A DNA stretch of 64,000 bases, from assembly GCF_014698755.1 (NCBI RefSeq), contig NZ_JACJTO010000025.1, forward strand, positions 1 to 64,000, in the 5' to 3' direction. A program made the position numbers and the translations under genes. The notes under the pieces were generated by a model. It did no database searches and was not told the origin of the DNA. It saw only the letters and a program-made list of their open reading frames with translations. This DNA is from Aphanizomenon flos-aquae FACHB-1287. Lineage in GTDB: Bacteria; Cyanobacteriota; Cyanobacteriia; Cyanobacteriales; Nostocaceae. Below are positions 1 to 64,000 of this stretch, piece by piece; within the stretch, counting starts at the first letter, position 1; every line of letters starts with the position of its first letter.

Positions 1-113
1 TTTGTCTTATATCAGTCGAATATGCTGCTGCCATATATATCTCAATTATTTTCTTTTTTTTCCATCTTTAAAGTTTACCATCTTTGTACCGCTTTTGATC
101 TCAAACTGCTGTA
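1..113 (-). mobile_element. IS630-type element end, interrupting cas12k (partial)
   Basis: The reverse strand from 113 down to 1 matches, almost base for base, the start of the IS630-like element at 59309. Shared parts are the terminal CAGCAGTTTGAGATCAAA, the following leader, and an ATG at 34-32 that begins a transposase with residues MAAAYSTDIRQ. The match starts at a TA dinucleotide (112-113), the usual IS630/mariner target, exactly where Cas12k homology stops. Only about 110 bp of the element is inside the window, so its integrity and the cas12k sequence beyond it cannot be judged. Confidence 0.8.
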
Positions 114-1399
114 ATTCTGGCTAGAGAGGAATTTTTGCGTTTGAGATGTGCCTGTTGTTTATCATTTAGATCACCTTTGGCTTTTGTCTGGGTGATGGTT
201 TTGGCAATTTCTTCGGCTTTTTCTTCTTTGACTAAGTTTGTTCCTTCCTCTGTCCACAGACGAGTATCTACACAACAATAAAGCTTTAAATGGTGAATAT
301 TCCAGGGTTCTCCTTTGCCTTCTTCTTCCTGCCAAGAGATACGACCACTACGCAGGGTAAATAAGGCACTAGAATGTTGATTTTTACTATTTTTCTTAAT
401 TTGTTGATCTTCTAGGAAACGTTGAAACCAGTGAAGTTGGCGAGAATCACAATAAATTTGAAAGGTATGCTCACTTAAACCATTAAATTTTACACATATC
501 CGCCCGAATTGATTTTTAGACCAAACTAAATCTTCGTTGGTTTCATAAGCGACTGGAAACGGCACTTGACTGGATTTTCTTAACAGAATGTTTTGCCAGA
601 ATTTCGCCTCTGTTTCATTTTCAGGGACGGTCTGAGTGGCATTAAAAAGAGTTTCTAATCTTATGGTGTCGGTTAAATCTCGTCCTTTGGGAATTCGAGC
701 CGCTAATTTTTCTGTAAGGCGTTGAATTTGGATTTCTACTTTGCGGCGACGTTGAGCAAATTTATCGGTGTTTTCTGCTTTATTGCTAATTTTACAGCCA
801 TTTTTGAGTAAATAACTAATGGCACAACGAGTTAAATTATCTTCTGTATTACTGTAAGTGTCGAATAGGTTTTTTGATAAATTACGTTCGCTATCTGAAG
901 TTGGAGATTTTTTCCCTTTTTTAGTCTTTTTACTTTTCGCTGGTTGAGTTTCAGCAGGATTTTGGGGAGCAAATTGAGCCAAAATTTCGGCAGATTTAGT
1001 CTGAAGTATATCCAAGGAGACTCCACTGGCTTCTACTAATTCAGTATCACTATTGAGCATTTCTAACCAGCGCAGTTTGCCGTCTAGTTGGGACTGAAAC
1101 CGCTTCATTAGGGCAAACCAGGATTTATAAATATAGTTTACTGATGCTGTGGCACTGGTGTAAAACCTTGCAGGTTGCCCCATGAAGCGCGGATCATTTT
1201 TCAAGGGTTCACACAGTTCTTTGACTATACCTGTGGGGTGTTTACCTTTTTGTCGCCATGTTTCAAATTCTGGGTGTTTACCAATTTGACTCAGTAGTTC
1301 GTTAATCAGTGGCGTGTTTTTCTCTACCATCAATTGCCATAGCTGTTGACGGGTAGTTTCACTGACTACTAAACGACACTGAATAGTGATTTGGCTCAT
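101..1399 (-). pseudogene. cas12k: Cas12k (type V-K CRISPR effector), 3' part cut off by an insertion
   Basis: This is the RNA-guided target-binding subunit of a type V-K CRISPR-associated transposon; family members bind DNA but do not cleave it. The N-terminus MSQITIQCRLVVSETTRQQL, the stretch KSWFALMKRFQSQLDGKLRW and the stretch SKNQHSSALFTLR are characteristic of Cas12k. Only about 428 of the usual roughly 640 residues are present. Homology ends at ...SSLARI near position 114, after which the frame reads IS630 sequence and stops at 101-103. The RuvC-like C-terminal third is therefore missing here. The rest may lie beyond the insertion outside the window. The gene diverges from cvkR across a 68-bp spacer. 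Confidence 0.9.
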
Positions 1400-1407
1400 A
1401 CTTAATA

Positions 1408-1437
1408 AACATATTTGTCTAATACTAACATATTTGT
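1408..1437. promoter_or_regulatory. Direct-repeat operator in the cas12k/cvkR divergent promoter
   Basis: Two exact copies of AACATATTTGT lie at 1408-1418 and 1427-1437, spaced 19 bp start to start (about two helical turns), between the divergent starts of cas12k (1399) and cvkR (1468). A TACAAT hexamer on the minus strand (1438-1443) could be the cas12k -10 box, which would place the repeats over the start of transcription. CvkR is known as a MerR-type repressor of type V-K systems, so these repeats are the natural operator candidate. That binding is inferred. Confidence 0.55.
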
Positions 1438-1467
1438 ATTGTAGCAGCTTTCTGTAAAATGTTTTTT

Positions 1468-1887
1468 ATGCAAGAAAAATTTTTCACAAGTAAGGAAGCG
1501 GCTCAAATTACAGGTTGTACTCTCCGCCAGATTCAGTATTGGCGAGAGAAGGGGATTGTTGTGCCTGTGATTGGTGATACGGGTACGGGACGCAGTATTT
1601 ATTACTCCAGGTCTAATCTGGTAGAACTGGCTGCTTTGGTATATTGGCTGTCTACGGGGATAAGTTTTGATATTGCCTGTGAAACCCTGAAACAACTGAA
1701 GGAACAAGAACCGGAGTTGTTTATTTCTGGTCAGGGGAGGCGGTTTATGTTGTTGTTATCACAGGATGATTCGCTTTCTTTGGTAGAGTTTGATAGGGAA
1801 AGAGCGATCGCATCCCTGGATGAAGGTAAAGCTGTGATTCCTGTATGGTTAGATGTTGTTTATGAAAAAATAAGTGAATTAATATGA
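1468..1887 (+). CDS. cvkR: CvkR, MerR-type repressor of the type V-K transposon
   Basis: This is a small MerR-family regulator. It has an N-terminal winged helix-turn-helix with the typical FTSKEAAQITGCTLRQIQYWREKG signature, then a beta-wing region (GRSIYYSRSNLVELA) and a short effector/dimer tail. CvkR represses cas12k in Nostocales V-K CAST systems and is encoded divergently from it, as here. The start is taken at the second ATG (1468, MQEKFFTS); an ATG at 1459 adds MFF and cannot be excluded. The stop overlaps the next start by four bases (ATGA), so cvkR and the cargo operon are probably co-transcribed. No damage is visible. Confidence 0.88.
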   Translation: MQEKFFTSKEAAQITGCTLRQIQYWREKGIVVPVIGDTGTGRSIYYSRSNLVELAALVYWLSTGISFDIACETLKQLKEQEPELFISGQGRRFMLLLSQDDSLSLVEFDRERAIASLDEGKAVIPVWLDVVYEKISELI

Positions 1888-3038
1888 GCAATAACCAAAA
1901 TGATAGTTATGCTAATCTTCCTGACGAACTTTTGGAAGATATTTTAGAAGATGCGCCCAAAATAGCCGATAAAATAAAACCACTATTTGAGGAATTACAG
2001 CAACAAAGAAAAACACTACATCAAACATTAGATGATAATAATTTAATTTGTAGAGTTGGTGATTTAGAAAATCCTCCAAGTCCTTCTGTTGCTGCGGTTG
2101 ATGGAGGACAAGCTATTGAAAAATCTATCGGTGCTGATACTTTAATTGCTGTTGCTGTTGGGGTTGAAGGTTTAGTAAGAGAGGATAAGCGAAGATGGAG
2201 TTCAGTTCAATATAAAAATTGGCAAGATGTACTTCCTCATAGTTCTGAAAGTAATCCTAAAGTAACTAGAGGGGCAATGACAGCTTTAGAATTATTAGTA
2301 ATTAGTAAAACTCCTCATGATGTAGTAATTGCAGATGGTTCTCATCAAACACCTGTAATTGGAATTAATAGTTTAACCAGTATGTCAAGTTTAGATGAGC
2401 CTCATTTTCAACAAGCAACATGGGACATAATTAATAAATTTGATGTTATAGATTCTCTCAAAAAAACTATGACAAATCCTAATGTTGTCTATATGGTTAA
2501 ATATGATTCTTCACAAGATATTGGTTTAAGTTTTTTGAAAAATTTTAATTTAAAACTTGATGATAAAACAATAATGACATTAATTTTAAAATCTGACGAG
2601 TTTACAAAACCTTTACCTGTGGGTCGAACTCCTAAGACACAAGAGGTTTGGAGTTCTCTAAATATTTCACTTTCTGATAAATTTGATTTTTATGGACAAA
2701 GAGATAATATTAAAGAGGAATTAAATAAAGCTATTGTTTTACCTAAAAGTCACAAAATATACTTTACGTACTATAAACCTTATCAGTGGTCTCCTGCTTA
2801 TAGAATAGAAATCAAGGAAAACTGTGCTAAATCAGAAATTGAGCTTGCTAAAGTATTAAAAGCTGTTAAAGAGCAAGTTGTTTCTACTGAAATCAAAGAG
2901 CCTTACCCCCAGTATTTAGCTGATATGATGGCTAAAAGTATTAGTGGAGGTTTAGAAGCACTACGAGCGGTGGTACAATATCAATTTAGTGATAACCCTG
3001 ATTTTCTTCAGCTACTTACCCAATCTTACAGGACTTAA
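1884..3038 (+). CDS. NurA-domain nuclease (CAST cargo)
   Basis: This is a 384-residue protein of the NurA type, a family of Mn-dependent 5' nucleases that work with the HerA translocase in end resection or phage defence. Visible signatures are the motif VAAVDGGQAIEKSIGAD (catalytic-type Asp near residue 73), a second acidic motif VVIADGSH (Asp near 151), and a C-terminal YPQYLADMMAKSISGG. It overlaps cvkR by ATGA and is followed 19 bp later by a HerA ATPase gene with an AGGAGA ribosome site, which strongly supports the NurA call. The pairing suggests a defence or DNA-processing module carried by the transposon. The exact substrate is unknown. Confidence 0.8.
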   Translation: MSNNQNDSYANLPDELLEDILEDAPKIADKIKPLFEELQQQRKTLHQTLDDNNLICRVGDLENPPSPSVAAVDGGQAIEKSIGADTLIAVAVGVEGLVREDKRRWSSVQYKNWQDVLPHSSESNPKVTRGAMTALELLVISKTPHDVVIADGSHQTPVIGINSLTSMSSLDEPHFQQATWDIINKFDVIDSLKKTMTNPNVVYMVKYDSSQDIGLSFLKNFNLKLDDKTIMTLILKSDEFTKPLPVGRTPKTQEVWSSLNISLSDKFDFYGQRDNIKEELNKAIVLPKSHKIYFTYYKPYQWSPAYRIEIKENCAKSEIELAKVLKAVKEQVVSTEIKEPYPQYLADMMAKSISGGLEALRAVVQYQFSDNPDFLQLLTQSYRT

Positions 3039-3057
3039 TTAATACTTAGGAGAAACT

Positions 3058-4878
3058 ATGGATTTGCTTGATTTACTCAATAACCAATCAGATGAATTTA
3101 ATATTGGTAGTGTTGGTTCGCCAAGTAATACAACAGAAATTCTGATTGACATTAATCAGAAAAGCGAAAAAAAGAGAAATTTAGGACAATTAGTATATCT
3201 TATTCAACCACAAGAACAAGAAAAATTAGTCGTTATTGGACAAATTAGTGAAATAGAAACTAAAAATCGTTGGCATGAAGATTTAACCTTTAGAGGGATC
3301 ATCAAACGTAGAGGTTCACTACCTCATTTAAGTGAAAAAGCTGATGTAAGAACAGCTAAGTTGAATGTACAGGCTTGTTTTAGTATTGCACCAGATGGCA
3401 AAATTAGCGAAGGAATATTAGGAACATCTCCAGCTACAGGTACTCCAATTTTTTCTGTTCGAGATGAAATTTTAGATAACCTTTTAGCACAGTATAAAAA
3501 TCAAATTATTTATTTAGGCCATGCTTATGCTACTGATGTGAAAATGCCACTTTGGTTAAAGCATTTTGATAGAGATCCAAAAGATGCTAAAGATGATGAA
3601 AAAACAGGTGCAGGAGAGGCTTATCATATAGGTGTTTTTGGTAAAAGTGGATCAGGAAAATCTGGTTTAGCAGCTTATATGTTGTTAGGATATGCTAGAC
3701 ATAAAAATATGGGAATGATTTTTATTGATCCTCAAAATCAATTTGCAAGTGATAAAGATTTACCCTTGAAATTGCATGATTCTTTAAAAAAATTAGGTAG
3801 AAAGGTTGAAGTTTATAGTCTAACTAATCAAATTAGACTAGGAACAGAAAGTAATGCTGTAAGCCTTTTTTCTTCTATTTTATTGAAAGCGGATTTTTAT
3901 GCAAATATAGGTGTTAAATTTAAAGAAAATCAAAAGGATGCAGCTGAAAGAGTTAAAATAATTATAGCCAATATTTTATCTCAATCAAAAACAGAGTTAA
4001 AAAAAGCTCCTGATGATTTACTTATTCAGTTAATTCAATCACTTAGAAATGATAGTGTTGCTTTGGAAAGAATTTATTCAAGTAAAGAATCAAGAAAACG
4101 TTTAGAAAATACTCTTGATGATATTATGAATAATTCTCTGGAACTTAAAAGAATTAAAGAAGAAATATGGCAGCCTGTATTAGATTTATTTCTTGAAAAA
4201 GATAGTAAAGGTAATCATAGGACTTCATTATGGTATATTGTTCAAAAATCTGTTACAGATGAACAAAAACCGATTGTTTTTTTAGATATTCAAGGAAAAG
4301 GTGCAACTTTTGCAGAGAATGATGAAATCAAGGCACTCATTTTAAAAGAAATTAGTATTACTTTAAAAGTAGCTGGTGAAAAAGCTTTTAATCAAGATAA
4401 AAAATTAAATTGCTTAATTTGTCTTGATGAAGCTCATAGATTTGTTAAATCTTCTTTTGGTAGTGATGATAATACCGAAATGTCTAATTTAACAAGAGCT
4501 TTTGTTGATGGTGTAAGAACAACCAGAAAGTATGGATTAGGTTATATGTTTATCACTCAAACTATAGCATCTTTACATAAGGAAATAGTTCAACAATTAA
4601 GACTTTATGCTTTTGGATATGGTCTAACTTCTGGAAGTGAATACAGACAAATTGAAGAATTAGTAAGCGATAAACAGGCTTTGAGCTTATATAAATCATT
4701 TGTTGATCCTCAAAGTAATAAACAATATCCTTTCATGTTTCTCGGTCCTATTTCTCCTTTGTCTTTTACAGGCTCGCCTTTATTCATTCAAATGTTTACA
4801 GAATTTAATCAATTCAAAGAAGCTAATAAATTAGTAGAACAATCTCAGGGTAATTTACTTAATCAAAACACACTTTAA
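3058..4878 (+). CDS. HerA-type hexameric ATPase/translocase (CAST cargo)
   Basis: This is a 606-residue FtsK/HerA-superfamily ATPase. It has an N-terminal beta-barrel (HAS-barrel-like) region, a Walker A motif GKSGSGKS at about residues 195-202, a Walker B motif LICLDEAHRF at about 453-462 with the catalytic Glu, and an arginine-rich VRTTRKYGLGYMFITQT sensor-like segment. HerA rings pump DNA and activate NurA in archaea and in bacterial anti-phage systems. The start is supported by AGGAGA just upstream. The next gene begins two bases after its stop. No frame damage is visible, unlike the transposition genes nearby. Confidence 0.85.
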   Translation: MDLLDLLNNQSDEFNIGSVGSPSNTTEILIDINQKSEKKRNLGQLVYLIQPQEQEKLVVIGQISEIETKNRWHEDLTFRGIIKRRGSLPHLSEKADVRTAKLNVQACFSIAPDGKISEGILGTSPATGTPIFSVRDEILDNLLAQYKNQIIYLGHAYATDVKMPLWLKHFDRDPKDAKDDEKTGAGEAYHIGVFGKSGSGKSGLAAYMLLGYARHKNMGMIFIDPQNQFASDKDLPLKLHDSLKKLGRKVEVYSLTNQIRLGTESNAVSLFSSILLKADFYANIGVKFKENQKDAAERVKIIIANILSQSKTELKKAPDDLLIQLIQSLRNDSVALERIYSSKESRKRLENTLDDIMNNSLELKRIKEEIWQPVLDLFLEKDSKGNHRTSLWYIVQKSVTDEQKPIVFLDIQGKGATFAENDEIKALILKEISITLKVAGEKAFNQDKKLNCLICLDEAHRFVKSSFGSDDNTEMSNLTRAFVDGVRTTRKYGLGYMFITQTIASLHKEIVQQLRLYAFGYGLTSGSEYRQIEELVSDKQALSLYKSFVDPQSNKQYPFMFLGPISPLSFTGSPLFIQMFTEFNQFKEANKLVEQSQGNLLNQNTL

Positions 4879-4880
4879 AC

Positions 4881-5939
4881 ATGAAGCCTAAACAATTAAA
4901 TAGAATCAGAATAGAATTATTAGCAAAATTAGCAGAGTATGGCGTTGAATGGGATGTTGATTCAGAAAAGCTAATTGCTAATGACTTAAAACTAATGCAA
5001 AAACAATTAGCTCAACATACTAATTTAGGAGGACTAAAATATGAAAATAAATTCAAAGATTTTTTAGCTAAACCAGAAGAAATAGATATTCTTCAAGTTA
5101 ATCCTTATTTAGAAATGGTTGAAAATCAGAATCAAAGAGAACTTTGGAAGTATGCTACAACTTTCTGGTCAATTCCTGTTACAAATGGTTATGGTAGAAG
5201 AATACGTTTTCTAGTATTTGACGAACAGAATCATAAGTTAATTGGCATTTTTGGATTGAGTGATCCTGTTATCGGTTTAGGAATAAGAGATCAATATATT
5301 GGTTGGACAAAAGAACAAAAGTTACAAAGATTGTATAATTGTATGACTGCCTATATTTTAGGAGCAGTACCACCTTACAATTTAATTCTTGGCAGTAAAT
5401 TAATTGCTTTATGCTTAATGTTTCCAGAAGTTAGAGAAGTTTTTTATAATAAATACAAAGATAAAATATCTCTCATTTCTGGAGAAAATAAACAAGCTCA
5501 TCTTTTATACATAGATACTTTAGGAGCTTTTGGTAAATCTTCTATATATAATCGCTTGATGAATTGGAAATTTATTGGTTATACAAAAGGTCAAAGTCAT
5601 TTACATATAACAGCTAATGGAAGTTGGGAATTAATTAAACAAGTTGTTTCTGAAGATTTTTTTAATACCTATAAATTTGGACAAGGTCCCAATTGGAAAA
5701 TGAGAGTTTTAAAAGAGGGACTCAGAGAATTAGGATTTTCAGCAGATATGGTAAGTATTGGTTGGCAAAGGGGCTATTATAGTTGTCCATTAGCAGAAAA
5801 TTGGCAAGAATATCTTGTAGGAGAATCTGATATACCACAGTGGAAACCTTTTAAAAAAGATGATTTAATTGAGTATTGGAAAAATAGATGGATAATAACA
5901 AGATTAGAAAAATTAGACAATGCTTTAAAAGTAGATTAA
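4881..5939 (+). CDS. DUF4338 / DruA-like protein (CAST cargo)
   Basis: This is a 352-residue protein resembling DUF4338, the family that includes DruA of the Druantia anti-phage system. Characteristic pieces are LIGIFGLSDPVIGLGIRD, then YIGWTKEQK (about 120-147), YILGAVPPYNLILGSKLIAL (about 158-177), a GAFGKSSIYNRL motif and GYTKGQSHLHI. The function of the domain is not established. It sits two bases after the HerA gene, so the three genes probably make one system. No DruE-type helicase or other Druantia gene is present, so this is not a standard Druantia locus. Confidence 0.7.
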   Translation: MKPKQLNRIRIELLAKLAEYGVEWDVDSEKLIANDLKLMQKQLAQHTNLGGLKYENKFKDFLAKPEEIDILQVNPYLEMVENQNQRELWKYATTFWSIPVTNGYGRRIRFLVFDEQNHKLIGIFGLSDPVIGLGIRDQYIGWTKEQKLQRLYNCMTAYILGAVPPYNLILGSKLIALCLMFPEVREVFYNKYKDKISLISGENKQAHLLYIDTLGAFGKSSIYNRLMNWKFIGYTKGQSHLHITANGSWELIKQVVSEDFFNTYKFGQGPNWKMRVLKEGLRELGFSADMVSIGWQRGYYSCPLAENWQEYLVGESDIPQWKPFKKDDLIEYWKNRWIITRLEKLDNALKVD

Positions 5940-6058
5940 TATTATAAAAATATTTTATTTATCTTTATTAATCATAAAATAATAGAGTAATTATTTTATT
6001 TTCTATAACCTTTGTTAAAATTATCTAAAAATCACTCTAGTAAAATTATCTAAACCGC

Positions 6059-6880
6059 ATGACAGAACAAGAAAAAACTAATCATTATTTTGTTGACGAA
6101 GCAGGAGACTTAACATTTTTTGACAGAAAAGGCAGAATTATAGTAGGAGAACCAGGAGCATCTAAATTTTTTATGGTAGGTGTAGCCCAAATTTTTCAAC
6201 CATAACAAGTAACTTTAGAACTTGCAGAACTCAGAAAACAACTTTGTTCTAATCCACGCTTTAAAGACATTCCCTCAATGCAACCCTCAGCCAACAAAAC
6301 AGCAATTACCTTTCATGCAAAAGACGATCATCAAGATGTCAGAATGGAAGTATTTAAACTAATGCAAACTTTTGAAATTAAAATGTATATAGCTATCAGA
6401 TATAAAGCAGAATTAGCAGTAGCTACTCAAAAAACTTATGAAACTCTGAGCAAAAAGACAAATCAAGATGATATATATGATGATCTAGTCAAACGACTAT
6501 TTAAAGATAGATTACATAAAGCAAATATTAATCATATCGTTTTTGCTAGACGTGGTAAAACTGCACGGGAAGAAGCACTACAACAAGCTATTAATCAAGC
6601 AAAAAGAAATTTTGAAACAAAATGGAAAATATCTTCCGATAGTACAACTATTATTAAACCAGCTTACCCATCAGAGTATGCAGGGTTACAAGTTGTTGAT
6701 TACTATTTATGGGCTTTACAAAGATTATATGAACGTCATGAAGATAAATATTTTATTCCACTTGCTCAAAAATACAGGATGATTATGGATTTAGATGATC
6801 GGCGAAATAAGAACTATGGAGAGTGGTACACCGATTCTAACCCGCTATCATTGGATAAACTTAAATGGTTTGTGGGCTAG
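6059..6880 (+). pseudogene. DUF3800 protein with an in-frame stop
   Basis: The frame opens at ATG 6059 with HYFVDEAGDLTFF, the N-terminal acidic motif of DUF3800 (an RNase H-like fold common in mobile and defence loci). It stops at TAA 6203-6205 after 48 residues. The same frame then continues for 200 or more residues to 6880, including the C-terminal EYAGLQVVDYYLWALQRLYE motif. One base change (CAA to TAA) explains the break, so this is either a recent pseudogene or a sequencing error. An internal ATG at 6278 could give a truncated product lacking the first acidic motif. It follows the DUF4338 gene by 119 bp. Confidence 0.75.
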
Positions 6881-6933
6881 GTTTAAGTAGACAAGCCACT
6901 TAAACACACGGCATGAAGCCGACGTTCACCCAC
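6881..6933 (+). other. Structured remnant resembling an IS200/IS605 right end
   Basis: Immediately after the DUF3800 stop there is a stem GTTTAAGT/ACTTAAAC (6881-6888 with 6898-6905). It is followed by a second stem CGGC-ATGAA-GCCG (6909-6921) inside a GGCATGAAGCCG context. The latter recurs at the right ends of IS200/IS605 elements, where it forms part of the TnpB guide RNA scaffold. No tnpA or tnpB is present. The alternative is a simple terminator for the cargo operon. Confidence 0.35.
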
Positions 6934-7041
6934 AGTTATATTATATCATTGATATTAAAAACTTGCAAATAATGTAATGAATTAAAACCAATATTGTGGT
7001 TAATATGTACCATAAAATAGCAAGCGATCGCTCATGATATC

Positions 7042-7545
7042 CTAAATTTTCTTTTGATGTTGTACCATCTCCCCAAACGGCATAAAACACCTTTGACACC
7101 AACCATCAACCCACAACGCCGGAACTTTAAACCTAGCCCCACAATTAGGACATTCAGACAGCAAACTTAAATGATGATGCTGACACCCCTGAGTCACCTT
7201 AAACTGCCACTCAATCCGATGACAAGGCGACTCTATATAACAAGCAGCACAAAGCCGAATAGGTTCAAGATTCATTCCCACCCCAGCAGGTGGTAACATC
7301 TGCTCTAACCTATCAGCATCAACCCCCACAACCTTAGCCAAAGCCTCCAATTGTTGCCGATAAGGAGGGGGATTAAAACGAAACTTTTCCCATCTGGATA
7401 TCGCACCCCCAACCCCAGCAGCCTTACCTAAACCAGTAGTGGTTAAATCATTTGCCCGTCGAAAGCGTCCCAAAAAATGACTCAAACTTTCTCCCGGATA
7501 TGGTTCTACCTGAAACAACCAAGGATTAATTTCCCCAACTTCCAT
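7042..7545 (-). CDS. tniQ: TniQ, target-site adaptor of the V-K transposon
   Basis: At 167 residues it matches the short TniQ of type V-K systems, which bridges Cas12k to the TnsC filament. The N-terminus PWLFQVEPYPGESLSHFLGR is the TniQ signature. It is followed by a helix-turn-helix-like region (about 33-80) and Cys-rich zinc-finger motifs (CAACYIESPCH, CPNCGARF, CQRCF) towards the C-terminus. It is in frame and apparently intact. Its ATG overlaps the ancestral stop of tnsC by one base (7545), so it was translated with tnsC. It is probably the only intact Tns/Tni gene of this element. Confidence 0.92.
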   Translation of the reverse strand: MEVGEINPWLFQVEPYPGESLSHFLGRFRRANDLTTTGLGKAAGVGGAISRWEKFRFNPPPYRQQLEALAKVVGVDADRLEQMLPPAGVGMNLEPIRLCAACYIESPCHRIEWQFKVTQGCQHHHLSLLSECPNCGARFKVPALWVDGWCQRCFMPFGEMVQHQKKI

Positions 7546-8378
7546 TATTTATACTCCGCCGTTACTTCCTTGAGAGTTTCCAAATCAATCTTTGATAATC
7601 CCTTCTTTAAAGCCCGAATAGCCGACTAGAAAGAGAATCATATCCAGCAACCCAATATAACCCCCAGTTGCCTCACCCAAAGTCTTCAACATTGCCTTAC
7701 TAGAAAGATTAGAAGCAACAGGCAGTTTTAAAACTTGCTTTTCCCAAATCTCCACAGTGCGCTTAAAATCTTCCCCAGAAAACTTACCAAACCGATGACA
7801 GGCGCGAAAACGGTTATAAACCTGCTCATCTCGCTTGATTACAGCGTCTAATCGGTCAGTACCCACCAAAATCACCGCAATTTCCAATTTGTCAAAAATA
7901 TCCCGCACCTCCGCAAAAGTTTTTTAAAACGATCAGCTTCATCAATAATCAGCATTTCTACCCCACACCCTTTGAGAACCCGCAGCGTTCTATCTCTAAT
8001 CTCTGCCACCGTTCCCTTAGCCATTTGATACTTCAAATGCTCAATAATTGTGGCAAATAACTCCTTAGCACTACATTCTTGAGGTATTTGGATATAAGCA
8101 ACAGGCACAGTTGGCGGTTTTCCTGGTTCTTGTTTAGGTTTATGCCTGAGTCTGTAGGCATCACAACCCATAGTTTTACCCGTTCTTGACTCTCCTAGCA
8201 CCCTACCAGACTGCCGTGATTGTCGCTTACCATCTAACCAATCATGGAGCATTTTCACCTGTTCCAAGGGAATAAAACTCTTCCGATTCAATCGGTGAAT
8301 TTCTGCTTGTAATTTCTCATCATTAGGGAGAATATCACCTAATTCTTGAGCAACACTTTCGGCTTGTTGTGAAGTCAT
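7545..8378 (-). pseudogene. tnsC: TnsC AAA+ regulator, two frameshifts
   Basis: This is the AAA+ ATPase that forms the filament recruiting TnsB. The first frame (8378 to about 7926) carries Walker A GESRTGKT and Walker B MLIIDEADR. At a run of six T (six A on the coding strand, 7920-7925) homology jumps by -1 into the frame of MRDIFDKLEIAVILVGTDRLDAVIKRDEQV. A second one-base shift near 7621-7636 is needed to recover the C-terminus IRALKKGLSKIDLETLKEVTAEYK ending at TAA 7545-7547. Restored, it would be about 277 residues, the usual V-K size. Both shifts together make a functional protein unlikely unless they are sequencing errors. Confidence 0.88.
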
Positions 8379-8381
8379 GAT

Positions 8382-9910
8382 TTACCACCCGTAATCTTCG
8401 CGCATTTGTTCATAATCAAAAACCTCTGGCATATCTGGTTCTGAGGCAGTTTCCACAGATACCACTTCTATTTCTTCAAATTCAACAATCACAGGTTTTT
8501 TAACCTTTTCAACTACAATCTGTTCTTCTTTTTGGCGTTTTTTTTTCGTTTTCTTTTGCTTAACAAAAGTTTCTCTGTCTCTTACCTCAGCCAAAATCGA
8601 ACGATTGCTAATCTCTTTACCTGCTTGTCGAATCCTGCGACTCATGGCTTTAGCCTCATCCAGAGATAATTCTTCAGTCTCCAAATCTTGAGCATAAGCA
8701 CGAGCTAAAAATTCTTCTTGAGAACCTGTTTGGCGATAAACCAAGATAGTTGTAATGTCTTTGGGGTTAAATCGCAACACCACGCTTTCCCCTGCATAAC
8801 CAGCCAGATTTTCACCCCGATATGTCAGATTTTCAAATTGCAGATATCCACCCCTGTAAATCGAGCGTCGAGTTTGTTTCATTAAACAAATACGCAAATC
8901 TTCTTCTGAGATTAAATCAGGTGCAACAATTAACCCAGCTTCCCATCTTTGATAACGAGTTTGATCTCCTAAACGAGCATCAATACTTTGGTTATATTTG
9001 TCTATGAGATACCTTACCAATAGACGTTCTAATTCTCGTAAAGTTAAACAAGCTTCTTTCTCCGCTTCCTCTGGACGTTCCTGAACATTTGAACCTGTGT
9101 ATTCTGGTAAGGTAGAAAATAAATCAGTATTTAAAGTACCAAAAGGACGTTCGACAATACCGCCTTCACTGGGGCGATAGCGAAGCGCTCCGTAGGAATC
9201 TCGGAGATGGCAAGCAAATCCTAACTGCACACCAATCTGTTGCAAATGGTTAGAGCGAAAATCTTTACCCCCATCAGTAAAAAAGTGTTCTGGTTTGCCA
9301 TAAGTTCCCCATTCCTGATGTAGTCCGTATTCTGCCCCATATTTTTTAGGTAATATGGCATGACGTAGCGCCTAAGCCACAACCTGAGAACTTGGTGAGT
9401 CAAAACCTAAATTAATGCCTATGATACACCGGGAGTAAGTATCTATAACTGTTGTCAGCCAAGGACGAGCTAAAAGTTCACCGTGTTTATCCACCAGTAA
9501 AATATCAGCACGAGTATGGTCACACTGCCAGATATGATTGCTGTATTCTACTGATAAATCTAGTCCGTCACGGGTTTTCAGTGATAATCGAGAACCGCGC
9601 CAACCAGGAGTGCGGATGCTTTTTGCTTTTTCTTGCTTTTCAATCACAGGTTCAAGAATACGGTAAACAGTCATGTGAGAAGGAGGCTTGACACCTAGTT
9701 GATCCGCTCTTACCTTCACTCTGATTACTACTTGTTGGCGAGTCATGCGTTTACCGCCCTTATTACCTTCCTTATAAGTCTTGAGAATAAACTCCTGCCA
9801 GTTTTCATCAACTCGGTGCTTACCCTTATCAACCCGGTCAGTTTTTTGGCGGTAACACTTTCAGTTTCTAAGTTATCTGGAGTTATAGGTGTTTCATTCC
9901 TCATATACAT
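8382..9910 (-). pseudogene. tnsB: TnsB DDE transposase, multiply damaged
   Basis: Homology to V-K TnsB runs from about 9830 to 8382. It includes WQCDHTRADILLVD (first catalytic Asp), HFFTDGGKDFRSNHL (second Asp) and RPSEGGIVERPF (catalytic Glu), and ends VFDYEQMREDYGW. There are four lesions. The N-terminus (ATG 9910, MYMRNETP) is joined after about 24 residues to DRVDKGKHR, so roughly 75 residues with the HTH are missing. A -1 shift lies at six A/T (9842-9847). A TAG at 9372-9374 replaces a Leu-type codon. A 21-bp in-frame insertion lies at 9177-9197. The C-terminal 287-residue frame alone cannot transpose. Confidence 0.9.
9177..9197 (-). repeat. 21-bp dispersed repeat inserted in frame in tnsB
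   Basis: Between HLRD and RPSEGG the gene has seven extra codons (SYGALRY) that TnsB relatives lack. The DNA reads GGAGCGCTTCGCTAT in its core, the same as the dispersed cyanobacterial repeat at 62168-62182 here. The insertion sits a few residues before the catalytic Glu. Confidence 0.6.
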
Positions 9911-10190
9911 TGATGTTTAATTGGAACATATTTGTACATTATAAATCAAAAGTGACATTTAATGTGTGAAATTTTCAGAAGTAGAGTAGTTTACATGGAT
10001 TTTAGGAATTGACACTTAAATTGTTAATTTTCCTTTTTTTGACAATTAATTTGTTAAAAAAGTTTTCAGAAAATGATTAGAAGGTATAACAACTAAACCC
10101 TGCTATAATCCTTATTAAAGCAGGGTTTCAATAGTTTTTATTTTTTGTGACAATATTCTGTTAAATTGTCAAATAATTAGTTAATGTACA
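9911..10190. mobile_element. Left end (LE) of the V-K transposon
   Basis: Upstream of tnsB the sequence ends in the outward-facing terminus TGTACA (10185-10190 on +; reading inward on the minus strand TGTACATTAACTAATTATTT). Behind it are several TGACA/TGTCA-cored repeats (9952-9956, about 10010-10014, 10040-10044, 10148-10152 and 10167-10171), the pattern of TnsB-binding sites in Tn7-like ends. AAATT (10191-10195) would be one copy of the 5-bp target duplication. The partner right end is outside the window, so the duplication cannot be confirmed. Confidence 0.6.
10095..10128 (+). terminator. Hairpin inside the LE, possible terminator
   Basis: AAACCCTGCT (10095-10104) and AGCAGGGTTT (10119-10128) form a perfect 10-bp stem with a 14-base loop. 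A T-rich tract (10134-10146) follows on the plus strand. It could stop transcription leaving or entering the transposon, or it could be a structural part of the end. Confidence 0.45.
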
Positions 10191-10437
10191 AAATTGGCTG
10201 ATTAAAACTCAAGTCGCACGATTACTGTATATTGGGAGAATGGCTTGCTTTTAATGAAAGTGCGATGCTTTCGGCGAGCGGAGCTATCGCTCTAAATAAA
10301 GTTTTATGAACTATATTTAAATATTATTATTGCAGCAATGGATAATACTCCTGTACTCTTGAAGAATATCAATCAATATCATGACAATGTGATGGTTGAA
10401 ATCTGAAACTATACTTTAATTCAGCGTAAAAAACGGA
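10191..10437. other. Spacer between the transposon end and the R-M pair
   Basis: There is no open frame and no recognisable tRNA, although V-K elements often sit near tRNA genes. It contains one degenerate copy of the GGAGC..TATCGCTC dispersed repeat (about 10266-10294), and the rest is AT-rich. It probably holds the promoter of the methyltransferase gene, but no convincing -35/-10 pair stands out. Confidence 0.4.
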
Positions 10438-13400
10438 ATGTCACAGTCTGGACTACTTGAACTAGCATACGAAAAACTTCACTGGCCAACTCCACAAGAA
10501 ATTTTGGAGCCATCTGGTGCTGGTCCAAGTGTTTATGCACGAATCGCTAAAGAAAAATTAGGTAGAACTATCAGCAAACTTTCAGATGGTTATGGTGTGC
10601 AAATAGGCGTGCTGTCGGCAAATCCTCAAGGTGACTCAACAGAAACACCTATTGCCTTAGTGTGCGATTTTCCAGGAGAAGTATCAGAGGAAACATTAAA
10701 GAAAACTTATAGACTTGCTTGGAGTTTTTCGCGTACGCCATCACTCATTACAACAGAACCTAACCGATTAAGAATTTGGACGTGCTATGAAGAACCTCCA
10801 AAAGAAAAAGATATTATCAATCCCATAATTGATATTTCCAAACGGGAAATTGAGTCATTTAATCAGGTGTCTCTTTCAGGTCAAGCTGCTGAAACTTTGC
10901 GGTTACACTGGGCTGATTTAGTATCAGGTCAATTTTTTCAAGAACATAGCCAGCGATTTCAACGCAGTCAAGCTGCTGACCAAATATTATTGAAAAATCT
11001 GAAAAGTGTTAGGGAAAGACTTCAAAAAAAAGAACTTGATGATGACACAATTCATGATTTATTAGTAAGAATTATTTTTATTCAATTCCTTTTTGACCGT
11101 CAAGATTCTGACGGTAATCCTGCCTTAAATACAACTTTACTGGATTACTTGTATACAACTGAGAAATTATTATCGGCTAGATACTCTCGTTTAGCTGACA
11201 TATTAAGAAATCATAGAGATACTTATAAATTTTTCCGTTGGCTCAACGGCAAGTTCAATGGTGATTTATTCCCAGGTAAAGGTGCTACTGAAGAAGAACA
11301 TGAAGCTGAATGGCAAATAGAAGAACAAAAAGTTAAACAGCCTCATCTAAATATACTTGCTGATTTTGTTAGTGGTCAGAAAGACATTGAAACTGGACAA
11401 TTAAGCCTATGGCCATACTACCATTTTGACGTTATACCTTTGGAGTTTATTAGCAGTATATATGAAGAATTTGTCAGTAAAGAATCTGGCACAGGAGTTC
11501 ATTACACACCAGAACATATAGTTGATTTTGTACTAGATGGTGTTTTACCTTGGGATAGTGAAGAATGGGATATGAAGATTCTTGATCCTGCTTGTGGTTC
11601 AGGAATTTTTATAGTTAAAGCATTCCAACGTTTAATTTATAGATGGGAACAAGCTCATCCAAAAACAATTCAGCCAAGTGATTTAAAATATTTACTAGAA
11701 AATAATTTATTTGGTGTTGATGTAGATGCTCAAGCTGTAAGAGTCGCATCTTTTAGTCTGTATTTAACCATGCTAGATAAAGTTGAACCTCAATATTATT
11801 GGGAGAATGAGTTTCGCTTTCCTAGATTACGTGAACGTCAATTAATTGCTGCTGATTTTTTTCAAGAAGATAAAGAAGGTTTTCGTTCTGTTGAAGATGC
11901 TAGTAAATATGATTTAGTTGTTGGTAATGCACCCTGGGGTAAAAATACTGTCACTCCGGCAGCAAAATCTTGGGCTAGAGATGTTTGGACAATAACCTAT
12001 GGTAATATTGGTCCACTTTTCCTGCCAAAAGCTGCTGCTTTAACTAAATCTGGTGGACAAATAGCAATGATGCAACCTGCACTGGCTTTGATTTTTAATC
12101 AGGTCGGCACTGCTCAAGAATTTAGATCCAGACTTTTTTCAGAGTTCAAAATTGACGAAATAGTTAATTTGTCTGCATTGCGTTTTGGACTTTTCAAAGA
12201 TGCTATTTCTCCAGCTTGTATCATCACTATGTCAGCAATGCCTCCTGACGGTGAGCCTTTGATATACATTTGTCCCAAGCCCGTTATGACAAATGAGGAT
12301 GACTATCATATAGTAATTGAGCCAGATTATATTAATATAATTTACCCACAAGAGGCAATAACAGATCCATTAATTTGGACAGCTTTAATGTGGGGAGGAA
12401 GACGCGATCTGAATCTTATTAGGAGATTAAGTAGATTTAATAATCTTACACAATTAGAGAATAATAATATTGCTATTACTAGTCAGGGAATAATTAGAGG
12501 TACTAATAAACAAAGGTATAATCATCTTTTAAATAGACGAATTTTAGAAACGAAAAATTTCCCAAAAAATACATCTATTTGTATTAGTAAAAATGATTTT
12601 TCTATTAATCAAGATCCCTACGCTGAACGAGGAAGATCAACAAAAATAGATGCTTTCAATTTACCACAATTAATAATCAAGCAAAGCTGGCTAGTAGAAA
12701 ATAAACGATTTAGAGCAGAACTAACTGAATTAGATGGAACTAATGAAGGAATTATTTGCTCTAGTAGCTATGTCAGTGTGCACATTGCCGAAGAAAATTC
12801 TTTAATATTAGAAGCAGCTTGTCTGAGCTACAACAGTAAATTAGCTGTCTATTATCTACTACTTTCAAGTGGTCGTTTTGCCTCTTATATTCCAGAAGTC
12901 AATATAGACGATTTACTGCGTGTGCCAATACCTGAATTATCGGTAGGAGATTTGCAGAATATAAAAACATTTGATGATATAGATGAGCGTATACGACAAG
13001 CTTTTGAATTTAAAGATAGTGAATGGGTGCTAATTAATGATCTATTTAATTACACTCTGCCAGACTTTAAAGGAGATGGTGCTTCTCCAGGACGCAAAAG
13101 AACTCACCGTATAGATAATAATCAATCTCAGAATAATACTGAACCTGAACTTACGGCATATTGTGAGTATTTCTTGCGAGTTCTTAAAGCAGGATTTGGA
13201 CAAGATAAACAAGTTTGCGCCACCATATTTCAGGAACAAACTAAGACTCTTCTTCCTGTCCGCTTAGTAGCTATTCATCTTAATAAACCTGATTCTGAAG
13301 GTATTCATATTAAACCTATGGACTCCCCTGATTTAATGGAACGCTTGGAAAATTTAAATAAGTTGTATCTAGAAAGAGGAAGTATAGAAGACGGTGGCAT

Positions 13401-13605
13401 CTTTTATCAGCGTGTTGCCAGGATTTATGATTCTGTAGAATTGAATGGGGTGAAAATTCCTACTATTTATTTAATCAAACCTGACAAAATTCGTTATTGG
13501 ACTCGCTCTATGGCTTTAAGAGATGCTGACGAAGTGGCCGCAGATATTATGACATGGCGAACAACATTTGATGAAAAATCGCAGCTTATAGAGGAGTCAT
13601 ACTAA
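10438..13605 (+). CDS. Large N6-adenine DNA methyltransferase (R-M subunit)
   Basis: This 1055-residue protein contains a gamma-class N6-adenine methyltransferase core. The SAM-binding motif is DPACGSGIF (about 383-391) and the catalytic motif is NAPW (about 497-500, a variant of NPPW). A helical and target-recognition region of more than 400 residues follows, as in Eco57I/type IIG or PglX-like enzymes. The N-terminal 370 residues show no clear nuclease motif. The stop overlaps the next start (TAATG), and that neighbour carries a PD-(D/E)XK motif, so methylation and cleavage appear split over two proteins. It lies outside the CAST left end, or inside an older composite element. Confidence 0.8.
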   Translation: MSQSGLLELAYEKLHWPTPQEILEPSGAGPSVYARIAKEKLGRTISKLSDGYGVQIGVLSANPQGDSTETPIALVCDFPGEVSEETLKKTYRLAWSFSRTPSLITTEPNRLRIWTCYEEPPKEKDIINPIIDISKREIESFNQVSLSGQAAETLRLHWADLVSGQFFQEHSQRFQRSQAADQILLKNLKSVRERLQKKELDDDTIHDLLVRIIFIQFLFDRQDSDGNPALNTTLLDYLYTTEKLLSARYSRLADILRNHRDTYKFFRWLNGKFNGDLFPGKGATEEEHEAEWQIEEQKVKQPHLNILADFVSGQKDIETGQLSLWPYYHFDVIPLEFISSIYEEFVSKESGTGVHYTPEHIVDFVLDGVLPWDSEEWDMKILDPACGSGIFIVKAFQRLIYRWEQAHPKTIQPSDLKYLLENNLFGVDVDAQAVRVASFSLYLTMLDKVEPQYYWENEFRFPRLRERQLIAADFFQEDKEGFRSVEDASKYDLVVGNAPWGKNTVTPAAKSWARDVWTITYGNIGPLFLPKAAALTKSGGQIAMMQPALALIFNQVGTAQEFRSRLFSEFKIDEIVNLSALRFGLFKDAISPACIITMSAMPPDGEPLIYICPKPVMTNEDDYHIVIEPDYINIIYPQEAITDPLIWTALMWGGRRDLNLIRRLSRFNNLTQLENNNIAITSQGIIRGTNKQRYNHLLNRRILETKNFPKNTSICISKNDFSINQDPYAERGRSTKIDAFNLPQLIIKQSWLVENKRFRAELTELDGTNEGIICSSSYVSVHIAEENSLILEAACLSYNSKLAVYYLLLSSGRFASYIPEVNIDDLLRVPIPELSVGDLQNIKTFDDIDERIRQAFEFKDSEWVLINDLFNYTLPDFKGDGASPGRKRTHRIDNNQSQNNTEPELTAYCEYFLRVLKAGFGQDKQVCATIFQEQTKTLLPVRLVAIHLNKPDSEGIHIKPMDSPDLMERLENLNKLYLERGSIEDGGIFYQRVARIYDSVELNGVKIPTIYLIKPDKIRYWTRSMALRDADEVAADIMTWRTTFDEKSQLIEESY

Positions 13606-14294
13606 TGGTTAGAAGAGGTAAAACAATTCCAGAATTACGTTGGAAAGATACACCGGACTTTGTTGAAGTAGCAAAAGGTTGGAACAATGATGCAATAACA
13701 ATTCTCGTCAAACTTGTCTGGGAAGGATATGATTTGCTGGTTGCCGAGATTCTATCACAAATTAATTGTGATGAAGCAGACGAGCAAATAGAAAGGAGCA
13801 TCACTCAATCTCTTGAGCGCAGAATCCGCAGAAATATGACGGGAGATGAGCCATTTGATGTTCAACATGAAGTTTACGAAATAGAAAGTAGTCAATCAGC
13901 ACAAGCACAACCACCACAATATGATATTGCATTTTATCTAATCTCTAATGAGAGGATTATCTGGCCTTTAGAAGCTAAAGTGTTGAAAACAGATGGCGCA
14001 GTAGGGGACTATATAAAAGAGATAAATGAAAACTTTATAACTTGTAGATATGCACCCTTTTCTAGTCAAGGAGGAATGCTGGGTTATCTTTTTTCTGGTG
14101 ATCCTAACAAAGCTTTTACCAATATTGAAACTAAAGTACCATGCACATTAAATGATCATCCAGATTTTCCAATTCGTGATCACAAAACCTCGGATCACCA
14201 ACGAGTAGTTCCTCCGGGAAAATCATATCCTGCTGAATTTCGCTGTCACCATTTACTATTAAAAATAGCTACTAATAATATACCTTCAGTATAA
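13605..14294 (+). CDS. PD-(D/E)XK-type nuclease partner of the methyltransferase
   Basis: This 229-residue protein starts on the TAATG overlap with the methyltransferase gene. The segment PQYDIAFYLISNERIIWPLEAKVLK has the spacing D-x(n)-E-x-K of a PD-(D/E)XK nuclease (D near 107, E-A-K near 122-124). The N-terminus carries a Trp-rich WKDTPDFVEVAKGWNND stretch. I do not recognise a named family. The tight coupling makes it the likely restriction subunit. Less probably it is a non-nuclease accessory protein. Confidence 0.6.
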   Translation: MVRRGKTIPELRWKDTPDFVEVAKGWNNDAITILVKLVWEGYDLLVAEILSQINCDEADEQIERSITQSLERRIRRNMTGDEPFDVQHEVYEIESSQSAQAQPPQYDIAFYLISNERIIWPLEAKVLKTDGAVGDYIKEINENFITCRYAPFSSQGGMLGYLFSGDPNKAFTNIETKVPCTLNDHPDFPIRDHKTSDHQRVVPPGKSYPAEFRCHHLLLKIATNNIPSV

Positions 14295-14310
14295 TTAATT
14301 CAAAACTTAC

Positions 14311-14496
14311 TCAAATACCCTTCTGACTCTTTACCATCTCCCCAAAAGACGTAAAACACCGATGACACCAACCATCAACCCACAAAGCTGGAACTCTAAA
14401 CCTACCCCCACAATTAGGACACTCAGACAACAAACTTAAATGATGAAGCAGACACCCCTGAGTTACCTTAAACTGCCACTCAATCCGACGACAAGG
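14311..14496 (-). pseudogene. C-terminal fragment of a second tniQ
   Basis: Reading the minus strand gives PCRRIEWQFKVTQGCLLHHL and CPNCGGRF..ALWVDGWCHRCF, ending at a TGA (14311-14313). This aligns without gaps to the last 60 or so residues of the intact TniQ at 7042-7545. By eye the DNA is about 88% identical, so it is a diverged relative and not a recent copy. The 5' part is missing at about 14497. It is in the same orientation as the intact gene, which suggests the remains of a second, older V-K transposon. Confidence 0.85.
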
Positions 14497-14636
14497 CAGG
14501 GGAAACGCATCTAAATTTTATTGATAAAATACCGTTTTAATACATGAACCAAGAAATCCTATTAATTAGAATTAATATAACTACTCTTGTATCTTAATAT
14601 ATTGTGTTATTTATTCGTGTAATTAATTCTGTCTAA

Positions 14637-14986
14637 TTACTTATTATGTTCTAAAAATGCGTCACTATTGGAACTATAAACAAAAGGTATATCTAATATT
14701 TCTGCATAGTTAAGTGCTTGCTGCATTCCACTACCAACACCGTAGTTATTATCTTTCGCTTCAATGACATTAATTTGGATATTAGATTTGTAATAAAGAA
14801 TATAATCAGCGCGTTTACTTTCTCCTCTTGTGCTAATTTACCTCTTACATAGACTCGACCGGCTGTAAAAGGTACTTCTTCACGAATTTGGGTGTATAAA
14901 TTCCATGCTGCTGTTTGTACTATAGCTGGAGTTATGTATTTAGTACAGATATCGCGCTCACTGAGGGCTTTTTTGTCAAAGTCCAT
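14637..14986 (-). pseudogene. hsdR: Fragment of a type I restriction R subunit (HsdR N-terminus)
   Basis: The frame from ATG 14986 reads MDFDKKALSERDICTKYITP, then TQIREEVPFTAGRVYVRGKLA, the typical start of EcoR124-like HsdR. A frameshift near 14830 must be corrected to continue as ESKRADYILYYKSN and VIEAKDNNYGVGSGMQQAL, the HSDR_N nuclease motif (D..E-A-K). The frame ends at TAA 14637-14639, right after SSNSDAF. Helicase domains and hsdM/hsdS are absent, so it is a relic. In-frame sequence extends upstream to an ATG at 15070 but does not look like HsdR. Confidence 0.75.
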
Positions 14987-15215
14987 AGGATTTATTCTTG
15001 TTATGTCTTCAGCACTTATATTACTTATTGTATCAGTAACTGCAATTTTAACAATCACTTTCCCTGACATTTAAAAAAAAATTGTTTTGAGATTGTAAAT
15101 TTTTGTAAAATTGATGTCTTTAAAACTAGAAATATGCCTATTAGATAGCTAAACTAACAAAAAGTGCATCTGTACTCTTAACAATCAAAATTGTCAATGT
15201 GGCACAATAGCTTGA

Positions 15216-18200
15216 ATGATTCCAATTCAACTTATCATTAAAAACTTTCTCAGTTACCGTGATGCAGCTTTAGATTTTAGCGGCTTGCATACGGCGTGTA
15301 TTTGTGGTTCTAATGGTGCGGGAAAATCTTCCCTTTTAGAAGCTATTACTTGGGCAATTTGGGGCGAAAGCCGTGCTACTGTTGAGGATGATGTCATTCA
15401 TTCTGGCGCGAAAGAAGTCCGCATTGATTTCACTTTCCAAAGTGGTCAGCAAACTTATCGGGTAATTCGCAACCGGGTCAGGGGTGGAACTAGTATTTTA
15501 GAATTTCAAATTGAAACTACTTCCGGTTTTCGTGCTTTGACTGGTAAGGGTTTAAAAGCCACTCAGGATGTAATTCTCGAACATATTAAGTTAGATTATG
15601 AGACTTTTATTAATTCTGCTTATTTGCGTCAGGGAAAAGCCGATGAATTTATGCTCAAACGTCCCGCTGAACGTAAGGAAATTTTAGCAGAATTATTGAA
15701 ATTAAATCAGTATGATGAACTAGAAGAAAGGGCAAAAAATAGTTTTAAAATATACAGAATACGCGGAGAAGACTTAGAACGTTCTTTAGAAAATATTAAG
15801 GTTCAACTTCAACAACGGGAAATAACGGAAAATCAACGCGCTGAATTAGAAGCACAACTACAGGATTTACAACAGGTACAAACCTTTGAAAATAGTCAAT
15901 TACAAAGTTTACAAGTTATTCAACATCAAAGACAAAATTGGGAACAACAATTAAATTTTTTGCGCCAAAGATATGATAATCTCAGTCAAGATAGCGATCG
16001 CTTACAACAAGAACAAATAGCTGTAAAATCCCAATTAGCAGACTTAGAAAAGATCTTAAATCAAGAAGTTGATATTCAAGCCGGTTATACTCAATATCAA
16101 AATCTCCAATCTCAAGAAGAAATCTTGTCCGGTAAATTTGAACAACATACCCGCGCTACTAATTTAAAACAACAAAAACAACAACAGTTATATAAACAAA
16201 CTCAAGATTTAGAACGTCAATTACAACAAGCTGAAGCTCAATTAGCAGCTTTAGAACAACAAGAACAAGAAATTATTCAAACCCTAAGTAAATCTGGAGA
16301 TATTGAAACAGCTTTATCACAATTAAATAATGCCCGTCAGCATTTAGCTAATTTAGATCAATTGCAAATGCAAGTAACACCATTATTACAACAAAGGGTA
16401 AAATTACAAACTCAATTAGATCGTACTCATGCTAGTTTAGTAGCAAAATTAGAGCAAATCCAAGCCACAGAAAAACAATTACAAAATCAACACCATCGTC
16501 AACCCCAATTACAACAAGCATTAACAGAAATAGGAACGCAGATTGAAGAATTAGAAAAAAAGCGCGTTTATCTACAAAGAGTCCAGGAAAAAGGCCAGGA
16601 AAGACGACATTTTATTGAACGGTTACAAGCTCACCAAGGAGATTATGAAAAGTTATTAGCAGAACTAGAACAAAAATTGCAAATGTTACAAAATCCCGAT
16701 GCTCTTTGTCCTTTATGTGAACGTCCTTTAGATGAACATCATTGGAGTAAAGTTATCGAAAAAACTCAATCAGAATATGAAGATACTCAAGGACAATTTT
16801 GGGTAGTCCGGGAACAAATGGCGTTTTCAGATCGGGAAATTCAGGTACTCAGACAGGAATATCGAGAAATATCCCAAAAGTTATCCGGTTATGATTCATT
16901 GCGGGAAAAACGAGGACAATTAGCCGCACAGTTACAAGCTACAACTGATGTCCAACAACAGTTACTCCAAATTATTTCTGAAAAAGAACATTTAGAACAT
17001 TCTTTAGAAATTGGTGATTATGCCCCGGAAAAACAAGCGGAAATTCAAGAATTAGATCACTATCTCCAACAACTTAATTATAGTGAAAAAGACCACTCTC
17101 TTGCCCGTAGTGAGGTGGATAAGTTCCGTTGGGCAGAAATCAAACAAGGACAAATTAAGGATGCCTTAAAACGCCAAGCACAACTAATAGCTAAAAAACC
17201 AGAATTAACAACAAATATTTCTCAACTACAATTACAACTACAACAGGGACAAACTGATTCTAATTTTGCCCAAGAAATCGCTAATTTAGAACAGCAAATT
17301 TCAGAAATTGCCTATAATTATGAACAACATAATTACCTGCGTCAAAGTGTCCGTCAAGGTCAAAGTTGGCAGTTACGTCATCAACAATTATTATCAGCAC
17401 AGGAGCAATATCCCCAATTCAGAAATAAAAGTCAAGATCTAGAATATTCATTACAAACAATATTCAAAGAGAAGCAAACATTAATTCAACAAATTGATAA
17501 CATTGTTAAACAATTATCTGATAGTGCTAACCCAACAGCCCAAATTAATACTTTAGAACAACAATTAGCAAATCGCAGACGAGAACTAGATAATAAAATT
17601 TCTCAGTTGGGACAATTAAAACAAATGTCGCTGCAATTGGCAACTTTACAAAATCAGTATGAACAAGATGGGCAACAGTTGCAAATTTGTAAACAACAAC
17701 AGCGTGTTTATCAAGAATTAGCCCAAGCTTTTGGGAAAAATGGCATTCAAGCTTTAATGATTGAAAATATTTTACCTCAATTGGAAGCAGAAGCCAATCA
17801 ATTACTTTCTCGATTGAGCGCCAATCAATTTCACGTTCAATTTATCACCCAAAAAGCGGGACGTAGTGGCAAATCCAGCAAGAAAAATGCTAAATTAATA
17901 GACACATTAGATATTTTAATTGCTGACGCTAGGGGAACAAGATCCTATGAAACCTATTCTGGAGGAGAAGCTTTTAGAATTAACTTTGCTATTCGTTTAG
18001 CTTTAGCCAAATTATTAGCACAAAGAGCAGGAGCATCATTACAATTATTAGTTGTAGATGAAGGATTTGGCACTCAAGATGGGGAAGGATGCGATCGCTT
18101 AGTTGCCGCAATTAATGCCATATCCTCTGATTTTGCCTGTATCCTCACTGTAACCCATATGCCCCACCTCAAAGAAGCTTTCCAAGCCAGAATAGAAGTG

Positions 18201-18242
18201 AGTAAAAATCAGCAAGGTTCACAGTTACAATTATTAATGTAA
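15216..18242 (+). CDS. sbcC: SbcC/Rad50-type exonuclease ATPase subunit
   Basis: This is the SMC-like ATPase of the SbcCD (Mre11-Rad50) nuclease, which opens hairpins and blocked DNA ends. The 1008-residue protein has an N-terminal Walker A GSNGAGKSS (about 32-40), two very long Gln/Glu-rich coiled coils, and a zinc hook CPLC at 498-501 (CPLCERPLD). It also has a C-terminal ABC signature YSGGEAFRINFA and a Walker B LLVVDEGFGTQDGEG. It is full length with no damage. sbcD is not in the window, which is common in cyanobacteria. The gene marks the return to core genome after the left island. Confidence 0.93.
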   Translation: MIPIQLIIKNFLSYRDAALDFSGLHTACICGSNGAGKSSLLEAITWAIWGESRATVEDDVIHSGAKEVRIDFTFQSGQQTYRVIRNRVRGGTSILEFQIETTSGFRALTGKGLKATQDVILEHIKLDYETFINSAYLRQGKADEFMLKRPAERKEILAELLKLNQYDELEERAKNSFKIYRIRGEDLERSLENIKVQLQQREITENQRAELEAQLQDLQQVQTFENSQLQSLQVIQHQRQNWEQQLNFLRQRYDNLSQDSDRLQQEQIAVKSQLADLEKILNQEVDIQAGYTQYQNLQSQEEILSGKFEQHTRATNLKQQKQQQLYKQTQDLERQLQQAEAQLAALEQQEQEIIQTLSKSGDIETALSQLNNARQHLANLDQLQMQVTPLLQQRVKLQTQLDRTHASLVAKLEQIQATEKQLQNQHHRQPQLQQALTEIGTQIEELEKKRVYLQRVQEKGQERRHFIERLQAHQGDYEKLLAELEQKLQMLQNPDALCPLCERPLDEHHWSKVIEKTQSEYEDTQGQFWVVREQMAFSDREIQVLRQEYREISQKLSGYDSLREKRGQLAAQLQATTDVQQQLLQIISEKEHLEHSLEIGDYAPEKQAEIQELDHYLQQLNYSEKDHSLARSEVDKFRWAEIKQGQIKDALKRQAQLIAKKPELTTNISQLQLQLQQGQTDSNFAQEIANLEQQISEIAYNYEQHNYLRQSVRQGQSWQLRHQQLLSAQEQYPQFRNKSQDLEYSLQTIFKEKQTLIQQIDNIVKQLSDSANPTAQINTLEQQLANRRRELDNKISQLGQLKQMSLQLATLQNQYEQDGQQLQICKQQQRVYQELAQAFGKNGIQALMIENILPQLEAEANQLLSRLSANQFHVQFITQKAGRSGKSSKKNAKLIDTLDILIADARGTRSYETYSGGEAFRINFAIRLALAKLLAQRAGASLQLLVVDEGFGTQDGEGCDRLVAAINAISSDFACILTVTHMPHLKEAFQARIEVSKNQQGSQLQLLM

Positions 18243-18291
18243 TTTCAATCTCAGATATGGCAGTTTCTGGTATTATGAAGTACAGATATTA

Positions 18292-18340
18292 ATGATCAAA
18301 CTCTTGTGGTGCGGGCATCTTGCCAGCCAAGACTGTACCT
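18292..18340. repeat. Dispersed repeat, copy 1
   Basis: A stretch with ACTCTTGTG, GCGGGCATCTTGCCAGC and TGTACCT recurs in diverged form at 37042-37090. The core GGGCATCTTGCC is an imperfect palindrome typical of small dispersed cyanobacterial repeats. Confidence 0.6.
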
Positions 18341-18388
18341 CCCCCTTATGGTAATCCGCTGTAATGAAAAAAATATTATTATCTGCTC

Positions 18389-19069
18389 ATGCTGAGATTA
18401 ATTACTGACTTTGACGGTCCAATTATGGATGTTTCGGAACGATACTACCGCGTTTATCAGTTGTGTCTAGAGAAAACCCGATATCCCGAACAAACAATTA
18501 TAGAACTTTCTAAGGCTGAATTTTGGCAACTCAAGCGATCGCACACTCCCGAACTACAAATCGCCTTAAAATCGGGTTTAGATCCACAACAAGGGCAAGA
18601 ATTTTCCCAAATCCGTAAACAAACGGTTCACACCCTACCTTATTTCCAGTATGATGCGCTGATCCCAACTGCATTAGACGCACTCAGCAAAGTTCAATCC
18701 GCCGGTGTTGATTTAGCCGTAATGACGATGCGACGGTTACGAGAACTAGATTATGCTTTTAATCGCCATAATCTGGCTGAGTTTTTCCCCGAAAACCGCC
18801 GTTATTGCCTCAGTAACGACTATGTAAAAACCCGTGATGTGGAAGATAAACCTTTGTTAATGGCTAGAGCATTAGCTGAACTCCCCCCTGTGACTGATAC
18901 CTGGATGGTAGGAGACACAGAAGCCGACATTACTGCTGCCAAAAAACATCATATTAAAATTATCGCAGTTGAGTCGGGTATCCGGGATCGCACTCAGTTA
19001 ACATCATATCAGCCTGATTTAATTGTTCCCGACCTAAAAACCGCCGTAGATTTTATCCTTAACCAGTAG
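18389..19069 (+). CDS. HAD-superfamily hydrolase
   Basis: This is a 226-residue phosphatase-type HAD protein. Motif I is DFDGPIMD (residues 7-14), where the second catalytic Asp is Gly-Pro shifted compared with the classic DxDGT. Motif II is AVMTMRR, the Lys motif is about VEDKPLLMARAL, and motif IV is MVGDTEADITAAK. The cap region between 20 and 90 is alpha-helical, as in phosphoglycolate phosphatase relatives. The substrate is not predictable. It stands alone, about 150 bp after sbcC. Confidence 0.8.
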   Translation: MLRLITDFDGPIMDVSERYYRVYQLCLEKTRYPEQTIIELSKAEFWQLKRSHTPELQIALKSGLDPQQGQEFSQIRKQTVHTLPYFQYDALIPTALDALSKVQSAGVDLAVMTMRRLRELDYAFNRHNLAEFFPENRRYCLSNDYVKTRDVEDKPLLMARALAELPPVTDTWMVGDTEADITAAKKHHIKIIAVESGIRDRTQLTSYQPDLIVPDLKTAVDFILNQ

Positions 19070-19114
19070 TTATAAAAATTATGGGTAATCGGCCATCAAC
19101 CAATTACCCATTAC

Positions 19115-19738
19115 TTAACGCAAAAAGCTGCTTACTAACCACATCAATATAAAAGTCAACAGCGTAGAAAACTGATCCCCTGTCAAATTTATCAATGGTA
19201 ATGGCAATATCCAGCCAGCAATTAGACCACCAGCAATTAAGCCAACAATTAAACTAACAAGCGTAAATAAAACCGCTCTACCAAACCTACGTTCCTTGCG
19301 ATTGAGGAAGTAAATACCAATACCCAACCCAGCCACTAATGTTAATTGCAAAACCTGCCCGCTACCACCAGGGTAAAGCAAACTAATTGCACTCAAACCC
19401 AGATACCAAGCTCCTGGCAACAGTATATCCATGAACGTGGGTTGATCCAAACTCCGTTGTAACCATGCGGGAGACTGTCTACCCGGAGTTGGGTCTGGTT
19501 GAGTAGAAGATGGAATTCGCATCTCTGGAAACCGGATACGCTCAGGCACTTTGATTTTACCTTCTTGGCGCATCCGTAGACGCTCCATTAGAATCGCATC
19601 ATAAGCAGCTTCAATAACATCTCGGACAATACCATCACCACCATGTTGTTCTAACAGGCGATTCCGAACATCCTGAATTTCATCGAAGCTTGCGTCTTCT
19701 GATACCCCAAGTTTTTCGTAGGGACTTTGATCACTCAT
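19115..19738 (-). CDS. CPP1-like (J-like chaperone) membrane protein
   Basis: The N-terminus SPYEKLGVSEDASFDEIQDVRNRL is a J-domain-like fold without the HPD motif, as in the plant and cyanobacterial family 'chaperone-like protein of POR1'. After a Pro-rich linker (about 75-95) come three or four hydrophobic segments (about 103-205). Family members protect protochlorophyllide oxidoreductase and sit in photosynthetic membranes. At 207 residues it is full length. It converges on the HAD gene. Confidence 0.85.
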   Translation of the reverse strand: MSDQSPYEKLGVSEDASFDEIQDVRNRLLEQHGGDGIVRDVIEAAYDAILMERLRMRQEGKIKVPERIRFPEMRIPSSTQPDPTPGRQSPAWLQRSLDQPTFMDILLPGAWYLGLSAISLLYPGGSGQVLQLTLVAGLGIGIYFLNRKERRFGRAVLFTLVSLIVGLIAGGLIAGWILPLPLINLTGDQFSTLLTFILMWLVSSFLR

Positions 19739-20298
19739 GGGAGATTATTACTTCAGCTTCAATCAGCGGTACTTTTTATTTTACAGAAAAACAACTTTAG
19801 ATTTTATAGAGATAAAGACAACAACTAATTGACACTCACTGTACCTAAAGGTTTAATGATTTTTGGTTCAATGAGTCCACTTAAACATTGGGCTTTTATT
19901 GTGGTTGATTAACCTTCCACAAAACTCATTGTACCATAATCCGTCCTAGACGGACTGGGTTTTCAACATAAATTTTCTGCTCGAAAATTATGGTTTTGAG
20001 ATTGATGAAACTTGTACTACTGTAAGTTTTTTAGGGCTTGATAATGGACTTTTGGATCTGGTCATCACAATTATAGTTTATGGAAATAATCAGGATTATC
20101 ATCTTTATCCTCTGTAAATTTTGAATTACTACCAAAGTATAACCTGCGTTATTACGCAATTATGTTTAGCTTTTAGTCATCAGCCACCCATTTAAGTGGG
20201 AGTAAATACAGGTAATTAAAACTTCCTCTTTTTTATTATTCCTGCTGAGGGTTGGATGTTGATGTTAATTCTCTGTACATTTGTCTAAAATAATAGCC
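19739..20298. other. 560-bp intergenic region upstream of the response regulator
   Basis: There is no supported gene. It contains a short stem CCGTC-CTA-GACGG (19941-19953) followed by ACTGGGTTTTC, and a weak CCAC..GTGG stem near 20176-20191. The length suggests a long 5' leader or an unannotated small RNA ahead of the regulator gene, but nothing in the sequence proves either. Confidence 0.35.
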
Positions 20299-20997
20299 AT
20301 GACTGCTGCCAAGATTCTTGTAGTTGATGATGATCCTGCGGTTCGGAATTTAATCCAACGCTTTCTGCTCAAACAAAATTATCAAGTTGAGTCTGCCGAG
20401 GACGGGAGGACTGGTTTAAGTATGTTTGAGCAATTTCACCCTGACTTGGTAATTTTAGATGTTAATTTACCCGATTTAATTGGTTTTAACCTCTGTCAAG
20501 ATATGCAAAGTCGTAGTGGTGTATTTGTACTTTTACTGACTAGCAGAACAGACGAAGGTGATAAAATTCGCGGTTTTTCTAAAGGTGCTGATGACTATCT
20601 GACTAAGCCATTCGGTTTGGGAGAGTTAGAGGTAAGAGTAGCAGCAATTTTAAGAAGGCAACGAGTTGTAACTAATGTAGAACAGCAACGTCTGGTCTTT
20701 GACAAGTTAACAATTGATTCTACTCGCCGGGAAGTAATCCTCAGTAACGAACCTATTCCCTTAACATCTCTGGAGTTTGACTTATTGTATTTTTTAGCCA
20801 GTCATCCAGCGTGGGTTTGGCGACGGTCTGAACTTATCCAAGAAGTTTGGGACTATGAATATGTTGGGGATCAACGGGTTGTAGATGTCCATATCGGTCA
20901 AATTCGCAAGAAAATCGAAATTGATCCGACTCAATCAACATTGATTCATACTATCCGTGGTGTAGGTTATAAGTTTGAATGTACTACTTCTTCTTAA
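20299..20997 (+). CDS. OmpR/PhoB-family response regulator
   Basis: The receiver domain (about 5-120) has VDDD acidic residues, the phospho-acceptor Asp in LVILDVNLPD, a Thr/Ser in LLLTSR and the Lys in YLTKPF. The C-terminal winged helix (about 135-230) has LTSLEFDLLYFLASHPAWVWRRSELIQEVW and RVVDVHIGQIRKKIE. The start is placed at ATG 20299 (MTAAKILVVDDD); an in-frame TTG at 20281 would add six residues. No sensor kinase is adjacent, so the signal it answers to is unknown. Confidence 0.85.
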   Translation: MTAAKILVVDDDPAVRNLIQRFLLKQNYQVESAEDGRTGLSMFEQFHPDLVILDVNLPDLIGFNLCQDMQSRSGVFVLLLTSRTDEGDKIRGFSKGADDYLTKPFGLGELEVRVAAILRRQRVVTNVEQQRLVFDKLTIDSTRREVILSNEPIPLTSLEFDLLYFLASHPAWVWRRSELIQEVWDYEYVGDQRVVDVHIGQIRKKIEIDPTQSTLIHTIRGVGYKFECTTSS

Positions 20998-21034
20998 AAA
21001 ATAGCCTTGACTACAATTTGTAAACTTCCGCCAC

Positions 21035-21057
21035 TCCCACGCCTTTAGGGCGTGGGA
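21035..21057. terminator. Strong GC hairpin after the response regulator gene
   Basis: TCCCACGCC (21035-21043) pairs with GGCGTGGGA (21049-21057) around TTTAG, 38 bases past the regulator stop. No T-run follows closely. The same hairpin type (CCCACGCC..GGCGTGGG) occurs at IS200/IS605 ends, so it may be an IS relic that acts as a terminator. Confidence 0.45.
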
Positions 21058-21185
21058 TTATCAACTTAGCCATTTTACCAGTATACCCTGTAAACTGACT
21101 TAGGTAATTTAAAATTGATCAGATTAGGGTAAAGCTTTTTGAACAAATAGAGTTCGTTTATTAATTTGTACAGTATTTCTATTGA

Positions 21186-21380
21186 CTACTGATGAAATAA
21201 AGTTTCCAAGTAAACACGAGCCGCTCGGCGATCGCTCTCACCATTTTGCAGCAAAAATAGCGATAAAGCCGCTGTTAATACTCGATTTTGATCCCAATCA
21301 GGATGGCTCTCTAAGTAGTTGTTCATGGATTCCTGTAATATTGTGGGAATTTCGGTCAAGATGGGGACTGTTGTGTTCAT
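21186..21380 (-). CDS. DUF2811 family protein
   Basis: This 64-residue cyanobacterial protein starts MNTTVPILTEIPTILQESMN. It contains YLESHPDWDQNRVLTAALSLFLLQNGE and ends RRAARVYLETLFHQ, the whole length of the DUF2811 family. A longer frame would add eight residues (ATG 21404), but family members start at MNTTV and GCAGGAAAAT precedes this ATG. The function is unknown; the single domain resembles a ribbon-helix-helix-like small regulator in size only. Confidence 0.85.
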   Translation of the reverse strand: MNTTVPILTEIPTILQESMNNYLESHPDWDQNRVLTAALSLFLLQNGESDRRAARVYLETLFHQ

Positions 21381-21965
21381 AAAATTTTCCTGCAGATTAA
21401 TCAAGGGAAGTTACTTGTGTTCATTTTTACTGAGGGCTGATTCGTAATCGGTTGGGAAGGTAGAGAGGGAAATTAAAATAAACCGGAATCAAGATGAAGA
21501 TGTGCAAGGGAATCAAACACAAGACTCATCATTTTGCGCTCACAAGGGGTGGATTTGTCAATGCTGCGAAATGTTAACAATTAGCAGTCAAAAATAAATC
21601 CTCACGCCATAATCAGCTTTGTAACTATATTTTCGTTACGTAACTTCATAAAAACTCGGTTGTTAAGTCTGTGAGTTGTGAAAAATTAACAATCCCCAAT
21701 AAGTTAGCAATGGCTGATTAACTCGTAGAATTTCTGTGGAAAAGTACCTAATTACCTGTGGAAATCCTGTGGAATCAATTTGGAAAACAGTAGTTAATAA
21801 TAAGAATTACCAAAATGTTAGGAAACTATGATATATCAAGCAAATAACTAATTAAGTGGCGATTCGAGAATCCGCTAAATGTACGTTACAATTTAAACCA
21901 TACCTGCTACAATAAAAACTCGTAGTCCTATTAATTTTTAACTATCCCCCTCTTGTGAAATTGGA
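21381..21965. other. 585-bp intergenic region upstream of terC
   Basis: There is no supported gene. The region separates the divergent DUF2811 and TerC genes. It holds three DnaA-box-like sites (listed separately), a GTTACGTAAC palindrome near 21638, and AT-rich sequence. Promoters for both flanking genes must lie here, but I cannot place them confidently. Confidence 0.4.
21735..21776 (+). promoter_or_regulatory. Cluster of three DnaA-box-like nonamers
   Basis: TGTGGAAAA (21735-21743, reverse complement TTTTCCACA, a DnaA box reported for cyanobacteria), TGTGGAAAT (21757-21765) and TGTGGAATC (21768-21776) lie within 42 bp in one orientation. No dnaA or dnaN is nearby, so this is a weak origin candidate. 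It could equally be a regulatory DnaA site or chance. Confidence 0.3.
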
Positions 21966-22727
21966 ATGTTAGACGAAATATTTAATTACCTAAACTTTCA
22001 CTTCAGCGTTGACGAAATATTTAATTACCTAAACTTTCACTTCAGCGTTGAAGCCTCCATTGTTCTCTTGATTTTAGTATTTTTAGAAGCGGTACTATCC
22101 GCTGATAATGCGATCGCCCTTGCTGCGATCGCCCAAGGACTAGAAAACAAAAAACAAGAAGCCCAAGCCCTCAATATTGGTTTAGTCTTTGCTTATGTTC
22201 TAAGAATTACCCTACTGTTAACAGCGACTTGGGTACAAAAATTTTGGCAATTTGAACTTTTAGGCGCTGGTTATCTCTTATGGTTAGTATTTCAACACTT
22301 CAGTTCCCAAGAAGACAAAGACAATCATCATCACGGACCACGGTTTAACTCTCTGTGGCAAGCTATACCCGTGATTGCCCTAACAGATTTAGCTTTTTCC
22401 TTGGATAGTGTCACAACAGCGATCGCAGTTTCTCAAGAAGCATGGTTAGTAATCACCGCTACAACCATTGGTATTGTCGCCCTCAGATTCATGGCCGGAT
22501 TATTTATCCGCTGGTTAGATGAATATGAAAATCTAGAAGACGCAGGTTATATTACTGTCGCATTTGTGGGTTTACGGTTGCTGTTAAAAGTCATCAATGA
22601 TGATTTAGTACCACCACAATGGCTGGTAGTAACTGTTATTGGTGTGATTTTAGCTTGGGGATTTTCTAAGCGTACCGTTGTTGAATTAGTCCCAGAAGAA
22701 AGGGAAAAAACTAAAGTCTCAAAGTGA
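21966..22727 (+). CDS. TerC-family integral membrane protein
   Basis: This 253-residue protein has seven or so membrane segments and the family's acidic motifs FLEAVLSADNAIALAAIA (about 42-59) and LTDLAFSLDSVTTAIAV (about 142-158). TerC proteins take part in metal (Mn2+, Ca2+) homeostasis or tellurite resistance; in phototrophs a TerC homologue aids thylakoid membrane protein insertion. A His-rich loop (DNHHHGPR) may bind metal. The N-terminus carries a 13-residue perfect duplication (DEIFNYLNFHFSV twice), which lengthens the region before the first membrane helix. Confidence 0.85.
   Translation: MLDEIFNYLNFHFSVDEIFNYLNFHFSVEASIVLLILVFLEAVLSADNAIALAAIAQGLENKKQEAQALNIGLVFAYVLRITLLLTATWVQKFWQFELLGAGYLLWLVFQHFSSQEDKDNHHHGPRFNSLWQAIPVIALTDLAFSLDSVTTAIAVSQEAWLVITATTIGIVALRFMAGLFIRWLDEYENLEDAGYITVAFVGLRLLLKVINDDLVPPQWLVVTVIGVILAWGFSKRTVVELVPEEREKTKVSK
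21972..22049 (+). repeat. 39-bp perfect tandem duplication in terC
   Basis: Positions 21972-22010 are repeated exactly at 22011-22049 (each begins GACGAAATATTTAATTACC and ends CTTCAGCGTT). The duplication keeps the frame and doubles 13 residues at the N-terminus of the TerC protein. Perfect identity implies a recent event. Confidence 0.95.
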
Positions 22728-22795
22728 GGAGGACGGGAACTAGGTAACAGGTAAGAGTTTTATTACCAACTACCTTTCCTGAACCTTTCCTCAAT

Positions 22796-23458
22796 TCATA
22801 ACAAACCCCGATAACGAATAAAAATCAAAACCACAGCCCAAGAACCTAATGCTACCTTAACAGCAACTAGGATGTTTAATATCGGTAAAATTCCACCGCT
22901 GAATAAGGCCCCTAACTCACCGTGGGGTAATTCTAGCCCCGATAAAGTTATCACTGCTAAAACAATGAAAACCAATACCGAAACCTTTTCCCAAGTAGCA
23001 GCGTGCCAACGGTGATAAATATCCTGCATCCACTGGTATGATGAAGTAATTGCTATAAGTCCAATTGCTGTACCACCAGCCACACCAGCCGCAAAACCGC
23101 CCCCAGGGCTCAAATGTCCCCTAATTGCTAATTCAATACCCACTAACGCCGCAATTGTCGCCCCTAGACGAGCTAATATTATTGATGGTTGATCTTTGAA
23201 TTGATAAATACTGCAAGATGGTTTGTCATTAGCTAGTAAAAAATTAGCTCCGAGAATGGCGATAGTAAAAACAATTACTTCAAAGATTGTATCATATAAC
23301 CGATTTCTGAAAATAATCCCGGATACCGCATTGGGAACACCACTTTCTTTAACTACTGTTTCCACAATGGAAATATCTGATAAATTCGGTTCATAATTAG
23401 GCATGATCAGCATTTTCACAAATAAAGCTATTCCCGCTAAAATGTAGACTAATTTCAT
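22796..23458 (-). CDS. mnhB: Mrp-type Na+/H+ antiporter subunit B
   Basis: This is a membrane subunit of the multi-protein Mrp (Mnh) cation/proton antiporter, related to complex I. It contains the MnhB signature IRGHLSPGGGFAAGVAGGTA and about five hydrophobic segments. The start is set at ATG 23458 (MKLVYILAGIALF), which has AGGGGAG ten bases upstream. A TTG at 23482 would overlap the previous gene. It is the last gene of the seven-gene operon running from 26691 down to 22796. Confidence 0.85.
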   Translation of the reverse strand: MKLVYILAGIALFVKMLIMPNYEPNLSDISIVETVVKESGVPNAVSGIIFRNRLYDTIFEVIVFTIAILGANFLLANDKPSCSIYQFKDQPSIILARLGATIAALVGIELAIRGHLSPGGGFAAGVAGGTAIGLIAITSSYQWMQDIYHRWHAATWEKVSVLVFIVLAVITLSGLELPHGELGALFSGGILPILNILVAVKVALGSWAVVLIFIRYRGLL

Positions 23459-23478
23459 AAATGCTGCTCCCCTAAATG

Positions 23479-24021
23479 TCAAACATGGAAATATTTTAAA
23501 ATTGTTTTTGGTGATGAAAGTTCACTTTCTATAATGTTATAGATACGTTGCACTCGAATTGCAGTTTGGTAGGTTTCTTCTCCTTGATTACTTTCTTCTA
23601 AACGCACACAAGTAGCATGAATTTCCTTTTCTATTAATGCCTGTTGTAAACTTTGGTTATTGCTATAGGAAACAATTTCTAGCCGTAAGTAATGTTTGTT
23701 AAAAATCTGGCGAAATTCGTTGATAAGTTGTGGGAAAGTGCTATCCTGATTTTTTTCTATTGACTGATTTTCAATAACACCAAGACGCAAAACTAAAGAT
23801 GAACGGACCGCAATTGCATAGAGAGTAATTGATAGCATTGTTCCCATTAATGCTTCTGTTAAAGCCACATCTGCTGCTCCTAAAACTGCATCTACCATTG
23901 CGGCTATGGCACCGAGTACCCCACGAATTACTAAGGCATGATAGGGGTTAGTTTGGGTTACTAACATCCCCGCAGTTAAGGGTAATAAAGCAATGATTAA
24001 ATAGAGATAAGTATCATTCAT
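23479..24021 (-). CDS. Mrp operon DUF4040 subunit (MrpA C-terminal/MbhD-like)
   Basis: The N-terminal half has three membrane segments with the DUF4040 motif GVLGAIAAMVDAVLGAADVALTEALMGTMLSITLYAIAV, equivalent to the MbhD-like part of MrpA. The C-terminal 90 residues are soluble. Cyanobacterial Mrp operons often carry this small protein in place of the full MrpA. Its start overlaps the end of mnhG by eight bases (ATGAATGA). Confidence 0.8.
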   Translation of the reverse strand: MNDTYLYLIIALLPLTAGMLVTQTNPYHALVIRGVLGAIAAMVDAVLGAADVALTEALMGTMLSITLYAIAVRSSLVLRLGVIENQSIEKNQDSTFPQLINEFRQIFNKHYLRLEIVSYSNNQSLQQALIEKEIHATCVRLEESNQGEETYQTAIRVQRIYNIIESELSSPKTILKYFHV

Positions 24022-24292
24022 TTTTTGCCTCTTGTGTTGAACAATATGCTAATACATAACCCAGCATAGTATTCCAAATTGCTAAGGAAATAATGCCCAG
24101 AATAAGTAATGGCCATTCACTGGGTATTTTCAATAATAGTCCGATGATAATAATCATTGAACCTAGAGTATCAGCAACAGAAAGTCCATGTAATTTGAAT
24201 AATACTGATCTGTTACTAACTAAATGAAAAGTTCCCCAAAACCAAAAAACTATGCCTATACCTATACAGCTATAACTCAGAAAGTTGATCAT
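24014..24292 (-). CDS. mnhG: Mrp-type Na+/H+ antiporter subunit G
   Basis: This is a small membrane protein (92 residues, three hydrophobic helices) with the MnhG pattern FHLVSNRSVLFKLHGLSVADTLGSMIIIIGLLL. The start at 24292 is fixed by an ATGA overlap with mnhF. A longer frame upstream (to 24385) lies inside mnhF and is not used. It works as part of the Mrp complex in the membrane. Confidence 0.85.
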   Translation of the reverse strand: MINFLSYSCIGIGIVFWFWGTFHLVSNRSVLFKLHGLSVADTLGSMIIIIGLLLKIPSEWPLLILGIISLAIWNTMLGYVLAYCSTQEAKNE

Positions 24293-24546
24293 ACTTCCCC
24301 CAATCTTCTCAGAATATGTGCTAATAATATTAATCCGGCATTTCCTACACTCAAAATAATCGCTGCGACTACACCAATCATCCAATCATCTCGCAAAACG
24401 GAAACTACAAGAATCATGATTGCTACTTTACTGGAAATACTACCAAAAGCTAACATTTTCTGCCAAGTATCATCACTTTTCCCAGCTTCATAAATGGGAA
24501 TAAGTAAAGCTACAATCATTGCCATTAAGACTATTTCTAAGTTCAT
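24289..24546 (-). CDS. mnhF: Mrp-type Na+/H+ antiporter subunit F
   Basis: This 85-residue protein has three membrane segments. It shows the MnhF character in position and composition (MIVALLIPIYEAGKSDDTWQK, then VAAIILSVGNAGLILLAH). It lies between mnhE (5-bp gap) and mnhG (ATGA overlap), the standard E-F-G order. Confidence 0.8.
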   Translation of the reverse strand: MNLEIVLMAMIVALLIPIYEAGKSDDTWQKMLAFGSISSKVAIMILVVSVLRDDWMIGVVAAIILSVGNAGLILLAHILRRLGEV

Positions 24547-24551
24547 AATTG

Positions 24552-24929
24552 TTACCTGCCAGGTTTAATTTGGTGGACTTCATACCATCCTTCTTCGTGG
24601 TATTTCAAAACTATGGTTTTAGGGGTAAAGGTAATCAGAAATATATCAATAAAAACCAATAAAGGTGATCTGTTGAGTTTGACTTTCTCCATGATAATTT
24701 CTTCTTGATTATGGGGACGCAGGATAATTTCAAATGCCTCTATAAAAGCCAATGGAATGGTAATGATAATTTTAATTATCACCTTTAACCAAGCTTTTAA
24801 TTTTTCTGGTGAGGATTTACCACGTGGTAAAAGTAAGGCAATAATGACACCAATGATAATATTTGTTAAACTCACGTTAGCAGTGAGTAAAAACCAAATT
24901 GATAATCTTAATATGAGATGTCCAATCAT
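24552..24929 (-). CDS. mnhE: Mrp-type Na+/H+ antiporter subunit E
   Basis: This is the MnhE family, with two N-terminal membrane helices (FLLTANVSLTNIIIGVIIALLLP) and then a soluble domain with ITFTPKTIVLKYHEEGWYEVH, a typical MnhE ending (the P-G-T-x-V motif appears as TPKTIV). The start at 24929 is set by an ATGA overlap with mnhD; an in-frame ATG at 24944 lies within mnhD. It is 125 residues, slightly shorter than many family members. Confidence 0.85.
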   Translation of the reverse strand: MIGHLILRLSIWFLLTANVSLTNIIIGVIIALLLPRGKSSPEKLKAWLKVIIKIIITIPLAFIEAFEIILRPHNQEEIIMEKVKLNRSPLLVFIDIFLITFTPKTIVLKYHEEGWYEVHQIKPGR

Positions 24930-26359
24930 GGGAAAGCCATCCAAAATAGCAAAATTAAAGTCAGACTCATGACACCAACCAAATGCTCAAATTCTTCAAA
25001 TACACGAGGTAAAGATATTGATAACTTTTTGAAAATAACATGATAGGCTAACCAGCCCACAGCAATGGTTATAAGTGCTTTTGTAATATCAGCAATATTA
25101 TAAGCTTGAGGATAGACAATATTGGCAACAATTAAACCAGTGATCAAAAATATTATTGATATCCAAAAACCTGGTTTGATTTCCTGTTCTCCTTCTCGAC
25201 TGTGGGGTAAAAAAATAAATTTAGCAAAAGATATTGCTGTACCGACTGCGGCAATATTCATAATTATAAATTGCCAAGATGCTAAATTTTTCATGCTTAA
25301 ACTTTTGGCGGCAAAACCTGATAATAAAGGAAAACCAGAAATTGATAAACTAGCGATCACTAAGGCTATCCAAATTGTTGTATTAATAGGTTTATATTGC
25401 AATTCTTTAAAATTGCGACTGGGTAAAGAACCCGCAATCAAAAATAAAGATGATTTGACTAATCCATGGGAGAGAGCATAAAATCCACCTACTATTGGTG
25501 CAGCGAGAATAAAGCCTAATTGGGAAATTGTGTGAAAAGCCAACATTCGCTTAGTATCTTTTTCCAAAACAGCATAGGATACACCCATTAAAGCCGTTCC
25601 TACACCGAAAATTCTGACTATGATATCAATTTCTTCGGAAACTAATGCAGTACGCAATAAAGGTAAAACACTGGCTTTAACAACAATTCCTGACATCAAT
25701 GCGGAAACTGGTGTTTCTGATTCAGAATGAGTTAAAGGTAGCCATAAACCGGATACAAAAATCCCCGCTTTGATTAATAATCCCAGAAAAATTAATGCTA
25801 GTGCTTCTGGTGGTGATCCCTTTAAACTTGTAAAACTAAAGGAATGATGTGTCTGATAAACCAGGGCCGCACCAACTAGATAAAACAACATGGCAGTATT
25901 ACTTACAAAGAGATACCGTAAACCTACCCAAATTGAGCGATCGCTACGGGGATAAGCAATTAATAAAAAAGCTGCAATACCACTTACCTCTAAAGCCACA
26001 TATAAACTAATGAAATCTGCACAGACAAAGGCAGCATTGAGACTACCATGGACAATAATCATCTGAGCATAGAAAAAAGCCGTTTTATCACTGCGCCAGC
26101 AGTAGAGAGCAACAGCAGCCGTGACTATAGCATTTGTGAGAATAAAGTAAGCGCTTAACTCGTCTGCTATTAATTTAATACCGAAACTGTCTAGTAAATT
26201 CAGTGTCACTGGTGATGGATTGAGAAATAACTGCAACCCATAAGCAGCAGAAAAAATAGTCCCCCACAGAGTTAAGTGTCGGTTGAGTTTGGGAACGATA
26301 AAAATGATGAATCCTAGAAAAAATGGGGTAGCAATCCAAGTCAATGTAATAGTATTCAT
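24926..26359 (-). CDS. mnhD: Mrp-type Na+/H+ antiporter subunit D (NuoN/NdhF-like)
   Basis: This is the large proton-pumping subunit (477 residues, about 13-14 membrane helices), homologous to complex I antiporter subunits. Key features are the Glu in YVALEVSGIAAFLL, the Lys-rich channel segments LLIKAGIFVSGLWLPLTHSE and ISGIVVKASVLPLLRT-like, and the HTISQLGFIL motif. It has ATGA overlaps with mnhC upstream and mnhE downstream. It would drive Na+ or K+ export coupled to proton uptake, important for salt and alkaline stress. Confidence 0.88.
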   Translation of the reverse strand: MNTITLTWIATPFFLGFIIFIVPKLNRHLTLWGTIFSAAYGLQLFLNPSPVTLNLLDSFGIKLIADELSAYFILTNAIVTAAVALYCWRSDKTAFFYAQMIIVHGSLNAAFVCADFISLYVALEVSGIAAFLLIAYPRSDRSIWVGLRYLFVSNTAMLFYLVGAALVYQTHHSFSFTSLKGSPPEALALIFLGLLIKAGIFVSGLWLPLTHSESETPVSALMSGIVVKASVLPLLRTALVSEEIDIIVRIFGVGTALMGVSYAVLEKDTKRMLAFHTISQLGFILAAPIVGGFYALSHGLVKSSLFLIAGSLPSRNFKELQYKPINTTIWIALVIASLSISGFPLLSGFAAKSLSMKNLASWQFIIMNIAAVGTAISFAKFIFLPHSREGEQEIKPGFWISIIFLITGLIVANIVYPQAYNIADITKALITIAVGWLAYHVIFKKLSISLPRVFEEFEHLVGVMSLTLILLFWMAFP

Positions 26360-26691
26360 GGTGTATTATTTTTCTCAATCTCATGGGTTTCTAAGGTGGG
26401 ATTATCCTGTGCTAATTTCATCACACCAACCAGCATCAAAGCCTGAATAGAAAAACCAATAACTATCGCTGTTAATATCACTGCTTGGGGAACAGGATCG
26501 GCATAAGTGATATTTTTTACACTAGAAATAATCGGGGTAAATAAGCCTTTTCGTGATGCAATTAGTACATAAAAGGCAATCACACCTGTACTCATCACAT
26601 CCATGGAGACAATTTTCATCACCAGGTTTTTTTTGAGGATAATCCCGAAAAAACCGCACAATATTGTTATTAGTACACAGGCTTGTAACAC
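26356..26691 (-). CDS. mnhC: Mrp-type Na+/H+ antiporter subunit C (NuoK-like)
   Basis: This 111-residue protein has three membrane helices and the MnhC/NuoK pattern DPVPQAVILTAIVIGFSIQALMLVG. It is the first gene of the operon (C-D-E-F-G-DUF4040-B). The 225-bp region upstream should hold the operon promoter, and an IS4-type relic lies immediately beyond it, reading the other way. Confidence 0.85.
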   Translation of the reverse strand: MLQACVLITILCGFFGIILKKNLVMKIVSMDVMSTGVIAFYVLIASRKGLFTPIISSVKNITYADPVPQAVILTAIVIGFSIQALMLVGVMKLAQDNPTLETHEIEKNNTP

Positions 26692-26916
26692 GGTAATTAA
26701 TTATTTGATTTTATCATCAATGAAGTCCTGATTTAATATAAGCACAGATTTCTAGCACTAACTTAATATCAAGTGCTAAAATATTTTGATGATTATTATA
26801 GTGATATCTAATGATTTAGTATTAGGCCAGAAGTGTTGAATGTTAAGAAAAGCCTGATAAAAATAGCCAAAAATATGTTAAATTTTGGGCGAAGGATTAA
26901 AATATTTTGATTAACC

Positions 26917-27923
26917 ATGATCATAAACTCATTTCCCAAGATTGTCAAAAATATCCTGGAAGGACTACCCAAAAATGATTATCCTGTTTTAAACAGCCGT
27001 CTTTTTGTTGAGTGTTGGTTGGCTTATGCTCTGGATAATAGCTTAAGGAGTATGCGAGATTTATTTAAACGATTAAATAATACAGGTTTTGATGTAGATA
27101 TTTCCACATTTTCCAAAGCCAACACTCATCGAAGTCAAAAAGTATTCCAGAAAATTTATCAACAATTAAATAAATTAGTGCAGAATAAAGTCCACAAAAA
27201 GTTACATGATAAATATGCAATATGTCCAATTGATTCAACAATTATTACATTGACAAGTAAGTTGCTATGGGTGCTAGGTCATCATCAAGTTAAACTGTTT
27301 AGTTCCCTTAATCTGTCAACAGGCAGTCCGGAAGATAATTTGATAAATTTTGGTCATGACCATGATTATAAATTCGGTTCATCAATGATGTCTAATTTAC
27401 CACTAGATGCAGTTGGGGTAATGGATAGAGGATTTGCGGGTCTAAATTTTATGCAAGAGTTAGTGCAAAAAGACAAATATTTTGTAGTGCGAATTAAAAA
27501 TAATTGGAAACTAGAATTTGGATCAGAAACTGGATTAATCAAAATCGGTTCATCGAAGGATGCTCCCGCTTACAGAATGATTAATTTTTGTGATTTAGAA
27601 ACGAAAACTGAATTTAGGTTAGTCACGAATTTACCTACCAATGGAGAGGCAGCAGTTACAGATAATATCGTTTACGGTGGGGAGTTGAACTGTTATGGAA
27701 ATTTTTAAAGATGCACCTAAAACTGGATAGATTAATCACTAAAAATGTTAATGGTATTGCTATTCAAATTTATGCTAGTCTTATCGCTTATCTGATTTTA
27801 CAACTTGTATCTGTTCCGAAAGAATGGGGTGAAAAGATGTTAAATAAATTCCGCTATCTTCAAGCTTGTATGTGTCAACAAACCAGTTATGTTCATTGGA
27901 TGGAAGATATTATAAAATGTTGA
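26917..27923 (+). pseudogene. IS4-family-like transposase, frameshifted
   Basis: The first frame (26917-27708) reads like an IS4-type DDE transposase: CPIDSTIITLTSKLLW (first Asp), LPLDAVGVMDRGFAGLNFMQEL (second Asp) and FVVRIKNNWKL. After ...GEAAVTDN the frame is lost at about 27664-27670. The continuation RLRWGVELLWKFLKMHLKLDRL (catalytic Glu) is found in another frame that runs to 27923. The spacing suggests a small deletion plus a frameshift. No convincing terminal inverted repeats or target duplication were seen, so the element's ends are not given. Confidence 0.8.
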
Positions 27924-27992
27924 CATTTTTACCCTTGATAATACTAGTATACTTAAATATGTAAAGTTTTGTAATGACATTTAACATTTCTG

Positions 27993-28118
27993 ATTGAAGT
28001 TAATATAGAGGAAAATGAATATAAGGAAAAAATCAAAGCTGAATTAGAATTACTTAATCTGATAAATACATTAGCAATAAAGTTTTCAAATAGGCAAATA
28101 TTAGAGTCTAATAACTAA
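27993..28118 (+). pseudogene. Tail of an unrecognised gene
   Basis: An open stretch without a start reads IEVNIEENEYKEKIKAELEL and ends KFSNRQILESNN at TAA 28116-28118. It is charged and helical, like the tail of a transposon-associated nuclease (Rpn type), but too short to assign. Chance open frame is possible. Confidence 0.25.
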
Positions 28119-28143
28119 CTTATCTATTATCAAATAAGTAACA

Positions 28144-28168
28144 GTGGGTTACGCAGTCGCTAACCCAC
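28144..28168. repeat. GTGGGTTA inverted repeat
   Basis: GTGGGTTA (28144-28151) and TAACCCAC (28161-28168) form a perfect 8-bp stem with a 9-base loop, followed by CCTAC. This is a common dispersed cyanobacterial repeat; a related one lies at 45662-45717. Confidence 0.65.
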
Positions 28169-28201
28169 CCTACAATAGAAAGAATATTTTGTTATGAAAA
28201 C

Positions 28202-28318
28202 TTACTTGTTAGGTTGAGGAGTCATCCGCAAATAAGGTTTAATTTCTTGATAGCCTTTGGGAAACTTTTCCTTGAGGACTTCAGGATCTTTATCTTCTGA
28301 TACTAATGACAGTTAGCA
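28202..28318 (-). pseudogene. C-terminal fragment of a 1-Cys peroxiredoxin
   Basis: The minus strand reads VSEDKDPEVLKEKFPKG, then YQEIKPYLRMTPQPNK and a TAA stop. This is the conserved ending of Prx6-type peroxiredoxins. Only about 38 residues remain; the catalytic N-terminal thioredoxin fold is absent. The fragment stops just before the end of mutS, so a rearrangement probably removed the rest. Confidence 0.7.
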
Positions 28319-28322
28319 ATTT

Positions 28323-30911
28323 TTATAAATTCTCACGCAAACCCACAGCTATTTTACTGTGTTTTTCGATTTGTGCCATAACCTGTTTTGCCCGTTGAAT
28401 TACCACCGTCGGTAAACCTGCTAATCTTCCTGCTTCTATTCCATAGGATTTATCAGCGCCACCGGGTTGAACTTGATGTAAAAAGATAATTTGGTCTGGC
28501 AATTCTTTAACCGTAACTTGATAATTTGCTACATTAGAAATAATAGTAGCTAATTCATTTAACTCATGATAATGAGTAGCAAAAATCGTCCGCGACTTAA
28601 TTTCCACGGCTAAATATTCCGCCACCGCCCAAGCAATTGATAACCCATCAAAAGTTGCTGTACCGCGACCAATTTCATCTAATAAAACCAAAGATTTCAA
28701 AGTTGCATGATTGAGAATATTAGCAGTTTCATTCATTTCCACCATAAATGTAGATTGACCCGTAGCCAAATCATCCACCGCCCCAACACGAGTGAAAATG
28801 CGATCGCATATTCCCAATCTAGCAGAACGAGCCGGGACAAAACTCCCCACCTGTGCCATTAATTGAATTAACCCAACTTGACGCAAATAACAACTCTTCC
28901 CACTCGCATTAGGACCTGTCAAAATCACCAAATCAGGATATAAAGACAAACCCTCCGTGTCCTCCGTGCCTCCGTGGTTCGTTTCCTTATCCCCTAACCG
29001 AGTAGAATTAGGGACAAAAAACCCAGCCGGTAAAGACTGTTCCACCACCGGGTGACGACCATCAATCACCTCAATCTCTCTACCTGTAAGCATTTCCGGG
29101 CGACAATAACCCTGATGTACAGCCAACTCCGCCAAACCACATAATACATCTGCGGCGGCGACAGCGCGAGCAATATTACGGATTATTTCGGCATGATTAC
29201 CGACTTCATCTCGTAATGCGTCAAATATCTCATATTCTAATTGATTTAAATCATCCCGCGCTGTGAGAATGCGTGCTTCTCTTTCTTTTAAGTCGGGAGT
29301 AATGTAACGTTCTTCATTTGTCAGGGTTTGTTTGCGAATGTAATTATCGGGAACTTGGTCAGATTTATTGCGGGAAATACTGATATAATAACCAAAAGTT
29401 TTATTAAATCCTACCTTTAAAGTCGGGATTCCTGTTCTCACTCTTTCGTCAACTTCTAAATTAGCAATCCATTGTTGATCACTTTCTACAGTGGACTTTC
29501 TTTCATCTAAAAGCGTATTAATACCTGCGCGAATTAAACCACCTTCTTTGAGGTGTGTAGGTGGTGATTCTACTATGTGAGTGTGTATTTTTTCTGCTAG
29601 TTCTTCCAGAATCGGGGGAACTTTTTGCAAAGCTTTTAAGAAAGGGGATTTCGCACCGCTAACTAAGCGCGATAATTCAGGTAAAAGGGAGAAAGAATCA
29701 GCTAAGGCGACTAAATCCCGTGCATTTGCTCTACCAGAGGCGGCTCTAACTGTTAAACGTTCTAAATCGTAAATTTTCCTTAATAATTGCCGGATATCTT
29801 GACGTAAAGGGGTGTTTTCTACTAATTCCTGAATCGTGTCTTGGCGTGATTTAATCCCTTTAATTTCCAGTAGCGGTTGTAACAACCATCTTCTTAAAGC
29901 CCTGCTACCCATGGCTGTGCTAGTTCGGTCTAAAGCCCATAATAGAGAACCCTGAAATGTGCCATCACGGACAGTTTGAGTAATTTCCAGGTTACGGCGT
30001 GTTTGATGGTCTACAATTAGATAATCCGTGAGGGTATAGGTGCGTAATAATTGCAGAGATACAGGATTGGCTTTTTGTGTATCTTCGATGTAGTCTAAAA
30101 GACCACCCGCGGCGCGAACTGCGAGGGGGAGATGTTGACAACCCAAGCCTTCCAGCGATCGCATTTTGAATTTCTGTAATAATTTACTCCTAGCTTCTGC
30201 TTGGGAAAAGGGAACTTGAGAACGTAAACTGTAACAAAATGATGGGGGTAAACACGGAGGAAGGGATGGGGAAGTTTCTCCTGGACGCAGTAAACTACCT
30301 AAATCCGGGGCATTAGTGGGAAATAGCACCTCAGCGGGTTGTAACCGCATTAATTCTTGTGTCAGGTATTCTAAATTACTGCCTTGAGATGTGAGAAATT
30401 CCCCAGTTGATATATCTGCATAGGCTAACCCCCAATAATTGACAGCAATTACTACAGCAGCTATGTAATTATTACGACTTGCTTTTAGCATTCCCTCTTC
30501 TAACAATGTCCCAGGTGTGAGAAGGCGCGTTACTTCTCGTTTTACCAAACCAATAGCATCAGCGGAGTCTTCTACCTGGTCACAAATCACCACAGCGTAG
30601 CCTTTTTCTACCAGTTGAGTTGTGTAGCGTTCCCAAGCGTGATGAGGTACACCTGTCATGGCAACGCGACCAACTTCACCACCGTGTTTACTGGTTAAAA
30701 CTAGTTCTAATTCTCTGGAGATGGTTACAGCGTCCTGAAAAAAGGTTTCAAAAAAATCACCGACTCTGTATAGCAGCAACGCGTGAGGGTATTTATCCTT
30801 CATCTCTATGTAATGCTGATACATCTTACTCAGCTTACTGCGGTCTTCTACCAGATTTGTATCAGTAAGTGGTGTGTTTGGTTGATTGGGTTCTGGTGTC
30901 GGATTCGTCAT
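28323..30911 (-). CDS. mutS: MutS, DNA mismatch recognition protein
   Basis: This 862-residue protein has the N-terminal mismatch-binding motif [16 protein letters not shown] (the Phe-x-Glu is FET), connector and lever domains, and the ATPase core with Walker A GPNASGKS (about 666), Walker [17 protein letters not shown] and FATHYHEL. Two loops are enlarged by repeat-derived, frame-neutral inserts: [12 protein letters not shown] at about 218-230 and [10 protein letters not shown] at about 644-653. Both lie between conserved blocks, so the protein is probably active. No mutL is adjacent. Confidence 0.95.
28951..28983. repeat. CACGGAGG-type repeat insert within mutS
   Basis: CCTCCGTGTCCTCCGTGCC followed by TCCGTGG is a run of the CCTCCGTG unit, widely dispersed between genes in Nostocales. 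Here it is inside the mutS frame and encodes [10 protein letters not shown], in the loop just before the Walker A segment. Confidence 0.75.
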
Positions 30912-31073
30912 GGTAGATGCTGAGAGTTTATTTCCACTGTCTTTGATGATAGCGTGATGTGGGAATTTGGGAGCGATCGCTTAAAGTTTATTTATTTTTT
31001 TGTATTTTAGAGTGAATATGTCTCACGCAGAGGCGCAGAGGCGCAAAAAGGGTGAGGTTTGATGTGTTTATTT

Positions 31074-31712
31074 TTAGTTATGGTTATTGTTTGATACATC
31101 TATTATTGCTTGTATGGTTGTGAAAATGCGATCGCAATAGGGAGAAGCTTGACGAACTTTATTTGCATCTATCTTACCTAATAATTCAGAAGCGTGGTTG
31201 ATTTTATGATACTCTTTTTTGCTAGTATTAGCAGTCGCAATTTTGATAATACGTTCTAAATCATCCTTTGCAATAGTTTCCACATGAGGAGTTTTGGGAA
31301 TACCACTTACTTTAAATCCTTGACGATAATATGTTTTTAAAGCATCAATATCAGCAATAAACCAAGCTTCCATTGTTTGAACCATTAAATGGCAATTATC
31401 ATCATTAACTTCTGTTGGTTTATCCCAATTATCTCTAAATTTCAAATGTTCCCAAGGGGAATTTTTTGTAATACGCGCTTCTGCATCAACCAGCAATATA
31501 TTAAAAGCATCAGGATGAGATTCTAAAGCATTTTTAAAGTCACGAAAAGCATGATTACGAGTACCACACATAATGATACTACATTCAATTTTTTTGCTTT
31601 TTGTTTCGTTTACTAATTCTTTAAAAAACTTACTAAATCCTTGTCTAAGTGAAGATTTCTGATTTTTGGAATCTCCACCCCCTTCTATATGAATACGAAC
31701 TTCTTTTACCAT
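31074..31712 (-). CDS. DUF4276 protein (TOPRIM-like), partner of the ATPase
   Basis: This 212-residue DUF4276 family protein has the N-terminal HIEGGGDSK (the E of a TOPRIM-like fold), FNILLVDAEA (a D-x-D-like acidic pair) and MVQTMEAWFIAD. DUF4276 genes usually follow an AAA ATPase, as here, with a 7-bp overlap. The arrangement parallels OLD nucleases and PARIS (ATPase + TOPRIM effector), so it may be an effector nuclease released or activated by the ATPase. That role is inferred. Confidence 0.8.
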   Translation of the reverse strand: MVKEVRIHIEGGGDSKNQKSSLRQGFSKFFKELVNETKSKKIECSIIMCGTRNHAFRDFKNALESHPDAFNILLVDAEARITKNSPWEHLKFRDNWDKPTEVNDDNCHLMVQTMEAWFIADIDALKTYYRQGFKVSGIPKTPHVETIAKDDLERIIKIATANTSKKEYHKINHASELLGKIDANKVRQASPYCDRIFTTIQAIIDVSNNNHN

Positions 31713-32896
31713 CTGTTTCCCCCTATTTCACCCATGCGCCATAGGTCGCCTAAAGTATAATTTTCTAACCAATTTTTTAGCTTATTAGGTTCAAGACGAT
31801 GAAGATGAGATCCTGTTTCATCTCTTTTACAAACTACTACAGATCCAGGATATTCACTCAACGCAGAAACCAAAGCATCAGAATGAGTGGTAACAATTAA
31901 TTGAGTTCTCTGAGATGCTTCAATTAACAATTCTGCAATAGTTGGTAAAATATCTGGATGTAAACCTAATTCCGGTTCTTCAATACAAATTAAAGGTGGT
32001 GGAGTAGGATCTAAAAGTAAAGCCATTAAAAATAAATATCGTAGTGTACCATCTGATAAACGAGTAGCTGGAATTGGTTGAATTAACCCCTTTTCCCGAA
32101 TGAATATTTGGACCGTACCGCCATATATGCTTACATCTAATTCTTCTGCTTCTTCATACAATTTTTCCAGATATTCAATAAGTTTTCTCTGACCTAATTT
32201 ACGTTGTAAAGCTTTTAAAACCAAACCTAAATTACTGCCATCTTCCAATAAAGGATGTAGCGGTAAATCAGCTTTTTGGGCATTTCTTGGTTCTGAATAT
32301 CTTCCCATTTGCCAATGACGATATAAGCCTACTTTAGAGAATTGAGTGCTAAGATAAGACAATTCTGGATAAACATCAGGATCTTTTCTTTGAGATAAAA
32401 CTGATTGATCAGAAATTAAATCTTCTCTCCGTAAATACCTTTTTTCTTGATTATTAATATTCAGAACTGGATTACCTTTTTGATAACGATAATAAAAATA
32501 TACATCTTCTTGTCCTTCATAGGATTGTGCATTTTCTACAGCTTCATCTACTAATTCCAATCTTTGTCCTACTGATGTTAAACTTAATTTATAGTGTAAA
32601 TTTTTTCCATATTTTTCTGGATATGGATAATTTAAGATAATATCAATATTAGCAATAGAATTACTTCCTTCACCCTTCCATAAAAATTCATCAATACCTC
32701 CACCTTGACGAAATGGAGCAGGTAAATCTGTTGGTGTTGCTTTTAAAATACCAATAGCTTCTATTAAATTAGACTTACCAGAAGTATTAGCACCAATTAA
32801 CACATTTAGCGGTTGTAGTTCTATTTCTTCCCCCTCACTTCCATAGGAAAGAAAGTTTTGTAATTTGATTTTATGAATAAATCTTTTACCTTCCAT
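31706..32896 (-). CDS. AAA ATPase of the RecF/OLD/AbiEii type
   Basis: This 396-residue SMC-like ATPase has IKLQNFLSYGSEGEEIEL, Walker A GANTSGKSNLIEAI (about 35-48), an LSDGTLRYLFLMALLLDP signature motif and Walker B LICIEEPELGLHP, with the H-loop TTHSDALVSAL. No C-terminal TOPRIM domain is fused; the DUF4276 protein next door may supply it. AGGAGA precedes the ATG. Such pairs are frequent in defence islands, although this one sits beside the core gene mutS. Confidence 0.85.
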   Translation of the reverse strand: MEGKRFIHKIKLQNFLSYGSEGEEIELQPLNVLIGANTSGKSNLIEAIGILKATPTDLPAPFRQGGGIDEFLWKGEGSNSIANIDIILNYPYPEKYGKNLHYKLSLTSVGQRLELVDEAVENAQSYEGQEDVYFYYRYQKGNPVLNINNQEKRYLRREDLISDQSVLSQRKDPDVYPELSYLSTQFSKVGLYRHWQMGRYSEPRNAQKADLPLHPLLEDGSNLGLVLKALQRKLGQRKLIEYLEKLYEEAEELDVSIYGGTVQIFIREKGLIQPIPATRLSDGTLRYLFLMALLLDPTPPPLICIEEPELGLHPDILPTIAELLIEASQRTQLIVTTHSDALVSALSEYPGSVVVCKRDETGSHLHRLEPNKLKNWLENYTLGDLWRMGEIGGNRW

Positions 32897-33342
32897 TGAT
32901 TTCTCCTTATATTAAAATATTTATCCGAGAATACTATTTATTTACTTTATCATTTTTGGCGATCGCTGTGACGTTTAACTAGGGTTAATCGTGGTGGTTT
33001 TTATGATTATATCACTAACCCAATATATAAGTATGAAATTTTGCAATAAAATTTTACAATTTTTGCCTTTTAACCCAGTAAAATCCCTTATGTATTGAGA
33101 AGAGAGTCATTGTATATAAATATTTATCTGATCTAAAAATCCTAATTTACTTGATCATCATCTTCTCCTTTAGCTATTCTTTGCAAAAATTCTCAAGCTA
33201 TATAACAACCTCCCTAAATAGAGGGATAACTTAAAATTTATTCATCTTTCATAATTTTGGCAGAACCACTATCTTTTTTGCACAAAACATGATTATGATA
33301 AATAGCAATTAACTTATGTAAATTGGAAATTAAATTGCCAAT
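32897..33342. other. 446-bp divergent intergenic region
   Basis: It lies between the ATPase gene (minus) and the OB-fold gene (plus). It is AT-rich with one HIP1 site near 32959-32966. No gene, RNA or clear terminator is seen; promoters for both flanks are expected. Confidence 0.4.
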
Positions 33343-33747
33343 ATGCAAAAACTCTCTCAATCTATAGTCTTTAGACAGCAAGCAAAAATTTTTACCGTGG
33401 GATTATCTTTTTTCCTAGTATGGGGATTTTATGCTTGTGGTAAGGGGATAAATTCTGGTATCAATCTTAAAAATTTAAATATTGGTGCTAATGTAACACA
33501 AATTCAAAAAATTACCCAAAAAAATCAGGATACTACAGTTTACATTCAAGGTAAAGTAGAAAAAATTGCTCCTTTAATCAAGAAAAAAGCATATGAAATC
33601 AATGACTCAACTGGGAAAATCTGGGTTATCACTAATCAAGGCAATTTTTCAGTTGGAGAACAAGTAGTATTGAAAGGTAATGTCCAGTACAAAAGTATTC
33701 CTTTGACTGGTAAAGAATACGGTGGAGTTTATTTAGAGGAAAAGTAA
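33343..33747 (+). CDS. Secreted or membrane-anchored OB-fold-like protein
   Basis: At 134 residues it has a hydrophobic N-terminal segment (FTVGLSFFLVWGFYAC, about 17-32) that could be a signal anchor or lipoprotein signal with Cys near 32. The second half (about 60-130) has VYIQGKVEKIAPLIKKKAYEI and WVITNQGNFSVGEQVVLKGNV, the pattern of a small OB-fold (NirD/BOF-like). The function is unknown. It is four bases from a Nudix gene in the same direction, so they are probably co-transcribed. Confidence 0.65.
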   Translation: MQKLSQSIVFRQQAKIFTVGLSFFLVWGFYACGKGINSGINLKNLNIGANVTQIQKITQKNQDTTVYIQGKVEKIAPLIKKKAYEINDSTGKIWVITNQGNFSVGEQVVLKGNVQYKSIPLTGKEYGGVYLEEK

Positions 33748-33750
33748 TTT

Positions 33751-34179
33751 ATGAATAGTCAATTAGTTCATGTAGCAGTAGCAATTCTCTATCAACAAAA
33801 TAAATTTTTGATGCAATTACGAGATAATATTCCTAATATTATAGCTCCCGGCTGTTGGGCTTTATTTGGTGGACATATCGAACCTGGAGAAACTCCAGAA
33901 ATAGCCGTTCAGCGGGAAATCATGGAAGAAATTGGTTATCAATTAACTGATTTTACCAAATTTGGAATTTATAGCGATGAAAAAGCTGTGCGTTATGTAT
34001 TTCAAGCACCATTATTAGTAGGAGTACATCAACTTGTACTTTCTGAAGGTTGGGATTTAGATTTGTTAACAGCCGCAGATATTTACAAAGGTGAATATTA
34101 TTCTATAAAAGCAGGAGAAGTAAGACCTTTAGCGACTTTACCTCAGAAAATAATGTTGGATTTTATCAAAACCCTATAG
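33751..34179 (+). CDS. Nudix hydrolase
   Basis: This 142-residue protein carries a complete Nudix box GGHIEPGETPEIAVQREIMEEIGY (residues about 38-61; the pattern Gx5Ex7REUxEEXGU with REIMEEIG). It hydrolyses a nucleoside diphosphate linked to another group; the substrate is not predictable, and candidates are oxidised nucleotides or NDP-sugars. It follows the OB-fold gene by three bases. Confidence 0.88.
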   Translation: MNSQLVHVAVAILYQQNKFLMQLRDNIPNIIAPGCWALFGGHIEPGETPEIAVQREIMEEIGYQLTDFTKFGIYSDEKAVRYVFQAPLLVGVHQLVLSEGWDLDLLTAADIYKGEYYSIKAGEVRPLATLPQKIMLDFIKTL

Positions 34180-34248
34180 TTTGATGATTTTGACAACCCT
34201 TGAAAATTTTCCCGATATTTTGCTAAAATTACATTATTGATAAATTTC

Positions 34249-35331
34249 ATGCAACTAGTGAACAATCTACCAAATCTACCTAAATGGTTAAATATAGGAT
34301 TAGCCTTTCCTATTATTCTTCTTAATGGATGGTTATTAATTCAATTTATTAACTATTTTCAGCCTTTAGTCAGTGTTATTTCTGTGGCTATTCTTTTATC
34401 TTTTGTACTAGATTATCCTATTAAACTTCTTCAAAAACGTGGAGTACCTCGGATTTTAGCAGCTATAGTAGTATTACTACTGTCTATTATTATTTTAGGC
34501 GCGGTAGGTGTTATTTTATTACCACTTATTCTCGAACAATTGAATGAATTAGCTAATATTCTTCCCTATTGGATTGAATCAGCAACTCAACAAATAGAAG
34601 CTTTACAAAATTGGGCAGCTACTCAGAAATTACCAGTTAATTTAAGTGGTTTAGCTGGTGATATATTGGGAAAAATATCTAGTCAACTGCAATCTTTCAC
34701 AGGAAGAATTTTAGGCTTTGCTTTCGATACTATTGGCAATTTATTGAATTTACTCATAGCTATAGTTTTGACGATTTATCTAGTATTAAATGGTGAAAGT
34801 TTATGGGATGGAATTTATCTTTGGTTTCCTCCACAAACTGCTAAAAAAATTAGGGAATTACTGCGGGAAGATTTTAATAATTATTTCATTGGTCAAGCTA
34901 CATTGGGGGCTATTTTAGCTGTGTTTATTACCTTGGCTTTTGTAGTCTTACGAGTGCCTTTATCACTACTTTTTGGGCTGGGAATTGGTTTATTTTCTCT
35001 ATTTCCTTTTGGTACTGGTATTGGCATTGGTATTGTTAGTTTATTAATAGCTTTAAAAGATTTTGGTTTAGGGTTAGAAGTGGCAGCTATATGTGTAGCT
35101 ATTGATCAAATTAATTCTAATATTATCGCTCCACGAATTTTAGGAAATTTAACTGGCTTAAATCCTGTATGGGTGGTAATTTCCTTATTAATAGGTGCAA
35201 AGCTAGGAGGTATATTGGGTTTATTAGTTGCTATTCCTCTGGCTAGTTTTATTAAAGATATAGCCGATTCTTGGCGTAATGGTGGATTTAATAAAACCGC
35301 TGTTGATAGTGAATATTTGCAAGAATCTTAA
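34249..35331 (+). CDS. AI-2E family transporter (PerM/DUF20)
   Basis: This 360-residue integral membrane protein has seven or eight helices, with the family pattern VISVAILLSFVLDYPIKLLQKRGVPR near the N-terminus and NIIAPRILGNLTGLNPVWVVISLLIGAKLGGILGLLVAIP near the C-terminus. Members export small molecules or act as Na+/H+ antiporters; the 'AI-2' label is historical. ATG 34249 is chosen over a TTG at 34237. A paralogue lies at 52900-53985. Confidence 0.85.
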   Translation: MQLVNNLPNLPKWLNIGLAFPIILLNGWLLIQFINYFQPLVSVISVAILLSFVLDYPIKLLQKRGVPRILAAIVVLLLSIIILGAVGVILLPLILEQLNELANILPYWIESATQQIEALQNWAATQKLPVNLSGLAGDILGKISSQLQSFTGRILGFAFDTIGNLLNLLIAIVLTIYLVLNGESLWDGIYLWFPPQTAKKIRELLREDFNNYFIGQATLGAILAVFITLAFVVLRVPLSLLFGLGIGLFSLFPFGTGIGIGIVSLLIALKDFGLGLEVAAICVAIDQINSNIIAPRILGNLTGLNPVWVVISLLIGAKLGGILGLLVAIPLASFIKDIADSWRNGGFNKTAVDSEYLQES

Positions 35332-35582
35332 ATAGCAACTACAATTTTTTTACAAATTTAAGTACCTAAATTTTTTAATGATGAGTTGATATTACCTTTA
35401 TTTCCTAATTTTGTTTGTATTGTCGGTAATTTATTTGTTTAAATTGATGAAAATTGCCCCGGATATAACCGCAATCTATTCAATCAGATTTTTTTTAAAT
35501 AGTATTTCGCAGGTAGAGGCAAAAAATTAAAAAAATGATTATACTACTCAAAATAACATATAATTTGTTTGTGTGACTAATC

Positions 35583-36737
35583 ATGGAAAATTTTGTTTTT
35601 TACAATCCTGTTAAAATCCTATTTGGTAAAGGTCAAATTGCAAATATTACCACGGAAATACCCGTAGATGCCAAAATTCTAATTACCTATGGTGGTGGTA
35701 GTATTAAAGCCAATGGTGTATATGACCAAGTAAAATCAGCATTAGTTGGTAGAAATGTATTTGAGTTTGGCGGTATTGAACCCAATCCCCATTTTGAAAC
35801 TTTGATGAAAGCAGTTGAATTAATCCGCAAAGAAGGTATTGATTTTCTCTTGGCTGTGGGTGGTGGTTCAGTGGCTGACGGGACTAAATTCATAGCGGCT
35901 GCAGTTCCTTTTGTCGGCGACCCTTGGGATATTTTAGCAAACCGCGCACCTGTAACTGCGGCCTTACCAATGGGGGTGGTTTTGACTTTACCCGCAACTG
36001 GTTCAGAAATGAATACAAACTCAGTTGTTACTAAGTGGGAAACTCAAGAAAAGTTATTTTTCGCTAGTCCCTTTGTATTTCCCAAATTTTCTGTTCTTGA
36101 CCCAGAAACAACTTTCTCCCTGCCTCCTCGGCAAATTGGCAACGGTATCGTTGATGCTTTTACTCATGTAATGGAGCAGTATTTAACCTATCCTGTCAAT
36201 GCCCCATTACAAGACCGCATGGCCGAATCAATTCTGAAAACCCTAATTTCAGAAGGACCAAAAACCCTAGCAAATCCCACAGATTATCATGCACGAGCAA
36301 ATTTAGTTTGGTCGGCAACAATGGCATTAAATGGGTTAATTGCTGTCGGTGTTCCCCAAGATTGGACTACTCACATGATAGGTCATGAATTGACAGCTTT
36401 ACATGGTTTAGATCATGCTCAAACTTTGGCAATTGTCTTACCTAGCACATTAACAATTAGACGCGATCGCAAATGGCAAAAACTTCTACAATATGCAGAT
36501 AGAGTTTGGGAAATTGTCGGTGGTTCGGAAGCAGAAAGAGTAAATACAGCAATTACTAAAACTCGTGATTTCTTTGAATCAGTTGGTGTTCCCACTCACT
36601 TATCTGACTATGCTATTGGTTCAGAAACCATTCCCGCAGTCATTAAGAATTTAGAAAAGCATGGAATGACAGCTTTAGGAGAAAATAAAGATGTTAACCC
36701 CCAAGTTGTTGAGCAGATTTTAGCCCTTTGTGCTTAA
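35583..36737 (+). CDS. Iron-containing alcohol dehydrogenase (YqhD/BdhA-like)
   Basis: This 384-residue group III dehydrogenase has the nucleotide-binding GGGSIKANGVYDQV (about 38-51) and the signature AVGGGSVADGTKF (about 94-106; the Gly-Gly-Gly-Ser binds NAD(P)H). It also has the metal ligands in DAFTHVMEQY and HMIGHELTALHGLDHAQTLAI. NADPH-dependent aldehyde reduction is the usual role of YqhD-like enzymes. It is monocistronic, with a terminator-like hairpin at 36814. Confidence 0.9.
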   Translation: MENFVFYNPVKILFGKGQIANITTEIPVDAKILITYGGGSIKANGVYDQVKSALVGRNVFEFGGIEPNPHFETLMKAVELIRKEGIDFLLAVGGGSVADGTKFIAAAVPFVGDPWDILANRAPVTAALPMGVVLTLPATGSEMNTNSVVTKWETQEKLFFASPFVFPKFSVLDPETTFSLPPRQIGNGIVDAFTHVMEQYLTYPVNAPLQDRMAESILKTLISEGPKTLANPTDYHARANLVWSATMALNGLIAVGVPQDWTTHMIGHELTALHGLDHAQTLAIVLPSTLTIRRDRKWQKLLQYADRVWEIVGGSEAERVNTAITKTRDFFESVGVPTHLSDYAIGSETIPAVIKNLEKHGMTALGENKDVNPQVVEQILALCA

Positions 36738-36813
36738 ATTTCCAGCGCTATATCAAGTATTTTCAGGTTCTTTGATTTTGTTTCTCCTATATTGATTTTA
36801 GACGTTTTTATGT

Positions 36814-36838
36814 CCCCGATTTTTTGAAAAAGTCGGGG
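36814..36838 (+). terminator. Hairpin after the alcohol dehydrogenase gene
   Basis: CCCCGA (36814-36819) and TCGGGG (36833-36838) enclose TTTTTTGAAAAAG, which can extend the stem through the A/T runs. It lies about 77 bases past the stop and is followed by ATTTAGTTTGTT, a weak T-tract. Confidence 0.6.
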
Positions 36839-37041
36839 ATTTAGTTTGTTATAAAATTCTGGATTCTTGAAAAAATTCTCACTATCTATTATCAACTTTT
36901 CACCCCAACTATTTTCTTTCTGTCTTTACCAGCAATACTAATACTAGTATTATAGGCATAGAAATAAAAAAGACGAAGAAAAGGAAGTTTTCAAGACATT
37001 TGACTTACAGTGCTTTCCGATCTAATGAGGTATAAAGTTGA

Positions 37042-37090
37042 ATGATAAAACTCTTGTGCTGCCAGCATCTTGCCCGCTAGATATGTACCT
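37042..37090. repeat. Dispersed repeat, copy 2
   Basis: This is the second copy of the ACTCTTGTG / GCATCTTGCC / TGTACCT repeat (see 18292-18340), diverged at several positions. It lies just upstream of the ABC transporter gene and creates a spurious upstream extension of that reading frame. Confidence 0.6.
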
Positions 37091-37153
37091 TATAACACCG
37101 AGAATGGCTGTAAATCCTATATTTCAAGTGTAAATTCTACTCTAGAGGGGAAA

Positions 37154-38644
37154 ATGATAAAATTTGATTTTGGTCGTTTGTGTGTGATTATTAGCTTAAT
37201 TTGTGGTTTACTGGTTGGTTGTAGTGAAAATTCCCCTGGAAATCAAACTCTCCGAATAGCTACTGAACCCGCATTTCCCCCCTTTGAGTTTCAGGATAAA
37301 AATGGAGAATTAGCAGGTTTTTCCATTGACTTAATCAAAGCTATAGCCACTGCGGCTCATTTCCAGGTAGAATTTCAGAGTTTACCTTTTGATGGCATTA
37401 TTCCGGCGCTACAGGCTAAAACCGTAGACAGTGCTATTAGTTCCATAACTATCACCCCAGAAAGAGCAAAAACAATCGCTTTTTCCCGTCCTTATTTTAA
37501 AGCAGGTTTGGCGATCGCTGTTCACAAAAATAATCAAAATATTACAAATTTTCAAAGTCTGCAAAATCACAAAATTGCTGTCCAAATAGGTACAACTGGC
37601 GCGAAAAAAGCTCAAACTCTCATAGGTGCGGAAGTTCGCAGTTTTGACTCCGCACCCTTAGCCCTCCAAGAATTACAAAATGGTAATGTTGATGCAGTTA
37701 TTAATGATGCACCTGTGACTTTATACGCTATTAATACAGGTAATTTGCAAGAAATTAAAGTCATTCAACAACTACTGACTGAGGAATTTTACGGAATTGC
37801 AACCGCTAAAAACTCTCTTTATTTACCTCTGATTAATCAAGGTTTAAACACAATTTTAGAAAACGGTAAATATCAACAAATTTACCAAAAATGGTTTAAA
37901 TCTACACCGCCAATATTACCAGAAAGATTACCCTACGCTAATCAAAATACAAATAAAATTAATTCTTTTAGTGTATTTTGGCAATCTTTACCAGCCTTAT
38001 TAAAGAGTACATTAGTAACATTACAATTAGCATTTATTTCCGGTTTATTTGGTTTAACTAGCGGTTGTTTAATTGGGATAATTCGTCTTTCTACAATTAA
38101 ACCTTTACGGTTTTTAGCTAGGGCTTATATAGACTTTTTTCGAGGTACACCCTTATTAGTGCAGATATTTATGATTTACTTTGGTTTACCGGCGATTTTC
38201 CAAGAAATTGGTTTTAATTTCACCTTAAATCGCCTTATCGCCGGAGTAGTTGCCTTGAGCTTGAATAGTGCAGCTTACATTGCAGAAATTGTGCGCGGGG
38301 GAATTGAATCAATTGAAAATGGACAAACAGAAGCAGCTAAATCATTAGGTTTAAATCCTCTACAAACAATGACTTATGTAATTTTTCCCCAAGCATTTCG
38401 GCGGATGATTCCACCTTTAGGAAATGAATTTATTAGTCTATTAAAAGATACGAGTTTAGTCGCAGTAATTGGTTTTGAGGAACTATTTAGAAAAGGACAA
38501 TTAATTGTTTCTGAAAACTATCGCGCTTTTGAAATTTATGCGGCTGTAGCTGTAATTTACTTATGTTTAACCTTGATTTTCTCCCAATTTTTTAGTAAGT
38601 TGGAAATATGGATGAATCCCAGTAATCAAGCAGATATAAAATAA
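37154..38644 (+). CDS. bgtB: Polar amino-acid ABC transporter, binding protein fused to permease (BgtB-like)
   Basis: This is a 496-residue fusion. A lipoprotein signal with lipobox LLVGCS (about 17-22) leads into a SBP_bac_3 periplasmic domain (about 30-255; LRIATEPAFPPFEFQDKNGELAGFSIDL). A HisM-type permease domain with EAAKSLGLNPLQTMTYVIFPQA (the EAA loop) occupies about 280-490. Anabaena BgtB, part of a basic amino-acid/glutamine uptake system with ATPase BgtA, has this architecture; no ATPase gene is adjacent here. The start is ATG 37154, with GAGGGG seven bases upstream. An in-frame extension to 37070 arises from repeat sequence. Confidence 0.85.
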   Translation: MIKFDFGRLCVIISLICGLLVGCSENSPGNQTLRIATEPAFPPFEFQDKNGELAGFSIDLIKAIATAAHFQVEFQSLPFDGIIPALQAKTVDSAISSITITPERAKTIAFSRPYFKAGLAIAVHKNNQNITNFQSLQNHKIAVQIGTTGAKKAQTLIGAEVRSFDSAPLALQELQNGNVDAVINDAPVTLYAINTGNLQEIKVIQQLLTEEFYGIATAKNSLYLPLINQGLNTILENGKYQQIYQKWFKSTPPILPERLPYANQNTNKINSFSVFWQSLPALLKSTLVTLQLAFISGLFGLTSGCLIGIIRLSTIKPLRFLARAYIDFFRGTPLLVQIFMIYFGLPAIFQEIGFNFTLNRLIAGVVALSLNSAAYIAEIVRGGIESIENGQTEAAKSLGLNPLQTMTYVIFPQAFRRMIPPLGNEFISLLKDTSLVAVIGFEELFRKGQLIVSENYRAFEIYAAVAVIYLCLTLIFSQFFSKLEIWMNPSNQADIK

Positions 38645-38868
38645 AACAGACAGAATAGTTAGAAACTGCATCTACATAGCCCTATAACTGCTATCAGATA
38701 TGGTTTTATGTTCATGGGCAACTTAGTATAAACTAAAATAGTTATGACAATATCTCAGCAGCGTTACCGTTTTTGTTACAAAAAAAAACCAGAAAAAATT
38801 TCTTCTAAAAAATCTAGCCTGACAGCAACTAAAATTGTTACGATGATTTCAGATTAGTTGTTGAAACC

Positions 38869-41262
38869 TTGATTCAATCCGAAACCTTAGAATTACTAGA
38901 ATGGCCTCGCTTGTGCCAGCACCTTTCCACCTTTGCGGCAACTAAGTTAGGGGCAATAGTTGCGCGTAACTTGCCCATTCCCGAAACTCAGACAGAAAGT
39001 GAACTGTTATTAGCGCAAACTAAAGAAGTTTATGAATTGGAAAGTCGTTTACATCCGGGATTATCTTTTGAGGGTATACAAGATATTGGTGACTCTCTCG
39101 AACGGGCAGCAATGCAAAGTATTTTACCAGGTGAGGAGCTTTTAGCGATCGCTACTACCCTAGCAGGTACAAGAAATTTACGTCGTGTTATTGATAATCA
39201 GGAAAATATCCCAGTTTTAAACGATTTAGTCTCAGAATTGCGGACTTACCCAGAATTAGAGCAGGAAATCCACCGTTGTATTGACGAACGGGGGCAAGTT
39301 ACTGATCGTGCTAGTCAAAAAATGGGAGAAATTCGCGGAGAATTGCGGAAAATACGCAGTCAAATTACCCAAAAACTCCAAAATATTATCCAGGCAAAAT
39401 CCGGCGCTGTTCAAGAACAGTTAATTACTCAAAGAAGCGATCGCTTTGTTATACCTGTAAAAGCTCCGCAAAAGGACGCAATCCCCGGTATTGTTCATGA
39501 TACCTCAACTAGCGGCGCAACTCTTTATATAGAGCCTAATAGTATCGTCCCTCTGGGTAATCAACTACGTCAAATTGTTAGAAAAGAACAAGCCGAAGCC
39601 GAAGCAATTCGCCGGACTTTGACGGAAAAAGTAGCAGAAGTTACACCAGATTTAGAAAGGTTATTAGTTATTGTCACTACCTTAGACCTAGCAGTAGCGA
39701 AATCTCGTTATAGTTTTTGGATAGGTGCTAATCCCCCGCGGTTTGTAAATCGAGATGAAATTATCACCTTACGAAATCTGCGTCACCCGTTGTTAGTTTG
39801 GCAACAGCAACACGAACAGGGAAATTCAGTAGTCCCAGTAGATTTATTGATTAGTCCTCAAATCCGGGTAGTCACAATTACTGGACCAAATACGGGGGGG
39901 AAAACTGTAACTTTAAAAACTTTGGGATTAGCAGCGGTCATGGCCAAAGTAGGTTTATTTGTTCCCGCCCGTGAACCTGTAGAAATGCCCTGGTTTTCGC
40001 AAATTTTAGCCGATATTGGTGATGAACAATCTTTACAACAGAGTTTATCTACTTTTTCTGGACATATTCGCCGTATTAGTCGAATTTTAGAGGCATTAGA
40101 ACCTGGGGAAAATGATTTGTCCCCATTAGTGATTAAGTACCAATCTCTGGTATTACTTGATGAAGTCGGTGCAGGTACAGATCCAGCGGAGGGAAGTGCA
40201 TTAGCGATCGCTTTACTCAAATATCTGTCAAATCATAGCCAGCTAACTATGGCTAGTACCCACTTTGGCGAACTTAAAGCCCTGAAATACGAAGATCACC
40301 GATTTGAAAATGCTTCTGTAGAATTTGACGAAACCACGCTTTCACCCACTTACCGTCTATTGTGGGGGATTCCTGGCCGTTCTAATGCGCTGAGTATTGC
40401 CTTGCGTTTAGGGTTAAATCCAGAAATAGTAGCAGAGGCAAAAACTCAAGTCGGAGAAGCTACAGACGAGGTAAACCAAGTAATTGCCGGTTTAGAAGCC
40501 CAACGCCGCAATCAAGAAACTAAAGCCGCTGAAGCCCAAAAATTGTTACGTCAAGCTGAACGATTATATAAGGAAGTTTCTGACAAAGCTACTGCATTGG
40601 AAGCCAGAGAAAAAGATCTCCGGGTTTCCCAAGAAATCGCCGTTCAACAAGCAATTACCCAAGCCAAAGGGGAAATAGCCCAAGTTATCCGCCGCTTGCA
40701 ACAAGGAACGGCTAACGCCCAAGATGCCCAACAAGCTACCGCTAATCTCAATCAAATTGCTCAAAAATACGAACCTACACCCCCACCTAAATCTAAACCT
40801 GGATTCATGCCTAAATTGGGCGATCGCGTGCGAATTCCTAAATTAGGTCAAACGGCTGAAGTTTTAACAATTCCCGATGTTGATGGCAATTTTACTGTGC
40901 GTTTTGGCATCATGAAAATGACGGTACAACTCCAAGATATAGAATCATTGGATGGACAAAAACCCGAACCCATGGTTAAAGCAAAACTAGCCCCATCAGT
41001 AGTTACACTACCACCAGCCCCAGCCATTCGCACCTCCAAAAATACTATAGATTTGCGCGGAAAACGAGTAGCTGATGCCGAATATATCTTAGACAAAGCT
41101 ATTTCCGAAGCTGCTGGACCCCTATGGATTATTCATGGACACGGTACTGGTAAACTTAAGCTAGGAGTTCACGCTTTTCTACAACAACATCCTAGAGTTA
41201 CCCACTACGAACCCGCAGAACAAGCCGATGGTGGCAGTGGTGTTACTATTGCTCATATATAA
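38869..41262 (+). CDS. mutS2: MutS2, ribosome/DNA-junction ATPase
   Basis: This 797-residue MutS paralogue lacks the mismatch-binding domain. It has an N-terminal clamp (LEWPRLCQHLSTFAATKLG), Walker A GPNTGGKTVTLKT (about 339-351), Walker B LVLLDEVGAGTDPAEGSAL, a Gln/Ala-rich coiled coil, a KOW-like region (KLGDRVRIPKLGQTAEVL) and a C-terminal Smr endonuclease domain (IDLRGKRVADAEYILDKAI, IIHGHGTGKLK). It acts on recombination intermediates or collided ribosomes. No ATG fits the conserved N-terminus; TTG 38869 is used. Confidence 0.92.
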   Translation: MIQSETLELLEWPRLCQHLSTFAATKLGAIVARNLPIPETQTESELLLAQTKEVYELESRLHPGLSFEGIQDIGDSLERAAMQSILPGEELLAIATTLAGTRNLRRVIDNQENIPVLNDLVSELRTYPELEQEIHRCIDERGQVTDRASQKMGEIRGELRKIRSQITQKLQNIIQAKSGAVQEQLITQRSDRFVIPVKAPQKDAIPGIVHDTSTSGATLYIEPNSIVPLGNQLRQIVRKEQAEAEAIRRTLTEKVAEVTPDLERLLVIVTTLDLAVAKSRYSFWIGANPPRFVNRDEIITLRNLRHPLLVWQQQHEQGNSVVPVDLLISPQIRVVTITGPNTGGKTVTLKTLGLAAVMAKVGLFVPAREPVEMPWFSQILADIGDEQSLQQSLSTFSGHIRRISRILEALEPGENDLSPLVIKYQSLVLLDEVGAGTDPAEGSALAIALLKYLSNHSQLTMASTHFGELKALKYEDHRFENASVEFDETTLSPTYRLLWGIPGRSNALSIALRLGLNPEIVAEAKTQVGEATDEVNQVIAGLEAQRRNQETKAAEAQKLLRQAERLYKEVSDKATALEAREKDLRVSQEIAVQQAITQAKGEIAQVIRRLQQGTANAQDAQQATANLNQIAQKYEPTPPPKSKPGFMPKLGDRVRIPKLGQTAEVLTIPDVDGNFTVRFGIMKMTVQLQDIESLDGQKPEPMVKAKLAPSVVTLPPAPAIRTSKNTIDLRGKRVADAEYILDKAISEAAGPLWIIHGHGTGKLKLGVHAFLQQHPRVTHYEPAEQADGGSGVTIAHI

Positions 41263-41305
41263 AAGTATATCAGTGGCAGTAGGGAAGCAGGGGAAAATCA
41301 TTTTT

Positions 41306-41392
41306 ACCACCGACAACTAACAACTGACCACCGACAACTGACAACTGACCACCGACAACTGACAACTGACAACTGACCACCGACAACTGACC
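41306..41392. repeat. Degenerate tandem repeats (ACCGACAACTG/ACAACTGACC type)
   Basis: About nine imperfect units built on GACAACT and GACCACC fill the gap between mutS2 and the DUF3038 gene. The same word family occurs at 47302-47354 and, as reverse complement or variant, at 50148-50230 and 56137-56333. Confidence 0.85.
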
Positions 41393-41401
41393 AAAAAAGT
41401 T

Positions 41402-41992
41402 ATGCACTCAACCGCTAATTCCACCGTATCAAAGTCATCTTGGGAGGATTTAAGCCAAATCCCAGACCCAAATACAACTCAATGGGAAAATATCAAAACT
41501 CAGCTAGACTTAATATTATTGGCATTGGAAAGCCTAACTGGTATCGGTTCAGAAGCAATGCTGTCTGCGGCAGTTAGTCTTGATTTAGAATCAAAAGTAC
41601 CAGATTGGGTGGCCTTATGGCGATTGCGGCTTTCATTCCCCCTTCGCAAAGGACAAGGAGAACGAAAAAAGTTAGATGTAGAGGAAGCGCGATCGCTAGT
41701 GCTGATTATTTGCTATCTCGCTAAACAGCATCAAGAATTAATTCGTCGGGCTGTAAGTTCATTAGAACAAGCGACTGCAAATAGGCATAAACCTCACCAA
41801 ATCTCCCTATTGGGGGATTATATAGATACTTTTTGTAAAACTTACCAAGAACGTATGGCAGAAGAAGAACCAACCTCGACGAATTTGCTTACCCATTTAG
41901 CCCTAAAACTGTTAATAAATATACTCTTTTATAGTGCTGCGGGTGGACATCGGCGTTTGTGGTTAGCGCTAATAGACCTTTCGACAAAATAA
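41402..41992 (+). CDS. DUF3038 family protein
   Basis: This is a 196-residue cyanobacterial protein of the DUF3038 family. Recognisable parts are LDLILLALESLTGIGSEAMLSAAVSLDL (about 34-61), PDWVALWRLRLSFPLRK and EARSLVLIICYLAKQHQELIRRAV. It is mostly helical with no signal peptide. The function is unknown. It is always or nearly always followed by a DUF4335 gene, as here, so the two probably act together. Confidence 0.85.
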   Translation: MHSTANSTVSKSSWEDLSQIPDPNTTQWENIKTQLDLILLALESLTGIGSEAMLSAAVSLDLESKVPDWVALWRLRLSFPLRKGQGERKKLDVEEARSLVLIICYLAKQHQELIRRAVSSLEQATANRHKPHQISLLGDYIDTFCKTYQERMAEEEPTSTNLLTHLALKLLINILFYSAAGGHRRLWLALIDLSTK

Positions 41993-42063
41993 TTCTCGAT
42001 TTGCGATTTTCATTCCCAATCTAAAATCTAAAATCCCCTATTTTTTCCTTTACAATTGTTGTT

Positions 42064-43566
42064 ATGTCTCCATCCAATTCTGTCATTCGTCGTTACACCA
42101 CCGCTACCTGCACAATAGAAATATCGGTGGAAAATTCCCCTTTGTCGCGGTGGACAGACAAAACTATTGTTAATGCTCTCAGTTTTAGACTGCAATTTGA
42201 TGATCCACGACTACCAGAACCAGGAAAAATTCTCCTTCAGGGCGATCGCCAGCAATTAGAAGTTTTATGTACAATTGTTACAAATTATGTTCAAAAACTT
42301 CTACAACAATCTGCTGAAGATTTTAGTCTAACTCTATCAGAAAATGATCATAACAATACAGAATCAGAATTAAAAAATATTCCCCTGTCTGTTCTTTCTA
42401 CCCAAACTTCACCATCTTTCAATACTCAAACTCCTCGAACCAAAGTACATTTAGAATCTAGTGGTAATTTAACTCACAAACTCTATTTTGGTGATCTTAT
42501 TAACCAAACATCTGTGCCTGTAATAGAACTGAGTTTACTACAACTATTTGATTTAGCAACGGCTTTAGATGAATACTCATCTGATACGATTGTCATACCA
42601 ATTGCTACTCATCAAAACATCAGAACCAGTCTACCAAGGTGGTTTCCTATGGTAGCTATTTTGGTATTAGCAGCCAGTTTAACACCATTTACCATGCAGT
42701 ATGCTCTCAATATTCAGAAAAATCGCCAGAAAGTAGCTCAAAATACTACTCAGCCCCCAAAACTAACTGCTATAGAACCTTCTCCTCAAGACCCTACACC
42801 AATACCGCCGCTGCCTTTAATCACTGGTCAACCCCAACTGATACCACCACCTTCTAACTTTAATACCCCCGCAGCGCCGCTTTCCCTTCCTAATGCAAAT
42901 ATCCCGGCTGGACCAACAACATCTCAATCTAAATTAAAGATACCATTTGATACTTCTTCTGATCCTATTAAACGGGAAAATCCCCCCTTTGGGACTACAC
43001 CTAATTCTGATAACTCTAAAGTGTCAACAGCCAGACCAAATCAAAAAGGGCTAAATGTCACTAATACCAAGAAACCATCTAATTTAATTGAAACTTCTCC
43101 GTTTATTGCTACTATCCCCAACAACAATTCTAGTAAGATTCCTAACCTAATCCCTACTCCTGCTTCCGTAGAATTAGGTCAGAACAATATAAGAATTACC
43201 GCTCCAGGTCAGGTATCTCCGGAGGAAAATCAAACCACTAAAACTACTTCGGATACACAAGTTACGAATAATCAGACTTTATTTGATACACCCCAAGTGG
43301 CAGAAGCAAGAGAATATCTTAACAAGCGTTGGCGATCCCCAACTGGACTTTCTCAAGCTTTAGAATATAGTTTAATATTGGGTATTGATGGCAAAATTGA
43401 AAAAATTTTCCCCTTAAATCAAGTTGCCAGGGAATACATTGATAGTAGTGGTATTCCAGAAATTGGGAAACCTTTTGTTTCTAGTAATAAAGCTGGGCAA
43501 AATTTAATCATACGAGTTGTGCTTAGTTCTGATAATAAAGTGCAAATATTACCGGAAACACCATAG
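42064..43566 (+). CDS. DUF4335 family protein with one membrane helix
   Basis: At 500 residues, the N-terminal domain (SNSVIRRYTTATCTIEISVE to about residue 175) is typical DUF4335. A single membrane helix follows (FPMVAILVLAASLTPFTMQYAL, about 195-216), then a long Pro/Thr/Asn-rich spacer (about 235-410) and a conserved C-terminal domain with YLNKRWRSPTGLSQALEYSLILGIDGKIEKIFP. The layout suggests a cytoplasmic N-domain anchored to an extracytoplasmic C-domain. The function is unknown; it pairs with DUF3038. Confidence 0.85.
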   Translation: MSPSNSVIRRYTTATCTIEISVENSPLSRWTDKTIVNALSFRLQFDDPRLPEPGKILLQGDRQQLEVLCTIVTNYVQKLLQQSAEDFSLTLSENDHNNTESELKNIPLSVLSTQTSPSFNTQTPRTKVHLESSGNLTHKLYFGDLINQTSVPVIELSLLQLFDLATALDEYSSDTIVIPIATHQNIRTSLPRWFPMVAILVLAASLTPFTMQYALNIQKNRQKVAQNTTQPPKLTAIEPSPQDPTPIPPLPLITGQPQLIPPPSNFNTPAAPLSLPNANIPAGPTTSQSKLKIPFDTSSDPIKRENPPFGTTPNSDNSKVSTARPNQKGLNVTNTKKPSNLIETSPFIATIPNNNSSKIPNLIPTPASVELGQNNIRITAPGQVSPEENQTTKTTSDTQVTNNQTLFDTPQVAEAREYLNKRWRSPTGLSQALEYSLILGIDGKIEKIFPLNQVAREYIDSSGIPEIGKPFVSSNKAGQNLIIRVVLSSDNKVQILPETP

Positions 43567-43577
43567 TTAATAAACTA

Positions 43578-43609
43578 CCCCATCTTGCTGCGGTGAAGAT
43601 GGGGTTTTT
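43578..43609 (+). terminator. Rho-independent terminator
   Basis: CCCCATCTT (43578-43586) and AAGATGGGG (43596-43604) form a perfect 9-bp stem followed directly by TTTTT (43605-43609), 12 bases after the DUF4335 stop. It also lies close to the end of the convergent phosphatase gene. Confidence 0.9.
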
Positions 43610-43627
43610 ACATCCCAAACATGAAAA

Positions 43628-45013
43628 TCACACAATTTGTAAAACTACCAACGTCATATCATCCGTATTTTGCCTATCAGAACCAATGAAGTTCTCAACT
43701 TGATCAAATAGATATTCAACAATTTCTTGGGGAGTATTACAATACTTACAAGCCGTTCTGAAGGATGTAACAAGATTATCCTCATCAAACCGATCGCCCC
43801 CAGCCGCCGCCGCATCAGTCAAACCATCAGTATAATAAATTACTCTATCCCCAACTTCTAACTGAGCTTGAGCATTTTCATATTCACTATTGGCATCTAA
43901 ACCAATTAACATCCCCAATGTATCCAACTGACTAACAGTTTTTGTAGCTGCGTGCCACCATAAAGGCGGATTATGGGCAGCATTACTATAAGATAAAATT
44001 CGTGTTTGCGGGTCATATTCTGAATAAAACATAGTTACAAAGCGATGGGAATTTTCCAAATCCGCATACATAACCCGATTCAAATTTTGTAAAATTCCCG
44101 CTGGGGAATTGCCATGTAATACTTCACCTCGGAGCATTCCCCGCAACATCGTCATAATTAAACCAGCAGGAACACCTTTACCCATCACATCCCCAACCAC
44201 TAAACCCCAACTAGCATTTTCTGGAGATGTCTGTAGTTGGGATTGTAACTGATTTTGATTAGTAGGAATAAAATCATAGTAGTCACCACCAACATGATTA
44301 GCCGGTTTACAACGGGCTGCTAGAGATAAACCGGGAATATTCGGACATTGACGCGGTAAAAGTCGGCGTTGAATTTCTGCACCAATTTCTAACTCTTGGT
44401 CTAAACGTTCTTTTTTTCTTAATTCTACAGATAGTTCATCATTATCAATAGCAACTGCTGTTTGGTCAGCCACTAACCGCACTAATTTTTGTCTGGTTTC
44501 TGTCCAACTATATTCAGGGTCACGGCTCAAAACATACAGCCAACCCCGTTCCGTATGCTTAACTAAAATAGCAGTCCCAAAAATTTGCACATCTGGACCT
44601 AAAACGGCGTGCATCTGGTCATCTAAAATCCTTGTAGAAATAGTTGCAGAACCAGAATTAGCTAAAAGAGTAATTTGACTACTAGCAGTTTCTAGGGCTT
44701 TTCTAATATTTTTTCTTTGCTGACTATCTTGCCAATGTAGTTGTTCTAATCTGATTTGTCCGTTGGGTTTATAAAGAAAAAGGGCACTACCTTCTGCATC
44801 TGTCACCCTGGTAGCCATAAGCGGAATCAGTTCCAAAAACTGATTTAAATTATTAAAGCTTCTGAGGGCAAATCCTAAAGAACTCAGTAAGTCTTGAATT
44901 TTATTTTGTTCTCGATGCAGCCTGGACACAAGCTCCTTAAGTGCCACCACAGGAGTGACATCTTTGGTGGTGCTGCTATTGCTATCAGTAGGATGAGAGG
45001 GAAATTGTGACAC
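43628..45013 (-). CDS. GAF domain / SpoIIE-type PP2C phosphatase (RsbU-like)
   Basis: This is a 461-residue signalling phosphatase. A coiled N-terminus (about 20-45) precedes a GAF-like sensor domain (about 50-190; MATRVTDAEGSALFLY). A short coiled linker with LEIGAEIQRRLLP leads to the PP2C catalytic domain (about 235-460) with HVGGDYYDF, VGDVMGKGVPAGLIM and YTDGLTDAAAAGGDRF, the metal-binding aspartates. It probably dephosphorylates an anti-sigma-antagonist (STAS) protein in a partner-switching pathway. No STAS or kinase gene is adjacent. Confidence 0.9.
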   Translation of the reverse strand: MSQFPSHPTDSNSSTTKDVTPVVALKELVSRLHREQNKIQDLLSSLGFALRSFNNLNQFLELIPLMATRVTDAEGSALFLYKPNGQIRLEQLHWQDSQQRKNIRKALETASSQITLLANSGSATISTRILDDQMHAVLGPDVQIFGTAILVKHTERGWLYVLSRDPEYSWTETRQKLVRLVADQTAVAIDNDELSVELRKKERLDQELEIGAEIQRRLLPRQCPNIPGLSLAARCKPANHVGGDYYDFIPTNQNQLQSQLQTSPENASWGLVVGDVMGKGVPAGLIMTMLRGMLRGEVLHGNSPAGILQNLNRVMYADLENSHRFVTMFYSEYDPQTRILSYSNAAHNPPLWWHAATKTVSQLDTLGMLIGLDANSEYENAQAQLEVGDRVIYYTDGLTDAAAAGGDRFDEDNLVTSFRTACKYCNTPQEIVEYLFDQVENFIGSDRQNTDDMTLVVLQIV

Positions 45014-45768
45014 AGGTTAATATTGCAGTTGAGAATAGCAAATTTGTGATGCTTTATAAATACTCTTTCTTGATAAATTGTGAAATTATATTGACCGAGA
45101 TTCGTGATTTTAGCAAGAGTAGAAGAATTATGGAACTTAATTTTTTAAATCTTAGTTAATGCTGAGGATATTTTTCATGCTTGATTCTCCATGATGATCA
45201 ATGATGATCAATTTTCTAATTTGTTAAAAATGAGCCTTTGGCAATCAGTGATTTTATGATTAATTAGCAGCCTCTAATTTTTCCACAACTAAATTAGCTC
45301 TTCATATATCTTGAGAAATAAAAGTTTGTCATTAGCAAAATTATCTCTATTCCTCAAAAATGGGATATCAAGAATCAACAAACCAAACATTAGATAGATT
45401 TTTAGGGAGTTAATTCGTGATTTTAGCTTGACTGGATTTTTGGTCAAAACCATGGATGTGATCATACTTTCAATCAAAACTGGTTCTATTTTGAACCACA
45501 AACATTTAACTTATATACCATAAATTCTGGAAATATTTCCTGAGATAGATTTCTTTTATAAAAAAATTATCCATTTTTCTGGAAAATCTTCCTACCCAGA
45601 GGCGATGATTTTCGCAAATTCGGGTAAATATTGGGTTTTTACTATGTCACAATAAAATATCGGGTGCGTTACTATAATTACACAAGTTACCTTGATGTGA
45701 AAATAGGTAATGCACCCTACTCAAATTAATGATGAAATTTTGGGAATTATCAACTCATAAAAACTGGA
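45014..45768. other. 755-bp intergenic region
   Basis: This is the longest gene-free gap. It is AT-rich with a direct repeat ATGATGATCA (about 45191-45212) and a dispersed hairpin repeat near its end. A 70-codon frame at 45289-45501 shows no family resemblance or ribosome site and is not accepted. A small RNA cannot be ruled out. Confidence 0.4.
45662..45717. repeat. GGGTGCGTTAC dispersed inverted repeat
   Basis: GGGTGCGTTAC (45662-45672) and GTAATGCACCC (45707-45717) are inverted with one G-T mismatch around a 34-base loop. It is the 'GGGTGCGTTAC...GTAACGCACCC' type of small dispersed element common in cyanobacteria and related to the one at 28144-28168. Confidence 0.6.
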
Positions 45769-47259
45769 TCAACCGCTTAATAGTGCTTCCACAAATTCAT
45801 AACTAGAAAATGGACGTAGATCCTCAATTCCTTCTCCAGCGCCAATAAAGCGAATGGGTAAACCTAACTGCTGAACAACCGCAAGGGCTACACCTCCCTT
45901 AGCAGTTCCGTCTAATTTGGTTAAAACCACGCCGCTGAGGTGGGCCGCTTGGGAAAATACTTCAGCTTGTTGCAGTCCATTTTGTCCCAAAGTAGAATCA
46001 AGAACTAAAAGCGATTCTACGCGGGCGTTGGGGGCTTTTTTAGTTATGATTTTGCGAATTTTGCTGAGTTCGTCCATCAGGTTTTTCTTATTTTGTAGTC
46101 TCCCAGCGGTATCTATTAATAGTAGTTCGGTTTCTCTGGCTTGAGCAGCGGTAATGGCATCAAATACCACGGCAGCAGGGTCTGTATTTTTACCGGGGTT
46201 GGCGATAACTTCGACACCACTTCTCTCACCCCAAACTTTGACTTGTTCCACAGCAGCAGCCCGGAAGGTATCCGCCGCCCCAATTAAGCATTTATAACCA
46301 GATTTTTGAGCTAGGTGAGAAATTTTACCGATGGTGGTAGTTTTTCCCGCCCCGTTCACCCCCGTAATTAACCAAATTGTGAGTTGGTCTTTTTCCGGTG
46401 CAAAGCTAGATTTTGCCTGGTTTTGCAAGGGTGTATCCAGCATATCTCTGAGAATTTCTTTAAGATAAGCGATTGCTTGTTCTGGTGGAGTCACTTCCGC
46501 CAGGATTTTTTTCTCTAACGCATTAATAATATAATCAGTTGCTTCTACACCCACATCTGCCTGTAAAAGCAAAGATTCAATTTCATTTACAGCCGCTTGA
46601 TTTAGGGGTCCTTGACCAACAATTAATTTTATTTGGTTGAGAATATTCCGCCGAGTTTTATCTAAACCTTGACGGAGTTTTTTTAACCAAGTAATTTCTT
46701 CTAGGGAAATATCTTCAGCTTTTCTCCCTTGGGCGGCTAAAACCTCTGCTGACCATTTAAACCCGTCATCAAATACCAGTTCTGGAATTTCTACTTCTGG
46801 CGCTGTTGAGGTTGTCGCTGTTTCTGGTTCAGTGGTTTCTATCGCACTAGCGATTAATTTCTCTTGTTTGGCTTGTCTTTCCGCCGCAGCACGTTCTAAA
46901 AAAGATAAATTAACTGTTTCTGATTCTGGTATTATTTCTGGTTGTGATTCGCTAATATCTTCAGTAATTTCTGATGTAGCTGCATCTATTTCTATTGGTA
47001 CAGTCACTTTCTCTGTTTCAGTTTCTACTATTTCCTCAGTAATAGTATTTGTTTCAATTACTACAGATGATTCCGTCTCTATTTGTTGTTTTTCTTGAAT
47101 ATTCTTATAAGCAGCTTTAGCAAAGGCCAACAAGTCCGCCGTATCTGGCACTGTTGTTTCTGGTTGAGTTGCTTCTACTGTGGATATTTCTGCCTGAAAT
47201 TCGGTTTGGGGAGTATCATCAGATTCATTATTTGGACGATGGAACCAATTAAAAGCCAT
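45769..47259 (-). CDS. ftsY: FtsY, signal recognition particle receptor
   Basis: This 496-residue SRP GTPase receptor targets nascent membrane proteins. The acidic, Thr/Glu-rich A region (about 1-190) is long and low-complexity. The N domain follows, then the G domain with GVNGAGKTTTIGKISHLA (G1), DTFRAAAVEQ, DTAGRLQNKKNLMDEL (G3), TKLDGTAKGG (G4) and GAGEGIEDLRPFSSYEFVEALL at the C-terminus. It lies upstream of nothing obvious and behind nusB in the same direction. Confidence 0.95.
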   Translation of the reverse strand: MAFNWFHRPNNESDDTPQTEFQAEISTVEATQPETTVPDTADLLAFAKAAYKNIQEKQQIETESSVVIETNTITEEIVETETEKVTVPIEIDAATSEITEDISESQPEIIPESETVNLSFLERAAAERQAKQEKLIASAIETTEPETATTSTAPEVEIPELVFDDGFKWSAEVLAAQGRKAEDISLEEITWLKKLRQGLDKTRRNILNQIKLIVGQGPLNQAAVNEIESLLLQADVGVEATDYIINALEKKILAEVTPPEQAIAYLKEILRDMLDTPLQNQAKSSFAPEKDQLTIWLITGVNGAGKTTTIGKISHLAQKSGYKCLIGAADTFRAAAVEQVKVWGERSGVEVIANPGKNTDPAAVVFDAITAAQARETELLLIDTAGRLQNKKNLMDELSKIRKIITKKAPNARVESLLVLDSTLGQNGLQQAEVFSQAAHLSGVVLTKLDGTAKGGVALAVVQQLGLPIRFIGAGEGIEDLRPFSSYEFVEALLSG

Positions 47260-47301
47260 TGTAGTTTAGTTAATATGTAATATGTAATATTTAAAGGTAT
47301 T

Positions 47302-47354
47302 GACAACCAACCACCGACAACCAACAACTGACCATTGACCACTAACAACTGACC
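47302..47354. repeat. Degenerate GACAACC/GACCACT repeats
   Basis: Imperfect tandem units (GACAACCAACCACC, CAACAACTGACC and similar) fill the ftsY-nusB gap. They are the same family as the 41306-41392 array. Confidence 0.8.
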
Positions 47355-47357
47355 AAT

Positions 47358-47999
47358 TTAAACAGTTTGTTTTTGTTCGCTAACTCGACGGAGAACACCA
47401 TTAATAAAACGATGTCCATCTTCTCCACTATAGCGTTTAGCCAATTCTACAGCTTCGTTAATGGCGATACTATCAGGAACTGCCATAAATTTTATTTCTG
47501 CGGTGGCTATTTGCAAAATATCTCTATCAATTTGGGCTAAACGAGTAACTTGCCAATCTACTAAAGCATGAGAAATTAGATCCGCAATAGCTTGATGATT
47601 TTCACTAACGGTAATAATAAGTGATTTAGCGTAATTACGAACTTCCTTGTCTTGATTAGCTAACTGAATTAACTCAGGAAAATCAACAGATGTACCTAAT
47701 TGATTAATTGCTATTTGGGTATAAGAAATTGCCTCTTTTAGCATGGTTCTAGCTGTATTCAAGTCAGCGGCTCTAGTTTCGCTAGTTAATAGGCGGTCAT
47801 TGCTACGTTGTAATTCTCCCGCAGCATTATTTAATGTGTCCTGCACTTCTAAGGTCAGGGTACGAACCGCCCCTAGAACTAGTTTAGAGACTAATTGATC
47901 ATCTGACAAGGTTTCTAGTTTCTTGGGGTTGATTGGTAATTGACTAAGGCTTAATAATGCCAATTCCCGGGCTATTTGTTGGGGTTTACGACGTTGCAT
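47358..47999 (-). CDS. nusB: NusB, transcription antitermination factor
   Basis: This 213-residue NusB has the N-terminal [22 protein letters not shown], a longer cyanobacterial insert (about 30-95), and the conserved C-terminal block [44 protein letters not shown]. With NusE it binds boxA in rRNA leaders. It is probably in one transcript with ftsY downstream (about 100 bp, filled with repeats). Confidence 0.93.
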
Positions 48000-48172
48000 A
48001 TTTTTTCTGTAGGAAAGTTGGAGATATTGAGAAATATGTTATGGCAGTTCCCAGGCTCGTGAGGTACAAAGTTTTTTAGTTTTAGGGAACAGTGAATAAA
48101 TTGGTGTGTACTTCATTAGACTGGGAAACAATAAATTATCGATCCTAATACCCTATATTCAGTAAATCAGAA

Positions 48173-49246
48173 CTAATCTCCCATCACTTCTCGTACTAAA
48201 GTCGCTAATTTATCCGCACTATCAGGAACAGCGAGAGTTTTAGCTTTCTCTGCCATTATCGCTAATTCTGCCGGAGATTGGAGCAAATTCAAAATCTGAG
48301 TTGTCAAGATTTCCGGGGTCAAATCCGACTGTTTAAAGGATAAAGCCGCCCCAACCTGAGTAAACACCTTTGCATTATAAGATTGATGATCTTCCGCTGC
48401 AAAGGGATAGGGAATTAAAATGGCTGGTTTACCACAAACCGCCAATTCTGTCAAGCTACCCGCACCAGAACGACTAATAACTAAATTAGCCCTTCTCAAT
48501 AAAGCCGCCATATTGTCATAAAAAGGCAAAGCGATATATTGAGGATGCTGAATACTGTTAATATCAGGATCATTCTCACCAGTCAAGTGCACTATATAAG
48601 CACCAGCTTGAAACAAAGCGTCCGCAGACTGACGCACCAATTTATTTACAGCTACAGCCCCTTGACTTCCACCAAATACCACAATCAAAGGAATATTATC
48701 GGGAATAGGTAAGTCCAATGTACTATCAATTCCCTCATCTAAGAATTGAGAACGGATCGGAGTACCTACACAGACAGTTTGAGACCGAGGTAAGTATTGA
48801 GCAGTAACATCAAATCCTATAGCGACGGCATTACACCAAGGTCCAAAAAAGCGGGTAACTTTACCTGGTATTGCGTTAGATTCATGAAAAACCACAGGTA
48901 AACCCAACAAACGGGCAGCAATTACCGCAGGACCTGCAATATAACCTCCTGTCGTGAAAACTCCGTGGAATTTTCCCTGTTTAAGAATACGTCTAACTTT
49001 CAGAATCCCAGTCATGAGCTTCCACAAGACGCGGATAGAACTAAGACTAAAACCTTGCTGAAACCCTGCAACAGCCACCGTATTTAAAGGATATGTCCCT
49101 GGAACTAACTGAGTTTCTAGCCGATTTGACACACCCAGCCATTCAATATTGTATTCTGACAGTTTTTCAGCCAATGCGATCGCTGGAAACAAGTGTCCAC
49201 CTGTCCCACTAGCTGCTATAAGTAATTTAATTGGTGGATTTACCAT
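48173..49246 (-). CDS. murG: MurG, lipid II synthase
   Basis: This 357-residue glycosyltransferase (GT28) adds GlcNAc to lipid I at the inner face of the plasma membrane. It has the N-terminal LLIAASGTGGHLFPAIALAE loop, TTGGYIAGPAVIAARLLGLPVVFHESNAIPGKVTR (H-E-x-N-x-x-P-G), GGSQGA, and the UDP-GlcNAc site VISRSGAGSLTELAVCGKPAILIPYPFAAEDHQSYNA. It is full length with no odd features. Confidence 0.95.
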   Translation of the reverse strand: MVNPPIKLLIAASGTGGHLFPAIALAEKLSEYNIEWLGVSNRLETQLVPGTYPLNTVAVAGFQQGFSLSSIRVLWKLMTGILKVRRILKQGKFHGVFTTGGYIAGPAVIAARLLGLPVVFHESNAIPGKVTRFFGPWCNAVAIGFDVTAQYLPRSQTVCVGTPIRSQFLDEGIDSTLDLPIPDNIPLIVVFGGSQGAVAVNKLVRQSADALFQAGAYIVHLTGENDPDINSIQHPQYIALPFYDNMAALLRRANLVISRSGAGSLTELAVCGKPAILIPYPFAAEDHQSYNAKVFTQVGAALSFKQSDLTPEILTTQILNLLQSPAELAIMAEKAKTLAVPDSADKLATLVREVMGD

Positions 49247-49331
49247 TCCTGACTATACCATTTATCTCCCAGCTTTATTAAGATAAAACAAATTCCCTAT
49301 CTTCTATCATCGCATCAGTAAAATCTTACCT

Positions 49332-50144
49332 ATGACTAAAATTATCCCCCTTTTAATGAAACGTAATAAAACACTAACCGTTAGTATTTCCCTGATTTCC
49401 AGTTTACTGGTAATTGGTTTATCGAGCTTATCGCAATCGGTGCAAGCAGGTCAACCCACAAATGCACCTGCTACACTTACTAACCTGTTAACGCAAATTG
49501 ATAATGCTGCCAATCAGGGTAATATTAACAGTCTCATGCAATTTTACAGTCCTAAATTTACTCATGGTGACGGGTTAAACCGTAAATCTATGGAACAGGC
49601 TTTAACAGGACTTTGGAAGCGATATCCCCAATTGCGTTATACTACTAACATAGAGTCTTGGAAATCTGAAGGTAATACCATTATTGCGGAAACTGTCACT
49701 AATATTAGCGGTTTACCTGCATCTGGTAATAATAATTTCACCCTCCAGTCTACAATTAAATCGCGTCAAAAAATTACGGGTGCAAGAATTGTTCGTCAAG
49801 ATATTTTATCGGAACGGACTCAACTAACTGCTGGAAGTAAACCACCCCAAGTAGAAATTAAATTACCACTACAGGTAAAAGTTAATGAAAAATATAGCTT
49901 TGATGCCATTGTTCAAGAACCAGTAGGGGAGGATTTTCTACTAGGAAAAGCTATAGAAGAGCCCATTCAAAGCAGTAAATTTCTTAACCCCACAATTGTG
50001 AATTTAGAATTTCTCAATGCGGGAGGACTTTTCAAAATCGGACGCGCACCTTCTACTCCCGGTCCTCAATGGATTTCCGCAGTTATTCGCAGGGGTGAAG
50101 ATATGACTATCATTACTCAGCGGTTACAAGTGGTTAAAAAGTAG
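49332..50144 (+). CDS. Secreted NTF2-like protein
   Basis: This 270-residue protein has a signal peptide (positively charged MTKIIPLLMKRNKTLT, hydrophobic core, probable cleavage after SVQA near 39). The SnoaL/NTF2-like domain (about 45-160; LLTQIDNAANQGNINSLMQFYSPKFTHGDGL) is followed by a beta-rich C-terminal part (PPQVEIKLPLQVKVNEKYSFDAIVQEP). Such proteins are common in cyanobacterial periplasm; the ligand is unknown. It is transcribed away from murG. Confidence 0.75.
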   Translation: MTKIIPLLMKRNKTLTVSISLISSLLVIGLSSLSQSVQAGQPTNAPATLTNLLTQIDNAANQGNINSLMQFYSPKFTHGDGLNRKSMEQALTGLWKRYPQLRYTTNIESWKSEGNTIIAETVTNISGLPASGNNNFTLQSTIKSRQKITGARIVRQDILSERTQLTAGSKPPQVEIKLPLQVKVNEKYSFDAIVQEPVGEDFLLGKAIEEPIQSSKFLNPTIVNLEFLNAGGLFKIGRAPSTPGPQWISAVIRRGEDMTIITQRLQVVKK

Positions 50145-50147
50145 TTA

Positions 50148-50230
50148 GTGGTCATTGGTCAGTGGTCAGTGGTCATTGGTCATTGGTCATTGGTCATTGG
50201 TCATTGGTCATTGGTCAGTGGTGATTGGTC
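50148..50230. repeat. Heptanucleotide tandem repeat (GGTCATT/GGTCAGT)
   Basis: About eleven copies of GGTCATT or GGTCAGT run from the stop of the NTF2-like gene to the SDR gene. This is a classic short tandemly repeated repetitive (STRR) sequence of heterocyst-forming cyanobacteria. Confidence 0.92.
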
Positions 50231-50269
50231 AAGACTATGCTAACAACGGACAACGGACAACGGATTTCT

Positions 50270-51028
50270 ATGCAAAACCATATTGTTTTGATTACTGGTG
50301 CAAGTAGCGGTATAGGTGCTGCTTGTGCCAAAATTTTTGCTCATGCTGGTGCAAAACTGATTTTAGCAGCACGGCGTTGGGACCGTTTACAACAATTGGC
50401 TGATTCCTTAGACATCCCATCTGATAAAATCTATTTATTAGAACTTGATGTGTGCGATCGCTTGGCGGTAGAATCAGCTATTAATAATTTATCCCCTTCC
50501 TGGTCAAATATTGATATTTTGATTAATAATGCTGGTTTAAGTCGCGGTTTAGACAAATTATATCAAGGTGACTTTCATGACTGGGAAGAAATGATTGATA
50601 CTAATATCAAAGGTTTACTGTACCTGACCCGCTACATAGTCCCAGGAATGGTGGAACGGAATTGTGGTCATGTTATCAATATCGGTTCTGTTGCGGGACA
50701 TCAAACTTATCCTGGTGGTAATGTCTATTGTGGGACAAAAGCAGCGGTTAAAGCTATCTCTGAAGGCTTAAAACAAGACCTTTTAGGAACTCCCGTGCGA
50801 GTAACTTCTGTAGACCCTGGAATGGTAGAAACAGAATTTAGTCAAGTGCGTTTTCATGGTGACACAGAACGGGCTAAAAAGGTGTATGAGGGAGTTAAAC
50901 CTCTAACTCCTGATGATGTGGCTGATGTGATCTTTTTCTGTGCCACTAGGGCGAGTCATGTTAATATTAGTGAAGTCTTATTGATGCCAGTAGACCAAGC
51001 GTTAACTTTAGTAAATAGGCGGGTATAA
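50270..51028 (+). CDS. Short-chain dehydrogenase (YdfG-like)
   Basis: This 252-residue SDR has the Rossmann motif LITGASSGIGAACA, a NADP-preferring basic residue AARRWDR, NNAG in ILINNAGLSRGL, and the catalytic Ser and Y-x3-K in INIGSVAGHQTYPGGNVYCGTKAAVK. It ends SEVLLMPVDQAL, as in YdfG/serine (3-hydroxy acid) dehydrogenases. The start is ATG 50270 (MQNHIVLITG); an in-frame extension to 50225 is repeat sequence. Confidence 0.9.
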   Translation: MQNHIVLITGASSGIGAACAKIFAHAGAKLILAARRWDRLQQLADSLDIPSDKIYLLELDVCDRLAVESAINNLSPSWSNIDILINNAGLSRGLDKLYQGDFHDWEEMIDTNIKGLLYLTRYIVPGMVERNCGHVINIGSVAGHQTYPGGNVYCGTKAAVKAISEGLKQDLLGTPVRVTSVDPGMVETEFSQVRFHGDTERAKKVYEGVKPLTPDDVADVIFFCATRASHVNISEVLLMPVDQALTLVNRRV

Positions 51029-51090
51029 ATTTAACTCTCATATTCTTCCAAACTCCGAATGGGAAGGGAGGGAAGTCCTTGACAGTAAAG

Positions 51091-51110
51091 ACCCACCTGT
51101 TTCCGTGGGT
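51091..51110. terminator. Hairpin between convergent genes
   Basis: ACCCAC (51091-51096) and GTGGGT (51105-51110) pair around CTGTTTCC; imperfect pairing AGTA..ATACT extends it. It lies between the convergent SDR and GIY-YIG genes. The ACCCACCTGTTTCCGTGGGT form is also common at cyanobacterial IS200/IS605 ends. Confidence 0.45.
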
Positions 51111-51140
51111 TATACTGATAATTTCCTATTTTCTATTCTA

Positions 51141-51815
51141 TTATCTGAATCTGAAAACGGGAAAAGAGGATACTGATTTTACTGTCGCAATACCAGTATC
51201 CTCTTCATGCTTTTGTAACCGTTTAATAACTTCCTTTTGAGCTTCTACCTCTGCTGAATACTGCCATGATTTCTTACTTTGAATATACGCACTAATCCCT
51301 AGAGATTTATCAGAAATCTTACCACCGTTCTGCTCCAACAGGGTTACGAGATTAGGCTTTAATTCTTCCATCTCTTGTTCCAATAAAGCTAATTGCTGTT
51401 TAATTTCTCGGTATCTATTAATGTAATTTTCTTCACTGTATCCGAGATCAATTTTTGGTAATTTTTGTTTAGTCAAGTTCATGTTTAGTGGTGGGTCGAA
51501 CTTCTGGATATACCCTATTTCCCACTCATGTAAATCTTGGTCATCAGTCCAGACCAAGTAACAGATATACTGAACTTTGTTAGCTTTAAAATCTTCAAAT
51601 TTTTCGTGTTGTGAGTGTCTCTTTCTCAAGCTAGATGTGGATATCCCTATATACCAAATTCTACTAGCTGAGTCAATAGCGAAATAAATACCAGGGGTGT
51701 CTGGTAGGTTTTGGTGATCTCCTAAAAGGACTTTACCAAGTTTTTTAATTGAGAAACTGGGAATAAAAGCAGAATCCTCTAACTCAATTTGGTGGTCTAA
51801 ATCGGTTTGTGTCAT
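51141..51815 (-). CDS. GIY-YIG domain protein
   Basis: This 224-residue protein has a GIY-YIG nuclease-type domain (about 35-115): GIYFAIDSASRIWYIGISTSSLRKRHSQH, with the catalytic-type Arg in LRKRH and a Glu in EWEIGYIQKFDPPLN. The C-terminal half is a coiled, charged region (REIKQQLALLEQEMEELKP). The start at 51815 (MTQTDLDHQIE) is preceded by GGGGGAAAA, a better ribosome site than for ATG 51845. Similar proteins occur in phage and mobile elements; the role is unknown. Confidence 0.75.
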   Translation of the reverse strand: MTQTDLDHQIELEDSAFIPSFSIKKLGKVLLGDHQNLPDTPGIYFAIDSASRIWYIGISTSSLRKRHSQHEKFEDFKANKVQYICYLVWTDDQDLHEWEIGYIQKFDPPLNMNLTKQKLPKIDLGYSEENYINRYREIKQQLALLEQEMEELKPNLVTLLEQNGGKISDKSLGISAYIQSKKSWQYSAEVEAQKEVIKRLQKHEEDTGIATVKSVSSFPVFRFR

Positions 51816-52024
51816 TTTTCCCCCTAAGTCCAAGACTATTGGCAAATAGTTTGTTTTTATCGCATCTTACCATGTTTTAATTACTTCTAATTTAGATGAG
51901 TATGGAACAAAGGATATTATAATTAATGTTGGGTGATGTTTCTCTGTATCGTATTGTGAAAAGTCCGTCGATATTGAGTAAACTAGATGCGGGATGAAAC
52001 ACCCGCTACCTATACTACAGAAAA

Positions 52025-52669
52025 TTAAGGTGATAACCGCTCGATTTTCCACCCTCCAGCATCTAAACGAGTATATAACAGACGATCATGTAAACGACTT
52101 GATCTTCCTTGCCAAAACTCAATTTCCTGGGGAATGACGCGAAAACCACCCCAATGAGGAGGACGAGGAACTTCCTGATTTTGATATACGCGCTCAAATT
52201 CTTGTAATTGTGATTCTAAAATATCCCTACTGGCAATTACTTCACTTTGATTAGAAGCCCAAGCACCCAAACGACTATATGGAGGGCGGATTTCAAAATA
52301 GCTATCAGATTGTGCCGAGGAAATTTTCTCCACAGTCCCAACAATTCTTACCTGTCGTTCTAGTTCAGCCCACCAAAAAACCAAAGCAGCAAGGGGATTT
52401 GCCGTGAGTTCCTGTCCTTTTTGACTATTATAATTAGTAAATAAGACAAAACCCCTTTCATCAAAATCCTTGAGTAGTACCATTCTCGCCGAAGGACGAC
52501 CATTTGGTGTACAGGTAGCCAAAGTCATAGCATTAGGCTCAGGTAGCTGTGCTGCTAGGGACTGACCAAACCAAATTTTAAATTGTACAAAGGGATTAGA
52601 GTCAATTTCCTTTTCACTCAAATCTTGCAAGGTGTAGTCTTTGCGAATATCTGCTATGCTTTTATCCAT
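52025..52669 (-). CDS. pdxH: PdxH, pyridoxamine 5'-phosphate oxidase
   Basis: This 214-residue FMN enzyme makes pyridoxal 5'-phosphate, the last step of vitamin B6 salvage. FMN-binding parts are [25 protein letters not shown] and [19 protein letters not shown]; the substrate-binding C-terminus is [27 protein letters not shown]. It starts at [14 protein letters not shown], as usual, and is full length. Confidence 0.94.
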
Positions 52670-52732
52670 TTTAATTCTTTCCTGATTCTGTAATTAAATT
52701 CCTAGTTATCTAAATTTAGGCTGGTAATGGAT

Positions 52733-52770
52733 AATTAGTCATAAGTCATTGGTCATGGGTCATTGGTAAA
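52733..52770. repeat. Short GGTCATT/AGTCATA repeat
   Basis: Four or five imperfect heptamers (AGTCATA, AGTCATT, GGTCATG, GGTCATT) belong to the same STRR family as 50148-50230. Confidence 0.75.
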
Positions 52771-52899
52771 AATTATTACCTTTTACTCATTCCCTACCCT
52801 TGAAGCCTCCAAAGCCTTGAGGACATAAATTGATCATGAAACTCAACCCGGAAGAGGATTTTAATCCTGATTCCTGATTCCTGTTATAGATTAAATCAG

Positions 52900-53985
52900 A
52901 TGCGCCGTTCTGCTTCTCTCCAAACTTTGTTAATTTATGGACTCAGTGGACCAATTATCGCTCTCAATATCTGGTTACTGTCTTTATTATTTCGTTTTTT
53001 CCAAAATCCGATTACTATCCTCAGTATTGCTGCAATTCTGGCTTTTTTGCTGAATTACCCAGTCAAATTATTTGAGAAAATCAGAATTACCCGCACTCAA
53101 GCAGTAATTATTGTTCTAATACTGACTTTAACATTGTTTATTGTTGTATGTGTTACTCTTGTACCAATGCTAATTGACCAAACCATTCAACTTTTAAATA
53201 AGATCCCGGATTGGTTAGCGACTAGTCAAGCTAATTTAGATCACTTAGAAACACTAGCAAAGCAGCGACGTTTATCTGTGGATTTAAAACTAGTAACAAA
53301 CCAAATAAATGGTAATATTCAAAACTTAGTACAACAAATAGCATCCGGAGCAGTAGGATTTGCTGGAACCCTGTTATCAGGATTACTAAATCTAGTCTTG
53401 GTAATTGTTCTAGCCTTTTATATGCTTATATATGGTGATCAAGTTTGGTCTGGGTTAATCAATTTGTTACCATCTAATATTGGTATTCCTTTTAGTAAGT
53501 CCTTAGAGTTAAATTTCCAAAACTTTTTCTTGAGCCAATTGTTGCTAGGACTATTTATGGTCATAGCCCTTACGCCTATATTCTTATTTTTGAAAGTCCC
53601 ATTTGCCTTTTTATTTGCCATTATCATCGGTATTTCTGGATTAATTCCCGTTGTTGGTGCAACTTTAGGTATTGGTTTAGTCACAATGTTGGTATTAATC
53701 CAAAATTGGTGGTTAGCTTTCCCAGTCGCTACAATGGCAATTATCATGCAACAAATTAAAGATAATTTATTAGCTCCAAAATTAATGGGTAATTTTATTG
53801 GACTTAACCCCCTGTGGATTTTTATCGCTATTTTAATGGGATTTGAAATTGCCGGGTTATTAGGAACATTGGTTTCTGTACCAATTGCTGGAACTATAAA
53901 AGGCACGATAGATGCTATCAAAAGCAATAATAATATCTCAAATTTTCGGGTTAATTACGGCTCAGAATTTGAAAGAAATGAATAA
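52900..53985 (+). CDS. AI-2E family transporter, second paralogue
   Basis: This 361-residue membrane protein has the same family layout as the 34249-35331 gene: AAILAFLLNYPVKLFEKIRITRTQ near the N-terminus, a soluble helical middle (LLNKIPDWLATSQANLDHLE), and DNLLAPKLMGNFIGLNPLWIFIAILMGFEIAGLLGTLVSVPIAG at the end. By eye the two are clearly homologous but well diverged, so this is an old duplication. Confidence 0.85.
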   Translation: MRRSASLQTLLIYGLSGPIIALNIWLLSLLFRFFQNPITILSIAAILAFLLNYPVKLFEKIRITRTQAVIIVLILTLTLFIVVCVTLVPMLIDQTIQLLNKIPDWLATSQANLDHLETLAKQRRLSVDLKLVTNQINGNIQNLVQQIASGAVGFAGTLLSGLLNLVLVIVLAFYMLIYGDQVWSGLINLLPSNIGIPFSKSLELNFQNFFLSQLLLGLFMVIALTPIFLFLKVPFAFLFAIIIGISGLIPVVGATLGIGLVTMLVLIQNWWLAFPVATMAIIMQQIKDNLLAPKLMGNFIGLNPLWIFIAILMGFEIAGLLGTLVSVPIAGTIKGTIDAIKSNNNISNFRVNYGSEFERNE

Positions 53986-54102
53986 GTTAATTAATGGGTC
54001 ATTAGTCAGTTTTCAGTAGAACCCTTCCAAACTTGTTACTTAGGATATGTTACCATAACAACAATTTTTAATGCCAACCTACTTATATCAAATTTTGGAT
54101 TC

Positions 54103-54894
54103 ATGGATGCAGTTGAATTATTAGAAACAATTACACACTTGATTAAGCAGGCTGAAAAAGGGGAAATTGACCCTTGGGACGTGCGAGTTATTGAGGTGAT
54201 TGATCATTACTTGGAATTAATGTCACCAGAAGCAAGAACTATCAGGGGCTATGAAAGTGATTTGTCTCAATCTGGACAGGCATTTTTATCAGCATCAAAG
54301 CTTGTATTATTCAAAGCCAACACATTAATTCAACTATCAACAGTATATAATACCCTAGAAGAAGTTGTAGATGATACACTATTAACAATAGAAGATGGAT
54401 TATTGTCTCCTGGCCACCCCGTGCAATTGGAGCAACGCTTGCGTCGTCGTCCAGCAGCTATGCCTCCCCCAAAACGTCGGGTAACGTTGCAAGAGTTAAT
54501 CAACCAATTGCAAATTATGGCCAGCCAGCTAAAACTGGTAGAAAAAGTTGATAAACCTAAACGGCTCAAACGCCAGTCTAGTGTCCAAACCATGCGGGAA
54601 GCTCTAGAATTGGCGCACCAAGAAAATTTAACAGAAGTCGCGTTAGAAATAGAGCAGGTGCTACATGGTGCTGCTCAAGAGCAGAATTTAGAGAAACCAT
54701 GTTGGAACCTAGAACAACTGATAGATTTGTGGATACAGACAAAGCAACTCAAAAAACATGGCTCAGGTCATGAATCGGAATACGGTAACATGATTAGCGT
54801 TTTTTGGGCTTTACTGCTGCTGTCGGCTCAATCGAAGGTAGAACTATTTCAACAAGAATTTTACCAGGAAATTCAAATCCGCTTACCTACTTAA
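54103..54894 (+). CDS. scpA: ScpA, segregation and condensation protein A
   Basis: This 263-residue kleisin partner of SMC takes part in chromosome condensation. The N-terminal block LLETITHLIKQAEKGEIDPWDVRVIEVIDHYLELM is diagnostic. A variable middle (RRRPAAMPPPKRRVTLQELINQL) follows, and a winged-helix C-terminus (NMISVFWALLLLSAQSKVELFQQEFYQEIQIRL). ATG 54103 is chosen. scpB is not in the window. Confidence 0.88.
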   Translation: MDAVELLETITHLIKQAEKGEIDPWDVRVIEVIDHYLELMSPEARTIRGYESDLSQSGQAFLSASKLVLFKANTLIQLSTVYNTLEEVVDDTLLTIEDGLLSPGHPVQLEQRLRRRPAAMPPPKRRVTLQELINQLQIMASQLKLVEKVDKPKRLKRQSSVQTMREALELAHQENLTEVALEIEQVLHGAAQEQNLEKPCWNLEQLIDLWIQTKQLKKHGSGHESEYGNMISVFWALLLLSAQSKVELFQQEFYQEIQIRLPT

Positions 54895-54927
54895 AGGCAG
54901 GAAGCAGGGGGGGGACTTCTATCTATT

Positions 54928-54953
54928 CCCAATGACCAATGACCAATGACTAA
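54928..54953. repeat. Short CCAATGA repeat
   Basis: CCCAATGACCAATGACCAA followed by TGACTAA is a three-unit member of the (C)CAATGAC heptamer family, the reverse complement of the GGTCATT repeats. Confidence 0.75.
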
Positions 54954-54966
54954 GGAATAAAATTTT

Positions 54967-56136
54967 ATGAAAGCGATGATTCTTGCAGCGGGAAAAGGTA
55001 CTCGTATCCGCCCCATCACATATACAATTCCTAAACCAATGATTCCCATACTGCAAAAGCCAGTCATGGAATTTTTACTGGAGTTATTACGTCAACATGG
55101 TTTTGACGAAATAATGGTCAATGTTAGCCATTTGGCGGAGGAAATAGAAAGTTATTTCCGTGATGGTCAGCGGTTTGGGGTGCAGATTGCTTATTCTTTT
55201 GAAGGTAAAATTGATGATGACGGTAAACTGGTGGGGGAAGCTATCGGTTCGGCTGGGGGTATGCGTCGGATTCAGGATTTCTCACCATTTTTTGATGATA
55301 CGTTTGTAGTATTGTGTGGTGATGCTTTAATTGACTTAGACTTAACTTCGGCGGTAAAGTGGCATAAATCTAAGGGAGCAATCGCTACTATCATCACTAA
55401 ATCTGTTCCTAAAGAAGAAGTTTCTAGCTATGGTGTGGTAGTTACTGACGAGGATAACCGCATTCAAGCTTTCCAGGAAAAACCGACTGTTGAAGAGGCT
55501 CTTAGCACTAATATCAATACAGGTATTTATATTTTTGAACCAGAGGTGTTTAAGTATATACCCTCTGGAGTAGAGTATGATATTGGTAGCCAGTTATTTC
55601 CTCAATTAGTGGCAGATAATGCCTCTTTTTACGCCATTCCCATGGATTTTGAATGGGTAGATATTGGTAAAGTTCCTGATTACTGGCGAGCAATTCGTGG
55701 GGTTTTATCAGGGGAAATCAAAAATGTACAAATCCCTGGACATGAGGTAGCTCCTGGTATTTTTACTGGGTTAAATGTATCTGTAAATTGGGATAAAGTT
55801 GATATTAGTGGACCTGTTTATATTGGGGGAATGACCAAAATTGAAGATGGAGCAAAAATTATTGGACCTTCGATGATTGGTCCAAATTGTTGGATCTGTA
55901 GTGGAGCTACTGTAGATAATAGTGTAATTTTTGAATGGTCGCGGTTAGCTCCAGGAGTTCGCTTGGTAGATAAGTTGGTGTTTGGGCGTTACTGTGTAGA
56001 TAAGACGGGAGCATCTATTGATGTCCAAGCTGCGGCTTTAGATTGGCTGATTACTGATGCTCGTCAAACTCGACCTTCCGAAATACCTTTAGAACACCAA
56101 GCGATCGCTGAATTACTGGGAGCAAACTCAATTTAG
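54967..56136 (+). CDS. Sugar-phosphate nucleotidyltransferase (mannose-1-P guanylyltransferase-like)
   Basis: This 389-residue protein has an NTP-transferase domain (about 1-235) with the nucleotide motif MILAAGKGTRIRPITYTIPKPMIPI, the metal-binding VVLCGDALIDLD, and the sugar-binding FQEKPTVEEALSTNINTGIYIFEPEV. A left-handed beta-helix follows (about 255-365; VYIGGMTKIEDGAKIIGPSMIGPNCWI). It makes an NDP-sugar for glycan synthesis, probably GDP-mannose or dNDP-glucose. Confidence 0.88.
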   Translation: MKAMILAAGKGTRIRPITYTIPKPMIPILQKPVMEFLLELLRQHGFDEIMVNVSHLAEEIESYFRDGQRFGVQIAYSFEGKIDDDGKLVGEAIGSAGGMRRIQDFSPFFDDTFVVLCGDALIDLDLTSAVKWHKSKGAIATIITKSVPKEEVSSYGVVVTDEDNRIQAFQEKPTVEEALSTNINTGIYIFEPEVFKYIPSGVEYDIGSQLFPQLVADNASFYAIPMDFEWVDIGKVPDYWRAIRGVLSGEIKNVQIPGHEVAPGIFTGLNVSVNWDKVDISGPVYIGGMTKIEDGAKIIGPSMIGPNCWICSGATVDNSVIFEWSRLAPGVRLVDKLVFGRYCVDKTGASIDVQAAALDWLITDARQTRPSEIPLEHQAIAELLGANSI

Positions 56137-56333
56137 TCAGTTGTTCTTTGTCAGTTGTCAGTTGTTCTTTGTCAGTTGTTAGTTGTTCTTTGTCAGTTGT
56201 CCATTGTCCGTTGTAATTTGCTACTAACCAATGACCAATGACCAATGACCAATGACCACTGACCACTGACCACTGACCAATGACCAATGACCAATGACCA
56301 ATGACCAATGACCAATGACCAATGACCACTGAC
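56137..56333. repeat. Long STRR block (CAGTTGT and CCAATGA heptamers)
   Basis: The first part (to about 56215) alternates TCAGTTG and TTCTTTG units. The second (56228-56333) holds about fifteen CCAATGA/CCACTGA heptamers. The block occupies the whole gap between two convergent genes, with no room for a gene. Confidence 0.92.
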
Positions 56334-56335
56334 TA

Positions 56336-58348
56336 TTAACTATTCAAGTAAGTATATCGTTGTAAACTTTGCTCGTAAGTTTGTAGTAGTCGCTGGGATT
56401 CTGCTAAGGTAATGTGCTGTTCCTCTAAAGCTCGTTCACAACGTTGACGAATATTTTCTACCATGTCTTCAGCATCATACTGAACGTAGCTAAGGACTTC
56501 GCTCATGGTATCACCCTTGACAACGTGTTCAATTTGATAACCTTTGGGGGTTAAATTGATGTGAACGGCGTTAGTGTCACCGAAAAGATTATGTAAATTA
56601 CCCATAATTTCCTGGTATGCTCCATTCAGGAACATTCCCAAATAATAGGGTTTTCCTGGCTCAAACTTGTGCAGTTCTAATACTGATTTAACATCTCGCA
56701 AATCTATAAAGCGGTCAATTTTCCCATCACTGTCGCAGGTTAAGTCTGCTAAAATGCCTCTGCGGGTTGGTTCTTCATCAAGACGATGTATAGGCATGAT
56801 CGGAAATAGTTGATCTATCGCCCAACAATCTGGTGCTGATTGAAACACAGAAAGATTGATATAGTAAATGGAAGCCATGATTTTTTCTAGGTCTTCCAAC
56901 TCATCGGGTACGTATTCTTCCTGACGGATGATAGTTAAAACTTTTTGACAACAAGCCCAGTAAAGACGTTCGGCCTTAGCGCGTTCATTCAAGCGCAAAA
57001 TTCCTAAATTAAAGCGACTGATAGCTTCTTCTTTGAATTGAGCAGCGTCGTGATAAAATTCTTGGTAATTTTCCTTATTGATAGATTGGTAAGTTTCCCA
57101 CAGGTATTTAATAATTGGAGATTCTCCGTCTTGGGGAGGATCAGGAGGATCAAGGGGGACATCACTGGTACTGAGAACGTCAAAAATTAACACTGATTGG
57201 TGAGAAGAAATCGCCCGACCACTTTCACTAACAAGAGTAGGTACGTTAATTTGCCGTTCATCACAGGTATCTTTTAACTCAGCTACAATGTCATTAGCAT
57301 AGTTTTGCATATTATAGTTTTTCGATGTGTAGAAATTCGTTTGCGATCCGTCATAATCTACACCCAAACCACCACCAACATCCAAGTATTTCATATCTGC
57401 CCCTAGCATCGCCAATTCTACGTAAATACGACTAGCTTCTTGAATGGCATCCTTAATAACATTGATAGCGGAGATTTGTGAACCAATGTGAAAATGTAAC
57501 AATTGTAGAGAACCGAGTAAGTCAGCTGCACCTAATTTTTCCACAGCTTCCATAATTTCGGGAATTGTTAAGCCAAATTTAGCGCGATCGCCTGTAGAAG
57601 TTCCCCAGCGACCCATACCTTGTGTGCTTAATTTTGCTCTAACTCCCAAAATTGGCTTAATTCCTAATTGACGACTAGTAGCAATGGCTAAATCCACCTC
57701 TTCAATTTGCTCTAGGACGATAATTGGTGTTTGTCCTAGTCTTTGGGCTAACATAGCGGTTTCGATGTATTCCTGGTCCTTGTAGCCATTGCAAATTAAC
57801 AATGCTCCAGGGGTATCCAACAAAGCCAGAGCAATCATTAATTCTGGCTTAGAACCCGCCTCCAAACCAAATTGATGGGGTTTACCAAACCGTACTAAAT
57901 CTTCAATGAGGTGGCGCTGTTGATTGCATTTCACCGGAAACACACCTCGATATACACCAGGATAGTTATAGCGGGCGATCGCCTTAGCAAAACAAGCATT
58001 CAAGCGCTCAATTCGGTCTTCCAAAATATCGGAAAAGCGAATTAACATCGGTAGACCCAAATTACGCTGCTTTAAAGCATTTATCAACTCAAACAAGTCC
58101 AGAGATCCACCACGTTCACCCTTGGGGGAGACAGTAACATGACCAGCAGCATTAATTGAAAAATAAGGTCTTCCCCAACCCTCTATTCGGTAAAGGTCTT
58201 CACTGTCCTCAATTTTCCAAAGCAGAGGTAAATCTCCCGTATTTTTACTAGGTATTAATAGTTCCTTCTGTTTTTTGCTTTTCAATTCAGCTTTATGTAC
58301 ATTAGATGGCATTTTTACAATCTCATCAGCAGTTGACTCAACACCCAT
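56336..58348 (-). CDS. speA: SpeA, biosynthetic arginine decarboxylase
   Basis: This 670-residue PLP enzyme converts arginine to agmatine for polyamine synthesis. It has the fold III PLP lysine in GVFPVKCNQQRHLIEDL (about residue 125), LLHFHIGSQISAINVIKDAI, the DVGGGLGVDYDGS phosphate-binding motif and the C-terminal FLNGAYQEIMGNLHNLFGDTN. The start ATG 58348 (MGVESTADEI) has AGGTCAGGAAAA upstream; a longer frame to 58393 is less likely. Confidence 0.93.
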   Translation of the reverse strand: MGVESTADEIVKMPSNVHKAELKSKKQKELLIPSKNTGDLPLLWKIEDSEDLYRIEGWGRPYFSINAAGHVTVSPKGERGGSLDLFELINALKQRNLGLPMLIRFSDILEDRIERLNACFAKAIARYNYPGVYRGVFPVKCNQQRHLIEDLVRFGKPHQFGLEAGSKPELMIALALLDTPGALLICNGYKDQEYIETAMLAQRLGQTPIIVLEQIEEVDLAIATSRQLGIKPILGVRAKLSTQGMGRWGTSTGDRAKFGLTIPEIMEAVEKLGAADLLGSLQLLHFHIGSQISAINVIKDAIQEASRIYVELAMLGADMKYLDVGGGLGVDYDGSQTNFYTSKNYNMQNYANDIVAELKDTCDERQINVPTLVSESGRAISSHQSVLIFDVLSTSDVPLDPPDPPQDGESPIIKYLWETYQSINKENYQEFYHDAAQFKEEAISRFNLGILRLNERAKAERLYWACCQKVLTIIRQEEYVPDELEDLEKIMASIYYINLSVFQSAPDCWAIDQLFPIMPIHRLDEEPTRRGILADLTCDSDGKIDRFIDLRDVKSVLELHKFEPGKPYYLGMFLNGAYQEIMGNLHNLFGDTNAVHINLTPKGYQIEHVVKGDTMSEVLSYVQYDAEDMVENIRQRCERALEEQHITLAESQRLLQTYEQSLQRYTYLNS

Positions 58349-58702
58349 TTTTCCTGACCTCTTTGTTTTGCTCACGAAATAACAATTTAACAAAATAGTC
58401 TAGTAAAGGATATACCACTAGGAATAATTTCTGATGAAGAGCGTGATTGCTCAACCAAGTCCAGGTAACAAATTTTTCTTCCCTTGTGTCTCCTTTATCC
58501 TGAGAATAGTTACAAAAATCTGCGTTTATCTGCGTTTATCTGCGTTTAATTACCTATTGCTATATCTAACGGGGAAAAGAAATGGTAATTCAATCCGGTT
58601 ATCCCCCATTCTCAGGGAAAATTGCCCAGACTACTAGACAAAAGACATCAATACAACTGACAATTAACCCATCAAAATTTGATTATGTTTTTGGAGATAG
58701 AT
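58349..58702. other. 354-bp divergent intergenic region with CTGCGTTTAT repeat
   Basis: It separates divergent speA and ndk. It contains three units of CTGCGTTTAT (58520-58548), a common dispersed cyanobacterial tandem word. A 67-codon frame (58434-58637) includes this repeat and has no family look, so it is rejected. Promoters are expected but not placed. Confidence 0.5.
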
Positions 58703-59152
58703 TTGGAACGCACATTTTTAGCAATTAAACCCGACGGTGTACAACGCGGCTTGGTGGGTGAAATTATCCGCCGTTTTGAAACTAAAGGCTTTACCCTAGT
58801 TGGGTTGAAGTTTATGAAAGTCAGTAGAGAATTAGCGGAACAACACTATGGTGTTCACCGTGAAAGACCTTTTTTCCCTGGTTTAGTGGAATTTATCATT
58901 TCTAGTCCAGTTGTAGCAATGGTTTGGGAAGGAGAGGGCGTTGTTGCAGCAGCGAGAAAGATTATCGGTGCCACCAACCCCTTAAACGCAGAACCAGGTA
59001 CAATTCGTGGCGATTTTGGCGTTAATGTAGGTCGTAACCTGATTCACGGTTCTGATGCTCAAGAAACAGCCCAAACAGAAATCGCTTTATGGTTTAAGGA
59101 TGAAGAATTAGTTGCTTGGCAACCCCATTCAAAACCGTGGTTAAATGAGTAA
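58703..59152 (+). CDS. ndk: Nucleoside diphosphate kinase
   Basis: This NDK balances nucleoside triphosphates using a phosphohistidine. From TTG 58703 the protein is 149 residues starting (M)[20 protein letters not shown], exactly the usual family start. GGAG lies six bases before the TTG. An ATG at 58685 would add six atypical residues (MFLEID). The active His is in [12 protein letters not shown] (about residue 115). The rest is textbook NDK, ending WLNE. Confidence 0.92.
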
Positions 59153-59153
59153 T

Positions 59154-59192
59154 TAGGTAATAGGTAATGGGTAATGGGTAATGGGCAGTAAA
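59154..59192. repeat. GGTAATG-type heptamer repeat
   Basis: Five imperfect units (AGGTAAT, AGGTAATGG, GTAATGG) follow the ndk stop. It is a further STRR variant, also seen as AGGTAACAGGTAA at about 22739-22755. Confidence 0.75.
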
Positions 59193-59308
59193 ACTCTTAA
59201 CTGTTACCTGTCACCTGTTGCCTTAAATGAATATAAAAATTGAATACTCCATAAGAAATTTTGAAAATATCCTTATAATAATCATCAAAATATTTTAGCA
59301 ATTGATAT

Positions 59309-59680
59309 TACAGCAGTTTGAGATCAAACGCGGTACAAAGATGGTAAACTTTAAAGATGGAAAAGAAAGAAAATAATTGAGATATATATGGCAGCAGCAT
59401 ATTCGACTGATATAAGACAAAAAATATTAAGTGCTTGGCAAAATAAAGAAGGTACGCAAAGAGAGTTAGCAGCGAGATTTAAAGTGAGCCTATCATTTAT
59501 CAGTGAATTTTTCCGCCAATATAGAGAAACGGGGAAGATAGAATCCAAACCCAAACGTGGAGACCGCAGTTCTTTAATTAAAGGCAAAGAGGAAGAATTG
59601 TTGAAAAAATAGTGATAGATCACAATGATATATATTTATGGGAAATTCAAGCAGCTGCTATTTCTGACATTTTTCCTGCT
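59309..59680 (+). mobile_element. Truncated IS630-type element
   Basis: It begins at TA (59309-59310) with CAGCAGTTTGAGATCAAA, the same end as the element inside cas12k (1-113). The transposase start (59388) gives MAAAYSTDIRQKILSAWQNK and the HTH ELAARFKVSLSFISEFFRQY, reaching LLKK. At six A (59604-59609) a -1 shift would allow IVIDHNDIYLWEIQ. The DDE catalytic part is missing and homology ends near 59680, so this is a dead 5' remnant. Confidence 0.8.
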
Positions 59681-59780
59681 CATAGATGCCTAAATTCCTG
59701 TGATTTTACCTGGGGAGTTAAATCATATTTCTCAACAGTAAAAGCGATTCCTGCGGGGTGCTTTGCGATCGCCTTTGGTA

Positions 59781-59830
59781 CTGAGTTCCGCACAATCGCA
59801 CCTCTCCACCATTATCTAACTAAGAGCGAT
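59781..59830. repeat. 50-bp dispersed repeat, copy 1
   Basis: Begins CTGAGTTCCGCACAATCGCA and ends ATCTAACTAAGAGCGAT; it recurs at 62115-62164 with about four mismatches. HIP1-like GCGAT sites flank both copies. Confidence 0.8.
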
Positions 59831-59919
59831 CGCTTCGATAAGCTTTGCTAAATGAAACCTTTCGCGTTAGTGATCACAAATGTTACAATGTGGCTATGTT
59901 GTAAATCAGGGTTAAAAAA

Positions 59920-60723
59920 ATGAAAAAAGAAGACGCAATTGAAAAGCTAAAACGTCAAATTCAATTAATTGATAATTTAAAATACATAATTCCAGGAACA
60001 CAATATAGAGAAAAAGAAAAACTCTTTATTAAATGGAAACGAGATACAGAAATTTTGATTGAACAAATATTTGAAAAAGATTCTCGACATACAGAGGAAT
60101 TTAAAAATATTTTTTATAGTGGATCTGCTGTTCATTCCTTGACTCCTCAACAAGAATATGAACGAGAATTAAAGCAAGGCTTAGAAAAAGGATGCCCAAT
60201 TTTAGAATCAATGATAAAGGAAATAGAAGATTATTGGGACGAAAAAAACATCAATCAACCTATTATTCCTGCTTCAGATAATATTAAAATTCTTTGTGAT
60301 AGGTTTCATTTATTTGCAAGACAACTAAAAACCAGACACAGTAACAGAAGTACAATAGAAATTATTGATGAGTATGATGTTCAGGATTTATTTCATGCTT
60401 TACTAACTTTATATTTTGATGATATCAAAGATGAGGAACCGACTCCAAGTTATGCCGGTGGATCTTCAAGAGTTGACTTTCTTTTAAGGCAGGAACAAAC
60501 TATTATTGAACTTAAGAAGACACGCGAAAAACTGACTGATAAAGAAGTTGGAGAACAATTAATTATAGACATTGCTCGTTATAAATCACATCCTGACTAT
60601 AAAACTCTCATTTGTTTTGTTTATGATCCAGAAAGAAGAATTAAAAATCCTCGTGGTCTTGAAAACGATTTAAGCAAAACTACAGATGGTATGATAGTTC
60701 AAGTTTTTATTAGACCAATATAA
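59920..60723 (+). CDS. DpnII/MboI-like PD-(D/E)XK nuclease
   Basis: In this 267-residue protein the C-terminal domain (about 170-267) reads SRVDFLLRQEQTIIELKKTREKLTDKEVGEQLIIDIARY, with D, E-x-K and a helix Q-x-x-x-D-I. It continues YKTLICFVYDPERRIKNPRGLENDLS, the pattern of the REase_DpnII-MboI fold often found in stand-alone defence proteins. The N-terminal 100 residues are charged and helical with no known domain. It has no methyltransferase partner, so it is probably an abortive-infection-type or guard nuclease rather than a classic restriction enzyme. Confidence 0.7.
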   Translation: MKKEDAIEKLKRQIQLIDNLKYIIPGTQYREKEKLFIKWKRDTEILIEQIFEKDSRHTEEFKNIFYSGSAVHSLTPQQEYERELKQGLEKGCPILESMIKEIEDYWDEKNINQPIIPASDNIKILCDRFHLFARQLKTRHSNRSTIEIIDEYDVQDLFHALLTLYFDDIKDEEPTPSYAGGSSRVDFLLRQEQTIIELKKTREKLTDKEVGEQLIIDIARYKSHPDYKTLICFVYDPERRIKNPRGLENDLSKTTDGMIVQVFIRPI

Positions 60724-60824
60724 TTGTATAAATTGAATAAAATCATATAAATATTTTTTCGTTTTTTTAATCAAAAGCGAAATTTCTTTATTTTTACTCC
60801 AATCTTTATCATCCCAGCACCATA

Positions 60825-61190
60825 TTATTCATTATACTCAACCACCACCGCAATAGCCGCAGCGATTTCTTCCATTATTTGACTCGAACATTCTCCAATT
60901 TTACGGACTAATCTTTGTACATCTACACCGCGCAATTGTAAAATATCTACAGCAGAATCTTTCGACAAACTATTCTTGATATTTGCCTCAATCTTAACGT
61001 GCCAAATATTTTCAGCATAATATTCCTTCCAATCTGTAATTGGTGCAATTAATTTAATCGGTAACTTACCAACACCATCAGAACTGACAATTATAGCGGG
61101 TCTTACTTTTTTAATTTCTGCTCCCACAATTGGATCAAAATTAGTTAGCCAGATATCACCCCGTTTAAGAATAGAAGAATTAGTAATCAA
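60825..61190 (-). CDS. MazF/PemK-type toxin
   Basis: This 121-residue endoribonuclease toxin has the family start LKRGDIWLTNFDPIVGAEIKKVRPAIIVSSD (the Arg-Pro motif), IKLIAPITDW, and DSAVDILQLRGVDVQRLVRKIG near the end. It overlaps the upstream gene by 11 bases, as in toxin-antitoxin operons. Confidence 0.88.
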   Translation of the reverse strand: MITNSSILKRGDIWLTNFDPIVGAEIKKVRPAIIVSSDGVGKLPIKLIAPITDWKEYYAENIWHVKIEANIKNSLSKDSAVDILQLRGVDVQRLVRKIGECSSQIMEEIAAAIAVVVEYNE

Positions 61191-61518
61191 TTAAGTCTCC
61201 CATTTGTAATTCTTGCCATTCTGTGTCTTGCTGGTAATGCTCTAACATTAAATCAGATTGTGACGCTAAAATCTTTTTTCGTTCCTCTATAGGTAACTTT
61301 ATAAGTTCACGACGGCTGATAAACTGTTGTTTTAATTCATCAATATTTTCAGAAAATGTGAGTTCACCATTTTCTTCTTCTCGCTTCGCATTTTGCAAAT
61401 TTTGATAAATTTCTTCACAGCGTTCTTCTCTTAAATATTGCTGCAATAACAATTGAATTTGTAACTTTTCTTCAATTGAAAACCCTTTTATTGCTTCTAC
61501 AACATCAGTAAAAATCAT
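61180..61518 (-). CDS. Antitoxin of the MazF-type module
   Basis: This 112-residue acidic, helical protein sits directly upstream of and overlapping the toxin. The N-terminus MIFTDVVEAIKGFSIEEKLQIQLLLQQYLREERCEEI is of the type seen in antitoxins of cyanobacterial MazF pairs; the C-terminus HYQQDTEWQELQMGDLIDY would wrap the toxin. The role rests mainly on position. Confidence 0.7.
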   Translation of the reverse strand: MIFTDVVEAIKGFSIEEKLQIQLLLQQYLREERCEEIYQNLQNAKREEENGELTFSENIDELKQQFISRRELIKLPIEERKKILASQSDLMLEHYQQDTEWQELQMGDLIDY

Positions 61519-61756
61519 AATAGTTATTCTTCACTTTCAATTAATCTTTGACTATTACTAAAACATAGTTTAGTTAACCAACAACACAGAATAAATAACT
61601 GCGTTTTTTGCTCAGATGTAGGAATGACCCGTACTCCTCAATAAAAATCATTATAACGAATATATCACTTTCTCCCTCTTCTTTGCGCCTTTGCTCCTTA
61701 GCGTCTACCCTTCGGGATCTCTAAGAGAGATTGCGCGAAACAAAAAATATACTAAC

Positions 61757-62026
61757 TCACACTAATTCCGCAGCTAAAAGCCTACCTTCAACTGGTTCAT
61801 ACTCATCTTCTAGTAACCATAACTTAGCTGCTTCATAATTATTACTAGAAAATACAACCTTCTCACCTTGTTTTGGATCATAAATTTGACAATTTCCTTC
61901 ACTGTCGCAAAGTAATAACAGAATGTATGGAGGTGATAACATCGGATCTATCCATACTTCTGTAAATTCCCAGTTATTCTTCACTAGGTCTGGTGCGGGG
62001 TATGACGTGGTATTGGTTGTCTGCAT
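61757..62026 (-). CDS. Small conserved cyanobacterial protein
   Basis: This 89-residue hypothetical has the block EVWIDPMLSPPYILLLLCDSEGNCQIYDPKQGEKVVFSS and EAAKLWLLEDEYEPVEGRL, which looks conserved and structured. GGGGAGAT precedes the ATG at a useful distance. The function is unknown; it lies between the toxin pair and the restriction gene, transcribed in the same direction. Confidence 0.65.
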   Translation of the reverse strand: MQTTNTTSYPAPDLVKNNWEFTEVWIDPMLSPPYILLLLCDSEGNCQIYDPKQGEKVVFSSNNYEAAKLWLLEDEYEPVEGRLLAAELV

Positions 62027-62114
62027 TGATTTTTATCTCCCCATAGTAAAGTGGAATACTACTACCACTTTTTAACTCTTAAACTTGTGTTTTCACTGAC
62101 CTTATCTCAGCGAT

Positions 62115-62190
62115 CTGAGTTCCGCACAATCGCACTTCTCCAGCATAATCTAACTAAGAGCGATTCCTGCGGAGCGCTTCGCTATCGCTC
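62115..62190. repeat. 50-bp dispersed repeat copy 2 plus GGAGCGCTTCGCTATCGC element
   Basis: 62115-62164 matches 59781-59830. It is followed by ATTCCTGCGGAGCGCTTCG and CTATCGCTC (62163-62190), the same short element that is inserted in frame in tnsB at 9177-9197. Confidence 0.8.
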
Positions 62191-62225
62191 TGCATTTTTG
62201 TTATTTTTAGGAGAAAGCCAAGTAT

Positions 62226-64000
62226 TTACTCATCTTCTTCATCTACCTCTTCTAAATTTAAAAATGGTAACTCACTCTTAACTTCTAAAGAATTAGATTT
62301 TTCTAACTCTGTTGGTTGTGGAAACTCAGTAGATGTAAACAATTCACTTTTAATCACTTCATCAAATAAAGAAGATAACTCAGGATATAAATCTACTGTA
62401 GCATCTAAAACCCAAAGTAAATCAAGTAATTCATGATCAAATTGCCAAGTTTGAGGACGAATATCATCTAAAGGTGAAGACTTTTTACCAGCACCGTCTC
62501 TCATTCTATAAGCTAACCAAGATTTGACAACTTCTAAACCGGAAACACTAAAATTATAAACTTCAGGACGAACATTTTCAAATACACCTCTACCAATTTT
62601 TAATTCTTGTGTACCCACATCATAAGCAAATTCTGTGGGATAATCATTTACTGTATTGGGTATTCCTATTTGACAACGAACTCTACCAACAGGAATTTTA
62701 CCTGGTTTTTTACCACTGGGAACAAACCTTTCGCAATAGGTATGTAACCAAACTAAAGTGCGTCCTATTTCTACTAATTTAATAAATAAATCCCTATTTT
62801 TGGTAATGGGAATCCTTGAACCAGGTGTTTCTAGTTCATTCCAAAATTCCTTTACATATTTAGGAGTTGCAAGTATTCCATAACAGTAAGCAAAAAAATC
62901 CTCTGGGGAAATATTGTCATTGAGTATATTATTAATAACTTGCAAAACTCCATTAGTAATATTAGGTTCAGTAGCTTCAGAATTTCTCCACAGAGGAATA
63001 ATATGTTTAGCACCAAAAGAACCACGAAAATGATCTAAATCAGGAATTAATGAAGTAGCAACTGCTGATGGACCATTACCTAAAACATTAGTTAATAAAC
63101 TTGTCATATAAACCTGTCTATTACCATGAGAACGTCGTAAATTTGGTCTAGGGCGATCGCACAATCTATTATCTAATAAAGCCCACTGACGATCAAAACT
63201 CCGATAAGCATAACGAATTGGTTCTACAGGTAAATCTTTTGATAGTAAATTAGCAATGGGAGCTAATAAATTTCCTCTATCTTGTAATGAAGGATACTGT
63301 TTACTAATTTTTTTAGCATCTGTTTCTTTAAAAAGTTTTTTCTGTGTTCCTGGTGATTTACTAGCATTAATCAAAGTTTTCCACCGTTCCTGTAGAACTT
63401 CCTTATTTTCACCGATAGTCCATGTTCGCTTAAATTGAATACCGTTTTCTTGCCAAGGAAATAAATCAGTTAACTTTGCCCATTGCCAATAATCTGTATT
63501 ACTAATAGGTAAAAATAAATCAGTCCAATTTGTAGAACATTCACGCCATTGTAAATCTTGAAAATAATGAATATTCTCTAAAATTGCTAATTTTTCTTCA
63601 GTTGTACCATCAATTCGTGTAAAATGAACTTTAGCAGGAACTTCAGGTTGAGGTTGATGGTAACAAACACCAATAGCAATAGCCACAGGAGTTTGAATTG
63701 CAAATACATTTTGGGTTTTTCTTGCTCCTAAATTATCACCTTCTAAATCAATAATCCAAAGTTCATCAAATGTTTGACGCATCACTTTTCGCATTCCCGC
63801 AAATCCTGGTCCACGCAAATAGGAAGAAGCAGTAATAAAACTGATAATTCCGGCTTTATTTTCTTCATTAGCCTCAAATACTTTCCACAACGCCCAACGC
63901 CAAAAATAAACATAGTCATTATATAAATTTTTAGCATGAACACCATAACCCAGTGCTGTTAATGGTTCAAGAAAATCCTCTAAAATAGGACGTTTTTTGA
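62226..64000 (-). CDS. Type ISP-like restriction/modification enzyme, C-terminal part (5' beyond window)
   Basis: The frame is open to the window edge (the first whole codon ends at 63998), giving about 590 residues without a start. It begins KRPILEDFLEPLTALGYGVH, then NDYVYFWRWALWKVFEANEENKAGIISFITASSYLRGPGFAGMR and FDELWIIDLEGDNLGARKTQNVFAIQTPVAIAIG. This is the post-catalytic part of N6-adenine methyltransferases of the LlaBIII/type ISP or Eco57I kind, followed by a target-recognition region. Nuclease, helicase and NPPY parts would be outside the window. It ends in an acidic EEVDEEDE tail. Confidence 0.75.
   Translation of the reverse strand, partial: KKRPILEDFLEPLTALGYGVHAKNLYNDYVYFWRWALWKVFEANEENKAGIISFITASSYLRGPGFAGMRKVMRQTFDELWIIDLEGDNLGARKTQNVFAIQTPVAIAIGVCYHQPQPEVPAKVHFTRIDGTTEEKLAILENIHYFQDLQWRECSTNWTDLFLPISNTDYWQWAKLTDLFPWQENGIQFKRTWTIGENKEVLQERWKTLINASKSPGTQKKLFKETDAKKISKQYPSLQDRGNLLAPIANLLSKDLPVEPIRYAYRSFDRQWALLDNRLCDRPRPNLRRSHGNRQVYMTSLLTNVLGNGPSAVATSLIPDLDHFRGSFGAKHIIPLWRNSEATEPNITNGVLQVINNILNDNISPEDFFAYCYGILATPKYVKEFWNELETPGSRIPITKNRDLFIKLVEIGRTLVWLHTYCERFVPSGKKPGKIPVGRVRCQIGIPNTVNDYPTEFAYDVGTQELKIGRGVFENVRPEVYNFSVSGLEVVKSWLAYRMRDGAGKKSSPLDDIRPQTWQFDHELLDLLWVLDATVDLYPELSSLFDEVIKSELFTSTEFPQPTELEKSNSLEVKSELPFLNLEEVDEEDE

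Follow-up and report, generated by a model that had tools for sequence, protein, structure and literature searches.

The fragment at 14,314 to 14,496 of the analysed DNA is very probably the 3' stump of a tniQ gene (tniQ2) from an older type V-K CAST, which we designate CAST2. What remains of CAST2 is the last codons of its cvkR gene (cvkR2), a restriction gene pair and the tail of tniQ2. The DNA analysed, hereafter the window, is a stretch of 64,000 nt from Aphanizomenon flos-aquae FACHB-1287, starting at the first base of a contig (C18; NZ_JACJTO010000025.1) of a 4.35-Mb assembly of 85 contigs. It also carries a younger, broken V-K CAST (CAST1) directly beside the relic. The features of both elements are listed in Table 1.

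Table 1. Features of CAST1, CAST2 and the adjoining DNA (positions in the window unless a contig is named).
Feature	Position	Strand	Basis or remark
cas12k of CAST1, N-terminal two thirds	101..1399	-	continues at C85:113-730; split by inserted element
cvkR1, MerR-type regulator	1459..1887	+	profile match
CAST1 cargo: NurA-like, HerA-like and DruA proteins, DUF3800 gene	1884..6880	+	ORFs, profile scans
tniQ1 of CAST1, intact	7042..7545	-	ORF, profile and genome search
tnsC of CAST1, frameshifted	7585..8378	-	homology search
tnsB of CAST1, broken by in-frame stops	8382..9848	-	homology search
tnsB-side end of CAST1	9930..10190	-	terminal TGTACA at 10185-10190, abuts cvkR2 stump directly
cvkR2 stump, last four codons and stop	10191..10205	+	read from G009 alignment
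CAST2 cargo gene 1, putative type IIG-like restriction enzyme-methyltransferase, 1055 aa, intact	10438..13605	+	methylase and IIG profiles match
CAST2 cargo gene 2, 229-aa partner, intact	13605..14294	+	ORF list, profile scans
tniQ2 3' flank, common to G009 CAST, absent from tniQ1 of the window	14295..14313	-	sequence comparison
tniQ2 relic, last 61 codons of V-K TniQ	14314..14496	-	stop codon 14311-14313; homology ends at 14497
Two short dispersed repeats	14497..14643	.	14497-14566, many copies in genus; 14556-14643
hsdR N-terminal remnant, adjoins sbcC-like gene	14642..15073	-	

A repeat search of the window detected a 185-nt direct repeat (7044–7228 against 14313–14497) with 88% identity. 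A TniQ protein search of the whole genome found two places, the intact gene (7045–7545) and 14317–14499; the second match covered residues 106–166 (80%, E 2.7e-32) and was free of stop codons. The match is real and far above chance. That tail is the whole of the V-K type TniQ in CAST2; the profile TniQ_0_V-K was matched at E 1.5e-76 by tniQ1, which was the protein scanned. The preliminary description, made from the sequence of the window, had assigned the fragment to the last ~60 residues of a V-K TniQ with about 88% DNA identity to the first copy and in the same orientation, all of which was borne out. Its spacing of 6.8 kb needs correction to 7.27 kb from start to start. It had also called the first copy intact, which is true of the gene tniQ1 and not of the remaining CAST1, whose tnsB, tnsC and cas12k are broken.

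The relic is closer to the tniQ of a relative with a two-contig assembly (G009) than to tniQ1. Over 203 aligned nucleotides, the relic with its 3' flank was 93.1% identical to G009 and 81.3% to tniQ1. The tniQ phylogeny that the preliminary description had proposed grouped the relic with the G009 gene, apart from tniQ1, with a support of 98/97; the tree used 12 of 14 rows, with the two shortest left out, and its bootstrap had not settled. Local duplication of 7042–7230, named in that description as the event that would overturn its reading, was tested and failed. Shared orientation and 88% identity are what such a duplication would leave; the 3' flank and the sequence side with G009, the homology to the G009 cargo is unbroken, and a tree constrained to join the relic with tniQ1 was rejected (p-AU 8.8e-6), so that we regard this origin as having practically no chance of being correct. 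Between the relic tail and G009 we counted 8 nonsynonymous and 4 synonymous changes (dN/dS 0.48), which is not enough for a verdict on selection.

We searched 60 genomes, including the one under study, with 13605–15230 as the query. The match in G009 was unbroken and linked the second restriction gene to the tail of tniQ. This genome has one V-K CAST, adjoining tRNA-Pro, in the order tnsB, tnsC, tniQ, restriction pair, cvkR, cas12k and CRISPR, with residues 1–58 the only part of tnsC found. The window aligned contiguously to it over 10187–14497, from the cvkR end to tniQ, at 88.6–89.4%, which places the CAST2 cargo between cvkR and tniQ with the 3' ends of both towards the cargo. In G009, the counterpart of 10191–10205 is the last part of a cvkR tail that occurs in duplicate; the stump, 15 nt long, was recognized through G009 only and is too short for a search match of its own. 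Contiguity with G009 and the clade joining the two tniQ sequences thus indicated that a second V-K CAST had existed with the restriction pair as its cargo, in agreement with the preliminary description, for in the G009 CAST the pair lies after tniQ, in unbroken sequence with it, and before cvkR. Since the assembly yielded no further copy of tnsB, tnsC or cas12k, CAST2 is a relic and not an element. The same pair recurs in two further relatives, G005 (L034) and G002 (L036), adjoining pieces of CAST genes. Both G009 and G005 have one full cvkR plus extra copies of its last 25–30 codons (L032 2822–3351; L057 12693–15412): a single extra copy in G009, and in G005 a pair of them, of which the second is ~2 kb off.

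Judged from its methylase and IIG profile matches, the first cargo gene may encode a type IIG-like restriction-modification enzyme, an N6-methylase with a fused nuclease, and its partner protein gave no match in three family libraries. The dN/dS of the first gene was 0.33 against G009, 0.28 against G005 and 0.29 against G002, with zero stops across the 1038–1055 codons compared in these three relatives; that of the second gene was 0.35 against G009 and 0.22 against G033. The CAST2 cargo is intact and under purifying selection. Restriction genes are reported to be frequent cargo of V-K CASTs (PMC9938897).

On the right side, tniQ2 is cut at 14497 by the short dispersed repeats, which lead into the hsdR remnant. 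One of them (14556–14643) matches sequence adjoining an IS630 transposase gene on an Anabaena plasmid. The genome has hsdRMS with full-length ORFs on another contig (C23), and in G009 full-length hsdR, hsdM and hsdS ORFs adjoin sbcC. The complete relatives have tRNA-Thr and sbcC at widely separated places (2.96 and 3.52 Mb in G009, 1.49 and 2.11 Mb in G005, 4.86 and 2.78 Mb in G007), indicating that a rearrangement brought sbcC to the right side of CAST2, whose original site is a matter of inference. Flank synteny revealed no clean empty site, the flanks not being neighbours in complete relatives; coaX and lepA of this genome are likewise on other contigs. Insertion elements would have cut the far side of CAST2 and joined the hsdR/sbcC region to it. 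Such an edge, made of insertion-element sequence fused to hsdR in a locus order unlike that of the relatives, could also belong to a free-standing island, in which insertion elements or recombination brought together the restriction pair and the tniQ tail and no CAST2 was ever inserted here. G033 fits that account, having the pair and no CAST gene found in a 20-kb stretch. The cvkR2 stump on the other side of the cargo and the CAST remnants adjoining the same cargo in G002, G005 and G009 argue against it, and we consider it unlikely. Elsewhere in the window, an exact 39-bp tandem duplication (21972–22049) near the start of a 253-aa ORF adds 13 residues.

CAST1 contains cas12k, tnsB, tnsC and tniQ, three of the four broken; its cas12k is split by an insertion and also has a nonsense codon. 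A second contig (C85:113–1426) carries the remaining cas12k, a tracrRNA/CRISPR part and the other end of CAST1. C18 and C85 start with similar element ends at the cas12k split (84% over 32 nt), which we read as probable parts of one inserted element; the link between the contigs spans this unassembled insertion element. The CRISPR part of CAST1 shows a truncated repeat and an anchor spacer (C85:1277–1293) that matches tRNA-Thr(CGT) at 17 of 17 positions, with a GTA PAM (GTN type) located 63 nt from the end. This distance falls within the 46–82 nt given for V-K CASTs, with one exception of 147, in PMC9938897. The NurA-like, HerA-like and DruA genes of the cargo stand in one row (1884–5939), a possible defence module, and the DUF3800 gene looks broken upstream of 6278. 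Two copies of a 43-nt element, 74% alike, lie upstream of cas12k (1396–1438) and of tnsB (9894–9936); they may represent paired operators for CvkR, or the likeness may be due to chance. Deletion of cvkR raises cas12k and tnsB, according to PMC9938897.

The two elements meet without a gap, the terminal TGTACA of CAST1 being flush with the cvkR2 stump. No 5-bp target-site duplication was found at CAST1, with TCTTT on the tRNA side and AAATT on the cvkR2 side in one orientation, so the junction was rearranged and is not a simple insertion. The flanks did not match at the CASTs of G009 (TTAGA/AATGC) and G015 (L059; GCAAG/GATTG) either, and in G004, where the two CAST ends are on different contigs, they differ too; the genus thus provided no positive control for this check. 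In G002 (L036 5540–5550), the restriction cargo breaks off at a cvkR position that agrees to ~1 bp with that in the window (10185–10205). What adjoins the break there is the start of cas12k and not a CAST end; the cut may therefore predate CAST1.

We infer that CAST2 sat at the tRNA-Thr gene and that CAST1 came later, guided by its anchor spacer. The half of CAST2 that is absent would then have disappeared in one of two ways: nesting followed by recombination between homologous parts of the CASTs, or replicative transposition that deleted the adjoining DNA. The preliminary description had proposed nested elements; because no target-site duplication is left, nesting stands as one of two readings that fit the junction. 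On this reading, CAST1 entered CAST2 at the 3' end of cvkR2, and recombination between the cas12k/CRISPR parts then removed one copy, which would leave tRNA-Thr, one CRISPR side, CAST1 and the CAST2 stump in that order. The flush TGTACA, the single cas12k and the missing shared duplication are consistent with it, as is the common orientation of tniQ1 and tniQ2, by which the repeats would be direct. Recombination also predicts a mosaic cas12k; none was seen against G009, G005 and G004, a comparison of low power, and this counts against nesting, as do its need for an off-target insertion and the G002 cut, which at the same place needs no CAST1. On balance, we give nesting close to an even chance, on the lower side.

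Alternatively, CAST1 landed through its anchor spacer between tRNA-Thr and CAST2, and intramolecular replicative transposition from its tnsB-side end deleted the DNA up to cvkR2. This would set the deletion edge flush with the transposon end, as observed. V-K elements are without TnsA, and ShCAST made cointegrates in E. coli, as described in the review PMC11406308; the mismatched flanks in G009 and G015 (L059) also agree with this course. No direct observation of such deletions is known for V-K elements, the argument from duplications has no positive control in the genus, and the G002 cut again requires no CAST1. Furthermore, V-K CASTs seem to possess target immunity according to the same review, which speaks against landing beside a CAST2 that had its ends. 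An adjacent deletion is therefore a possible course to which we give distinctly less than an even chance.

The tRNA-Thr landing site is reused within the genus. We compared the tRNA-Thr(CGT) locus in 11 genomes and found CAST ends or scars in six of them (G000, G001, G004, G006, G008, G013); the tRNA-Thr(CGT) stretches of the other five (G002, G003, G005, G007, G009) showed no CAST gene. The distance from PAM to end was 63 nt in the genome under study, 53 in G008, 64 in G006 and, measured to an altered end, 62 in G001. In G002, the restriction cargo lies elsewhere, adjoining a piece that resembles tRNA-Thr, in which ARAGORN detected no tRNA. Reuse, as the preliminary description had supposed in calling this a repeated CAST landing site, is thus supported by traces in six of 11 genomes, and the site is probably not at 14311 but at the tRNA-Thr gene on C85.

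We then surveyed cvkR and tniQ in 16 genomes of the genus, including the one under study, sorting the matches into full, C-terminal, N-terminal and internal (our own classes). The 29 cvkR matches comprised seven of full length (one at 42% identity), 19 C-terminal and three internal pieces, with none that was N-terminal only; some of the C-terminal pieces are the extra tails beside a full cvkR in G009 and G005. For tniQ, 30 match rows were obtained: eight full or nearly so, 14 C-terminal, six N-terminal and two internal. One N-terminal and both internal rows adjoin a C-terminal row of the same gene, so one of the 14 is a frameshifted, nearly full tniQ; an N-terminal piece in G006 runs directly into the tail of its own gene. 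These counts speak for a proposed general process in which selection would retain the cargo while the flanking transposition and CRISPR genes are deleted, so that the scars left are the ends of cvkR and tniQ that face the cargo; the existence of N-terminal tniQ pieces counts against it.

Besides the window, 11 of the fetched genus loci showed a convergent pair of remnants, with cargo between a cvkR piece and a truncated tniQ (L060, L061, L062, L063, L064, L066, L078, L149, L150, L151 and the inner unit of L152). We read them as CAST ghosts whose cargo stayed. Neither cas12k nor tnsB was found in ten of them, all except L152 (E 1e-3, within the locus stretch; for L149 this means a contig of 4.7 kb), and L150 retains 22 residues of TnsC. 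The cvkR piece reaches the C-terminus in 9/11 and is internal in L066 and L151; the tniQ piece is shortest in L151, at 21 residues, and amounts to most of the gene in L060 and L061. The L152 unit, in G005, lies inside a CAST of another lineage (6376–11163) that retains tnsB, tnsC and tniQ. It is a small ghost directly after the tniQ of that CAST, made of two cvkR tails, a 214-aa ORF and a tniQ tail.

Seven of the 11 paired remnants adjoin a tRNA gene. Among the 15 fetched loci in which cvkR survives only as a piece, a tRNA gene lies within 270 bp of that piece in 10 (L060–L064, L149, L150, L154, L155, L158) and at 1.0–1.3 kb in L078 and L080; none was found at L066, L151 and L152. At about 9600–12700 of L064 (G007) is a mini-CAST bounded by two ends of different types, with an anchor spacer and cargo-facing remnants, in which no tnsB, tnsC or cas12k was found; it is possibly mobilizable in trans. 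The scan for CAST-end repeats used our own consensus, which misses other end types.

Matches to defence families were found in the cargo of six of the 11 paired remnants, two of them weak. The cargo comprises hsdS, PtuA, PtuB and hsdM in L062, a type IIG enzyme in L063, MkoA and MkoB in L060, and LmuA, LmuB and LmuC in L151; the weaker cases are a HerA-like protein with a weak methylase match (L149) and a Schlafen/AlbA domain protein (L066). We counted as non-defence L150, in which two of four ORFs were scanned and gave one weak match (E 4e-4), as well as L064 and L061, whose ORFs (three small ones and one of 90 aa, respectively) were outside the scan. L078 has no ORF of at least 90 aa, and the single L152 gene had no match. 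A type IIG cargo is also present in L059, a half-decayed CAST.

Outside the order, plasmid3 of Planktothrix agardhii NIES-204 carries a MerR fragment (cvkR residues 80–142), a methylase, three more genes and a broken tniQ, of which residues 14–78 and 102–167 were found and thus more than a tail. A TniQ search of the plasmid collection returned 11 records, including four Nostoc plasmids in which residues 122–167 alone were matched, and a CvkR search returned three other records, all C-terminal pieces (residues 32–139, 56–139 and 86–136). No record of the collection appeared in both searches, the Planktothrix cvkR piece being visible by direct comparison only. Eight loci of other genera were also examined, and CASTs of other genera of the family provided two cases of stacking. 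In G021 (L161 8817–13902), a CAST with complete-length TnsB, TnsC and TniQ matches has a second, truncated tniQ deeper in its cargo, the two copies lying 1.7 kb apart in one orientation; G025 (L162 8763–12564) has two decayed tniQ copies, 2.4 kb apart and also in one orientation. These cases indicate that the pair in the window is one instance of a recurring arrangement.

The relic is a decayed member of a known family. V-K CASTs with CvkR of the AnCAST type share the order tRNA, anchor spacer, CRISPR, cas12k, cvkR, cargo, tniQ, tnsC and tnsB; in comparison, CAST2 retains only the cargo and two cargo-facing gene ends, and CAST1 retains the parts and is inactivated. Decay of V-K CASTs is known as well, with 12 degenerate Cas12k proteins left out of the tree in PMC9938897. 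Unlike those degenerate CASTs, the ghosts have no cas12k and are recognized by their cvkR and tniQ ends. The regulator search in PMC9938897 used E values of 1e-20 at most and would have missed short tails. The ghosts resemble the Tn7-like transposons treated in PMC8649781 in having restriction and other defence genes as cargo; the survey there begins from delineated transposons, so ghosts without tnsB would have been missed. In the open-licence literature, we found no paper joining Cas12k with defence islands and none on Cas12k transposon remnants in cyanobacteria, an absence that is weak evidence. What is new is the recurring ghost with two scars, which in one genus is often linked, on the counts above, to defence genes and tRNA sites; a single related case comes from outside this genus.

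We tentatively propose, at a little short of an even chance, that the tRNA-linked defence islands of these cyanobacteria were built by successive V-K CASTs. An element would home to a tRNA gene, deliver a defence module and lose its CRISPR and transposase sides; this loss would free the tRNA and remove any ends that confer immunity. The next element would land on the stump and sometimes swallow the old cargo, giving two tniQ genes in one CAST. If this is true, the flush junctions without duplication would be natural traces of V-K replicative resolution in the elements' own hosts. Surveys starting from tnsB or cas12k would miss such ghosts, and the two scars, the cvkR end and the tniQ end, would offer a simple marker for genes brought by RNA-guided transposition after the element itself has been lost.
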